From Cordylochernes scorpioides (lineage: Eukaryota; Arthropoda; Arachnida; Pseudoscorpiones; Chernetidae): a DNA stretch of 64,000 nt. Under the pieces are notes generated by a model. It worked only from the letters and a program-made list of their open reading frames with translations, did not search any database and was not told where the DNA came from. The stretch is taken from contig CP092870.1 in assembly GCA_030710605.1 (NCBI GenBank), forward strand, positions 94,990,941-95,054,940, given 5' to 3'. A program made the translations under genes and the position numbers. This document shows positions 1 to 64,000 of the stretch, piece by piece (the stretch's first letter is position 1; every line of letters begins with the position of its first letter).

Positions 1-241
1 TATTAAGGTGGGGAAATATCAAGCCTTCAGGGGTAGGTTTCTTTTTAAAAAATTAATTCACATATCTCTCTCTCTAGCTTACGGACATGGAACCCCTTCT
101 ACAGGAGAAAAATGTGATTGTATCGTGTTGTTCTCCTGTAAAACGGCTTCCATGTCCGAAAGCTAGAGAGAGATTTGTGAATTTAAAAAAAAAATTAAAA
201 AGAAACCTACCCCTGAAGGCTTGATATTTCCCCACCTTAAT
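1..241. repeat. Foldback element, family F1, copy 1
   Basis: A long hairpin: about 1-110 is the reverse complement of about 133-241, beginning TATTAAGGTGGGG and ending CCCCACCTTAATA. The stem includes an AGCTAGAGAGAGAT segment on both sides and the loop is short. The same stem vocabulary (AGCTTTCGG, GAGAGATTTGTGAATT, an AAGAAAC..CC(C/T)C end) recurs at 22405-22775 and 28900-29055, so this is a dispersed foldback family. No coding potential is seen. Confidence 0.8.
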
Positions 242-764
242 ATTAAAAAAATATTATTTATTAACATACTATTTTTACTTATTATTTATTAACGAATACC
301 TTTATATATTATTTCACACATACATTTAAATTTTGTAAATAGAGCAATCCATAGATCCATATAAAATAGGCGTTATTGTTAATTTTCAAAATATTCACAC
401 CCATATTTTACAAAATTTATTTTGTTCATAATATAAATATATTTATTAAATTTTTCTCCCTATTGAATATAACAAAAAATATATTTTAAGAAAACTTAAT
501 GCTGTTGACGTTATGTGGCGCTGAGTTTGTTGTTGACACACTTTAAAATGTTATAACACCTTGATAAAGGTGTTGGCGTTCAGCCAGCTGAAATATTGGT
601 AAAATAAATTATTTTTTTTTATCCAATATATGCCTTTTTAATTAAAAAAATATACATTCAAATGTTAATATTTTTAGAATTATATATATTTATTTCAGAT
701 TATTATTAGTGTAAAAGATCAACATTTTCTGTGCGCTGCCTTTTAATATTTTGAAATTTAACTA
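242..764. other. AT-rich spacer with repeat fragments, no gene
   Basis: No gene is seen. Positions 524-645 match one arm of the family M palindrome at 18667-18838 (CTTGATAAAG, GAAATATTGG, ATCCAATATATG). Positions 650-764 are the left part of a block that is repeated at 3660-3780. Confidence 0.6.
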
Positions 765-2211
765 CAGTAATCCCTCGTTAAGACGAACTCAACGGGAGAA
801 CGAAATACCTTTTTCGTCTTAAAAGAATATATACCGAATTCGTATTAGACGAATTGAATTCGTGGTATCCGGGGGTTGTACTTATGTACTACTGATGAGT
901 AAGAAAACTACATTTCTGAGGAATAACTAATAAATATATTTGAAAACAATATTAATGAAAATATTTTATAATTTTAAGGAACAACAATTATGTATATGTA
1001 TGTACATAAAGTATTTTATTTTAAAAGACAATATGGATAATATAATCACAATGTAAGGCAATAACATGAGAATATAAGTTTATTTTAAAACACAAATAAA
1101 AAAGAACAACAAAAGAAACAACTTACATAATATACTTGGTACATACAATGTTTATGTGTATGCAGCATATGCAGTATGCATAGAGTATCCTATATCTGGG
1201 TTTTCTCTGCAGGCTTCAGAAAGTCTGTTATAGTTTTTTGGTGGTATTTGATTGGGCACTGTTTCAGACACTCCCTTCTTATTTTATCCAGGTCATCTTC
1301 AAAATGAACATCAATATCCGCAGAGGTTTTGGACAGCTTCTGGAGGGTTTCGAGAGCCGCGATTACTTCCCCTCTAGTAGGCATCATTATCTCTTCTTTC
1401 ACCTCATCGTCTTCTGTTTCTTCTTCTTCTTTCTTCTTTTCTTCTAATTCGGGTGAACCGCAAATTTCCAACCCTTCATCCAGGGCAACATACTCCAGGA
1501 AAGTCAAAGTCTCAGCTGGGTTTGTAGCTGAAAGGAGTTTGGTCCATTCTTCAGGCTCATCAAGCATTGTTTCTGGAAGTGAAAACGAATCAGCTGTTTT
1601 TTCCACACCCAATGAGACACTTATTTCTTTAGCCTTTTCTTTGACAAGTGCGCCGGATACAGGAATATTATTTTGTCTACTTTTTTTAAACCATTTTAAA
1701 AGCTCATCTTCCACGTCTTGATGGGATGCTTTTCGAAGTCGTTTTGAAGAGCTCGAAGACCCTGAGGCAACAGCCGCCTTGGCCCCTACATTTATCAGTC
1801 GAGAAAAACAGCAATACTGGCACAATAGAGTCGAAATTTTCCACTGATTGAGCACATGGAACGATCCCAAGGGGATGGTTTCATAGAAAATGAGTCATCA
1901 TAACAAACAAAGGACGAATGTTTACACAAAAGACAAAGAGAGCCAATACTTGATATCAACGGCGTTTTTGTTGTTTTAATAGTTTATTGTTTTACTTATA
2001 ACTCGCCTTTAAAAACATATTAGAATTCGTTTTAACCGATTGATTAGTTCTGCTGGGGGCTAAATTTAATTCGTATTTCGTCATAACCGAATATTTCGTC
2101 TTAACCGGCAAAATCTCTTTGGAAAGCATTGAAATTTAACGGGGGAAAAGAAACGGTTCGCGCAAACCGAGAGTTCGTATAATCCGAGTTCGTGATAACG
2201 AGGGATTACTG
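765..2211 (-). mobile_element. pogo/Tigger-like DNA transposon, internally deleted
   Basis: Terminal inverted repeats start CAGTAATCCCTCGTTA at 765 and read the same inward from 2211, with AC(G)GAACTC following on both sides. TA target duplications flank it (763-764 and 2212-2213). The related block at 3640-4490 carries the uninterrupted TTTAACTAGTATAAT site, which fixes both ends. The inside encodes a transposase relic on the minus strand that lacks the catalytic domain. The length is 1447 bp. Confidence 0.9.
1190..1870 (-). pseudogene. Tigger/CENP-B-type transposase relic lacking the DDE domain
   Basis: An open frame of 226 codons. Residues about 48-90 (VEDELLKWFKKSR ... PVSGALVKEKAKEI) match the second helix-turn-helix (Tc5/CENP-B type) that binds transposon ends in pogo/Tigger proteins and centromere protein B. 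The remainder is an acidic C-terminal tail with a Glu/Lys run (about 145-165) and a helical end (GEVIAALETLQKL). The roughly 200-residue DDE catalytic domain normally between these parts is missing, so the protein could bind DNA at most. It lies wholly inside a TIR-bounded element. The first about 45 residues do not match a CENP-B N-terminal domain, and the start codon is uncertain. Confidence 0.75.
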
Positions 2212-2525
2212 TAGTATAATGACATAATTACTCATATTTTAAATACCTTTTTTTGTTGTTTCGTCAGAATTTTATATATATATATAAAGTTATCATTATT
2301 ATTCAATACATAGACACTATTTTTATTATTTTATTATTATATAAATTATTTATAAACAAATTCTTTATTTTGCTTATTTATAAAATATTTGGACATTGTG
2401 ATTTTTATTGTTCAATTTGAAATTATTTCTATAGACATTTTTGATTTCGTTTAATTAATTATTTTGTAATTGCTAATTTTATTTTAAAATTTTTGCTTTT
2501 TAAAGTCTTTTTTTTTTTTCACGGA

Positions 2526-2537
2526 GGGGGGGGGGGG
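2526..2537. other. Poly-G tract (12 G)
   Basis: A G homopolymer in the left member of the duplicated block. Its partner at 4088-4110 has grown to 23 G. Confidence 0.9.
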
Positions 2538-2984
2538 AGGTTATTATATAATCTAAAGATTCAAATATTTTATTTAAAAAATATATATATATTTTCCATT
2601 CACACATTGAATATTCCTACATTTTTGACCACTAAGTTTTTTTAGAATATGCTACCATTAATATTTGGTGTAAATATGTATATATATAAACTCACCTATT
2701 TTTAAAAACTCACTAATTTATAATTAATTTATAAATTCTATATAACTGTGAAAAATGTTTTATTGTAATTTTCTTCAAGTAATTAAAAATAAAACTACTT
2801 GATAGTAATTAATTATTCTTCTGCTTTTCTTTTAATGCGACTCAAGTACGTTCAAATATTTATCTTACAAAAATATATCATAACAGTAAGCCAACAAATT
2901 TATTATAACAGAAGTCGACAGACTATCACCTGTTTATTCGTTCAAAATGCCAAAAGCGAAAATATCTTATTTTTAAATATGCAA

Positions 2985-3310
2985 ATCCTCAACCAACCAT
3001 ATTCATCTTCAACCATAGCAATTTCTAAACAACCATAGCCATCTCCAAACAATAATTGTAATCTCCGACAAAAAATAGCCATCCTAATAAAAAAATAGCC
3101 ATCTCTAAAAAGCAATAGCCTATCCATGCAAGCATAGCCAACTTTAATCAAACATACCTATCTGCAAGCGAACATAGCCATCTAAAGCAGCCATAGCCAT
3201 CTAAAATCAACCATGATTACCTACGAACAACCTAGCCACTTACAAGCAACCGTAGTCACCCACAAACAACCATAGTCACTTACTTACAAGCAAGTAGCTA
3301 ACGCCAGACA
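2985..3310. repeat. Degenerate minisatellite of about 20 bp
   Basis: Repeated variants of CCATAGCCATCTCCAAACAA with many substitutions and single-base indels, about 15 units. Not coding. Confidence 0.7.
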
Positions 3311-3639
3311 ACTCCGAATATCTCCATTTCCAGTCATCGCCATCACCAGCAGTCTCAAACTTCGAGATCCTTCTCCCCAGCAACTTTGTGTCCACCCCCC
3401 AGCAGTTTCCCCGTTATCAGACTTTCCAAGGTACTTTTTATTTCTACCATTGTATAAAATTTACACCAAATTTTACCTTTACTAATTCTCACACATGCTT
3501 TTCAATAGTTTCAATCGCGTATTTGTTTCTAGTTATATTCCTTTTTTCAAATCATTTTTAAATATCAGCACCAAATCTTATGCCAAAAAAATATACTTAA
3601 TGTCATTCTATCTATCTCTCTATTATAATTTTATTATTA

Positions 3640-4490
3640 AAATATTATTAACAAATACATTTATGTATTAACTCACATACATTTGAATGTTATTATTTTA
3701 GGAATAATATTCATTTTAGATTATTATTTGTGTAAAAATAAACATTTTCTCTGCTGTCTTTTATATTTTGAAATTTAACTAGTATAATAGCATAATTACT
3801 CATATTTTAAATACATTTTTTTTGTTGCTTCGTCTGAAATTTTATATAAATCTATCGTTATTATTCAATATATAGACATTTATAATAATAATATATATAT
3901 TTCCTAAATATATACATTATTTATAAACAAACTCTTTCTTTTGTTTATTTGTAAAATATTTGGACATTGATTTTTATTGTTTAATTTGTAATTATTTCTA
4001 GGGACATTTTAATTTCGTTTAATTAATTATTTTATGATTACCAATTTTATTTAAAAAAAAAATTTTTTAAGTCTTTCTTTTTTCACAGGGGGGGGGGGGG
4101 GGGGGGGGGGATATTATATAATCTAAACATTCAAATATTTTATTTTCATTCATTGAATATTCTACATTTTTGACCACATAAGTTTTTTTTTAAATAGAAT
4201 ATGCTACTTTTGTTATAAATATATAGTGTGTGTGTTAACTCACCTATTTTAAAAAATTCACCAATATAGAATTAATTTATAAATTCTATATAACTCGGAA
4301 ACTTTTTTACTGTAATTTTCTTCAAGTAATTGAAAATAAAACTACTTGATAGTAATTAATTATTCTTCTGCTTTTCTTTTAATACGACTCTCTTGTGTGT
4401 GCACCTTCAAATCTTTAACTTAAAAAAATATATATATCATAACAGTAAGCCGACAAATTTATTATAATATATATATATGAAATAAACAAT
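3640..4490. repeat. Paralogous copy of 650-764 plus 2212-2900, without the Tigger insertion
   Basis: The sequence follows 650-764 then directly 2212-2900 (for example ACTCATATTTTAAATAC, TATTTGGACATTG, the poly-G, then AGTAATTAATTATTCTTCTG). The two copies differ by many substitutions and small indels, so the duplication is older than the Tigger insertion in the left copy. No coding sequence is seen. Confidence 0.85.
4088..4110. other. Poly-G tract (23 G)
   Basis: Twenty-three consecutive G, flanked by CACA and ATATT. The length is probably unreliable in assembly and may form G-quadruplexes. Confidence 0.9.
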
Positions 4491-4523
4491 AGAAAAAAAA
4501 AAGATAAGTGGGTCAGATGTTGA

Positions 4524-4788
4524 TATTAAAAATAAAGAAGGCATCTCCTGACCACGAGCACATGTGCTTTTTAGATGACAGAGCGCCATCTAGTGGAGCA
4601 AAAATAAACTAAACGTTTATTTAGCTTGCTCCGTGATATTTGGCCAACCCAATTTCTTGATAAATCAAGCGATGGAGCAAGCTAAATAAACGATTAGTTT
4701 ATTTTTGCTCCACTAGATGGCGCTCTGCCATCTAAAAAGCACATGTGCTCGTGGTCAGGAGATGCCTTCTTTATTTTTAATATATATA
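4524..4788. repeat. Foldback of family P (GATGGCGC family)
   Basis: Arms at about 4540-4660 and 4674-4772 are complementary; both contain CCACTAGATGGCGCTC and CTGACCACGAGCACATG. Related pieces lie at 15715-16120, 20045-20130, 22800-22885, 28170-28250 and 33270-33625. The centre, with TTGATAAATCAAG, matches the flank of the decayed hammerhead motif at 33.4 kb. This suggests the hairpin is a rearranged end of the same retroelement family. Confidence 0.75.
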
Positions 4789-5081
4789 TATTGAAAAGGC
4801 ATATCCCGACCACGCTCATGAGCATCTTTTTCTTTTTTTTTTTCTTTTTTTTTTCACACACATTATACACTGGTCCGCGCAAAATTAAAGGAACAACATA
4901 TTTTTTCATTTATCTCAAATTTTATTGAACATTTATCAATGAAATTTTATACACAAATTTATTATTCCATTATTGATTAGAATACTCGAAATCAAATAAT
5001 TCCAACACGTATTTTATGCAAATTAGCCGGTCAAACAATGATCCTCTTGCAGTCAGTGTATAAATATCTTGGAAATTGTTG

Positions 5082-5408
5082 TTAATATGGGGTGTGATCG
5101 CCTTTAACTGATAGACAGGCTCTACATCGGCGACCCATACTAAGAATTAGGGAGTTTATCAGCTCCTGTGGAATCAACGCCCACTCTTGTGTTAAGGCTG
5201 TTTCTAGCTCATGAGTGTTTCTAAGAGGGGGTTGGAGGGATGAGATCCGTCGTCCTAGGTTGTCCCATACATGCTCAATGGGATTTAGGTCTGGGGATCG
5301 AGCTGGCCAATTCATCCGAGCAATTGCATGGTTTTGGAGAAAAGTGTCGACCACATCAGCCCTATGTGGACGGGCATTATCATCCATTAGAAAAAAGTTT
5401 TCTCGCAT
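5082..5408 (-). pseudogene. Tc1 transposase C-terminal half (inverted duplicate)
   Basis: An uninterrupted reading of the catalytic C-terminal region. It has MDDNARPHRA with the second catalytic aspartate, then PDLNPIEHVWDNL with the glutamate of the DD34E triad. The N-terminal DNA-binding domains and first aspartate are absent. It faces away from the second copy at 5409-6125 and shares the element's left terminal repeat. It is better preserved than that copy, which has stops. Confidence 0.85.
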
Positions 5409-6125
5409 TTCAACTGATACAATACGCAGAAGGCTTCACATGAAGGGCCTCTATGCTCGACGACCCATAATTTGTGTGCCGTTGACACCACCTCAAAAGA
5501 GAGCAAGGGAACTTTGGCGCAGACAACATGTCGCCTGGAATCCAGATGAATAGAGACGTGTAATGTTCACTGATGAGTCCAGATTCTCTCTAAACAGCTA
5601 TTATCGTCGTGTCTTTGTCTGGAGAGAGGTAGGAACCAGAAATAATCCCCGAAATATGGTTGAAAGGGATCCCTACAGAAGCCAATGTTTTATTGTCTGA
5701 GCTGGAATCTTCTTGGGCGATCGCACAGCACTCCATATTTTTCGGCAAGGAACCCTGACTGGACAGAGGTATCGGGACGAGATCTTGGCAGCATATATGA
5801 TGCCTCAAGTATTGGAAATAGGAGAAAACTTTTTTCTAATGGATGATGATGCCCGTCCACATAGGGCTGGTGTGGTCGACTCTTTTCTCCAAAACCATGC
5901 AATTGCTCGGATGAATTGACCAGCTCGATCCCCAGACCTAAATCCCATTGAGTATGTATGGGACAACCTAGGACGGCGGATCTCATCCCTCCAACCTCCT
6001 CCTAGAAACACTGATGAGCTAGAAACACACTTTTGAAAAAGAGTGGGCGTTGATTCCACAGGAGCTGATAAACTCCCTAATTCTTAGTATGGGTCACCGA
6101 TGTAGATCCTGTCTATCAGTTAAAG
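5409..6125 (+). pseudogene. Tc1 transposase, central and C-terminal part, with stops
   Basis: Reads from a linker segment (TIRRRLHMKGLYARRP) through MFTDESRF (first catalytic Asp), MDDDARPHRA (second Asp) and PDLNPIEYVWDNL (Glu). In-frame stops lie near 5551, 5698 and 5917, and a frameshift near 6030 follows the conserved block. Non-functional. The N-terminal paired-like domain is missing because the inverted duplicate replaces it. Confidence 0.85.
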
Positions 6126-6254
6126 GCGCTCACACCCCATATTAACAACACCCCATATTAATAAATTTGTGTATAAAATTTCATTGATAAATGTTCAATA
6201 AAATTTGAGATAAATGAAAAAAATATGTTGTTCCTTTAATTTTGCGGACCAGTG

Positions 6255-6524
6255 TATATACGGAATTAAATTTATATAATCACCCACATAAATGCATGCA
6301 CAAAGCTATCTGTTCCACATCATTAATGTTTGTTCATCTCAGTGGCTAGCTAGTCATGTTGGGACCAGGCAGAGATGGGTCAAGTGAATGGAAGCCACAA
6401 GCACGAATTTACCAGCAAGGCTATCACATAAGATATATCAGACCTTATTTACATCACTGTGTTGTATAATGAGTGAAAAGTTTGTGCAGAGCCATTACGA
6501 ACCGACGGAGGCAGATTATGAAAT
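6255..6524 (+). other. Spacer, no gene recognised
   Basis: Between the Tc1 relic and the minisatellite. No exon with convincing splice sites or homology is seen. Confidence 0.4.
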
Positions 6525-6745
6525 GTGCACCGTGTACTGTACACCGTGTCCTCCCACTGTGCACGGTGTGTTGTCCTGTCCCCCACCGTACACGGTGTGT
6601 TGTCCTGTCCCCCACCGTACACGGTGTGTTGTCCTGTCCCCCCACCACTATACACCGAATGTATTCCTGTCCTTCACTATACACCGAATGTGTTCCTGTC
6701 CTTCACTATACACCGAATGTGTTCCTGTCCCCCACTAAACACGGT
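6525..6745. repeat. Minisatellite upstream of the lectin exon
   Basis: About eight units of 26-29 bp built on GTGTGTTGTCCTGTCCCCCA followed by CCGTACACG or CTATACACCGAAT. The repeats are open in several frames, which is a composition effect. The array ends 9 bp before the predicted exon and its C/T content may serve as the polypyrimidine tract. Confidence 0.85.
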
Positions 6746-6753
6746 GTGTCCAG

Positions 6754-6918
6754 GGTATAGCCACGTGTGCCAAGGAACCAACTGTATCTTCCTGATGGGA
6801 GATGCGGCCAACTGGACTGAGGCGAGTTCCAGATGTCACTTTTTGTCCGCGGAACTAGTTGATCCGAAGGGCACCACTCAGGAATGGGTGGCCAAGTCCT
6901 TCAAGGACGGCTACCTGG
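6754..6918 (+). CDS. aGPCR exon: first half of a C-type-lectin-like domain
   Basis: Acceptor GTGTCCAG, donor GTAAGT. The translation has CQGTNCIFL, then WTEASSRCHFLSAELVDPK, which is the first helix and Cys of a C-type lectin fold (W..A...C...A.L). The exon begins by completing a codon (phase 1 upstream) and ends in phase 1. It follows a minisatellite. The exon carrying the start and signal peptide must lie further upstream and is not visible here. Confidence 0.7.
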
Positions 6919-9900
6919 GTAAGTGGTCTAGCTGTGACCTAACCTTGAGTCATTTCAGTTTGTGACAATCTTGACCTCAGAGGAAGTCACCTCTAGCAAT
7001 AAGTTTCTTTGTTAATAAACCTATAGAAATACAACATCAACTTTCGAGCTGGGAGCTCTTCCTCAGACTTTGTTATCGACAACCTGGTTTAAAGTGTAGC
7101 TACATAAACCACACCAATGGATAGTGGACTACCTAGACCGAAGTCTGTACACAAACTAGTCGCAAATTGAAACATAGCCAAACATTTGAGAAATGACCCC
7201 CTCGAAAGCTGACTTTGTAGCTTTATAGGTTTGTAAAACGCCATTTTGAAGGTTGGTTAAAAAAAAAGAGGTTGATGTAAATAATTTTCAACTCAATATA
7301 GGAAGTGGAAAGTCTTTGATGTTTCCAGTCGTTTTATTTTTATTTTTTGAAGGAGAGACAGAGGAAATTTTGTTCACACTTGGTTATATCGTATGTCTTC
7401 AATAAAGGTCACTGTAATATCTTTCAGAGTTATTGTCTGAATCCCGATATACATGGTAAAAGGAACAGCAATGTTAGATCCCGCTATGGATAAAAAAAAT
7501 ATTGCGTACCCACCCAATTATTGAAAAATCGAAGTATTCTTTGCCTTTTAAGGTTTCATTACAGCCACCTTTTTTTTTTTTGCTTATCCCTAGTACACGT
7601 GGTACTGGCCGTGATATTCATGGTGGGTAGAAGTAGGCGACTGCTTTTACTGTAAGTGCACCAAATGTCTACACATGTGAAAAGCAGTTTGACTTTGCAC
7701 TTACAAATGTGCCAGAGCCCCGTTTGTTTACTTGCACCCCCTGGTGGGGTTGAACTTTTGCAAGAATCGGGGGCCATTGGAACATTTTTTTTTCTGAATC
7801 AGAAAAAAGACAGTCATTTTTAACGTTGTTATATATATTACTAGACGGGTGACCCGGGCTTCGCCCCGGGATTGATCCGTGTGCATATCTACCCGAGTGA
7901 TATATATTTTGATAAGATTTTTTAAATAATTGTTTGTTATTAGCATTATCTATTTGTTTGCATCATCATAATTTAATCTAATCTTTGATAGGGGGCGGTG
8001 TTCATGAGCTAAGTAGAATAATTTGAATATATAGTTTTAATAATTGATTTACCGGGTAGTTGGCGACTTCTGTACGCTCCAGGAACCTGGGTTACTTAAA
8101 TAAATAAATAATTGATTTATATATTTTTTAAAATAGCCTATCGTCTTCCCCGTATTTTTTACCTATGTATGGAAATTTTGGTTTGAATTAGTGAACTACT
8201 GCGAATTTGTATACCGGACATACAAACATACAAGCATTCATTTTTATATATATAGATATACTAGCCGAATGACCCGGGCAACGCCCGGGTTTTACTCGAT
8301 TAAATGTTTTTATTCAAATAATATTCGTTACAATTATAAATTGACACCGTGGATGTCACTTTTGTGAAACGTCCCGCTCCAAACTTTGTGTCTGAGAAGC
8401 GATATTTTTATAGAAAGATGATCTGGCTTTTGTTTTCTGCTCGAATGAATGTTTTTCTGTTAGAATTTTGTTCCCGCGTACAAAACAATGAACTGGTTTC
8501 ACCCGTGGTCTCTGCTTTTTGGAATTTTTCCCGATATAATTATGTATCTAATAATCAAACATGATACAGCAATATCGTCATCATTTTCTGACTAAAAATA
8601 TATAGTTTTAATAATTGATTTGATTAATATAGTTGATATAATATATATATATATATAAATAAATATAAAGCATATATTGGATCTGAATTTATTAAACGGC
8701 CAATATTTCTAGGGGCAACACGCCTCTCTTTATCAAGGCTTTTGATTTAAACTAAATCACGTGGGCATGTGATCCACTCATGCTATATATAATCTATATT
8801 AATAAAATGCAAATTTCACAAGTGTTGTTCACTAAAAACTTTCGTTACAATGCATCAATTTCGACCAAATTTTCAACATTTATGTAAAACGAGATGGAGC
8901 AGGTTTTGCTTAACATCAAAATATATTTCCTAACATTAACATGCGTAACTTCGGTGTTATCGATTAAATACAAAAAAAAATCAACAGAGTTAATTTTATT
9001 TATATATAAATACAAAAAAAAAAAAATTCAACAGAGTTAATTTTTTTACATACTAGCTAATAATCTCAATCTAAAAAAATATTCAAAACAAGCAATTTTA
9101 AGATAACACCATATGTAAAACAGTCGGCCAAGAAAACAACAACGATATTACATCTTTCTCACATATTCACACACAATCTTGATTAATAATTAAAACTAAT
9201 CTTTAACATTGTTTATTATACTTCATAATATATAATATTCGTTAGGAAAACTTTCACTCGGATAAAACCCGGGCGAAGCCGGGTACACATCCGCTAGTAT
9301 TTATATATATAGATAAATGAGTTTTAAAAATTGTAAAAAAAAAAAATGCATCGGCCGGGAATCGAACCCTGGCCGCCCGCGTGGCAGGCGAGCATTCTAC
9401 CACTGAACCACCGATGCTTTAAAAAAATGGCCATATTTAGGTATTCATTCCATTCCGGATTAGTCCGCGTAAAAAAAAGTTCTTCAAATGAAAAAAAGAA
9501 ATAGCCAAAAATACTAATCAAAATGCAGCCGAAAATTTTCCTCAGGTTTATAAAAAGCGACATGCAAAATTTGGTACCAATTGGTTCAGTAGTTTTTGAG
9601 TTTATCGCGAAACAGACAGACTGACAGACAGAAATTGACTTTTATATATATAGAGATATATTCATTGTTGTCATAATATAATTTAAGGTTTTCAGATCGG
9701 TTAAATTAGGTTAAAGTAGCTCTTGTAGGTTTGGTTAAGTTGATTTAGATATAAAATTATTTTTGTTTACCGCGAGTAGTAATACAAATTTCAACCCGTT
9801 GAAATCTCACCTAAATTTTAGTATTTTCTATGTTATGATTGATATACCGAATGTGTTTTTGTAGACCTGCATTATCGCCCTGCCTTGTGTTAAGTTGTAA

Positions 9901-12900
9901 GATCCCTATAATACAAATGAAAACACCAAAACGCGAATGTTTCTTTTCACAGTTAAATAAAACTTGTATTATCCTTACTGCGATGAAAAAATAAGGACAG
10001 TTTGATTTATCTGTGAAAATTTATCTGTTATTATATAGATGTTATTGCTATGTATTATTGTAAGGTCATCCAAGTGGTATGTGTGCAGGGGATGGCGATA
10101 GGTTAGAAGTATGGACCAGAATGAAGACTTGCCGGCGGATGCCGGACTTACAATGCGAGTTCCAGATGCTTGTTGTTAACCGTGAGTCTCAAGAAGTATT
10201 CTGTGAGAGTAGAAGCGGTCAAGACAAATATATACCGCTGTGTCAGTTGCCAGGGAGAAACACGAGGTTACCTATGAAGGAGATTGTGCCAAACGGTAGG
10301 TTTCCCAGAATATCGCAATCTACCACTCAGAATAACATCAATAACTCATCCCTGAAATTCTCCACCAAACCTATCCACCAAGAGAATTTCACAACAACGG
10401 AAGCCTATTCAAATTTCAGCATCACATCAAGCAGTCAAACTACAGAAACAGAATCAAATAATAGAGAGACATCAGGTGTAACCATAACTACATGGAATTC
10501 AACATCTGACAAAATAACAGCAGGAAGAACATTGACAACTACAGCATCATCAGATGACGACGGGAAATCTCCCATCACTGAGCATCCTACCTCGATGTCA
10601 ACATTGATACCTTCAGATACAAAAACAACTATACCATCTTCCTGGGTTACATCAACACCTCTCAATACAACATCATCTGATGGCAACAGGACAGCTCCCA
10701 TCACTGAGCATCCTTCCTCGATGTCAACATTGCCATCATTCAATACAACACCATCAGATGAAAACAGAAGATCTACCATCAATGAGCATCTTTCCTCGAT
10801 GTCAACACCCAATACAACAACATCAGATGAAAACAGAATATCTACCATCAATGAGCATCTTTCCTCGATGTCAACACCCAATACAACACCATCAGATGAA
10901 AACAGAATATCTACCATCAATGAGCATCTTTCCTCGATGTCAACACCCAATACAACACCATCAGATGAAAACAGAATATCTACCATCAATGAGCATCTTT
11001 CCTCGATGTCAACACCCAATACAACACCATCAGATGATAACGGGAAATCTACCATCAATGACCATCCTTCCTCGATGTCAACACCCAATACAATACCATC
11101 AGATAACAACGGGACATCTACCACCAATGAGCACCCTACCTCGATGTCAACATTGACACCATTCAATACAATACCATCAGATGACAACACTCAGCATCCT
11201 ACCTCAACCAAAACTGCCTCAACCCCTCCCAACAAGCCAACTACAATAGATAAGATTGAAACAAGTGAAACAGTGGTACCTCACGAAGACCCACCGACTA
11301 CAAGGAGAACTACCATAGCTGTGATAACAACCACTACGGTACAGAGTAGTACATCTGTCGCGACATCTTCACGATCCGGTCGAGGGGATGTTGATGACAA
11401 TAATGACACCCCGACAGTCTTGTCCACCACTCAGGAAACCAGGTCAGTCTTTCTTTCTTTCTTTCTTTCACTCCTTTTATCTTCATTCACAGACCAAGAT
11501 AGGCAAGAAATCTCAAATGTATCGGTGCATATTCATTAAGGATTAAAAAATAATAATAAAATAACTTTATACGAAATTGAAACAAATTTTGATGCGTATG
11601 TTTATTTAAAAAAAAAATAATAATTTCTTTTTGCTTATCCCTAGTACACCCGGGGTACAAGCCATGGTAATCATGGTGGATAGAAGTAGGCGACTGTTTT
11701 TACTGTAAGTGCACCACATGTCTACACTTGTGAAAATCAGTTTTCTATTGTCCCTTATTGAAATGATAAGATAATGAGAGGCTTAATAGAGAGTTTTAAA
11801 TGATTATTCCGAAGCAAATTCGCTACACTTCGATCTTAGCCAAAAGGCCGAGAAGCGATACCAAAGCATATTCATCAATTACTGCATAAGAGATTTTTCA
11901 GACAATCTAGGATGACCGAATGGTCCACATGGAACTCTTTGGCCAACATTCTTTTTGTCATCTTTCGTCTTTTTCCCCAGCTGTTAAATGTACCTGGTTG
12001 TTGAGATTTGATGATCAAACTCTTTCTTCTTCAGCTATGAGGTTGGTATTGCCAGATTTCAACTTGGCTTTTGCTGATTGGTTCTCTCCCAAAAAAGTTT
12101 TGTTGAGATCGTGAAATAACTGTGCTGCATCATTCCAATCTTTCTCGAAATGGTAGACAGCATAATATGATGAATATAGAGATATGCTTTTTAGCACGTA
12201 TTTTCAAAATTTAGAAAGAGAGAATTATTTTCATTTGAAAATAGCTAATTTAAAGAGATAAAAGTCACGGAAAAAAGCTGAAATAATTAGGCACTGACCT
12301 AATATATCTTGAAAATTCATTTGTGATTTGTATATATTTATTGTAAATATCGTTTAAAGTTAATAGATTTTGGTTAAATGGAAATTTCTGAGAAAGAAAT
12401 CTTGCCAGATAGAGATGTTGAAGAAATAATGCTGATATGTCAAGAGATGTTGATAATGCTGTGTGCGACATTTTCCGTATAAAAAAAGGAAGATAAACTG
12501 AAATATTTCGGAATTCTGAAAATAATGCTGAAATTTCGGGATACTGTTGGATAATTTGTGATAAATGTGATAAATTGTGACTATTCAGGATAGTGTAGAT
12601 AATGATGTGACATTTCGGGATATTGTAGATAATGGTGTGACATTTCGGGATATTGTAGATAATGGTGTGACATTTCGGGATATTGTAGATAATGATGTGA
12701 CATTTCGGGATATTGTAGATAATGATGTGACATTTCGGGATATTGTAGATAATGGTGTGACATTTCGGGATATTGTAGATAATGGTGTGACATTTCGGGA
12801 TATTGTAGATAATGATGTGACATTTCGGGATATTGTAGATAATGGTGTGACATTTCGGGATATTGTAGATAATGGTGTGACATTTCGGGATATTGTAGAT

Positions 12901-15900
12901 AATGATGTGACACATTTCGGGATATTGTAGATAATGATGTGACATTTCGGGATATTGAAGATAATGCTGTTATATTGGGGATATTGTAGATAATGCTGTT
13001 ATATTGGGGATATTGTAGATAATGATGTGGCATTTCGGGATATTGAAGATAAGGCTGTTATATTGAGGATATTGTAGACAATGATGTGACATTTCGGGAT
13101 ATTGTAGATAATGATGTGACATTTCGGGATATTGTAGATAATGAGATGTGCGATATTTCGGAATTCTGAAGATAAAACTTCTGGTTACTGTGTCGATGTG
13201 ACATTTCACGAAGCTGAAGACGCGAGGGAAGACTAGAGAGATTGGTCGAGGCGAGTGGCCATCCTCAACCGCCCGGAGTTTGGAAAATAAACAACTCCAT
13301 CTTCACTGGTGTTTGGTACATTCTTGGAGTGGAGTGACTTGGAGATCGCGGGAGTTGGGGTGAAGTGCTTAGAAGTTATTGGGAGTTGGAGGAAGTGGTT
13401 TGATGATATTGGGAATTGGGGGTGAAACAAGTTTTTAAATATTGGGAATTGGGTTGAAGTGGTTTGAAGATCTTGGGATTTGGGGTGAAACAGGTTTTAA
13501 AATATTGAGAGTTGGGGTGAAGTGGTTTTAAGATATTGGGAGCAGGGGGTGAAATGGTTTTGAGATATTGGGAGCAGGGGGTAAGTGTCTTGAAAATCTA
13601 GGGATTTTGTGGTGAAATGGTTAGAAGATATTGTGAGTTTGGGTGAAGTGACTTAAAGATATTCGGGGTTGGGGAATAAGTGCCTTGAAGATCTTTGGAG
13701 AATAATGTGAAGTTAATTTTGTAAATTTTGGGGTTTTACCTGGTGTGTATTAACTCCATCTTTCGAAGGTGTATTCGTGTAAAAAATTTGAAATAGTTTA
13801 ACTCCACAAATATGGAATTCAATTATTGAGCTTTTAATATAATATAGACACACAAAAGTAGAGGTTATTATTTTCTGGATAAAATATAGGAATACGGGGA
13901 ATAATCATGGCAAACAGAAAGGTCCACGATATCAATACAAAGGTCTGTGTGTGGGGCAGAACGAGCTGGGAGTCCACAACTCCAGCAGCAGCAGGCGTGG
14001 ACTGTCCCGACGGGAAGATCGGTAAGTCCGCCAAGAGAAGAAACATAGAGAAAAGAGAGACGTATGTAAATGAATATGTAAATGAATGATCACTTGTAAA
14101 TTATTAGCTCATCTTTTTCTAGCAATTATGTACCTGGTCGAATCTTGTGTATGACATAAGTCTTCAAGCACAACGACAATTGTGGACATTTGAGTGGTGT
14201 CCAGGCAGAGCCAAGGAAGAAGTTGACCCAGTTACTGGAAAACTCTACCTGGACACTTCACAGTGCGTGTCACCCTGGCTAGACACACTTCTGAAACGTT
14301 TCAAGAAGGTAGGTCCGTGTGAGCGGAGTCTTTATCCCCGTTTTTTCAATCCCAGTGTCAATTTTGACCCTTGCGACATACAGAACGCAATAGATATGGT
14401 ATTCATTAAGGATGAAACACTTAGTTTGGATTACAAGTAATCTTTTGAAGATCATTTTGTTAGTTGGAAGTTTGTTTGGAAACGATATTGTAGAACGACA
14501 TTTGAAAATTATCCCGCATGTGTTTCTTTTGAACGAAAAATCGAAATTTATTTTAAGGAGAAATTAAGGGATTCCCATCTCTTTATTTTTCCGTTTATCA
14601 TTACTTTTCACAATTCATCCTTTCATACTTCATCCCTAAGGTTATAAATAATCGTTATTTCTCCTTAAAATAAATTTAGATTTTTCGTTCAAAAGAAACA
14701 CATGCGGGATAATTTTCAAATGTCGTTCTACAATCATAAGAGCCGCATAATATTGTATTATATGGCTATATTAATCAATTTTGTTAAATTTAGTTCCCAA
14801 AGATTTCCCTGAGGAGAGTAACAGCAATGTCACTGAAACGTCGATAATTAAATAAAAAATTAATTGATATAGTCATATATTTTTCCAATTAATCTTTTAT
14901 TGGTCTTTCTCTCTCCAATATTTAGATCAGGCAATCGCTTATAATCTTCGAGGAATATGTACCCAGAATCCTTAACTGATGGCGCTTCCACGTTAGGGGA
15001 TGGAAGGACTTTTTGCTTCGCTAATCCATTGACTTTTCACAACGCGTCATTATTCAAAACTGTACTGTCTCACGTTATACGACTTACTTCCATTGAAACC
15101 ATTCCATTTTTCAACCATTGAGTATAAATCGTATTTTTCATTTAAAAAAATAAAAATAAAGTTATAACGCGCATTATTATTATTTATTTAGGTAACCCAG
15201 GTTTCTGGAGAAACGCGCGTAATATTGAATATTTCCATTAATTCAACAACAACAACAAAAGCCTTTATTAAGACGTTAGTCTTATACAGATTCTCCGTAC
15301 AAGGTGCAATAACAGGAAAAGAGCAGCACAGGAAACCAGTAGTTCCGCAACTATATACAATTATTAGTAATAAGAAAAAGTAAGATTTAATATGAAAGGT
15401 CGACGCCATCGCCTCTAGTCTTCAATTCCATACGCGCGGAGCAGAAATAGGGACCAAGTCATTAATTCAATAAATTTAGTTTCTATATCTCAAATTATGG
15501 TTAAAAACATCAGACGTACACAAGGATATGTGTCTCTATTAAATATTCTATTAAAAGTTTCTCTAGATTTTTAGATACTAACTAAGAACGGCCATGCACC
15601 TCCACCCACCGAATCAAGAAATAAATTTCTTTTTAGATACTGTACGCTATTCTACAAGAAAGCATGATCAAATAGAATAATAAACAAAATCGTTAACATA
15701 AATCACAATATTAAAAACCAAACGGGTATTTCCTGACCGCTCGCGTGAGCATTTTAAATCACAGAGCGCCATCTATCGGAATAAAAATCAACTAAACGTT
15801 GATTTAACTTGTTCCAAAGATATTTGGCCAACGCAAATTCTTGATAAATTAAGAAAAGTCAACTACCTATGCATTTCGGGCTGTTAGCCCTTGTCAAGTC

Positions 15901-18900
15901 CTGGTGCAGACTGAACGAGTACCTCTACGACTAAATATTTGGTCCCAGAGGCTTCCTGAGAAATCAAGAAATGGGTATTTTAGGCCAAGTTTGAGTAAAT
16001 ACGCTTTTCATATGAAAAGATAAAAATGGTCAGAGGTGTTGATATTAAAAACAATATTGGCATTTCCTGACTGTTCACATGAGAATTTTAGATAACCGAG
16101 CGTCATGTTATAAGGTATTTTGCTTAAATGCTTTGAAAGTAAAATAACTTTTTTTTCGGAAATTTTATATTTTCACCTTAATTCGAACAATGGTAATACA
16201 GTCAAGATGTCCACCTCAACAACTAGATAATAAGTCTGACAATACTGTCGGAGAATTCTGTACGTTCCCCCCAAGGTTATAGGGTATGCAGTTTAATGAT
16301 TGGTTGGTCAATACGGAATACTGTCGAAGAACACAAATTTACAGTTGTTTCTGACCAAACGACCATATTTGGAAATCAATACACGCTATTAACGTGTGGT
16401 ATATTGATCAGTATTATCATCACGTCTGTGTCGTAATCGATTATTTTATTTTTACAATTAAATTGATTCTTTTTTTCCATTGCCCCACGTCTTTACAATA
16501 TATCTTCTCGATATTTACAAAAAAAAAAAAAAAAAAAGGAGAGAGATAACAAATATTTTTAATTAAAACTACTATCGGATCCACTCTCGAGTGTACTATT
16601 TTTGCATATCGGCTAGCTGACTTATGCAAATTACTAATTATAGGGTCATTCATTTATAAATAGAAGAATTTCAGGATTTCCAGAGTACAGATCTATCCAT
16701 ATAGACTGACATACCTGTAGATAGAGATATAACGTCGTGATTTGTGCGGAATTAAGAGTTGAATTAAGTTGAAGAGTGAATTTTACCACAGAGAGAACCA
16801 TGTATAGTCATATTAATAAATAAACACATTGTGCATGTGCAAATGCGTTTTTATTTTATATTTTCTAGAAACAAAGTTATATAGAAGATGTGTTTAGCAT
16901 TCCAATACGTAGAATCCTATCTATTCTTTGCTAGGGAAAATGAAACATATCTGTCCTTAAATATCAATGTTCCTCTAGGTTTACAGAGATATCCAATCTC
17001 AAAATGCCTTGGATCTGAAAGAAGTGCCTACTAGGAGTTTAAAAAAATCCCTAAATCTTGGGTGTTCAAATTTTTCAAGGGAAGTCCCAAATCCGAGTCT
17101 AGGCAAGATGCTGTTAGGAATATTCTTGATCTCCAAAAAAGAAGTGAGAATTCTAGATCTAATTAACTATATTCTTAGAATAAGGTTCTTGTTCTCCAAA
17201 GGGAATCAAGTTAATTCAATGGAGAACCAGTTATTGATATGATAACCATAATTTTAGAATAATGGGCTTAATCTCCATGAAGAACCAGTTCTTGGTATGG
17301 ATAACCATAATTTTAGAATGATGGCCTTCATCTCCATGGAGAACCAGTTCTTGGTATGGATAACCATAATTTTAGAATAATGGCTTTCATCTCCATGGAG
17401 AAGAAACAGTTCTTGGTATGATAATTATAATTTTAGAATAATTTCCTTGTTCTCCAAAGAGTACTGACTCAATATTGAAGAGAACAATGCTATATAACTC
17501 TCAGTAGAAATTTACTCTCCCAAATAGTAGCATCTCGTAAGGTTATACAATCCCAGAGAATCCTTTATCTAGATATGTTTCCAACAATGGAGCTAAGGTC
17601 GGGCTATCTGAACACAGATCCACGCAGGTTTCCTAAACGCCAGCCTGTGCAGCGCGAACCTCACCTGCTGCGGGTGTTCAACGTCGAAGCTGTGCTGAAA
17701 GAGGTCGTCAATAAGAGCGAGGAAGAGGACCTAGGACCTGGGGACATCACGGGCATTCTGGACCTCTTGGGCTTGCTGGAGAGAAATACTGTAGAGATTG
17801 GCGTAACTAGTGGAAGAGATAGTTTACCTATAGTTATGGGTGATGGGTACCTAGTTAATCTAGTTAAGAAGGTGATGGTGGTGGCGGTGTATAGTATAGC
17901 CTAGTTAAGAGTACTCAGGAATATGGGTTTACTCCATAGATAGAAATATGTAAATAAAGATGGAGACACCTACCTAGTATAGAACGACTTATGTTGGCTA
18001 GTGTAGTAATGGTGGCGGTTATTCTAACTACATTGAGAATTTAGTTGTCTATCCTATAGAGACATCTATTTTATATAGAGAGAGACATGATATTCCATCT
18101 AGTATAACTTATGTTAGTTAAGGTGGTGATGGTGGTGTGTCTATTTAACTATAATCTAGTAGAAAATTGAGGATTAGATGTCTATATATATTCCGTAGAA
18201 ATATATTCTATATAGAGATAGAAAACTAGTTTTATTTATAGTTATGTAGTTAGCCAAGATGGTGGCGGTGTATAATTTTGACTAATCTTGTAGAACATTG
18301 AGGAATAGATATATCTAGTGTCTCTTTATTCCATAGATATCTATTCTCTATATAGACAGAAAGATAATATTATATATAAAGTATATATAGTTAACAGTGA
18401 TTGAAATTGTTAGATAATGTGGTGGCTGTGTTTGATTGTAACTATAATCTATAGTAGAACATATATTTAGGAATAGATATAATATAGTGTCTCTCTACTC
18501 CATGTATATTCTATATAGACAGAAATATAATATTCTATATAGTTAACAGTAATTAATGTTGTTAGATAATGTGGTGGCGGTATTTGATTGTAACTATAAT
18601 CTATAGTAGAACACACATTGAGGGATAGATATAATCTGGTCTCTCTACTCCATGTATATTCTATAAATAAAAAGACATATATTGGATCAAAATATCATTT
18701 ATTTTACCAATATTTCAGTTGGCTGAAGGCCAACCTTTATCAAGGTATTATAACATTTTAAACCTTTAAAATGTTCAGCCAACTGAAATATTTGTAAAAT
18801 AAATGATATTTTGATCCAATATATGTCTTTTTATTTATATATTTATTTATGGATTGCTCTATTTTCAAAATGTATATTCTATATCGACAGAAAGATAATA

Positions 18901-21900
18901 TTCTATATAGTTAACAGTAATTAATGTTGTTAGATAAGGTGGAGGTGTTTAATTCTAACTTAGCTAGTGGCATTGATGATTATAGTGTCTACTCCACATT
19001 GATGTCTATTACATATAGACACAGAAAGACAGTCTTCTAGCTAGTTTTTGGATTAATTTATGTCAGCTATGGTAGTAATGGTGCTAATCGCGTTGTAGAA
19101 ATCTTTGAGAATAGAAGATCTTTATTAAGAAGAAAACAGCAGATATATACAGGAAAAAAAATTCGTTAAAAAATATTTTATATGACTCTCCCTCTCTCCA
19201 GGTTTGAAAGCCTTTCTGCGTCGTTGATTTTTAAAGACCTTCAATGTGTATCCATTCCATTTTTTTGACAATTTAAACAATTATATTGATTCTTCTAATC
19301 AATTGTTACAGAACAAAAATATTATGATCAAATAAAGGATAATATATAATAAATGAGTAAATAAAGGGTAGATAAAATGTAAGGAAATATATATAGTTGC
19401 ATATGTACAAATTTCTTCAGCAAGGGAGGCTTCCCACCTTTCCATAGCTGTCCATCCATTCCATATCTGTCTATTCCATAGCTGTCTATTCCATAGCTGT
19501 CTATTACATATCTGTCTATTCCATAGCTGTCTATTCCATAGCTGTCTATTCCATATATGTCTATTCCATAGCTGTCTATTCCACATCTGTCTATTCCATA
19601 GCTGTCTATTCCATAGCTGTCTATTCCATATAGAAAATGTGTATTCCATTTCGTTATAAATAGGATATGCGCTATAAGAGGTAAAAGTAGCGTCTATTCG
19701 GTTTATTTTATTCTATTCTTTCTCTTTCATTTTGGTTCCTAACCCTAGTACAGGACGTTAAGGTGATGATCAAGAATTCAGACAAAAGCCAATCAACCTG
19801 TATACCATGGTTTCGGGGTTATGATCCTCATCAGTACAGTGACGGCAGTAACATCCTGCGAGAGGAGTTAACGGTAGAACAAAAAGCCTTTTTTTCACAT
19901 TGTGTTGCGTTCTCACGCAATTCTGGCCTTAACTACCCGTTTCATGATTTTTAAGGATGCCTGAATGACCAGTTTTTGGTCGTTGAGGTACAACTTGAAC
20001 CACGCTGATGAGGGCCAACAGCCCGAAACGCGTCCATGGTCAACGAGAATAGTTGATATTTATTCCGATAGATGGCGCAAGCTATCAGCAACTTTTAGTT
20101 GCACGTTAAGGAGATGCCTTTTTTCATAAAAAAAAAAGCTTTCAGTTCAAAGTATATTTGCATATGTATTAGAAAGGCTCTCATATTGGATCAACATATT
20201 TTATTCCGAATGAAGACATTAATACGCGAATGTTTCTTTTCACAAATAAATCAAACTTCTACTGTCCTTACTGCGATGAACAAATATTGCGAGGGCTTGG
20301 CTCATCAGTGGTGAACCCTTCCAGCGGTTTTCGTCGCATTAAGAACAGCATAAGTTTGATTTATTTGTGAAAAGAAACATTCGCGTCTTAATGTCTTCAT
20401 TCGTTATATATAGATGGTGTGTTATTGCTTTGTATTAATATTTTATACCATCAATATTTCGTATGGGTATGCGTCATACTTCCATGTAGAACAGAATTTA
20501 ACTTGAGAAATCTGTTTGGAATTTGCATATCCTATAACGTGCTTCACAAAGCAAAGCTTTCCTCATCAAGGAACTCTGTGACATATGGTCACATAAAATA
20601 TTGGAAGACTAAAATCATTTTGATCCAATATGAGCCTAACAAATTAAATATGAATGGTTGCGTTTTCAAACATATGCTACAGGGCTGACAAGGGCCATTA
20701 GCCCGAAACCATGGTCTTCAGATGGACGCTTCTCAGTTTACCAGAGTTGGTGTCGTGGGTTTGTCACCGACCCGAGGCCGGTAGTTTGCGGTGATGGTCA
20801 ATAGACAATTTAAACAATTTTATTGATTCTTTCAATCAGATTTTACAAAGGAGAAAATATAAGAGTAAATGGGCATATAAAGTGTAGGGGAATATATTTA
20901 CAAATATCTTCAGCAAGGAAGGCTTCCCCACCTTGAGAGAGTCCTCCTCCAGACAAGGAGGGGGTCTTCTTGTACACTCCTCAGTTCCGCGCCGATAGGT
21001 CAATAGATGGCGTTTAGTTTTGACGGGAGAAGCGTCCTATACTTTTATAGATCAATTTCCTCCCGGCAAGATTTCCATCTATATGCATATACGTATAATA
21101 TCCCATTATGCAAATTGGAAAAAAATCCTCCCCAGCAGGATGAATTCAACATTCTGCTCTCAGACGTCCTGGCATCAACACCAATCTGAATGGACACAGG
21201 TGACTTCAGGCAACATGGAACCAATCGGCCAGGTGTCATCCTCTAGCCATTTTAGCGACCAGCAGAACCCAGTAAGGATAGTTCTTGATGTAAAATTAGG
21301 CCTAACAATTATCAGCCAGACAGAACTTGTGAGGTGTGGACTGTGTAGGACGATGTTTCCCAAGCCGTACGACTGGAGACCCTGAAAGATTTAGCCGAAA
21401 ATACCAAAGAAAAAGAGCTGGGCCCTGGCGATGTGGAAAAGACCTTGGAACTCCTGGAAGAAATAGACAAAAAGGGCAGATTAGAATCCAATCTGATGCC
21501 AATCACAGAGGACCCCAAGATCAACCTAACCCTGACAGTGTATTCAAATCTGCTGACCAAGAAGAACAGAAAAGGATGGAAGAATATGTCTTGGGTGAGA
21601 TTCCTGTTCTTAATTCCTTATTTGCATATACCACAATGTGTAATTTAAGAACGAACTGAGATAAATAACTCAATAACCTTTTCTCTCTATATATTTTTGA
21701 TTATTATCTTTGTAATTAAAAATATATAATTAATGTATATAGTTAATTATAAAATGATTTATTCGTTATACACAATATATGTAAATACATATAAAGAACC
21801 AGGTCTTTTACCAAATAATGATGATATTACCTTACAATATGCAACAAAGTAATACGAGAACCTGTTTTCAAATTTCTAGACGACATTTCCAGCATTTATT

Positions 21901-24900
21901 GAAAATAAAACACATTGAATATAATAAATAAATGACAAAATTTGACTATATAGGCGTTCGTAAAAAGTCAGTGTTCATTTTAAAATATTACTATAAATCA
22001 ATTTATTTTATTTAATAAAATGTGTAACAGTGTCTGGAATACATATCCAGAATTTATTATAGTCTCTGATAGCTTTATTTTACTTAATATCTCACATTGA
22101 GTTCACAATTTAATAAAATAACCCCCTGTATCAGTGTTAAGAGGTGTCAAGCTTCCAGAGATAATTTGAGGCAATAGACGATCCATCAATTAAGTTTATA
22201 TAAAAGGACGTACCTGGATCTGTAAAGAAAAAAAGCAATTTTTTTCACAAAATATATTTCGAGAGATTGTTCCCTCTTTATCAATTTATTGTACAGTACA
22301 ATAAATTGATAAAGAGGGAGCAATCTCTCGAAATATTTTGAGAAAAAAATTTTCTTTTTTTTTCTTTAAAGATCCAGGTACACCCTTTTATATAAACTTC
22401 CAGGGATAAGTTTATTTTAATTTTTTTTTATTCATAAATCTCTAGCTTTCGGGAACGACAGGAGAGAACCTTGTATCAAGTTATTGTATCATGCTTTCTC
22501 CCGTAGAAGGGCTTTGATGACTGAAAGCTCGAGAGATTTGTGAATTAAAAATCTGGTTCAAATCACATTGATAGGTACCGCTCAACAAGAGCAACCTAGT
22601 TCATGATAATTGAAACAATGAATAATATGTGAAGGTTATTCATATATATTAAACAATTTTTAACGCGGGATTCAATCCCGGTTCATGACTGTCGGGAATC
22701 GAGCGTGCTACCCTCTCATCCACCGACCTTTTTTTAAATTAAAAATCTTGAGAAGAAACTTATCCCCGTAAAATAGTAAAAAATTTAAATTGTACTTTAA
22801 TCAGGTGGATAAATTAAGAAAAAAGGTATCTCCTGATAGTGTATCTAAAAGTTACTGATGGCTTGTGCCGTCTGTCGGAATATCTTTGTAGAGTAGAATA
22901 AATTAAATAGAATTCGATGTTGAGATTAAATATAGTTTATTTAAAGTAAGGTTACAAAGAAGAGAATAACGGGAGCTCGCGCAGTATGTTTACAAAATGG
23001 CCGCCAAGAAGCACCTCATCCGCGCATGCTCCCACTGTTCCACTGCGCGCGCACCTCCCGGGCCTCCCCCCGCGCATCCTTTCCAAATGGCGATGCATTC
23101 ATATTTCACAGCCCTCCCTCCAGGATGTCGACAGCGTCCTCGCTGTCCCAGCTATTGTAGTCTCCGGTCACCAGCTGTTGGCCAGGATCTCTGTAGGGCT
23201 TCATCCGGAGCACATGGACGACGTCTTTCTGGCTGCGTCTCCTCCGTCTTGAACTTTGTTCCAGAGCTTCCACTTCATAATTCACTTCCGACACCTTCCT
23301 CGTTATCTTATACGGCCCGAAGTATTTCTTTAGTAATTTCTCGGACAACCCTGTCTTTCGAACAGGGGTGAACACCCAGACGAGGTCCCCAACACGGTAC
23401 TCAACAGATCGATGCACCTGGTCGTAATGGTACTTGTTATTCTCCTGGGCTCTCAAAATGTGTATCCGAGCGAGCTGCCGTGCTTCTTCAGCCTTGGTTA
23501 CCATCTGATCTCCAAAGTCATGATCCGATGTTTCGTCTTCGTAAGGCAGCAGGACATCAAGGAGGGTCTCGGCCTCGCGACCATGAACCAAAAAGAAAGG
23601 TGAAAATCTGGTACTTCCTTGTTGGGCCGTGTTGTATGCAAAGATGACATACGGCAGAACGCTGTCCCAATCCCTCTGCTCGGCGTCCACATACATGGAG
23701 AGCATGTCACCCAGGGTCTTATTCAGCCTCTCTGTCAATCCGTTTGTTTGAGGGTGATAAGCCGTGGTGAACAGGTGGCTTATCTTGCAACGGGAAGTGA
23801 CTTCTTTGACCATCTGAGACATGAAGGCCCGACCTCTGTCAGTTATTATTTCGCGTGGAGCGCCATGCTTCAAAATTACTTCTTCCAGTATGAAAGTCGC
23901 GATTTCTGCAGCCGTACCAGATGGCAGGGCTTTGGCGATTGCATATTTGGTCAAATAATCTGTACATACAATTATCCATCGATTTCCTTTGTCCGAAAGG
24001 GGAAACCTCCCCAGCAGGTCCATGCCTATTTTCTGGAACGGAAATGACGGGGGTTTAATGGGAATTAGTTTTCCAGCAGGCAGTTTGTTTTCTCCCTTTC
24101 TTCGCTGGCACTCCTTGCAATGGGCGACATAACGTCGAACGCTGTTGTAAAGTCCCGGCCAGAAGTATCTCTTTCTTATTCTGTCGTAGGTCCTTGCAAA
24201 ACCTAGGTGGCCCGCGGTCGGAACATCGTGGAACTCCTTCAGGATATCTGGTCTCATACACTTCGGTATAACCAACAGCAAACGTCTACCCAATGGATCA
24301 AAATTACGCTTATAGAGTAGACCGTTCTTCATTTCGAATCTCTCGGCCCCTTCACCCTGGTTTAAGGCATTTGAAATTTTTGTTATATCAGGATCTAGAT
24401 TCTGTTGTTCTCTTACTAATGTAAGCGACGTCAGAGCAGGCGACTCTGGCAGCGGGTATCTCGATAGGCAATCCGCGTCTTTGTGCTTGACCCCGCTTTT
24501 ATAGGTGATGGTTGCTTCGAAATCTTGCAGTTTGAGGGCCCATCTTGCTAGTCTTCCAGAAGGGTCCTTCAGACCAGCCAACCAGCACAAAGAATGATGG
24601 TCCGAAACAACCTCAAAGGGCCTTCCATATAAATATGGACGAAATTTTCCAATTGCCCAAATGACTGCTAGGCATTCTCGTTCAGTGGTTGAGTAGTTCT
24701 TTTCCGCCTTGGAAAGTGTTCTGGAGGCATAAGCAATAGGATTTTCTTGATTCTCCTGGATCTGTACCAGAACAGCACCCAAGCCGTAGCTACTGGCGTC
24801 GGTATGAAGTTTGGTGATGGCACTTTCTTTAAAATGTCCTAGTACCGGCTTCTGCATCAGAGCTTTCTTCAGGGACTCGAATGAATCTTTTTGCTCTTGT

Positions 24901-27900
24901 GTCCAAATAAACTTTTGATCTTTTTTCAGAAGAATTTGTAGAGGAGCAGCGATTTTGGAGAAATTCTTGATAAACCTTCTGTAGTAGGAGCACAATCCTA
25001 AATAGCTTTGAATATCACAGACGGACTTGGGTACAGGGAACTTCTTTATGGCTTCGACCTTTTCGGAGTCGGGTTGTATGCCATCCTTATCTACCACATG
25101 ACCCAGGATTTTTATTCTTGTTGATCCAAACAGACATTTATCCGGATTGATTGTAAGCCCCGCTTGTTGAAGACAGCTCAGAACCTTAGACAGACGTTCT
25201 AAATGTTCCTCAAAGGTATCAGAGTAGACCACGATGTCGTCCAAATAGCACAAACAAATGTTCCACTTGAGGCCCATGAGCACATTATCCATCATCCTTT
25301 CGAATGTGGCAGGCGCGTTGCACAATCCAAACGGCATTACCATGAACTCGTACAACCCATCCGGAGTAACAAAGGCAGTCTTCTCGCGGTCTCGCTCGTC
25401 CACCTCCACCTGCCAGTACCCGGTCTTCAGGTCCATGGTCGAGTAATACCTGGCGGATGACAGATGATCCAGAACGTCATCAATGCGGGGCAATGGATAA
25501 ACGTCTTTCTTGGTGATGTGATTTAGCCGCCGGAAGTCCACGCAGAATCTCCATGTGCCGTCTTTCTTCTTGACCAGCACCACAGGGGCTGACCAGGGAC
25601 TCTCAGATGGCTGAATTACTTTTCTTTCAAGCATGGTATCTACTTCCTTCTGCATTATTTCTCGCTCTCTTTTAGATACCCGATATGGGCGCTGCTTTAT
25701 AGGGGGATGGTCGCCGGTGTGAATTCTGTGCTTCACTCTGTTCTGTACCTTGTTTGCGTTTTTCATCGTGGGAAGGAAAACTCCTTTAAAAGACAACAGC
25801 AGCCCCATTAAATCTTCTTTTTTTTTTTTGGGCAGATCGGGGTTGATTAGAGATAACAGGTAGTCGCTGTGGTCATCTTCTCTTCTCTCCCTTGAAAAAC
25901 TTTCCGGCTCCACACTCAAGAGGCACACGTGTTCCGTCTCAATATCGCACATCCTACCCAAGTTCATTCCTTTCGGAATCATTTGAGGTTGAAGTCCGCC
26001 GTTAGTTATCCAAATTTTTCCAATTCCTTCTTCAAATTCAATCAACGAAGAAGGAAATATCACGTCTTTTCGAATGAATAGTTCTTTAGAACAGGTAACC
26101 TCCATGTTAACAATTCCTACGAGAGATCTATTGACGACGCTTATCCTCTGCGACGATCTCCCGGGGATAACGAAGTCTTGGATAGCGTACACTCCGTCAT
26201 CTCTACCCTCGGCGTCTAGGTCTGGTAGGTCGTCCAGTTGTAGTTCGCCCAGACCGCAGTCGATAACCGCGTTGGTCGCCTTGAAGAAATCCCAGCCTAG
26301 AATCACATCGTGACTGCAATTTTCCAAAACGACGAATTCAAAGTTTTCCGGATGTCCATTTACTTCCAACTTCAAAGTGCAGCGTCCTTTGGATTTGACC
26401 ACCTTATCGTCAGCAACTTTCAATACAACGTCGGTTTCGGCAAACATCGTCTTTTTCAGTTCTACTCTGAACCGCTCGGATATAACAGAATAGGAGGCTC
26501 CGGAATCCACCAGAGCCCGTATTGTGTCGCCTTCAACTTTAATGTCAATGTAGTTGTTCGTCATTTTCACGACTGTCGACAGGGGAGGAATTATAGGTTG
26601 TGCAGCGGCCTCACCTCCATTTGAGGGCGCGGTTCTTAGTTTTCCGATTGTAAACGCCGAGGAGACTGGCTGGCTCGTCTTGTAGCACTGCGACCAGGGG
26701 AACTTCCGCGTCTAGGAGAAGGGGAGGGGCTGCGATAACGTCTGGTGCTGACCCTTTGATCAGCGTCGTTTGAGTTATTGTTGCGTCCGGAGTTCGTCAT
26801 TGTCCTGGCCCGATCTTGGTACATTTCGTCTCTTCTCTCATCAAGTAACCTCCTCCTGTCGCGGCAATAGCGGACAACGTGGCCGGGCCGTCCACAGTGG
26901 AAGCATACGGGCGTGCCGTCTGGGGTCCTCCACTCATTAGTGTCCCGTACTTCGACTCTTGAGCCACTTGCTTCGACCTTAGGTGCATACCAGGTGTTCT
27001 TTCTATAGTTCCGTGGTGCTGACCTCGCCGCCGATTCCATTGGGAAGGTATTTATCCCCGACATGGGAGCGAGGACTTTGTCGACTTCCTCCTTCACTAT
27101 TTCCTCAAGGGAGGAGATTCTTGGTTCTTCCCGTGGCGGTGCTAGGGCCCGCTGCACTTCTTCTCTAACGATCTGTCTTATCAGAGACTGTAGATCCGTC
27201 ACGTCCCCCAGGTCACCGAGCGAGGTAACATTGGGCAAGCGCTCGAATTTTGAGGCTGTCACTCGTCGTCCTTGGAGCGCCACAACGCGACGACACTCTG
27301 CAATAAACTGATCCGTCGTCGCTATGTCTCTCGGCAGAAGATACCGGTAGACTTCCTCTGCTACTCCCTTCATCAGATGAGATAGTCTCTCTTCTTCTGG
27401 CATCTGTGCATCTACTTCCCTGCAGAGTCGCAAAACATCTTGGATATAAAATTCAGTGGTTTCGCCCCTCGTTTGAGCTCGCACCTTTAGCTTTTGCTCG
27501 GCTTGACGCCGCAGGTTATCTTTCTTCCCAAATACGGATCCTAGTTGGTCTTTAAATATCTCCCACGATGGGATATTTTCCTCATTATTTTCGTACCACC
27601 GTTGAGCGGTACCGTGTAGATAAAAGTACACGTTAGCCAGACTGAGCGAATCGTCCCAATGGTTATGTCTTGCCACTCTCTCATAACCTTTCAGCCAGGC
27701 TTGGGGGTCTTCGCTGATCTCACCAGAGAACATGGAAGGGTTCCGCACCACATTCTGACAAAAGAGTGGACTCACCTGAGTGGTCGCCTCGCTTCTGTTG
27801 TTCATCGTCGCTGTGTTGTCGGGGGTAAGTCCTTGTAATCTTCTGCTTCTTCTAATAGAGCGTTCTTCTTCTTTAGGTACCCAGCTGATCTCCGCCACTT

Positions 27901-30900
27901 TGTAGAGTAGAATAAATTAAATAGAATTCGATGTTGAGATTAAATATAGTTTATTTAAAGTAAGGTTACAAAGAAGAGAATAACGGGAGCTCGCGCAGTA
28001 TGTTTACAAAATGGCCGCCAAGAAGCACCTCATCCGCGCATGCTCCCACTGTTCCACTGCGCGCGCACCTCCCGGGCCTCCCCCCGCGCATCCTTTCCAA
28101 ATGGCGATGCATTCATATTTCACAATATCAACTAATCGTTAATTAATCAAATAATTAAAAAAAATTAACGATTAGTTAATATTTATTCCGATAGATGGCG
28201 CAAGTTATCAGTAACTTTTAGTTTCACTATCAGGAGATTTGCCTTTTTTCGTAATTTATTTCCGCGAAAGCCTGATATTTTAAACTTAATAACTCGCACT
28301 AGTCTACAAATATACGACGGATATAATTCAGAGAGTGTTTACAACGTCTCTCATACATTCTCGGTGATGTTATAGAACAAGAGAAGAAGCCAAGCGGCCA
28401 GGGTGATGCAGAACGTCGAGGATTACGGTCACAAGGTGGCGTGCCGACCTGGCCGAGGGAACAAAGTACGATTCCGACAGGATCACCTGGGTAAATGCCA
28501 GCTACTGTAGATTCAGCAGAGTGTTTGACAGCTGTGTGGACAGGTATGGAAGTGTCGTCAGTGGATTCAGGGTCGCTTGTCGTGTTCTCCAACGGCGAGA
28601 GTTCCTTGGTCCTTAACGCGACATTTGGACTCGAGCTGCCGTCCCATTGCCCAGGTCGGCCTGGTGTGAGAGTCGGGGTGTGGTTCCGAGGCCTGTCGTC
28701 GTACCTACCTCCCCTGTATGTCCAAACTTCACCTTATATCCTCCGTACAATACAATTGTATCACTCTAGAGTCTCCCATGGGAAACCATAGCCTTTAAAC
28801 ATGGCTAAATCCAGTCTCTCCTGGTTGTTGTTAGGTCAAGTCATGAGAAGTCTTTAATTGAAATAAGGCCTATAAAATAATATAAATAAAACTGCTTCCG
28901 AGAATAAGTTTCTTGCTTTGCTATATATATTTCTTCTAAAGTTTTCGGGTTTTGTAAACTCTTCTAAAGGAGTTATATTATCATGTAGAAGGGCTTGTAA
29001 ACCAGAGAAAGCTTGAGAGAAAAAATATAAAAATAAAGCAAGAAACTCATCCTAGTGAATTAGATTCGCAAAGAATGAAGCGCTAGCGTGTGAAAGCGTA
29101 TCATTTTAAGCAATAAAAGGAAACCTTTTGAAAATCATATTCTTTCGTTTATTAGGTAATCACAATTATCATTTAAGCTTATACATTCCGGTGAGATAGA
29201 AGAGAAATGCTTGTGTACAGGAAGCATCGCAACGACACCGACATCGAGGATGAAGAGCTGGTGACCTCGGACATCCTGGGCTACAGCTTCAGCCCCCGGG
29301 TATCTGTGCCGTTACCTGCGGGTTCTGAGGTCAAGATGTATTTGAAACATCAGCAGACGCCATCTATGTGTGTCTTCTGGAACTTCTCCCTGTACGTCCC
29401 GCCACCACCGATGTGTCAACCTAGAGCGACACCCAGGTATGTGTGGACAGGCCGGGCTGGGATACGAGCGGCTGCGAGCGCGTGGGCTCCAACGCCACCC
29501 ACACCACGTGTTCCTGTTCCCACCTCACCAACTTCGCCCTGCTGCTGGACTACGCCGGGGTAGGTACAGGCCCGCGTGACGGGACGTGACGTAACGCTGA
29601 GGTCGCCAGGTGGTGAGACAAGACGACCCGGTGCTGAACGCCCTGATGGTCATCACTGGAGGACTGTCCATCCTGGGACTGCTGCTGACCCTCGTGTGTC
29701 TCTCCTCCCTCAGGTGACCACTGACTTGATGATTTCAATGACTGACTATTGGTATTTTACCCGGTGAATGGAATAACTGACCTGATGATTAGGAGAACTA
29801 AAATGGCCAAAACTGATTTGAGGACTGGAATGACTGACCTGACCATTGATATGGCTGATATAAGGAGTGGAATAATTGACGTGAGGAATGTCGTGACTGA
29901 GATGGACGGCCAAAATTGATCTGAGGACTGGAACAACTGATCTGAGAACTGGAATGACTGACCTGATGTTTGGAATGACTGACCTGATTATTGGAACGAC
30001 TGACCTGAAAGGGGAGTGAACTAACTGACCTAATGATGGGAAAGACTAACCTGAGGGCTGGAAAGACTGACCTGACGATTGGAACGACTGACCTGAAGGG
30101 GAGTGAAATAACTGACTTGATAATGGGAAAGACTGACCTGAGGGCTGAAACGACTGACCTGACGATTGGAATGACTGACCCGAGGACTGGGATAACTGAC
30201 CTGAGGGGGGAGTGAAATAATTGATCTGATTATTGAAATAACTGACCTGATGATGGGAAAGACTGACCTGAGGGCTGGAAAGACTGACCTGACGATTGGA
30301 ACGACTGACCTGAAGGGGGAGTGAAATAACTGACCTGATAATGGGAAAAACTGATCTGAGGGCTGGAACGACTGACCTGACGATTGGAACGACTGACCTG
30401 AAGGGGAGTGAAATAACTGACTTGATAATGGGAAAGACTGACCTGAGGGCTGGAACGACTGACCTGACGATTGGAATGACTAACCCGTGGACTGGGATAA
30501 CTGACCTGAGGGGGGAGTGAAATAATTGATCTGATCATTGGAATAACTGACCTGAGGACTGGAAAGACTGACCTAGAATGGCCCCCCTATATAAAGACAA
30601 CCCACAGAACAATATATTACAGGCAGATATAATTTATAACTCACAAAGTATACTATATAGAATGACCACAACCTGAGTTCCGATTGAACAATGCCGGCCG
30701 GGTGGTCACAGGGCCCTCCGCAGTCGCAGGAACGCCATCACGTGCCATCTCTGTGTCATGCTGATGATGGTGAACCTGCTGTCGCTCTTCGGCATGTGGA
30801 CGCCGCCCAACTCGGTCAGTTTGATCGCACACATCAACCTAGTCATTATTTTATAAATGGATACAATAAAGCCTCTTAATTTGAAATATATATACAGTAG

Positions 30901-33900
30901 AACCTCCATGAGAGGACACTCGCGCTAGAGGACACTTCTCTACAAGGACAGTTTTCATTTGCAAAATTACCATTTTTACTATTTAGCAACTCTCCGGTAG
31001 GAGGACACCTCTCCGTAAAGGACACTTTGGCTCTGAAACTAGGTGTCCTTTACAGGGAGGTTCTACTGTATATATATATATTGCACCCAAGGAAATAGTT
31101 TTTCTTAAGAATTGATCTTTCGCATGTTTTAGTGTATTCCCTTCGATCCAGCTGAATAGACTATGTGTGTATAGATAACCTTTCTCCCTTCATTAGTTTT
31201 CTCCTATTTCTTTTTTTCAGAACCCCTTGTATATATGGCTAGTATCTATAATTTAAAAATGTGTATGCCTATTATGTAGTTTTCAATACTTTTTTTCTTT
31301 ACTCCACTTTTTATAATCCTCAGGAGAATTTTGGATAAGGCTGTGTGTGTAGAAATTTCTCTGAGAGGTTGTTAGCTTCCAACGAGATACCGTGTTTTCC
31401 CTGTTGAATGATTGATTGTTGATCTACTTATGGAGACAGTATCGTTGCCGGGTAGTTCGACGCTGAAGGAACCCGATTTATAAATAATTCTCTATCATTA
31501 ACATGCACAAAAGAAGTGAATATAGCTAATGACTCCTTCTCGTATTTTGGTAGAATAGCAGAGGCGAAACTGGTTTTAAATTCCTGTTAAGGTATAAACC
31601 AACTCACTCACTCGACGAGTGGCAAGTTTCACGGTATATATAACGGGTGTTCTTGTTCTAAAATCACTTTATTAGGTACCGCTCAAAAAGAACAACCTAT
31701 TTAATGATATTTGTAACAAATAATAATATGTGAAGGTTATTCGCATATTAAACAAAATGTTAACGCGGGATTCAATCCCGGTTCATGGCTGAATCGAGGG
31801 TGTTACTCACTCGACCACCGACTCTTTTTTTTTTTTATAACGGATGTACTAACCATGTGGTGCACTGAAGCAAATGTTATGATGGATGGTGCAGGTTAGC
31901 TGCGACGTAGTGACGGCGATGCTGCACTACTCCGTCCTGGCTGCCTTCGCCTGGATGGGGCTGGAAGGTCTACATCTCTACCAGCTGGTGGTGGTGGTGT
32001 TCCAGTCAGGCAGCGGTAGTCTGCTGGGCTATCTCGTCGCCGGCTACGGTATATATTGATTTGAAACTATTTCATTATATACTCATGGACAAAACTTAAG
32101 GAAGTGGAAAGTATTTGATGTCGTGAGTCGTCTATTTTTTTTTTTTTAAGGATACAGAGACAATTTTGCTCACACTTGGTTATCTCAGGTATCTTCAATA
32201 AAGGTCACTAATATATTTAAGAGTTATTATATGAATCCCGATATACATGCTAAAAAGTACAACTTCCTAAGTTTTGTCCAATATCTATTAGATCAAATTC
32301 TTGTATTTATTTTAAACGAAAAAAAAAATATATATATATATGGTAAGCTTTCTCGGAGACTATCTTTAATCTACGCCGTATACGTGTTATACAAAATATA
32401 TTATTAACCCAGGTTCTCCCCCAATGGAACATACAAAAGTCGTCAACTACTTGGGCTGTCCTTCTGACACCTAAGTCTTCTCGAATTTAAGCCCAAGAGA
32501 AAAAACACTGAGAAAGAGTGCCGTATGTGAATGGATTTGTAAATAAACGATCACCTGTAAGTAACTAAATCATCTTTTCTAAGCAAGTATACACCTGGGG
32601 GAACCCTGTGTAGGGCATAGGTCCCCAGTAAAAGGTTTTTTGTTGTTGATAATAGAAATACAATTCCTGAGGTGGCACCAGGCAGACTTGTTTCTTGGGA
32701 GATTCTCAAAGGGGGTGCTGGAGAAAATGGATAATTTAAAATAAAATAATATTTTTTAATATGTACTCTGAGGATCATCGGAAGATCGTCTTGTGACCAT
32801 ACTGGAGGGATACATATCTTTAAGAATGGAGGGGAGAGGTACATCAAGGAAGGATTGATAAACAGATAAAATAGTCTGTAATTAGAAGAGATACAGGGTG
32901 CTCGATGATATCAGAGATGGGTGTACTACATGATGGTATACGACAGGTGTGCCCCTGGTGATCGTGGGGATCACCTACGCCACAAAGTCCCACAGCTACG
33001 TGTCAGACACGTAAGTGTAGTAGCCTACGTCATGTAGACTGTCTGTAGCTCACATCTACGTGTAGATGCTGGTTGAGGGCAGACAGCGGAGCTATCTGGG
33101 GGTTCGCCGCGCCGTGTCTGGCGGTCATACTGGTAAGTTATCTCGTCGACTGTCATGTGAGTATGACATCATTTACTATGACAAATGACTATCGGTATAC
33201 AAAACCTTCTGACTTACTGTTGGAGAGAGTACGGAAAATCGATGACCTCAATATAAAGGTATGAATGAAAAAACAATAGAAAAAAATAAGTGGGTCAGGT
33301 GTTGATATTAAAATATTTAATATCAACACCTGACCCACTTATATATATATTTTCTATTATTTTTTTCATGTGTGTTAAGCGTATTTACGCAAGTTTGGCC
33401 TTAAATACCCATTTCTTGGTTTTTCAGGAAGCCACTGGGACCAAACAGCGCGAAACGCGTTCGTAGATGGCTTTTCTTGATTTATCAAGAAATTGGGTTG
33501 GCCAAATATCAGGGAACAGGTTAGATCAATTAATAGTTGATTTCTGTTCCACCAGATGGCGCTATGCCTTCTGAAAAGCATGTGTGCTCCTGGTCAGGAT
33601 ATGCCTTTTTTATTTTTAAAGGTATGAATGTGCTCACGTACAGAAGGGTACATGACCATGTGTGTAGATTCTTGAAAAGACTGTAGGAAAACCTTTCAGG
33701 CTTCACATAGGAAGAAAGGTTACTTGTTCATGTCCCCCCCTTGGTATAGTTGTAAAAGAAGATTAAAAACAGGCTCTACTGCCAACTATAAGACGGTAGA
33801 TTGAACTAGAAAGAGGACTCTCAAATTAATGGTCTTGAAAGTCTGGGTAGCTATTTGATTCCTGTATCACAAGTCCATCAGACCATATTCAAATAGATTG

Positions 33901-36900
33901 TGACATTTCAGTAACAACATTGTTACCAAAACATCACACACTATTTATTTATTTGGTCTTTTTACCTTGTGTTTAGAATCTATAATCCATAATGTATCTC
34001 ATCATTGATCCCAAGATGTCTTCTATGGCGTTCAGGTGAGACAGTCACCATCCATTTTATAGATGGTTTTTTTTTTGCCACAAGGAAATTAATCTATGAA
34101 AGCATAGGGCGCCTCTCCTGTCAAAACTAGACACCATCTATTGACCATCACCGCAAACTAGCGTTTTCAGGTCTGTGACACAACACCAACGATGACGTCT
34201 AGTTTTGACGTTTGATTTGATGGGAGAGGCGCCCTATGCTTTTATAGACCATCCATCTTTTTGTCTATGTCATACATACTTTGGGGTCTCCAATGTATAC
34301 ACTAGTGTACCGTGAGACTATACACCATTTACAAGCGTCTTGTAAAACAGATATATCTATAAATATTCTAAAATTAATCCTCTATAACTTTATAAAACCT
34401 TTTTTAATTAAATAGGGATATAGTAATTTCTATTCTTAAAATTTTATAATATATTGAACACAAAATGGCTATAGTGAGCCAATAGTTCAGTTCCAATGTA
34501 GTTCATTATGGCAAGGTTTTACTGCATATTCTAATGAAATTAATGAAGGAACCATAATTGCCTATATATCAAGTAGTATTCAAAAGTATATGCTTTTTCA
34601 AGCCTTAATTTCCCTGGATTGGGCACTTTTTTATAATAAAGGAAAAAAAAATGCTCTAATGGCCCCCAATTCTTGCAATAGTACAACCCCACCAGCAAGT
34701 GCAGGTAGCCAAATGGGGCTCTGGCACATTTGTGTGTAAGTGCAAAATTTGAACATGCTTTACATATGTGTGGACATGTGGTGAACTCACAGTAAGAGCC
34801 CACACCATGATTATCATGAACTGTACCATGTGTGTGTACTAAGGATAATAATTTTAAGAATATATACAGTAGAACCTACCTTTAGCGGACACTTCTCCAC
34901 AAAGGACAGTTTTCATTTTTAAAATTACCATTTCTACTATTTAGAAACTCTCCGGTAAGAGGACAACTTTATCTAAAAGACACTTTGGCTCTGCAATTAG
35001 GTGTCCTTTACAGGGAGGTAGTTCTACTGTATATAGATTTAAGCATACTCTATCTCTCTGTAGGTAACAGGGTAGAATATAGATAGTACATTAGTGGATT
35101 TTGTCTCCATGGAATACAGGTAACTTCCACTCCATAGTATCACGCTGTCACACCATGGTGTACAGACTTCACTGTGCCATGTGTTGTCCAGGTCAATCTG
35201 GGATTCCTACTGATGGCATTGAGGATTGCCACTGGTCGAAGCAAGACCACTGACCGTGTCGGACAAGCACTGTGAGACCCTTTTTATTATTATATCTATC
35301 AAAAATTGATAAGGCACAATTTGGATTATAGATTATAAAACAAGGTAATAAGACCAAATCCAAATAAATAAATAGTGTGTGACATTTCGGTAACAACGCT
35401 GTTACCGAAACATCACACACTATTTATTTATTTGGTCTTATTACCTTGTTTTATAATCTATCAAAAATGAAACCTCTCCCTTTAAATATACATTAAAACA
35501 ATGCATTTTGTTTAGCGCTTCAATTCATAATGTAAATATAGTGATGAAGAATGAACCACACAACACCAATTTAGGAAAATTCAGACAAAATGATAACAAC
35601 CTGTATACTGGTGTTGTAGCCCTCATCAGTACAAACTTCGAATTCACAGCATCATACAAGAGGAAATTGGTCGAATTTTAGCTGGTGAAATGTGACAGAG
35701 CCAATTTTCAGGGCAGAATACAATATATTATTTTACTGGATTTTTATTTTTCCGTTCATCATTACTCTTCATAATTCACCCTTTCATACCTCATGCCTTG
35801 AAATAAATTTTGATTTTTCATTGAAAAGAAACTCATGCGGTGTAACTTCAAGTGTTGTTTTACAATCACAAGCCGTATTTTTAAAGGGAGAGGTGCCACT
35901 TTTGGTATATGAATACCTTCCTCCCGCAACTTTATATATGGTGTTATAATATTATATAAATATATAGTAGAACCTCCCTTTAGCGGACACCTCTCCACAA
36001 AGGACAGTTTTTCATTTGCAAAATTACCATTTTTTACTATTTAGCAACTCTCCGGTTAGAGGACTCCTTTCCATAAAGGACACTTTGGCTCTGTAATTAG
36101 ATGTTATCCTTTACAGGGAGGTAGTTCTACTGTATATGTTATACTGTATAGTGTGTTATACAATAGGGGAGGTATATCCTATTATATAACAATACAAAAA
36201 AATGCTCCAATGGCCCCCGATTCTTGCAAAAGTCCAACCCTACCAGCAAGTGCAAGTAATCAAACAGGACTCAGGCATATTTGTAAGTCCAACCCCACTA
36301 AAGCAAACCTTCTCTTATAACTGTTGGAATATTTCACAGAGTAGCAATGGCTATAGATGAGCTCTCATGTTTGAAAAGGATCTCTTGTATATAATAAATA
36401 TTATTCTTTGTTTCACATATACCAAGTTTGTTTTGTATCCTTACTATTAATAATAAATAACATGAATAATTAAAAGGTTACAAATTCTCATCCTTCATAA
36501 TATATTTAATAAGTCATTTTAATAATAACCAACCTGAAATAACCCCCATTTTATAATACAGTGAACTATGGCTATAACAAACCATGGCTATAGTGAACCA
36601 CAGGTTCACCCTCTCTAAAAATCCAGAGTTCAACTGACCCGGTACTCCAGGGATACGGAGGAGTTGTGTCTGTACTCATATTAGAGTCGGCAGCAAAGGC
36701 TTCCATGTTAGGAACGGCCTCAAATTACAGGCAAAGTCAGACTTTCACCAAAGTGTGACTGGATCATGGTGCCATGATCAACGAAAGCTGCACCCCTATA
36801 CCCCATTCCATGAGATCAGATGTTGATCATGGAATTCATGTAATCTTTACACAAGGGGATAAGAAACAACAACAACACAGGTACAGTTCTATTGAAGTTT

Positions 36901-39900
36901 GTTATAGAGATGTTTTACTGTATCTCCCCGTGAGTTTCCATCAATGTGAACTATATGTGCAGAACCTGGGTGAAGGGCACATTCTCCCTGTGCTGTATCC
37001 TGGGAATAGGATGGCTGGCTGGGTTCCTGGCCCCACTGACACAAGTCCATGCCCTGTCCTATGTCTTTGTCCTGGCTGCTGGACTACAGGTACATCCTCC
37101 ACCTTGCAGGGTTTTCCCACTATGTACTAAGTGCAATTCTCAGCCTGCAACCCCAAGACATATTATTGACTGTATTGACTCATCCATTGATGAGCTCTAC
37201 TCTTCCCCGGCAGACACCATCAGAAATCTCAAGCTTAACAAGCTTGATACCTTAGTGTGATTGAGTGGAGATAAGAAAGAAGAAGAAGAAGAGGTACATC
37301 CCATGACACCATGTATTATGACAATTATCTCGCAAATGTTTCTTTTGAACGAAAAATTGAAATTTATTTTAAGGAGAAATAACAATTCTAACCTTAGGGA
37401 TGAAGTATGAAAGGATGAATTGTGAAGAGTAATGATAAACAGAAAAATAAAGTGTCCAGGGATTATTTTTCTGTTTATCATTACTCTTCACAATTCACCC
37501 TTTCATACTTCACCCTTAAGGTTATAAATAATCGTTATTTCTCCTTAAAATAAATTTTGATTTTTCGTTCAAAAGAAACATTTGCAGGATAATTGTCAAA
37601 TGTCGTTCTACAATCATAAGCCACATTATATTGTATTACAAGGGGGGATCAATAAATAAGGTGAATTATCTTATTTCTTAAAAATTAAAAAAGCAAAAAT
37701 AATTTAAACCACAGAATATTAAAATATAACATCGAGAGACTATTTAAGGTGTTCTGTTCTTTTTTCTCACGCGCGGCGCGAGACTTATAAATAAACTAAA
37801 ATGGAAGCTCCCTTGAAGGATTGCACCACGCTTGAACAACGTGCAGTTATTCGTTTCTTGAATGCAGAAGGTATTCAAACATCTCAAATATGCCAAAGAA
37901 TGAAAAATATCTATGGTGAGTCTTGTATGTCTCAAAAAAACATTTATAAATGGGTTAACGAGTTCAAAAATGGACGAATTACATGTACCGATATTGAGCG
38001 ACCTGGACGACCAAGTGTTACAGCGACGCCAAGCACGATAAATGCGGTTGAAAACTTAATTTTGGAGGATAGAAAAATATCCATTTTTACCATAGGCAAC
38101 GTATAAACAGCGACCTTTATTGTGACATTCTTGTAAATAAGCTAAAGCCCGGTATAAGAAACAAAAGAAGAGGGAAGCTTAGTAAAGGTGTTCTCTTCCT
38201 TCATGATAATGCAAGGCCGCATACATCAATCATGTAAAACTGTATCTACAAATCATTAAATTAGGTTTTGAAGTTTTAGAACATCCTGCATATAGTCCAG
38301 ACCTAGCCCCCTCTGACTATTTCCTTTTTGGACTACTAAAGAAGGAGTTAAAGGGAAAGCGATTTGACTCGGATGAAGATGTCCAGAAAGTGGCGCAAGA
38401 TTTTTTTCACACGCTTCCCGCATTGGGCACTTTTTTCTAATTAAAAAAAAATGCTCCAATGACCCCCGATTCTTGCAAAAGTCTAACCCCACCAGTGAGC
38501 GCAAGTAACCAAACGGGGCTCTGGCACATTTGTATGTGCAAAGTCGAACTGCTTTTCACATGTGTAGAATCAAGTCCTAATTTTTAATATCGTTCTTATT
38601 TTTTTTAATAAATTATAATTCACCTTATTTATTGATCCCACCTTGTATAAACCATGTATTATATTGGCAGACTCCCATGACACCAAAACCCAGTTTCTCC
38701 TTTAGGTGGTCTCTTATTAGAGAGACAGTTTGGTTGAAAGACTGCTCATGTCCAGAACTTAAACTGAAGAGTTTCTCTGTGTGATAAGAGATCACCACCG
38801 GGAAAAACAGGGTTTAGCCATGGTTTTAGGCTATGGACTCCCCCCATGGAACATAAACCTTATGGGGGTCGATGGATGGTCTAAACCATTGGTTTTCGAC
38901 CGCTACGACCCGGGTTCGATTCCCGCATTGGGCACTTTTTTCTAATTAAAAAAAAAAATGCTCCAATGACCCCCGATTCTTGCAAAAGTCTAACCCCACC
39001 AGTGAGTGCAAGTAACACACACACACACACACAAAAGCCTTTATTAAGACACACAGGTCTTACAGAGGATTCTCCTTGGGGTTACAAAACGGAGAAAGTG
39101 GGAAATAAAAATGGTGAAAGAATATATACATATGGTAAATATATACAGATTATAAGAAAGAATAAAGAAATAAGAAGAATTTTAAAAATAAATAAATAAA
39201 ATAAAAATATTTTTGGAAATATGGATGGTATATACAGGAAACATTATATAAAACAATCAAGCTAATAGATTAGTCTGAGTAAATTGGAGGAAAAGAAATT
39301 TATTATACAACAACAACAACAACAAAAACTTTATTAAGACCTTTTAGTCTTATACAGATTCTCCAAGCAGAAATGTAGGATACATACAGGAAAAAAAATA
39401 AATAAATAAAAAAATAATAGTACCTTAATGGTACATTATAGTGGAAACATTTTATAAAACAATCAAGCTAATAGATTAGTCTGGGTAAATTGGAGGAAAA
39501 TAAATTTATTATTCATGGATTTGCCACGGATTCACCGCAAATGAAGATAAAAAAGCAAAAGCTAATCACAATCAATATTGAGATAATGAAATTTATACAT
39601 TATAGTTAAGACAATTGAGCTCATTAACATATTTGAAAGGGTAAATCCGAGAGGAAAAAAAGGTTCAAAATAAAAAAATGAAAAAAAAAAAAAAAAAAAC
39701 ACTGGGATTTGCATATGATACATACACCAAGATTTTTCGTCTCAATAAAATAATTTCTCTGCTGATGAATGAAGGTTATAAAAATTTGAAGCGTAGATTT
39801 TTTAAACAATATTTTCATTCATAGAAAGCGAAATATATAAGAAATTAAAGCAAGGAAGGAATAAACATTATATCATGTCAGGTCTTGTTGAATTATTCGG

Positions 39901-40802: not shown

Positions 40803-40871
40803 CAGTATATTGTGTGAATAATATCCATTTTATTAAATATTGTTGTTGTTTCTTATCCCCTTGTGTAAAGA

Positions 40872-41593
40872 TTACACGAATTCCATGAGTTCATGCTCCT
40901 CGAGCTGTTTTATGATGAGCAGCGGCCTCTCCCAAAGGTCCTGTTTAGTGCATCTAATGCAAGCCAAAATGTGTTCTGGAGCTGCAGGTGCCAAGCTACA
41001 TTTTGGGCAAGTGGGGTAGATTTTGTTATTATTTTCTATCTTCAATGGCTTGAGATGGCCTGTTCTAAATCTTGTTAGTGTTGTTTGATGCTGTCTATTT
41101 CTGATGTTCAGAGCTCCTCCTGGGTTCACTCCACTGTACCAACTGTGCATAGGTGGGATCCTCCAGTTCTTGTTTATTTTTGTTTTGACTACTGTTTCTA
41201 TTTCTTTAAAAGTAAGTTTATTTTTCTGTGGCAAGGGTTCTTTTGTGCCTTTTTTCGCTAGCACATCAGCAGCTTCATTGCCTTCAATTCCAACATGCGA
41301 GGGTATCCATTGAAGGTGAATTTTTGAGGTTTTTGAGAGTTTTTGGAGATAGCCAATTATGTTCCTGCTTACTTTGTCTCTGAGTTCCCCTGTGTGACTC
41401 AAGTGTTGTATGGCACTTCTACTATCAGTAAGAATCCAGATATCTTGATAATTAGTATTTCTGATGGATTTTAAGGCTTCATAGATGGCTATAAGTTCTG
41501 ATCTGAAGACTGAGCAAAAATCTGGGTTTCTTCTGTTCATTTTCATTTTCTCAATGCTATTTGTGGTTTTGATGAGACAGCCACTGCCAGTGT
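40872..41593 (-). pseudogene. LINE ORF2: RNase H and C-terminus
   Basis: RNase H residues: ELIAIYEAL (Glu), LTDSRSAIQ (Asp) and IPSHVGIEGNEAADVLAK; the first catalytic motif, IYTDGS, lies across the hAT insertion at about 43390. Ends CPKC...PEHILAC, typical of R1/Jockey-type elements. It stops before the 3' tail. Confidence 0.9.
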
Positions 41594-41601
41594 GTCCTAG
41601 C

Positions 41602-43370
41602 TAGGGCCTCCAATCCCGGGATCCCGGAACCAAATAATGATCCCGAAATCCCGGGATTCTGCTCGAAAAATCCCGGGATTACTGGGATAAATGAAGCAGA
41701 ATCTGACCTTTCCGAGGATGACAATAAGGACACTTCTCCATTTAACGTTAGCCTAGAGGTAGCACATCCCTCATTCCCTGAAGCAATTTATCCACAATCT
41801 CCAGTATTTTCAAAGAAAAATATGAATGAAGTGACGAAAAAAGCTCGCGTGGTTGTGAAATTGTTCAAACGATCGCCGCTGAAGAACGAGATCTTACTGA
41901 ACTACATGCGGCAAGATAATCGCATTTCCACCAGTATGTGTCTCATTCTCGACTGCAGAACGCGCTGGGATAGTTTATTGAACATGTTGGAGAGACTTCT
42001 CAGTGTGAAGTCAGCGATTCAGAAGGCGCTAATAGATGTGAATGCAAATGTCCATCTAACTGATGAAGATTTTGATATCATGACGCAAGTAATTTCCGCA
42101 CTGAAACCATTTCGGGCAGCTGTGGCGGCTATCTGTAGACGCGACTTTTGACTGCAGAAGCAACAGTAAAGTTTCTTCTGGAGGAGCTGCAAGCACAATC
42201 TCATTCTCTCAGCAAAGATCTGCAAAAATCTTTTCAAAAGAGAATTTTAGAAGAGCGATGCAATAAAACATCTTTAGTCCTCCAATATCTGCACAATCCG
42301 CAAGCACAGTTAGAAAAAAAGAAAATGGTCAAAGACTTTAGCGTGAAATTGCTTTTGCGTCTTAAACCGTTACAGGAACAAATGGCCGAAGTAAGAATTC
42401 AGGCTGATAATTCGCAACTTCCTCGGAGTTTACAAGAACGCCATGAGCCATCACAATCGAATGACCATCTTACAATTGAGCGCCGATTGCAAGAAGCTAT
42501 TGAGGCTGCCTCTTCAACTTCAATTGCAATACCTACACCAGACGCCGCATCCTACTCAACTATGATTAACCACGAACTTAATATTGCTGCTCAGTCAGGC
42601 AAACGAGGACCCCATTTAGAGAGTGTGTATCAATACTTGTTGACAATTCCTCCAACGTCTGTGGAATCGTGGAATCGGAAAGAGTCTTCTCCTCCTCTGG
42701 ATACCTATGCAATAAGATACGTTCTAGTTTGCATGATGACACTCTTGACAAATTATCTTTCCTACGCTCAAATCTTTCTCGAAATTGAATTTTTATCCTT
42801 AAAATAAAGTAATTCGTGGTTTTTAAAACGGTGCTGTCTTCTTTTTAAACATTAAAACATAGTTGGGCAAAATGCAATAATGATTACATTTTCTATAATC
42901 ACAATTGCAAATAATCATGATTACATTTGCTATAATTACAATTACAAATTATTTTAATCACAATTGCTATCTCTCTCTCTCTCTCATTATATATAGAATT
43001 ACGAGTAATTATGTTTACATTCTAATGCAATTAAATTTTTTTGCAAAGTAATGCATTGCAAAGTAATCGTAATTACAAGGTAATGTATTACTTTGAATGG
43101 ATTACTGCCCAACACTGCATTAAGAGATGTGGTCTAAGAATTCCAAGAACATAATTTTTTTCCAGATATGTGTCCAGTAATTTTCATCGAAGTAAGTGCC
43201 ACGTCATTGGCACTATATAAAATAAAAAATTAAAAATATAACAAACGAAACGATATACCTCTTGGCGTAGAAAGACGAAAATGTTTTTCAATCCCGGGAT
43301 ATCCCGGGATTGAGAAAAAAGCAATCCCGAATCCCGGGATTGAAAATATGTACCGGGATTGGAAGCCCTA
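41602..43370 (+). mobile_element. hAT transposon inserted in the LINE
   Basis: Terminal repeats TAGGGCCTCCAATCCCGG and (inverted) CCGGGATTGGAAGCCCTA; 8-bp target duplication GTCCTAGC at 41594-41601 and 43371-43378. Sub-terminal ATCCCGGGAT palindromes repeat at both ends (possible transposase-binding sites). 1769 bp. Confidence 0.95.
41822..42807 (+). pseudogene. hAT transposase, C-terminal part, frameshifted
   Basis: LILDCRTRWDSLLNMLERLL is the conserved hAT region before the last catalytic part. A frameshift near 42150 moves to KFLLEELQAQ..., and the dimerisation segment RGPHLESVYQYLLTIPPTSV is followed by a second frameshift near 42680, after which the remaining conserved block lies in another frame. 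The N-terminal BED zinc finger and first catalytic region are missing. Confidence 0.85.
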
Positions 43371-45405
43371 GTCCTAGCTAGTCTCTGCTACCATCGGTAT
43401 AAATAGTTATTGCATTTTTAGGAATGTTATTAATTATTTCTTATGATAATTGTTTTAAGTATTCTGGATTTTGGCATTGTTTGTTGGTGGGTTCATTTAA
43501 AGAGGCATTAAAAATAACATTTTGTAGTGGTTCGCATGGATAAATTTTTTCTGCTAAATAATTTTCTTCTACTTTATATTTTAAAAATCCATTTCTTTTG
43601 GCCAGGTGGAGAGGGCCTTCTTTTTTGAGTCTTAGATTGGATTCCCAATTAAGTATGTAATTGGAAGTTCTGTGTTTGTTTCCATAACTCTTGATTTTGT
43701 TTATATATTTTGGCAGATTGTAGCTTCTTCTATCCTTTAAGGGCATAATGTCTGCCTCGTAAAGTACAATATCGTTAGGGCAGGTATTTCGAAGACCTGT
43801 AATAATTCTAGCTGCACTTAGTTGTATCCTTTCCAGTGATTTTAGATTTGTTTCAGATGCTGTACCATAGATTTGATATCCATATTCCAGGATAGGTCTA
43901 ATTAGAGATGTGTAAGTTAATTTTAGTGTGGCTGCATCGGCTCCCCACTCTCTTCCTGAAATATATTTCAGGATTTTTAGTCGGTCTCTTCCTTTTCTAA
44001 TAACTTCTTCAATATGTTTACTGGCGTTAATTTCTGGATCTAGGGTGTAGCCAAGATATTTAGGATGTTTATTATATTGTTATTGTTGTTCTTTCAGAAT
44101 AATTTTTGGCCTTATTTTGTATAGTTTCTTATCAGTAGTAAAAAGACAGGTTTCAGATTTTTGAGGGTTAAATTCTAATTTATGTTTATTAGCAAATTTT
44201 TCTAGGTGGAAAAGAGTCTTGTTCAAATCCCTTTCAGCTTTTTTCCAGTTAGTGTTACTGCTCCATAGAATAATGTCATCAGCGAAAAGTCTAATATTGG
44301 TTTTATGTGAAATTTTTTCTTCTATGCCTGCAATAAATAGGGTGAAGAGAGTTGGGCTAAGGACTGATCCTTGTGGTAATCCTTGGTACAATTTGAAGGT
44401 TTTAGATAGAGTTCCATTATATTTGACCCTGATGTATCTATTTTTAAGGAAATCATTTATCCAAGTGATAGCTTTTCCATCAATTTTGAAATGCTTGTAT
44501 AATTTTGTAATTAACTTGTTTTTCCATACTTTATCAAAAGCTTGTGTAAGGTCTAAAAAAGCAGCTATGGTGTGGTTAGTTGGTTTTCTGTTTTGTGCAT
44601 CTTTTACCTTTTGTGTGAAAAATAAGAGTTGGTCTATTGTCCCATGTCCTTTCCTAAATCCATATTGTCCTTCTGGTAAGAGATTTTTTGTGTCGAGGTG
44701 GTAGGTGAGTCGTCTGAGTATAATTTTTTCCATTAATTTGCAGCAAATACTTGTGAGGGAGATAGGTCGGTAGTTTTTTGGGTCATCAGCAGATTTGTCA
44801 AGCTTTTTAATAGGAATTATTGTTGCAGTTTTCCAGTCTTGAGGCAATTTTCCGGTTTTCCAGGAGTTATTGAAAATATCAAGAAGTCTTTCTTTGCCAT
44901 TTTTGCCCAAGTTTGATATCATTTGGCCATGGATTCCATATGGCCCAGGAGTCTTGTTTAGGTCAGTGTTTTCTAATGCATAATCTAGCTCTTTCATATT
45001 GATTTTTTCATGGAAAATATTATGAGTGCTGGTGAAATTTTTACAGTCATGAATAATCTTTCGGGCCTTTTTTTCAACTTTCTTATCTTTTATTTCAAAT
45101 TTGATTTTACTACTTATTTGATATGAATTACCTAAAAGATTAGCAGCATTTTTGTCATTAGTTGCTGGGGTACCATCTGTATTCTTAATCATATTTGTGT
45201 TTTCAGTTTGTGGCTGGGCTCTGTCAATTTGTTTTGCCAAATGCCAAAGTTTTGTATTTGGGTTTCTTGGGTTCAGGTTTTCACAAGTTTGTTTCCATTT
45301 TTCCCTTTTCATATTTACATATGACCTTTTTATTTTTGCATTCACAATGTTCAGTTCAGTTCTACAATTTGTTTGGTTTTGGGTGCACTTTTTTTTGTAG
45401 TTCAT
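43371..45405 (-). pseudogene. LINE ORF2: reverse transcriptase and connector
   Basis: Contains KTPGPYGIHGQMI, NYRPISLTSICCKLMEKI, FLDLTQAFDKVW, GLPQGSVLSPTLFTLFI and the catalytic RLFADDIILW. Beyond a stop near 44078 the frame continues through a connector (ILEYGYQIYG-type) to KQLS and another stop at 43441, then IYTDGS at about 43390. Diverged but recognisable throughout. Confidence 0.9.
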
Positions 45406-46276
45406 TTCTTTTAGTTATAAGTGTTTGAATATCTTTTGCCTGGTGTGTATAATTTGGAATCCATTTCTTAATATTACCTCTTGGTATTGAAACTTTGGCT
45501 GCTTTAATAATGGTGTTTTTGAAAGATATCCAATTTTGTTCCAGATCTTTTATTCTAGTGGGTGCTTTTCTAAAGTCTTCATTGGTGTTTTGCTGGTAAA
45601 GATTCCAATTAGCCTTTTTGAAGTTCCAGAATTTTTCTTTAATTGAGCTTGTTTTGGTCTTGGTGCTAATTTCTATCAAAATAGGCAAATGATCACTTCC
45701 AATACTTTTTAATATTTGCCATTTGCATTTGTGGAAAATGTCAGGACTGGAGAAACTTATATCAAGTGCTTGTGCAGTATTATAGCTGTAGGAATGGTGG
45801 GTAGGATTCCCATCATTTAAGCACATGAAGGCATTGTCGTCAAATAAGTTTGAAAGTATTTTGCCTCTTGGGTTTGGCATGGAACATCCCCATAGTTGAT
45901 GTTTGGCATTAAGGTCACCTACAATAATAGTGTTGTCTGTAAGAAATTGAGATATTGTTCCATCATCAATAAGTTTATTGTTTGGTGGGTGATACATATT
46001 GAATATGTTGATGGTTTTGTTTTGACTGAGGTAGACTTGGATACCTTGGGCTTCGAGGTCTGATGTATTTGGAATAGTAATGGCTATGTCTTCATAGTAC
46101 AAATTCTTGATTAAAAATGCAAGGCCACCCCCTTCTTTATTTCTGTCTTTTCTGAGGATATTGTAGTTGATCATGGCACCATGATCCAGGCACACTTTGG
46201 TGAAAGTCTGACTTTGCCTGTAGTTTGAGGCCGTTCCTAACATGGAAGCAGACGCCTTTGCTGCCGACTCTAACAT
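45362..46276 (-). pseudogene. LINE ORF2: APE endonuclease, N-terminally incomplete
   Basis: GGGLAFLIKN, NMYHPPNN, IIVGDLNAKHQLWG (catalytic Asp/Asn), ALDISFSSPD and IGSDHLPILIEI (catalytic Asp-His) are present. The first about 60 residues, with the WN and E(T/H) motifs, are replaced by the 5' module. The frame differs from the reverse transcriptase by one. Confidence 0.88.
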
Positions 46277-46494
46277 GAGTACAGACGCAGCTCCTCCGTA
46301 TCCCTGGAGTGGGACCCTTGCTGAGGTCTATCAACTGGGTCAGTTGAAGTCAGGATTTTTAAAGAGGTCTACTCCTCTTCTAACAATGCTGCTGTTGGTC
46401 CGCGACTGCTTATTCGTCAGTTATTCTGCTTGTTTCGCAGCTGGCCTTCATATCTGAAGGTCGTTCCCCTATCCGCCACCTGGGGACGCGCCCT

Positions 46495-47745
46495 ATGTGT
46501 ACTATCCATAATTGATATTTTCATCATCCAAAGTGCCATCTCCACTATGGGGGCTGTCCCTCACCTAGAGTAAATTGAGACCATTATAGACCCAGCAACA
46601 ACTACAAGAGACTACCAAGAAATGTGCACTATCCATAGATGACAGAGGTCACTATTTTCATCATCCAAAGTGCCATCTCCACTATGGGGGGCTGTCCCTC
46701 ACCTAGAGTAAAATGAGACCATTATAGACCCAGCAACAACTACAAGAGACTACCAAGAAATGTGCACTATCCATAGATGACAGAGGTCACTATTTTCATC
46801 ATCCAAAGTGCCATCTCCACTATGGGGGCTGTCCCTCACCTAGAGTAAATTGAGACCATTATAGACCCAGCAACAACTACAAGAGACTACCAAGAAATGT
46901 GCACTATCCATAGATGACAGAGGTCACTATTTTCATCATCCAAAGTGCCATCTCCACTATGGGGGCTGTCCCTCACCTAGAGTAAATTGAGACCATTATA
47001 GACCCAGCAACAACTACAAGAGACTACCAAGAAATGTGCACTATCCATAGATGACAGAGGTCACTATTTTCATCATCCAAAGTGCCATCTCCACTATGGG
47101 GGCTGTCCCTCACCTAGAGTAAAATGAGACCATTATAGACCCAGCAACAACTACAAGAGACTACCAAGAAATGTGCACTATCCATAGATGACAGAGGTCA
47201 CTATTTTCATCATCCAAAGTGCCATCTCCACTATGGGGGCTGTCCCTCACCTAGAGTAAATTGAGACCATTATAGACCCAGCAACAACTACAAGAGACTA
47301 CCAAGAAATGTGCACTATCCATAGATGACAGAGGTCACTATTTTCATCATCCAAAGTGCCATCTCCACTATGGGGGCTGTCCCTCACCTAGAGTAAATTG
47401 AGACCATTATAGACCCAGCAACAACTACAAGAGACTACCAAGAAATGTGCACTATCCATAGATGACAGAGGTCACTATTTTCATCATCCAAAGTGCCATC
47501 TCCACTATGGGGGCTGTCCCTCACCTAGAGTAAATTGAGACCATTATAGACCCAGCAACAACTACAAGAGACTACCAAGAAATGTGCACTATCCATAGAT
47601 GACAGAGGTCACTATTTTCATCATCCAAAGTGCCATCTCCACTATGGGGGCTGTCCCTCACCTAGAGTAAAATGAGACCATTATAGACCCAGCAACAACT
47701 ACAAGAGACTACCAAGAAATGTGCACTATCCATAGATTTTTTTAA
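46495..47745. repeat. 137-bp satellite, about nine units
   Basis: Unit starts at the GACAGAGGTCAC landmark: 46641, 46779, 46916, 47053, 47190, 47327, 47464, 47601, plus a first partial unit. Units differ by only a few bases (TAAATTGAG or TAAAATGAG; one extra G at about 46688). A diverged unit at 47840-47990 (CCAAAGTGCCATCAGGTTGG) lies outside. It abuts the LINE 5' module. Confidence 0.95.
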
Positions 47746-48470
47746 AAATTATCTCATTGTATAATTATACAAGGTCATGGAGATTGATATCATGGAATAA
47801 ATTTATATTCTTGGTAGGGTTGGAATATAGGTTTTGTCTATATCTATAAATGATAGATTTTTTTTATCTTCCAAAGTGCCATCAGGTTGGGCTTCACAGA
47901 ACATCATTTGATTTTCCACAATGTAAATTGACGACTAATACTGCCTGCATAAGGGCTTCTATAATCCAATACAGGTTTGTGACCAAAGCAAGGTGCCACT
48001 AAAATAAATATCATGCTATAAAATTGTATTCTCAAATAATGAATTCAGATAAATAGGGGAGAGAAGAAAAGAAAAACATTTATTTAAACTTTTCATAAAA
48101 TACAATTTCACAAATATGTACAAAAAAAATTTACATTCCAAATATACACCAGATTTAAAAAAAGAAGAAGAAAGAAATCATAGAAAAGTTTCAATAGAAT
48201 ATGGATGGACCGTAGAAGTAAGCTGTGGGGAGGCACAATCACAAGAGGACAGGTTTTTAAGAATAAATGGCTCACAAAAAAACACATATAGAAAACATGG
48301 TACAAGAGGCATTCCAAAAATGTTTGGTAAAGGTTCAGAAATATATAATACAGAAGCAGTTGTGGATTTGGAAAAAAATAAATCGTTCTGAAAAAAAAAG
48401 GCACAATATTCAGTAAATTAGGTCCAAAACATTTCTTATATTGTAAGGAAAGGCTGCAACAGGTTCTCCA
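47746..48470. other. Spacer, no gene
   Basis: AT-rich except for the diverged satellite unit. An open frame at 48116-48391 has no recognisable motif. Confidence 0.4.
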
Positions 48471-48591
48471 TCACCTCCCCCAGAAGAACGAGGGGGGAGG
48501 CGGGGGGGGCATGAGTATCCTGGACAGCACCATCACTGCCACGGCCACGATCAGGGCCACGACCACGGCCACTCCCAGCACTGTCCTCCAG
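48471..48591 (-). CDS. Coiled-coil gene exon 6: membrane anchor and stop
   Basis: Acceptor GGTGTGTAG. WRTVLGVAVVVALIVAVAV then MVLSRILM, six Pro and SFFWGR, stop at 48471-48473. The hydrophobic stretch is long enough for one membrane span. Confidence 0.75.
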
Positions 48592-51500
48592 CTACACACC
48601 ACAGTACTCTACTAGTCAAACCCTTGTATGTGAGATACACATGATGTATGGTACAAATATGGCTAACAACATAAAGATCTTAGAGAGAAAATGGACTCAA
48701 TAAACTAATACAGAATAAAACTCCTCTATAGTGAACTCTAATAGGACTGAGTCTTTGGTTCATTATATAGTTCACTGTATTATAAGATAAAAAATGGGGG
48801 ATAAGCACAAGGTAATAATAGGACCAAATAAATAGTGTACAACATTGTTACCATCATCAGACAAAAGTACTGAATGAGAAATTATATCACAGCACTGTTA
48901 TATCAAGTTGAGATAACAGTATGTGTACATGCAGTGCACACCACAACATCACAAGAATGTTACAATGAAAGGATAGTTGCAAAAAGGGAAATCAATTTGC
49001 ACAAAGAATTTATTTTATTTAATAAAAGATTGATGGCACTTACACGCACATCAAGAATATCATTCGGTAAGATATGCTCTCTCTCTCTGAGGTCCACACA
49101 CAATTTGAACTATAGTTTAGAAGCACAAGGTAATAAGACCAAATCCATAAATTGTGACAGATAGAGGCTGCCTGGCCGGCGGCATTCATAGTTCTTAAAA
49201 TTAAAGATACTTCAGCCAGTAAATCTTTTAAAAACCTTTAATATTAAGAACTATAAATTGTGACGTTTACAGTATTTAAAGAAACATCACACATTATTTA
49301 TATATTTTAATTAGGTCTTATAACCCTGTGGTAAACTCAATATATTCAAACTACAATGAATCACATTCTAGGGGGCTAGTCATGGCCTTTACTCTCAGTG
49401 GAGGATCAGATCTAAACAGCCCGCCGCCCCATCTGTATTGGAAAATACAGTAGAACAACCTCCATGAGAGGTCACTCTCGCTAAAGGACATCTCTCTACA
49501 AAGGATAGAATTCATCAGACACAGCGATTTCCAGTGATTGCCGAATCATTGGAAATAAAAAATGATAAGATATTGAGAGCTAGTTTGTTTCCTATACTAT
49601 CCAGTGTTGACCTCAAATTTGTTCTTATCAAATGCTAAGTGGGTGGATCAAGCAACAAGGCTGTGGCAGCATTCGCTGAGGTAAACTTCTTGTCTTATCT
49701 CAGAGATAACCTGGAACAATGTCCGTGTAGACACAGATACACCTCCATCTACAAGACCTCGAGAAACCTTTCGTGGTTTCATCCTTATCTTGAAGATGAA
49801 CTCATTTTTACACTATTTTTATGAAAGATTCTTCAGCGCTGTATTCAAAACCTAGTTCAAATTACTGTTTTTCTAAGATAATTCATTCTAGAAGAAGATA
49901 AATTCAAAAGAAAGTGGTAACAAATGGTTGTTCTTGAATACAAGACACTCATCAGAAACTGGTAACAAATCACTATTCTTGAATTCAAGATACTTGGAAG
50001 AAGCTGGAAAACATGGCATTTTAGGGATGAGACTACAATCTTGAATACATCGCTATCAGTCAGTATATTAGATTTCCATGATTACCTAGAGATGAGGTCA
50101 TCAGATACTAGGGCCTTGAGCTGCTCATGCTCATCTGTCAGCTTGCGGACCTGATGCTGCAGGGCTTCTACATGGGCAGCAGTCTCCATCAGTTCCCTGC
50201 ACAGTGCCAAAGTTGCATATCTCCCTAGTTGCTTAACTATTGCATATCTTCCTAGCTACATAACTCCCAAGTTGCATATCCCCATAATTACCATATCCTA
50301 TAAATTGAATATCTTCCTAGTTACAACATCCCCTAAGTGCGTGAGGCCACCTTGAATCTTTATAAGCATACGTGAATTTTCCTCGCTTGTTAATAGCGTC
50401 AGTTGATGGCAAGCAGCATTTGAATGAGGTAGTGTTTAGTGCTCTTGTTGGATTTTCCTTGTAATGAAAAATGACGGAACGACTGGAGCAGCGCTATTGC
50501 ATCAAAATTTGCCAGAATGAATACCATAATCACTGGTGACAAGTTCTGGGTGTACGGTATGACTTGGAAATCAAATACCAGTCGTAACAGTGGAAGCATT
50601 CCACATGAATAAGTCCAAAGAAGACCTGCCAAGTGTTCAGCAATGTCAAAATGAGGCTGACTGTTTTCTTTGATTCCCGCGGTGTGGTACACTACAGGGT
50701 CAAACAATCACCAAAGAGGGGTTGTCCTCCTACGTGATGCTATGCGGCGCAAGAGACCAGAGTTGTGATCAAAAGACAATTGGCATTCCCATTATGACAA
50801 TGCTCCAACACATTCCTCTCACTTAATAAAGACAAGTGCAATGTCTACCAATACATGGCCATGGCCCGTAAAGTATGGTAGTGGTGGCCTCTCCATGGCC
50901 GATTTTTGGCAGAAATTCCAAGAGACGGTTATAAGTGGAGGCAATTCTCCTGAAAGATCTGATCGAGTCATTCTGAGAATTTATACCAATTACATTTTTA
51001 TGATAATATGTTTGTTTTTTAATAATATCATCAAATATTATCTCTACAGAACTTAGTGCAATGATAAAAGTTATTAAATGAGAGGGCTCACTCAATAACT
51101 TTTGCCATTATAGTAAGTACAGAAGAACCTTCCTGTAAAGGACAACACCTAGTTGAAGAGCCAAACTGTCCTTTAGGGAGAGATGTCCTCTTACCGGAGA
51201 GTTTCTAAATAGTAAAAATGGTAATTTTGCAAATGAAAACTGTCCTTTGTAGAGAGGTGTCTGCTAGCGGGGTGTCCGCTAAAGGGAGGTTCTACTGTAT
51301 CATGTAGAGATAATATTTTATTATATTATTTAAAAAAAACCACATTGAGAGAAAATTTTAATAGTTACAAATTTATCGATAGATAACAATTGAATTTATA
51401 AATGTAGTTCTGGGAATATATTTCTATCCATGACGCGTGAAAAGCCAAACTGATTCGATTTTTCAGTATAAGTTTGAGACAAGGTGGAGTGCGAATATAC

Positions 51501-54500
51501 AGAGATTTATAATTTATGTACAGTACAACAATTCAATTATAAAAACAAATTTATAATAATTTCAACTATGAAAGACAAAATTCAGGATGACACGGCACAC
51601 AGGGACCGGGAAAAAATGTTCACTTTATCGAGAGATTCAAATATACGAGTTTCAAATTATCAAAATATATCTTTTTTTTTTATAAGTTTATAGAGAATTG
51701 TTTTAACAAATGTTCGTTAGACAAACCTTTACTCGGGTAAAACCTCGGGCGAAGCCGGGTACGTCCGCTAGTATATATATATACTAGACGAATGACCCGG
51801 GCAACGCCCGTGTTTTACCCTATTAAATGTACCCTGTTTCGCCCGTGGTCTCTGTTTTTTGGAATTTTTCCCGATATAATTTTGTATCTGATAATCAAAC
51901 ATGATACAGCAAAATTTTTAAAATAGTCTATCGTCTTCCCAGTATTCTTTTACCTATGTATGGAAATTTTGGTTTGAATTAGTGAACTACTGCGAATTTG
52001 TAGACGAATGACCCGGGCAACGCCCGGGTTTACACGATTAAATGTATATTACATATGGAAGATGGACGTAGTTCCCGGAGGGCACCCGCGAGGTCACTCT
52101 GCCCCCGCGCAACTGTCCAACCGGGAGCGCCCCGCGCCGTCAAAATCGTATTGCAATACCAAATAGGTCAGTTTAGGATCACCGGGAACCTACCGGAGTT
52201 GAGCGGGCGGTGCCGGGCTGGACCTGCCGAGGGCAGAGGGGAGGTCCGCTAGGCGGAGCTGCAGATCCTGGATTTGATGGAGCCGGAGCTGGTTGGGGCG
52301 TCGTGGGGACCTGCGGCACCGAGTGAGACATGTACACGGCGTGTATCTGTGGGAACACTGCTATATATAGGATGAACAAGTTTATTAGATATGTCTGGCT
52401 TTTGAGAAAACAAATGTTTCACACAATATTGAAGATGAGGCCTGGGACATGATAGGTGTTAGTTGAAGAGAATATCCATACTAGAGATACATTATAGGTA
52501 TTTATTGATTATAAAACTGTGAATCGCAATTAATTTCCAAATAAAACGTAAAGTTTCTACTCTACTAACTACGATTAACACTTCGGGAGAGCTTGACTCA
52601 TCAATGGTGAACATTTCCAGAGGTTTCGTCAATTCAATCCACCAGACCGCTTTTCAGAGCTCTGATACCGTATTGGACGATTCTGCTTATATATGTGACA
52701 CTGAAGGTTGGGTTGTTAGTTACGGTATTTAAGTAAACTATAAACATAAGCTATTAATACAGTATAATTTCATATAAATTATGTTAGAAACATTATAAAT
52801 AAAACTACATATTCTATATACAGTTACGAGCGTCTTTCCTAATCAATCAGTCATCCGTCAGCCGATTCTGTCACCATTTGCTTTTATTGGTTGGCTCCCG
52901 TCACGCCACCTTTGCCCACCCCCCCTGCCGGCGGCGCGCGCCCGTTGGCTGCCGGCGAGCACGTGACTTCCCTGTGCGCGCGCATGGCGGGCGGTAGGCT
53001 ATAGTTATTCTATATACAGTTACGAGCGTCTTTCCTACGGAAGCCAACAGTACATAGGCAGATAAAGCACATAGGCTATAGTTATTAACTAATATATGAA
53101 TTTATATAAGGCGCCAATTTATAATTGTAACAAATAGTATTTGAATAAAAACATTCAATCGGGTAAAACACGGGCGTTGCCCGGGTCATTCGGCTAGTAT
53201 TTATATAAAATGTCATTTTGAGTCACACACATTCAACTTAGGCTTTTAGTCTAAAAATAAGGAAAAAAAAAATTCAGTTAAAGAGTAGAATTTGGGAGAT
53301 TTAGACAGCCACAAATAACATGTTCTCTGAGGGCTTTTTTTTTTTTACTGTTTTAAATATTCACATATGAAATCTGTTGTTACTAAATTCATTCAATCTT
53401 ATTATAAGGCACAAATATTGGATTATAAATTAAAACTACAAGGTAATAAGACCAAATCCAAATAAATAAAGTGTGTGGCGTTTCAGTAACAGCGTTGTTA
53501 CCATCTTCAGACAAAAGTGCATTCACACACTATTTATTTGGTCTTATTACCTTGTAGTTCATTCAATCCTAGATTTCCATCCTACCCCAGAAGCAATTAG
53601 TTTTTATTTCCCATTTGATGTTTGTGGGCAAGTTCAGCCTCACCAAAGTGTAGGTGAAAAGATCATATGTAAATAATCCCTCTATATGATTGTTGGGTCA
53701 CATTTCACCAAACAGACCCAACAAAGATGTAAACATTCTTTTACATCCTATGTACATACACGCAGTGTCTGGCCGAAAGTGTTTGGTGTACAGATGGATG
53801 TCCCACGGCAATGGCCGACGGTGGTTCAAAAACCAAGCCGGGGGGGAGACGCAGCCCTGGACGTGAATACTAAGATATATCAAGGGAAGGCACAGCCCTG
53901 GACGCGATTCCAAGATCTACTGGAGGGGGATGATATCGGCCCCTGATTAAGTAGTCAGAAGCCCGACGAAAACAGAAGCAGGAGTCCAACCACAACATAA
54001 GCAGAAAGCTGACGGACAGTGGAGAAGCCACCTCAACAAGAAGAAACGGACATCGAGCATGCGCCTTTGTAAAACCTCCCTTTTAATTCTTGTATATATA
54101 TGACCTGTGACATCACATTTTGATAGATGGGGACCATTTATTAATATTTTTGGGATTTCTTAAAGAAGAAATTAGCATATAAGTCTCTCAGAGGGGTAGC
54201 ATCCTAAAATTGGATTTTAATTCCATTGTTAATTTAAATTTATCTCTCAATAATACAGATAAATTCTGAATTTTGGTTAATATTTATTTTAAATTGATCT
54301 TTCATAAGCAGAGTAAGAATATTTCCAATTCATAATTTTCTTTAAAAATAAAAATTTAATAAAATACTATTTTCTCTCAATAAGACAGATAAATTCTGAA
54401 TTTTGGTTAATATTTATTTTAAATTGATCTTTCATAAGCCAAGTAAGAATATTTCTAATTCATAATTTTCCTTAAAAATAAAAATTTAATAAAATACTAT

Positions 54501-57500
54501 TTTCTCTCAATAAGACAGATAAATTCTGAATTTTGGTTAATATTTATGTTAAATTGATTTTTCATAAGCCGAGTAAGAATATTTCTAATTCATTTTTTTT
54601 TTTATAAAAATTTAATAAAATATTATTTTATTCCTTAAATTTTAACTATAATAATATTATTTTTTTTCTATTTTATATTTCGAGAATTTAGTATATTCAA
54701 GATTTATTATTCTGTGGGAGTTTGGGATTGAGGGCGCTGAAGAAAAGGGATAGGGGGCGAGATTTTTTTTTTTGGGCGGGATCGAGCAACGATTCAGTAT
54801 TGACGAGGCTTTCGAGAGGGGCACATCAGATTTCTCATCGGGGGAGAGGTACGTAGCCGAGATGTTTAGGTAAGTTTTTAGCCTAGATTTTGTTATAAAG
54901 GTCTATATAGAAACATGACGAAGTCATGATAGATACAAAGGATTTTTTTTTTTTGCCTAACCAAGACGTCTTGTCATTCATGGCTAGTTTATATTGAGAG
55001 GGACTTATCCATGCTTTAATAGGTAAATTATATCTTGCCCAAGCAAGATCACCTTTGAAATGAGGCGTTATAGATTTATATTATGTTATATAAAAACCAT
55101 AGCAATACAAGATTTAGATAGACCATATAATTTCAGCTATGTCCTTTTTTTTGTATTTAGGAATTTAGAGTATTAAACCTATTAAGAATATTGGAATTTC
55201 TATGTTTTTACCTAATTATGTCATGTCATAGTAAATACAATTTGTTATATATTTTTTTGCAAAATCCCTTTCTTTGTCGAATAAAGTTGATTCGGTAAAA
55301 TATATAATGTGTTTTAATGTCCATATCAAACCATATATCACACATAGACCTTGGTGCGTATTTATCTTGAAACAAACTACATATTTTGATTATTAATATG
55401 GTTATTAATAAAATTTTTTCCTTTATTTCTATATATTTTAAATCTTTAATTGTCCTAATAATTTCGCTTGTCATTTTATTTTGTCATCTTGTGATTTGTC
55501 GATTTCTTGCTAACTAAGACAATACTTACCTCGAAGTATTTTGCATTTTTTTTTTTTAATGTTTAGACATAATGTTCGTTTTACTATATAATCTTATGTA
55601 TTTAATTTTATCTATTCTCGGGTCTTTAGCTTTGATTATTTATATTTTGTAATCCACTTATTTCATCTTACATTTTGTAAAGTGATGCAGCAGTATTTAT
55701 TGACATCGTTTATATAATTATATCTTAGCAACTTTAGATGAGTCTGCATTATGTATTTTTTTTAATCTCCTTTCACAATTAGGCATGCACACTTATTGAT
55801 AATTTTTTTTGGCAGACATTGAATAGATATGATGTATCCAGGGACAACCTCGATATATTTTTTTTTTACTTCAATCTCTTGGGTATGGGAAGGAGAGACG
55901 CCTTTATGGCTTTAGCAGTTTGATTTTACTAAACAACTAAATATTGTGTGTATTATTCAACATTTCATTTAAAGCATTCATCCTCTTGACCAAGGTACAG
56001 TGTCATGCGCAGTATTTGATTTTATTTTTTTTATCAACTTTATGTGAATATACAATTTTCTTTTAAAATCTAACCCCGATATAGTAGACCAGTGTATAGC
56101 TTAGCTCGCTTCTTTAAATCGTTGAATTGTCAACTTATTCTCGATGCGGTATAATCCACGATATTTGCGTGACGATCGAATCACGATAAAAATTTTCAAA
56201 ATGGCGGTCGATGGACGCGTGCGTCTTTACTCTATAGGGTGATTGCCTATCTATTCCTATTGTCTATATATGCACATAGGTGTCTATGGACTTGTTTAAT
56301 TTTATTAAGGTCTTCAGTTACATTTCCTGTATTTAAGACTTCCCGTCTTATATATTCCAACTTCCTTTTAGTTTTTCATCATTACCTTCTGAATTAAAGA
56401 AAATCAATGCGACTTATTTAATACCAAGGTTTGATAGTTTTATTCCCAATTATTTCCATCCAGCAGAATTTCCACATGATAAAGCCAATTTTACATATTT
56501 ACGGGACTATTACTTTTAAACTTTATTTTTCTTTTGGTAATCCAATCGTTTATTTGATACTTTATGTTATCTCAAGAGTATTTAGCTTACTAGGATAAGC
56601 ATGGTTTCGGAGCTTTTCCTGATATATCTTTTAAAGGCATAGCCTGTGTAATGTAATAACTCAGAATAGACCAAAGTATAGTGGTTTCTATTTATTTTAA
56701 ATTTTATTTGTCCTGGTAATTTCGCTTGTCGTTTCCATTTAGTCATTTTGTGATTTGTCATTTTTTTTGCTGACCAAGACAATGTTTACCTCGAAGTATT
56801 TTTTTTCTCGTAATTTTGCAGCAATATGAGTAAAAGGTCTGGACATAATCTTCGTTTTTGATTAATAATTATATTTAGGTAGCTTTTCTTATTCATGGGC
56901 CTTTAGCTTTGTTTATTTTAATTTTGTAATCCACTTATTTCATTTTATATCTTATAGGTTTCGCCTTTCTAGAAAAGGTTTGAATTTTATTTTTCTGGAA
57001 TACATTATATTTAGCCAAAAGAATAATTCCCCTCGGTCATGCACATTTTAATTATTAAGTGATACAGCAGTATTTATTGGTATCATGTATATCATTATAT
57101 TTAACAACTTTTAGTGAATCTACATTATTTATTTTTAACTTCCTGTCGCATTTAGACATGCATACCTACCTATTTTTTTTTTGCAGACATTGGGTAGATA
57201 TGATGTATCCAGAGACGATCTCCACATTTATTTCATTCTCTTGGTTATGGGAAGGCGGAACGCCTTTATGACTTTAGCAGTTTGATTTTTTTTTACTAGA
57301 CAATTAGATGTTATGTATGTTATCCATTTATCATTTTATATATTTCTATTTTTATATTTCAGCTATCCAATTCACAATCTATTTTCTGTTTACTTATCTA
57401 TTTACATCTCACAAATATTTGCGTATCAAGGGTTCAAGAGATAATCCCGATTTTTCAACTCTGCTTTCCCTGTGGTATTTAGAAGTATTAATTTGATTTA

Positions 57501-60500
57501 TACCTATTTACTTTTTTTGTTTTCAACATTTGTAACCGATATAATATTTGATTATATATTTTAGATTATTGCAACCTAAAGTTTTTATTGCATATAATTA
57601 TTTTTTTTTCGCGCATTTCATGCGCCGCGACATCCCATGTTAGTTTTCTTATATAATATTTAATGTAAGTAGCCGCACGCGACAATACAACCACGATAAA
57701 TTTTCAACATGGTGGATCAAGGACGCGCTTAGTCATGTTCTTTCCGTACACCTCCATGTTACCTTGTTTTATGTAACGATCAATTTTCTTTTATATAGAA
57801 CGATTAATATAAATCCCTGGGATTGTACATGAGATAATACAGTATTTGATATTCTTTCATTTTTGGTAACCTTACGTGAATGTGCATTCCTCTTAAGATT
57901 TAACCCCGATAATTTAGGTAAGCACATAGTTTGCTTACTTCTTTAAATCGTTGAATTTCGCCATCCTCCTTACCCCAATATAGTGTAATTTACTACAGAT
58001 GATTACATGTCGAAATACAATCACAGCGAGATTCTAAAATGGCGGCTAAAAAGGACGCGTCAGGCAACCGACTTTTTTTTTTTCCATGATGCCTCCAACT
58101 GCATATGATCTTAAATATCCTGTATACACTCTGACAAGGGAAGGTTATCTTGAATTGACAAATGTGTAATTTTTTTGTCTTAAGTAGAGATTTCCAAGAT
58201 TCTATTTCTGAAACATTTTTTTTTTGGATGAAGACAAATAAAACCATCTTGATAGTATTGAATTTTACAGTAAATATTTGCCAGCAGAAGGCATGATGAG
58301 ATTACATGAAATTTAAACCAGTTACATGCTTAGTATGTTTCTTCAGTTGTAATTTGACACAGTCATAAAATTAAAGAAATTGGACGGTGCGCTATATCTT
58401 GATGCTGGACATTTCTGTGTCAGGAAGGTGTAGTTATTCTGTTTAATGAGAATTCCAATAATTATCGAAATTTAGCAGATTATCATTGGGGATTTGAACA
58501 ACTGTCTTGAAAATTTTTGAACAGCCTGGGTAGATAAAAGAGTCCTGGAGTTAGAGTGGAGAATTAGTAGTACAGACTGACCACTCGACGCAGATAACTC
58601 TAGTGAACAATTATTGTGTTAATTCGCCGTAGACAAGAAGAACTTTGATTCTCAGGATATTCGATAGGCAGAATTTCGAGAATTGATAAGGTCATGGTTA
58701 AAGTTTGCACAGGCATATGGGGGTAAAGACAGTGATTTAAACAAGATAAGAGGCAGCCTTATGTCTTAAGTACTTTCAGTGGAAGCAGATGCCACTGCAA
58801 ATATTCAGGTCCTATAATTTTCAAATTGGAAGTCATGCATGACGGGTTAGCACGGGATTGACGCCTGAACTGGCTTTCACTGGGATTAATCGAGCTTGCG
58901 AAAGAACTTGGAGAAGTGTGACATGTCACGCCACTGTACTAAAATAATAATTGAGAAGATTTATGTTGAGCCAACTTGTGTACTTACGTCTCTGCAACTG
59001 CCTGTCTCCTTGTGGGGCCCACCAGGGAAACAGGTATAGGGGACGTGCTAGTGGGGAGGAGGGGCTTTTCCGTTGGTGGGTGGTGGTCGGACTTGTCAGG
59101 CTTCACCTCCTGTAACATCACCACCAGCTGTTTCTGATGGATAGATGCCTGCTCACATGTGGAACACATTCTTTTCAGCTTATTCCAAAATGACTCAGAG
59201 CCTTTCAAAACCTTTATCTACTCTAGTGGAGCCACAATAGTTTACTTTATCTTTTTTTAAATGATTATCCCATGCCACTACAACACGGACCCATTGATGA
59301 GCTCTACTCTTCCCTGGCAGACACCATCAAAAGTCTCAAGCTTTACAAGCTTGATACCTTAGTGTGATTGAGTGGAGATAAGAAAGAAGAAGAAGACTAT
59401 GACATGGAGACTATATCTACAATGATCTTATCCAAGCTTAGTTGAGAGAATTATAGTATATATACAAACACAGCATAACTTAATTCAACCCCCTTTTTCA
59501 AATCTCAAATCAAATTCCTTATCAAGGAGGTTTGACTTGTAGGTTAATGCTATGCCTTCTAACCGTATAAACAACAACCAAAAACCTAATTGTGAAAACT
59601 CATCCAAATACACCTACAGAGGATTTAAAAAAAAAAAAGAGATGGAAGCAAACTCTAATAAGTCCTACAAACTGATGCTCTTCCTTCCATCACACAATGA
59701 AGGTCACATATTGTTCCATCAAAATTTGAAACTGATATAATCAAGGGGACATAAACTTCTGTGAGCACCTATATTATAAATGGACATAAAATAAGTATCA
59801 TGACGATAGAGGTTGCCTGTGGCTGGCGGCATTCATAGTTCCTAAAATTAAAGATACTTTGTCAGTAAATCTTTTTATTATCTCGACATTTCGACAAAAA
59901 ACTGTGTTGGCAAAAATTATAGATTTGTAGAAGAAGAAAAAGATCCTTTAGTACTTAAAGGTATAAAACTATAAAAGAAGGACAAGAGATCAAATTATAT
60001 GTACATCAGCAGCTCACGCCGGCCTGTCCTATCCAATAACCACTAGCCAACTAACAATCCAACAAGGCCGCGCTATATAGACAGAAAATACACGGAGGGA
60101 CCTCTCCAAATAGCCAAAACTACGTACTTACCAATCATCAGTTATCTAAGCAACGAGGTAAGGACTCTCCGAGAACTGTACTGTATACGGTCCCCACTCG
60201 GGGTGATAGTAAAGGCCAAGTGCGATTAAATCAGCCCGTATAGGTTCTTAGACCAACATTGTATATATAGGCAGAATAATCCCCCCCGTATTTCTTCAAA
60301 TAAAGACTGTATTGGAGAGACTCATGTGTTGTTATACCAAGTTGCTGCTTGATTCATGGTTTTCTCTTCACACTTATTAATTAGATTTTCCGGGAGAGTT
60401 TCCATTATCAAGTACACAAGGAAGATAATAATAGTAACAAATACCTTACAAAATAGTTATTCTATTTATTTTCTTGAAGAATGCAATCTGGTCCAGAGGT

Positions 60501-61377
60501 TTTCGCTTCCGTACTCCTGTCAACTCTTGTTCTCTCTCCGCGCCAACCTTCCAAGAGATGTGAAGTCGTGACATGGCGTTTCCAAATATAAATAATAAGA
60601 ATAATGTACTTTGTCAAAAATATATATCAGTGATCAATTAAAAAAATTCTAAGATAAAATCTTGCTGTATCTTGTCAATCAAACATGAAGCAGCAATATA
60701 TATCACAATAAAGCGCCGTGCTCGAAAGCTTAAATTTTTTCATCCAACAAAATGACACGCCCAACAACCGACTGACTTTATTTTAAGAAAAAAGACATAA
60801 CCCCCGAGAGTTCCAGGAAGGTCGAACGCTCCAGCAGTCTAGTAATCAGTTCTAGTTACGGCTTGTGTAGATGAACCATGTTGTCTGGGAGGGACAACGC
60901 GGGCCAAACCATACAAGTCGAGTCAGTCGTAAAGTTGTCTGTGCCTAAGAAAAAGCTGGGTAGTTGAACTACCCTCCGACTGGGTATGACAGTGCTGCCG
61001 TCGCTGTGAAGAAGCTAGCTAGCAACGAAGCGTTATCTCCACCCATTACGTTAAGACATCCATCCCACGAAGAATGGGGTGCAGTAAAAGGAGGTCACCT
61101 TTGCCGTGGACTTGAGGTCAGCTTGGCACTTGGTCTCTTTCTGTTTGACTTCGTTCAGTTCCTCCTCCACAGCATGGAACTGGACAGACTGCTGTGTTAT
61201 CTCTGTGCCTCTGCTAAGGCCACAGGAGCACCTACCTTTGAGGATAGCTCCTCCAGCTCCTGCTCCTTGGCTGCCAGCTCCTGCTCCTTGGCTGCCAGCT
61301 CCTTCTTGTGTTTGGAGATGATCCTGTGGACCTGGACTCCAGTGTCCTCTCTCTCCTGAAGGAGCAGGGCTCTGGCA
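48471..61377 (-). CDS. Coiled-coil, tail-anchored membrane protein gene (six 3' exons)
   Basis: Exons 61236-61377, 61099-61191, 58988-59211, 52194-52346, 50086-50196 and 48471-48591 on the minus strand have GT..AG borders and join without phase conflict into 280 codons plus stop. The protein is helical and Glu/Lys/Gln-rich (KKELAAKEQELAAKEQELEE, VEEELNEVKQKETKC), then a Pro-rich linker, a second coil (ALQHQVRKLTDEHEQLKAL) and a 20-residue hydrophobic anchor four residues from a basic border, ending PPPPPPSFFWGR. It should sit in the ER or nuclear envelope with the coil in the cytosol. I do not recognise the family; IRAG/LRMP-like proteins have a similar plan. The 5' part lies beyond the gap or is unrecognised. 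Confidence 0.72.
48792..48865 (-). repeat. Family N fragment retaining CTGATGA
   Basis: The minus strand reads TTTTGTCTGATGATGGTAAC, AATGTTG, then jumps to TACACTATTTATTTGG; the GAAA half of the motif is deleted. Confidence 0.6.
49130..49345. repeat. Family N-related fragments
   Basis: GCATTCATAGTTCTTAAAAT, AAAGATACTTCAGCCAGTAA shared with 59815-59885, followed by AAACATCACACATTATTTA and TAGGTCTTATAACC of family N. Confidence 0.55.
49448..49512 (+). mobile_element. pogo-type MITE, copy 4, truncated
   Basis: CAGTAGAACAACCTCCATGA, CACTCTCGCTAAAGGACA, then similarity stops after AAAGGATAGAATTCAT. Confidence 0.75.
49513..50085. other. Intron of the coiled-coil gene, nothing recognised
   Basis: Contains a short internal repeat (CTGGTAACAAATCACTATTC near 49960 and a variant at 49916). 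No gene is seen. Confidence 0.4.
50086..50196 (-). CDS. Coiled-coil gene exon 5
   Basis: Acceptor GCACTGTGCAG, donor GTAATC; phase 2 to 2. ELMETAAHVEALQHQVRKLT then DEHEQLKALVSDDLIS: a leucine-heptad coil leading straight to the membrane anchor. Confidence 0.78.
50390..50835 (+). pseudogene. mariner transposase relic
   Basis: Plus-strand pieces NTIITGDKFWVYGMTWKSN (first catalytic Asp), AIRRKR-like DAMRRKRPEL and WHSHYDNAPTHSSHL (second Asp) appear in order, separated by stops and frameshifts. Terminal repeats were not identified. Confidence 0.75.
51120..51297 (-). mobile_element. pogo-type MITE, copy 5
   Basis: CAGAAGAACCTTCCTG ... GGGAGGTTCTACTG, TA-flanked, reverse orientation to copies 1-3. 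Confidence 0.9.
51725..52050. mobile_element. Cluster of ACCCGGGC-core retroposon ends
   Basis: Reversed end 51730-51775 (GGGCGAAGCCGGGTACGTCC, GCTAGTATATA) meets a forward start at 51785 (ACTAGACGAATGACCCGGGC) and another at 52003 (AGACGAATGACCCGGGCAAC). TTTTGGAATTTTTCCCGATA links it to 8518. Confidence 0.55.
52194..52346 (-). CDS. Coiled-coil gene exon 4: Pro/Arg linker
   Basis: Acceptor GGGAACACTG complement (TTCCCACAG), donor GTAGGT; phase 2 to 2. In the phase set by its neighbours it reads RRPNQLRLHQIQDLQLRLAD then LPSALGRSSPAPPAQL. A second frame is also open, so only the phase match selects this reading. Confidence 0.6.
52813..53095. repeat. GC-rich insert between 30-bp direct repeats
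   Basis: TTCTATATACAGTTACGAGC plus GTCTTTCCTA occurs at 52812 and 53006, and GGCTATAGTTATT at 52998 and 53083. Between them, 52855-52995 is strongly GC-rich (GCCGGCGGCGCGCGCC) in AT-rich surroundings. Confidence 0.7.
53150..53205 (-). mobile_element. ACCCGGGC-core retroposon end, reversed
   Basis: GGGTAAAACACGGGCGTTGC, CCGGGTCATTCGGCTAGTAT. Confidence 0.5.
53401..53562 (-). repeat. Family N palindrome with hammerhead-like skeleton
   Basis: The minus strand has GTCTGAAGATGGTAACAACG, CTGTTACTGAAACGCCACAC: core CTGAAGA, one extra base, a 7-bp stem, then GAAA. Outer arms are AAGGTAATAAGACCAAAT and complement. Confidence 0.7.
53563..54110 (+). other. Unassigned region, possible LTR-like tail
   Basis: An 86-codon open frame (53686-53946) with no recognised motif, followed by AGCATGCGCCTTTGTAAAAC and a TATA-like stretch at about 54095. 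No partner LTR is seen. Confidence 0.3.
54235..54620. repeat. 120-bp tandem repeat, three units
   Basis: TTCTCTCAATAAGACAGATA, AATTCTGAATTTTGGTTAAT, GATCTTTCATAAGC and AGTAAGAATATTTC recur at about 54245, 54372 and 54492. Confidence 0.92.
55480..58080. repeat. Large degenerate tandem duplication, AT-rich
   Basis: Landmarks recur in order: CTTGTGATTTGTC... at 55490 and 56750; AAGTATTTTGCA/AAGTATTTTTTT; TTTGTAATCCACTTATTTCA at 55648 and 56924; GATATGATGTATCCAG at 55826 and 57196; TTCTTTAAATCGTTGAATT at 56110 and 57940; AAAATGGCGG then GGACGCG at 56198, 57705 and 58036. No gene is seen. Confidence 0.8.
58081..58987. other. Intron of the coiled-coil gene, nothing recognised
   Basis: Less AT-rich than the preceding block. 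No frame or element is recognised. Confidence 0.4.
58988..59211 (-). CDS. Coiled-coil gene exon 3
   Basis: Acceptor TAGATAAAG, donor GTAAGT; phase 0 to 2. VLKGSESFWNKLKRMCSTCE then QKQLVVMLQEVKPDKSDHH and a Pro/Ser/Thr-rich end. The acceptor is weak in pyrimidines but is the one that fits phase 0. Confidence 0.68.
59284..59402 (+). mobile_element. 3' end of the second LINE, copy 2
   Basis: CATTGATGAGCTCTACTCTT, AAGCTTGATACCTTAGTGTG, then GATAAGAAAGAAGAAGAAG, as at 37180-37297. Confidence 0.75.
59990..60345 (+). other. Possible solo LTR
   Basis: A TATA-like GCTATATAGACAG at 60073, a second TATATATAGGCAG at about 60262, AATAAAGACTG at 60299, and TTGTTATACCA end. The layout suggests an LTR, but no second copy or target duplication is visible. 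Confidence 0.3.
60346..61098. other. Intron of the coiled-coil gene, nothing recognised
   Basis: No exon or element is recognised between the possible LTR and the exon at 61099. Confidence 0.35.
61099..61191 (-). CDS. Coiled-coil gene exon 2
   Basis: Acceptor GTTATAACACAG-type, donor GTGACC; phase 0-0. QSVQFHAVEEELNEVKQKET then KCQADLKSTAK, a clear coiled coil. The acceptor could be three bases further in. Confidence 0.75.
61236..61377 (-). CDS. Coiled-coil gene exon 1 of those visible
   Basis: Acceptor CACTTGCACAG after a T run, donor GTAGGT; enters in phase 2. LLLQEREDTGVQVHRIISKH, then KKELAAKEQEL twice and EELSSK. The two AAKEQEL heptads are encoded by a 21-bp direct repeat. Confidence 0.8.
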
Positions 61378-61419
61378 CTGTGCAAGTGTAAAAAAAAATC
61401 AAATTCCTTTCTACATGTG

Positions 61420-61515
61420 TAAGCATGTGCTGTGTAAACTGGCCACTTAGAGTAAAAGGCAGTCGCTAACTACCCACAATGATTATCACTGTCTGTATAA
61501 CCCATGAGATAAATT
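61420..61515 (+). repeat. SINE family R fragment
   Basis: AGTCGCTAACTACCCACAAT, GATTATCACTGTCTGTATAA, a diverged 3' half. Confidence 0.55.
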
Positions 61516-61784
61516 TTGAAATAAAAGAAAAGAAACAATAGCAACTAGGTGCAACAGACCTCAATGCCACCCCTCTCATACCATTGAACAGACACACCAT
61601 GACAGCCATTCCTGAGAGATATTTTGGTATTTGGTCTTACATTTACAGTTATGCTTGAAAGAAGCAAAAAGTAAAGAAAACATCAGAGTGGTTACATAGA
61701 GAAAGAAAATCTGTTGTGCAACTAATTGTCACTGATGCCAAAGCACCCTCTATAAGGAAAAAAAAAAAAAAACAGCACATCAAC

Positions 61785-61935
61785 ATGCTCATTACAAACA
61801 TATGTCAGAGTGTGAAAGAGGTCGTGTCATTGGATTGAAAGAGGCTGGTTGGTTAAATCAACTATCGCATGACATCTGTGACGAAGTGATGTGGCAATTG
61901 GACAATGTTGGCAGGGTGGATCAAACTATATTTTT
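61785..61935 (+). pseudogene. Tc1 transposase N-terminal fragment
   Basis: CERGRVIGLKEAGWLNQLSH (as SECERGRVIGLKEAG) followed, after a frameshift, by DVMWQLDNVGRVD-like codons: the first helix-turn-helix of Tc1 transposases. No other part is seen. Confidence 0.6.
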
Positions 61936-61952
61936 CTACAATTATGATCAGA

Positions 61953-62118
61953 ATGATAAGGCACAATTTGGATTATAGATTATAAACACAAGGTAATAAG
62001 ACCAAATCCAAATAAATAGTGTGTGACATTTCGGTAACAACACTGTTACCATCTCATACAAAAGTATAGATTCACTATTACCTTGTGTTTATAATCTATA
62101 ATCCAAATTGTGCTTTAT
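61953..62118. repeat. Family N palindrome, complete
   Basis: GATAAGGCACAATTTGGATT and complement at the ends, centre TTTCGGTAACAACACTGTTACC then ATCTCATACAAAAG. Confidence 0.85.
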
Positions 62119-62301
62119 CAAAGATCAAGTATGTTGAAACACTGAACGAGTTATAAATCCACCACCCCCCGAACGTATAACAACTGGGAGGAGATTCCTC
62201 ACAAGGGACAGTGTACAGACAAGCAAACAAGATGAGGGATATTAAAGAAAGTATATCTGGACCAATTTGAAAAAAGAAAATAAATAAAATAATAATAAAA
62301 T

Positions 62302-62401
62302 NNNNNNNNNNNNNNNNNNNNNNNNNNNNNNNNNNNNNNNNNNNNNNNNNNNNNNNNNNNNNNNNNNNNNNNNNNNNNNNNNNNNNNNNNNNNNNNNNNN
62401 N
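62302..62401. other. Assembly gap, exactly 100 N
   Basis: One hundred N, the conventional placeholder for a scaffold gap of unknown size. Confidence 0.99.
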
Positions 62402-62545
62402 AACATCCTGCGAGAGGAGTTGACGGTAGAACAAAAAGCCTTTTTTCACATTGTGTTGCGTTCTCACGCAATTCTGGCCTTAACTACCCGTTTCATGATT
62501 TTTAAGGATGCCTGAATGACCAGTTTTTGGTCGTTGAGGTACAAC

Positions 62546-62594
62546 TTGAACCACGCTGATGAGGGCCAACAGCCCGAAACGCGTCAATGGTCAA
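62546..62594 (+). ncRNA. Hammerhead ribozyme, second copy
   Basis: Core CUGAUGA 62556-62562, stem II GGGC/GCCC, GAAA 62576-62579, GUC ending at 62585. Identical to 19995-20043 except A for C at 62586, which breaks the innermost stem I pair. Confidence 0.72.
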
Positions 62595-63231
62595 CGAGAA
62601 TAGTTAATATTTATTCCGATAGATGGCGCAAGCCATCAGCAACTTAAGTTGCACGATAAGGAGATGCCTTTTTTCATAAAAAAAGCCTCCAGTTCAAAGT
62701 ATATTTGTATATGTATTAAAAAGGCTCATATTGGATCAACATATTTTATTCCGAATGAAGACATTAATACGCGAATGTTTCTTTTCACAAATAAATCAAA
62801 CTTCTACTGTCCTTACTGCGATGAACAAATATTGTGAGGGCTTGGCTCATCAGTGGTGAACCTTCCCAGCGGTTTTCATCGCATTAAGAACAGCATAAGT
62901 TTGATTTATTTGTGAAAAGAAACATTCGCGTCTTAATGTCTTCATTCGTTATATATAGATGGCGCATTATTGTTTTGTATTAATATTTTATTCCTTCAAT
63001 ATTTTTCGTATGGGTATGCGTCATAATTCAATGAAGAACTAAATTTAACTTGAGAAATCTGTTTGGAATTTGCATATCCTATAACGTGCTTCACAAAGCA
63101 AAGCTTGCCTCATCAAGGAACTCTGTGACATATGGTCACATAAAATATTGGAAGACTAAAATCATTTTGATCCAATATGAGCCTAACAAATTAAATATGA
63201 ATGGTTGCGTTTTCAAACATATGCTACAGGG

Positions 63232-63270
63232 CTGACAAGGGCCATTAGCCCGAAACCATGGTCTTCAGGT
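63232..63270 (+). ncRNA. Decayed hammerhead motif, second copy
   Basis: CTGACAAGGGCCATTAGCCC then GAAACCATGGTC, as at 20683-20722. Confidence 0.5.
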
Positions 63271-63696
63271 GGACGCTTCTCAGTTTACCAGAGTTGGTGT
63301 CGTGGCTTTGTCACCGACCCGTTTGTGACACCCCCCCCCCCCTAGTTTGCGGTGATGGTCAATAGATGGCGTCTAGTTTTGACAGGAGAGGCGCCCTATG
63401 CTTTTATAGATCAATTTCCTCCCGTCTATATGCATATACGTATAATATCACATTATGCAAATTGGAACAAAAATCCTCTCCAGCAGGATGAATTCAACAT
63501 TCTGCTCTCAGACGTCCTGGCATCAACACCAATCTGAATGGACACAGGTGCCTTCAGCCAACATGGAACCAATCGGCCAGGTGTCATCCTCTAGCCATTT
63601 TAGCGACCAGCAGAACCCAGTAAGGATAGTTCTTGATGTAAAATTAGGCCTAACAATTATCAGCCAGACAGAACTTGTGAGATGTGGACTGTGTAG

Positions 63697-63942
63697 GACG
63701 ATGTTTCCCAAGCCGTACGACTGGAGACCCTGAAAGATTTAGCCGAAAATACCAAAGAAAAAGAGTTGGGCCCTGGCGATGTGGAAAAGACCTTGGAACT
63801 CCTGGAAGAAATAGACAAAAAGGGCAGATTAGAATCCAATCTGATGCCAATCACAGAGGACCCCAAGATCAACCTAACCCTGACAGTGTATTCAAATCTG
63901 CTGACCAAGAAGAACAGAAAAGGATGGAAGAATATGTCTTGG
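63697..63942 (+). CDS. Second copy of the GAIN subdomain A exon
   Basis: Same splice sites, 82 codons and protein as 21349-21594, with a silent CTG to TTG change at 63768. Whether it belongs to a second receptor gene, or is the same exon from the other haplotype, cannot be told from this window. Confidence 0.75.
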
Positions 63943-64000
63943 GTGAGATTCCTGTTCTTAATTCCTTATTTGCATATACCACAATGTGTAATTTAAGAAC

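Follow-up and report, generated by a model that had tools for sequence, protein, structure and literature searches.

Hammerhead motifs upstream of a duplicated GAIN-domain exon in Cordylochernes scorpioides are probable remnants of two non-LTR retrozyme families

The window analysed here is a 64,000-nucleotide stretch of the genome of the pseudoscorpion Cordylochernes scorpioides (C8:94990941-95054940), and the genome that was searched comprises 2.62 Gb in 24 contigs. On the plus strand of the window, positions 21373-21594 form part of a host exon that encodes a piece of a GAIN domain (PF16489, E 8e-7), as in adhesion GPCRs, and is followed by a GT splice donor; the hammerhead motifs may lie in an intron of this gene or ahead of it. 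A PDB search with this exon returned only pentatricopeptide repeat proteins, six in number with a best E of 7.7e-5, which we took for chance matches of helices, and another exon tested, at 17.5 kb, matched no Pfam family. The exon recurs at 63721-63942 within a duplicate at 96% identity, 42 kb away, in which 19850-20774 corresponds to 62402-63321 and 20994-21652 to 63354-64000. Since this duplicate contains the GAIN-domain exon, it represents a segmental duplication and not a second insertion. An adhesion-GPCR-like gene seems to be tandemly duplicated, and its copy runs past the window end. The window also carries a tRNA gene on the minus strand (9347-9417; Rfam, 59.4 bits) and a tandem repeat at 46516-47737 with nine copies of 137 bp at 99% matches.

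The hammerhead core pattern CTGANGA..CGAAAC has three matches in the window, one of them at 62556, compared with 0.12 expected from shuffles. The three motifs given by the initial annotation are present at the positions and on the strands that it had assigned. The plus motif (19991-20049; core 20005-20029) reads CTGATGAG-GGCCAACAGCCC-GAAACGCGTC^CATGG, with a predicted cut after 20034; the structure read from its sequence has stem I ACCACG/CAUGGU, stem II GGGC/GCCC, and a helix III consisting of an A-U pair with a CGCG loop. The minus motif (19790-19848; core 19834-19810) reads CTGATGAG-GATCATAACCCC-GAAACCATGGTA^TACAG, with a predicted cut after 19803, stem I CUGUA/UACAG, and helix III ACCAUGGU. 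The third motif has its core at 20685-20709 on the plus strand. The description of the first two as core-intact holds for the conserved core letters, but the minus motif retains just two pairs in stem II, and in the plus copy stem I contains one C.A mismatch and 61 nt of the unit are missing at 20040, directly 3' of the ribozyme. In the third, decayed motif, G8 is changed to A, and similarity to intact relatives does not begin before the core. The placement of the motifs among type I hammerheads with a very short helix III, in the world of Penelope elements and retrozymes, was right in kind. What had been overlooked is that the duplicate holds a core-identical plus motif at 62556-62580 and another third motif at 63232. 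These belong to a duplicated family A copy (62441-62673, plus; hammerhead 62542-62600, with one more stem I mismatch) and a duplicated family B copy (63232-63424, plus; same changed core), respectively, and 100 N at 62302-62401 cover the spot where the duplicate of the minus motif would fall.

The three motifs score very differently. No Rfam hammerhead family reached its gathering score in the whole window, and at a relaxed threshold the sole hammerhead match in 19000-21600 was the plus motif (HH9, 18.2 bits, E 0.45). In a descriptor scan, the plus motif ranked first with 10.5, the best of eight random windows reaching 8.1, and an apparently unrelated site ranked second with 9.1; the third motif ranked third with 7.3, inside the random range, and the minus motif was missed because its stem II is too short. 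A covariance model built from 14 family members, the window plus copy and its duplicate included, gave E values of 7.6e-20 for the plus motif, 0.012 for the third, and 0.9 for the minus. In monomer folds of the window motifs, the full hammerhead was not the minimum-energy structure; dimer folds of the family B hammerhead and of the minus motif had an extended helix III, a modelled feature that is suggestive only. The window copies are decayed, and the plus motif alone could still cut, probably slowly, so that transcripts through the locus could at most cut at this one motif.

The plus motif lies in a family A copy at 19890-20123 (plus) that runs along unit positions u197>342>6 and then u68>151, u1 being the base after the predicted cleavage site, and these parts are 94% and 92% identical to the unit of locus L012. 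A possible target duplication of this copy, AAAAAGC at 19881-19887 and about 20133-20139, is low-complexity and weak. When the flanks of the plus ribozyme were compared with two diverged copies in the window, homology was found on both sides, and 0/500 shuffles reached the score for each flank and copy. Further copies in the window belong to a subfamily, A2: one longer than one unit at 15708-16108 (minus; second right part about 335 nt off, by eye) with a decayed hammerhead at 15853-15913 (model E 1.8e-10), one that is head-to-head by eye at 33265-33625 (plus) with a hammerhead remnant at 33429-33476 (model E 0.0035) that has lost the 5' strand of stem II and the greater part of CUGANGA, and a head-to-head palindrome at 4478-4783 with no ribozyme match to the model. 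In addition, two family A fragments were found, at 28150-28259 (plus, u52>161) and at 22770-22882 (minus, u89>200), the latter adjoining a gypsy LTR. This LTR belongs to a Ty3/gypsy element at 22884-28124 (minus) with two identical 227-bp LTRs (22884-23110 and 27898-28124) and long gag and pol frames, which is a very young insertion.

Starting at the third motif, about 120 nt align with two loci elsewhere in the genome, L024 and L044, at 86-87%, and these two have 305 bp in common at 88.5%. In their hammerheads, the core reads CTGACGAG, stem I is CUAGA/UCUAG and, by eye, extended by an additional outer helix, and helix III is ACCAUGGU; in L024, part of the unit is repeated 319 nt apart, which gives family B a unit of ~319 nt. 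In the window, the family B copy with the decayed hammerhead CTGACAAG occupies 20685-20805 (plus; 86% over 121 nt to L024 and 87% over 119 nt to L044) and continues in a downstream part at 21008-21091 (plus; 92% over 85 nt to L024), the two parts being split by an insertion of ~200 bp that the duplicate does not have. The window core CTGACAAG differs from the family core by one G-to-A change, which lies at a CpG and corresponds to G8, whose 2'-OH has been proposed as the general acid (PMC6155905). The minus motif matches family B in L044 over 43 nt at 81%, with helix III and stem I design in common, and has a relative in L030 (70 nt at 79%) that is itself damaged at GAAA. In the flank comparisons of B or minus with A, and of B with minus, none fell below 19/500 shuffles; the B and minus motifs are placed because of their relatives in other loci. 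The minus motif is a B-like hammerhead whose stem II is damaged.

Between the A and B copies lies an inverted-repeat (MITE-like) element at about 20175-20637 (ends by eye; inner foldback 20202-20408). Its ends are AGGCTCATATTGGATCAA in the duplicate, with two extra bases at the left end in the 20175-20637 copy, and no target duplication was found for it. Rfam MIR869 matches in this region are the foldback of this element and lie far under the gathering score of that family. The inverted-repeat elements at 20175-20637, 18662-18839, and 542-657 have a common end sequence around ATATTGGATCAAAAT. Altogether, the A, B, and B-like minus copies lie close together upstream of the GAIN-domain exon; the plus motif belongs to a dispersed family, the motifs are worn copies of short mobile repeats, and remains of two retrozyme families have gathered at this locus, which lies upstream of a duplicated host exon.

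Genome-wide, the family A core pattern CTGANGAGNGCCAACAGCNCGAAACGCGTH has 24,371 matches (12,204 forward and 12,167 reverse), and the reversed pattern, used as a control, has 0. This count covers family A, not B, and it is a count of cores and not of proven ribozymes, because stem I is wholly unconstrained in the pattern, as is one pair of stem II. In a similarity search with a query that spans the plus ribozyme, all 40 scored candidates, the best 40 of 2076 first-look candidates, matched. Two of them lie in the window; the 38 outside it are 94-98% identical, in most cases along 19960-20040. The 37 loci fetched cover these 38 outside matches and represent the best-matching copies to a ribozyme-spanning query; the 14-member model has 67 hits in them at E up to 0.1, decayed ones counted. 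In L012, 3.2 tandem copies of a 342-bp unit occur at 97%. Among the first 100 core sites listed, all on contig C1, 16 neighbours lie <1 kb apart: 8 are on the same strand at 338-350 nt, including one series of five at exactly 338 nt, 7 are minus-then-plus (head-to-head), and 1 is plus-then-minus (tail-to-tail). Most sampled family A copies are single or head-to-head, not tandem. The GC content is 0.401 for unit A and 0.483 for unit B, and RNA self-pairing of one L012 unit is far above that of shuffles (z -7.77).

A pattern that required ACCACG and GAAACGCGTC picked 45 members from the 37 loci; stem I of these has the 3' strand CGTGGT in 30 cases, CATGGT, the sequence of the window copy, in 10, and something else in 5. 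Family A has stem II GGGC/GCCC and a helix III made of an A-U pair capped by CGCG, and subfamily A2 has stem II GCGC/GCGC and a U-A pair in place of A-U in stem I. Among 14 hammerheads, 90% of cells pair, compared with 22-40% in slid controls, and three pairs are changed on both sides, so that the stems covary between subfamilies. In column shuffles of the same 14 hammerheads, the number of paired cells, the number of both-side-changed cells, and the covariation score were exceeded by 0/500; the number of both-side-changed pairs (284/500) and of further pair types (427/500) was not exceptional. This test favours the structure to some degree, because the structure was derived from the same sequences. 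The L012 members reach 26-29 bits with the Rfam HH9 model, whose gathering score is 52; the Rfam thresholds miss these ribozymes.

Mapping of the 37 loci on unit A shows where the copies end. Segments of 150 nt or more number 63; the 3' end falls at u150-169 in 33 of them, at u200-209 in 18, and elsewhere in 12. The starts of these segments are scattered, and 18 segments are longer than one unit. The usual 3' end therefore lies inside the unit and not at the cleavage site, and the copies longer than one unit must have had a circular or multimeric template. When segments lie no more than 60 nt apart, they are nearly always head-to-head: among 26 such pairs, 25 are head-to-head (in 22 of the 37 loci), 1 is tandem, and 0 are tail-to-tail, with tandem pairs under-counted because tandem units are merged into a single segment on the six-unit ruler. 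The outer ends of the 25 head-to-head composites were classed as untailed (u140-170) or tailed (u195-215). In 4 of the 25, one end belongs to neither class; of the 21 classifiable pairs that are left, 20 combine one tailed with one untailed arm (10.6 expected, 0/20000), and 1 has two tails. The tail is ~50 nt long. The 24 unpaired copies comprise 15 untailed, 5 tailed, and 4 with other ends.

Target-duplication-like flanking matches, defined by a score of at least 8 (match 1, mismatch -2), were found at 17 of the 25 composites (2.6 expected, 0/5000), where they were sought within ~30 nt around the ends and need not abut them, and at 9 of 21 simple copies (2.3 expected, 0/2000 permutations). 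Several of the matches at composites are AT-rich, and both composites of L019 have common flanks and look like one insertion copied twice. The arms overlap by at least 4 nt in 10 of 25 composites, a count without a control.

The same genome has Penelope-like elements (PLEs) and abundant GIY-YIG matches. A search for the GIY-YIG domain (PF01541) gave 146 matches among 150 scored candidates, the best 150 of 17,015 first-look candidates, with open frames of up to 828 aa. Among the 146 matches listed, 11 pairs lie <10 kb apart, and 11/11 are minus-then-plus, that is, head-to-head. Four loci (L048-L051) were read, of which three had been selected for being paired. L049 and L051 encode a reverse transcriptase with a C-terminal GIY-YIG domain and form inverted pairs, 2.4 kb long and 100% and 98.9% identical, and a hammerhead without helix III lies downstream of the ORF in both arms of L049 and in one arm of L051. 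By eye, nothing separates the end of the minus arm of L049 from the target 10-mer GATTCAGGTA, and on the plus arm 32 additional nt precede the identical 10-mer. L048 (C1:8985500-8993500) has an N-terminal GIY-YIG domain in an inverted pair of 3430 bp at 99.5%, and Pfam found no reverse transcriptase in it; this element is, we assume, reminiscent of the permuted Naiad-type Penelope group. L050 had no Pfam match. Neither unit A nor unit B has sequence in common with the four PLE loci beyond chance-level matches, and among the matches listed, none of the 40 family A matches lies within 440 kb of a GIY-YIG match. A regular-expression scan with three patterns of the 37 A loci and 1-3 kb of flanks found no PLE ORF motif; its one hit was judged by eye to be a DNA-transposase frame.

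Based on the results presented above, we favour, with a probability of about 80%, the reading that the motifs are remnants of two non-LTR retrozyme families of C. scorpioides that would have been moved by Penelope-type machinery. The likeness to the metazoan non-LTR retrozymes, as set out in the sections consulted of PMC7229834, is extensive: a type I hammerhead in each short tandem unit, GC content <50%, many copies, target duplications >4 bp (here in family A), highly self-paired RNA, and co-existing Penelope elements with minimal hammerheads. Short tandem repeats of about 150-450 bp, as expected of such retrozymes, are found in family A, in the form of 342 bp x 3.2 and of five cores at 338-nt steps. 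On the other hand, head-to-head composites, one tailed arm, and fixed internal 3' ends are undescribed in those sections, and the paper names crustaceans and insects, the words 'scorpion', 'arachnid', and 'chelicerate' being absent from its main text. The newt and axolotl satellite hammerheads (PMC7229834 and PMC6155905, in part) resemble those of A in a helix III of one pair with a palindromic CGCG tetraloop and those of B in a helix III of two pairs with a palindromic CAUG loop; the comparison covers the form of the ribozyme, and the long satellite arrays of these animals were not seen in the sampled A and B loci. The plant LTR retrozymes (PMC4918200, in part) are likewise non-autonomous elements with hammerheads; unlike A and B, they have LTRs and type III hammerheads (PMC7229834, section 13).

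The insertion pattern is what connects family A with Penelope. PLEs are named as a strong candidate mover of animal retrozymes in section 17 of PMC7229834, on the grounds of type I hammerheads in common, tandem copies, and co-existence. In rotifer Penelope, as described in the available parts of PMC3846280, the pseudo-LTRs (pLTRs) are inverted and most commonly head-to-head, a 31-bp tail is optional on one inverted pLTR, the target duplications measure 8-10 bp, and pLTRs suffice for mobilisation in trans. Endonuclease-containing PLEs are thus like family A in their head-to-head pairs, one-arm tail, 8-10 bp duplications, and partial tandems (PMC3846280, in part), and in having a hammerhead, theirs lying in the pLTR (PMC11167929, in part); in contrast, no RT or GIY-YIG ORF motif was found at the 37 loci, and the unit is far shorter. 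The tailed/untailed pairing of family A is the main new evidence, because rotifer Penelope has this pattern and PMC7229834 had named PLEs as the candidate. The sampled family A insertions match the style in which Penelope retrotransposons insert, Penelope being the suspected, though unproven, driver of such elements. It counts against the link that the PLE hammerheads in this genome are of another, minimal type without helix III, whereas in those of A and B helix III is short and carries a palindromic tetraloop. It also counts against it that head-to-head neighbours outnumber tail-to-tail ones by no more than 7 to 1 among the C1 core sites, which had not been selected.

The mechanism of movement may be outlined as follows. 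Unit A would be transcribed as a multimer, the hammerheads would cut this multimer into unit-length RNA, and a host ligase may circularise the unit RNA, as proposed for other animals. A Penelope-type reverse transcriptase would then start near the fixed 3' end with its T run, copy one or more unit lengths of the circular or multimeric template, and switch to a second, opposite-sense template, which would yield a head-to-head pair. In the expected product, two 3' ends, of which one has the tail and the other lacks it, are enclosed by a target duplication of about 8-13 nt. In the sampled loci, the head-to-head, tailed/untailed, duplicated-target architecture is seen, with the hammerhead of each A unit near the copy-end point.

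Fixed 3' ends, scattered 5' ends, and target duplications are also compatible with LINE-driven retroposition. In that case, a LINE (non-LTR retrotransposon) would have mobilised the repeats, with twin priming as the source of the head-to-head pairs, and a LINE-type reverse transcriptase frame, judged by eye, does lie in the window at 44080-45414. However, the tailed/untailed pairing (20/21) and the copies of more than one unit fit the published Penelope pattern better, in a comparison that covers family A and the PLE loci, and we regard a LINE driver as quite unlikely. It is somewhat easier to imagine, though still improbable, that there is no independent family and that the repeats are solo pLTRs of an autonomous Penelope element whose pLTR is unit A. 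Inverted pairs, a tail on one arm, and short target duplications are indeed the architecture of PLE pLTRs (PMC3846280, in part). Against such an origin, the A units stand head-to-tail without an ORF between them, the three-pattern scan found no PLE ORF in the 37 loci, and at the PLE loci L049 and L051 the 3' region is unrelated and its hammerhead is of a different, minimal kind.

The initial annotation had proposed that 20035-20716 is a 682-nt circularising unit bounded by ribozymes, and two motifs in the same orientation do delimit it. The proposal is nevertheless very improbable: the motifs come from different families, a copy of A (unit 342 nt) and a copy of B (unit ~319 nt) with the inverted-repeat element between them, and the 3' ribozyme has lost G8 in both duplicates. 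Moreover, the helix III palindromes differ (ACGCGU vs ACCAUGGU), and therefore the plus and third motifs should not pair as a double hammerhead. The 680-nt circles that had been predicted are not expected; circles of the family, if there are any, would be about 340 nt long. That the motifs are a chance or functionless resemblance, as scores below the Rfam gathering thresholds might suggest, is barely credible in the face of 24,371 core matches compared with 0 for the reversed pattern and of compensatory stem changes between subfamilies.

In C. scorpioides, the sampled insertions themselves carry the Penelope pattern, amid ~24,000 core matches and abundant GIY-YIG matches. We found no publication on a hammerhead ribozyme in Cordylochernes, a weak result given that most subscription journals were outside the coverage, and, among the papers listed, at the level of titles and opening lines of abstracts and with weak coverage, none that links retrozyme insertions to the Penelope-style head-to-head pattern. 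In general, the chances seem evenly divided that animal retrozymes are ORF-less Penelope units, which began as pseudo-LTRs and are still moved by Penelope machinery in trans. If so, one mechanism, with a fixed 3' start, a circular or multimeric hammerhead template, and an opposite-sense switch, would make both Penelope and retrozyme insertions, and the autonomous element that drives animal retrozymes would be settled. The insertion pattern can be measured, and the same test can be applied to the genomes of mussel, coral, or axolotl.

One of the PLE loci holds a further ribozyme candidate: positions 875-929 of L049 (minus) match the Type-P1 twister model with 49 bits (E 1.5e-9, 1301 bases searched; gathering score 67.2), and this match sits beside the head-to-head Penelope pair.
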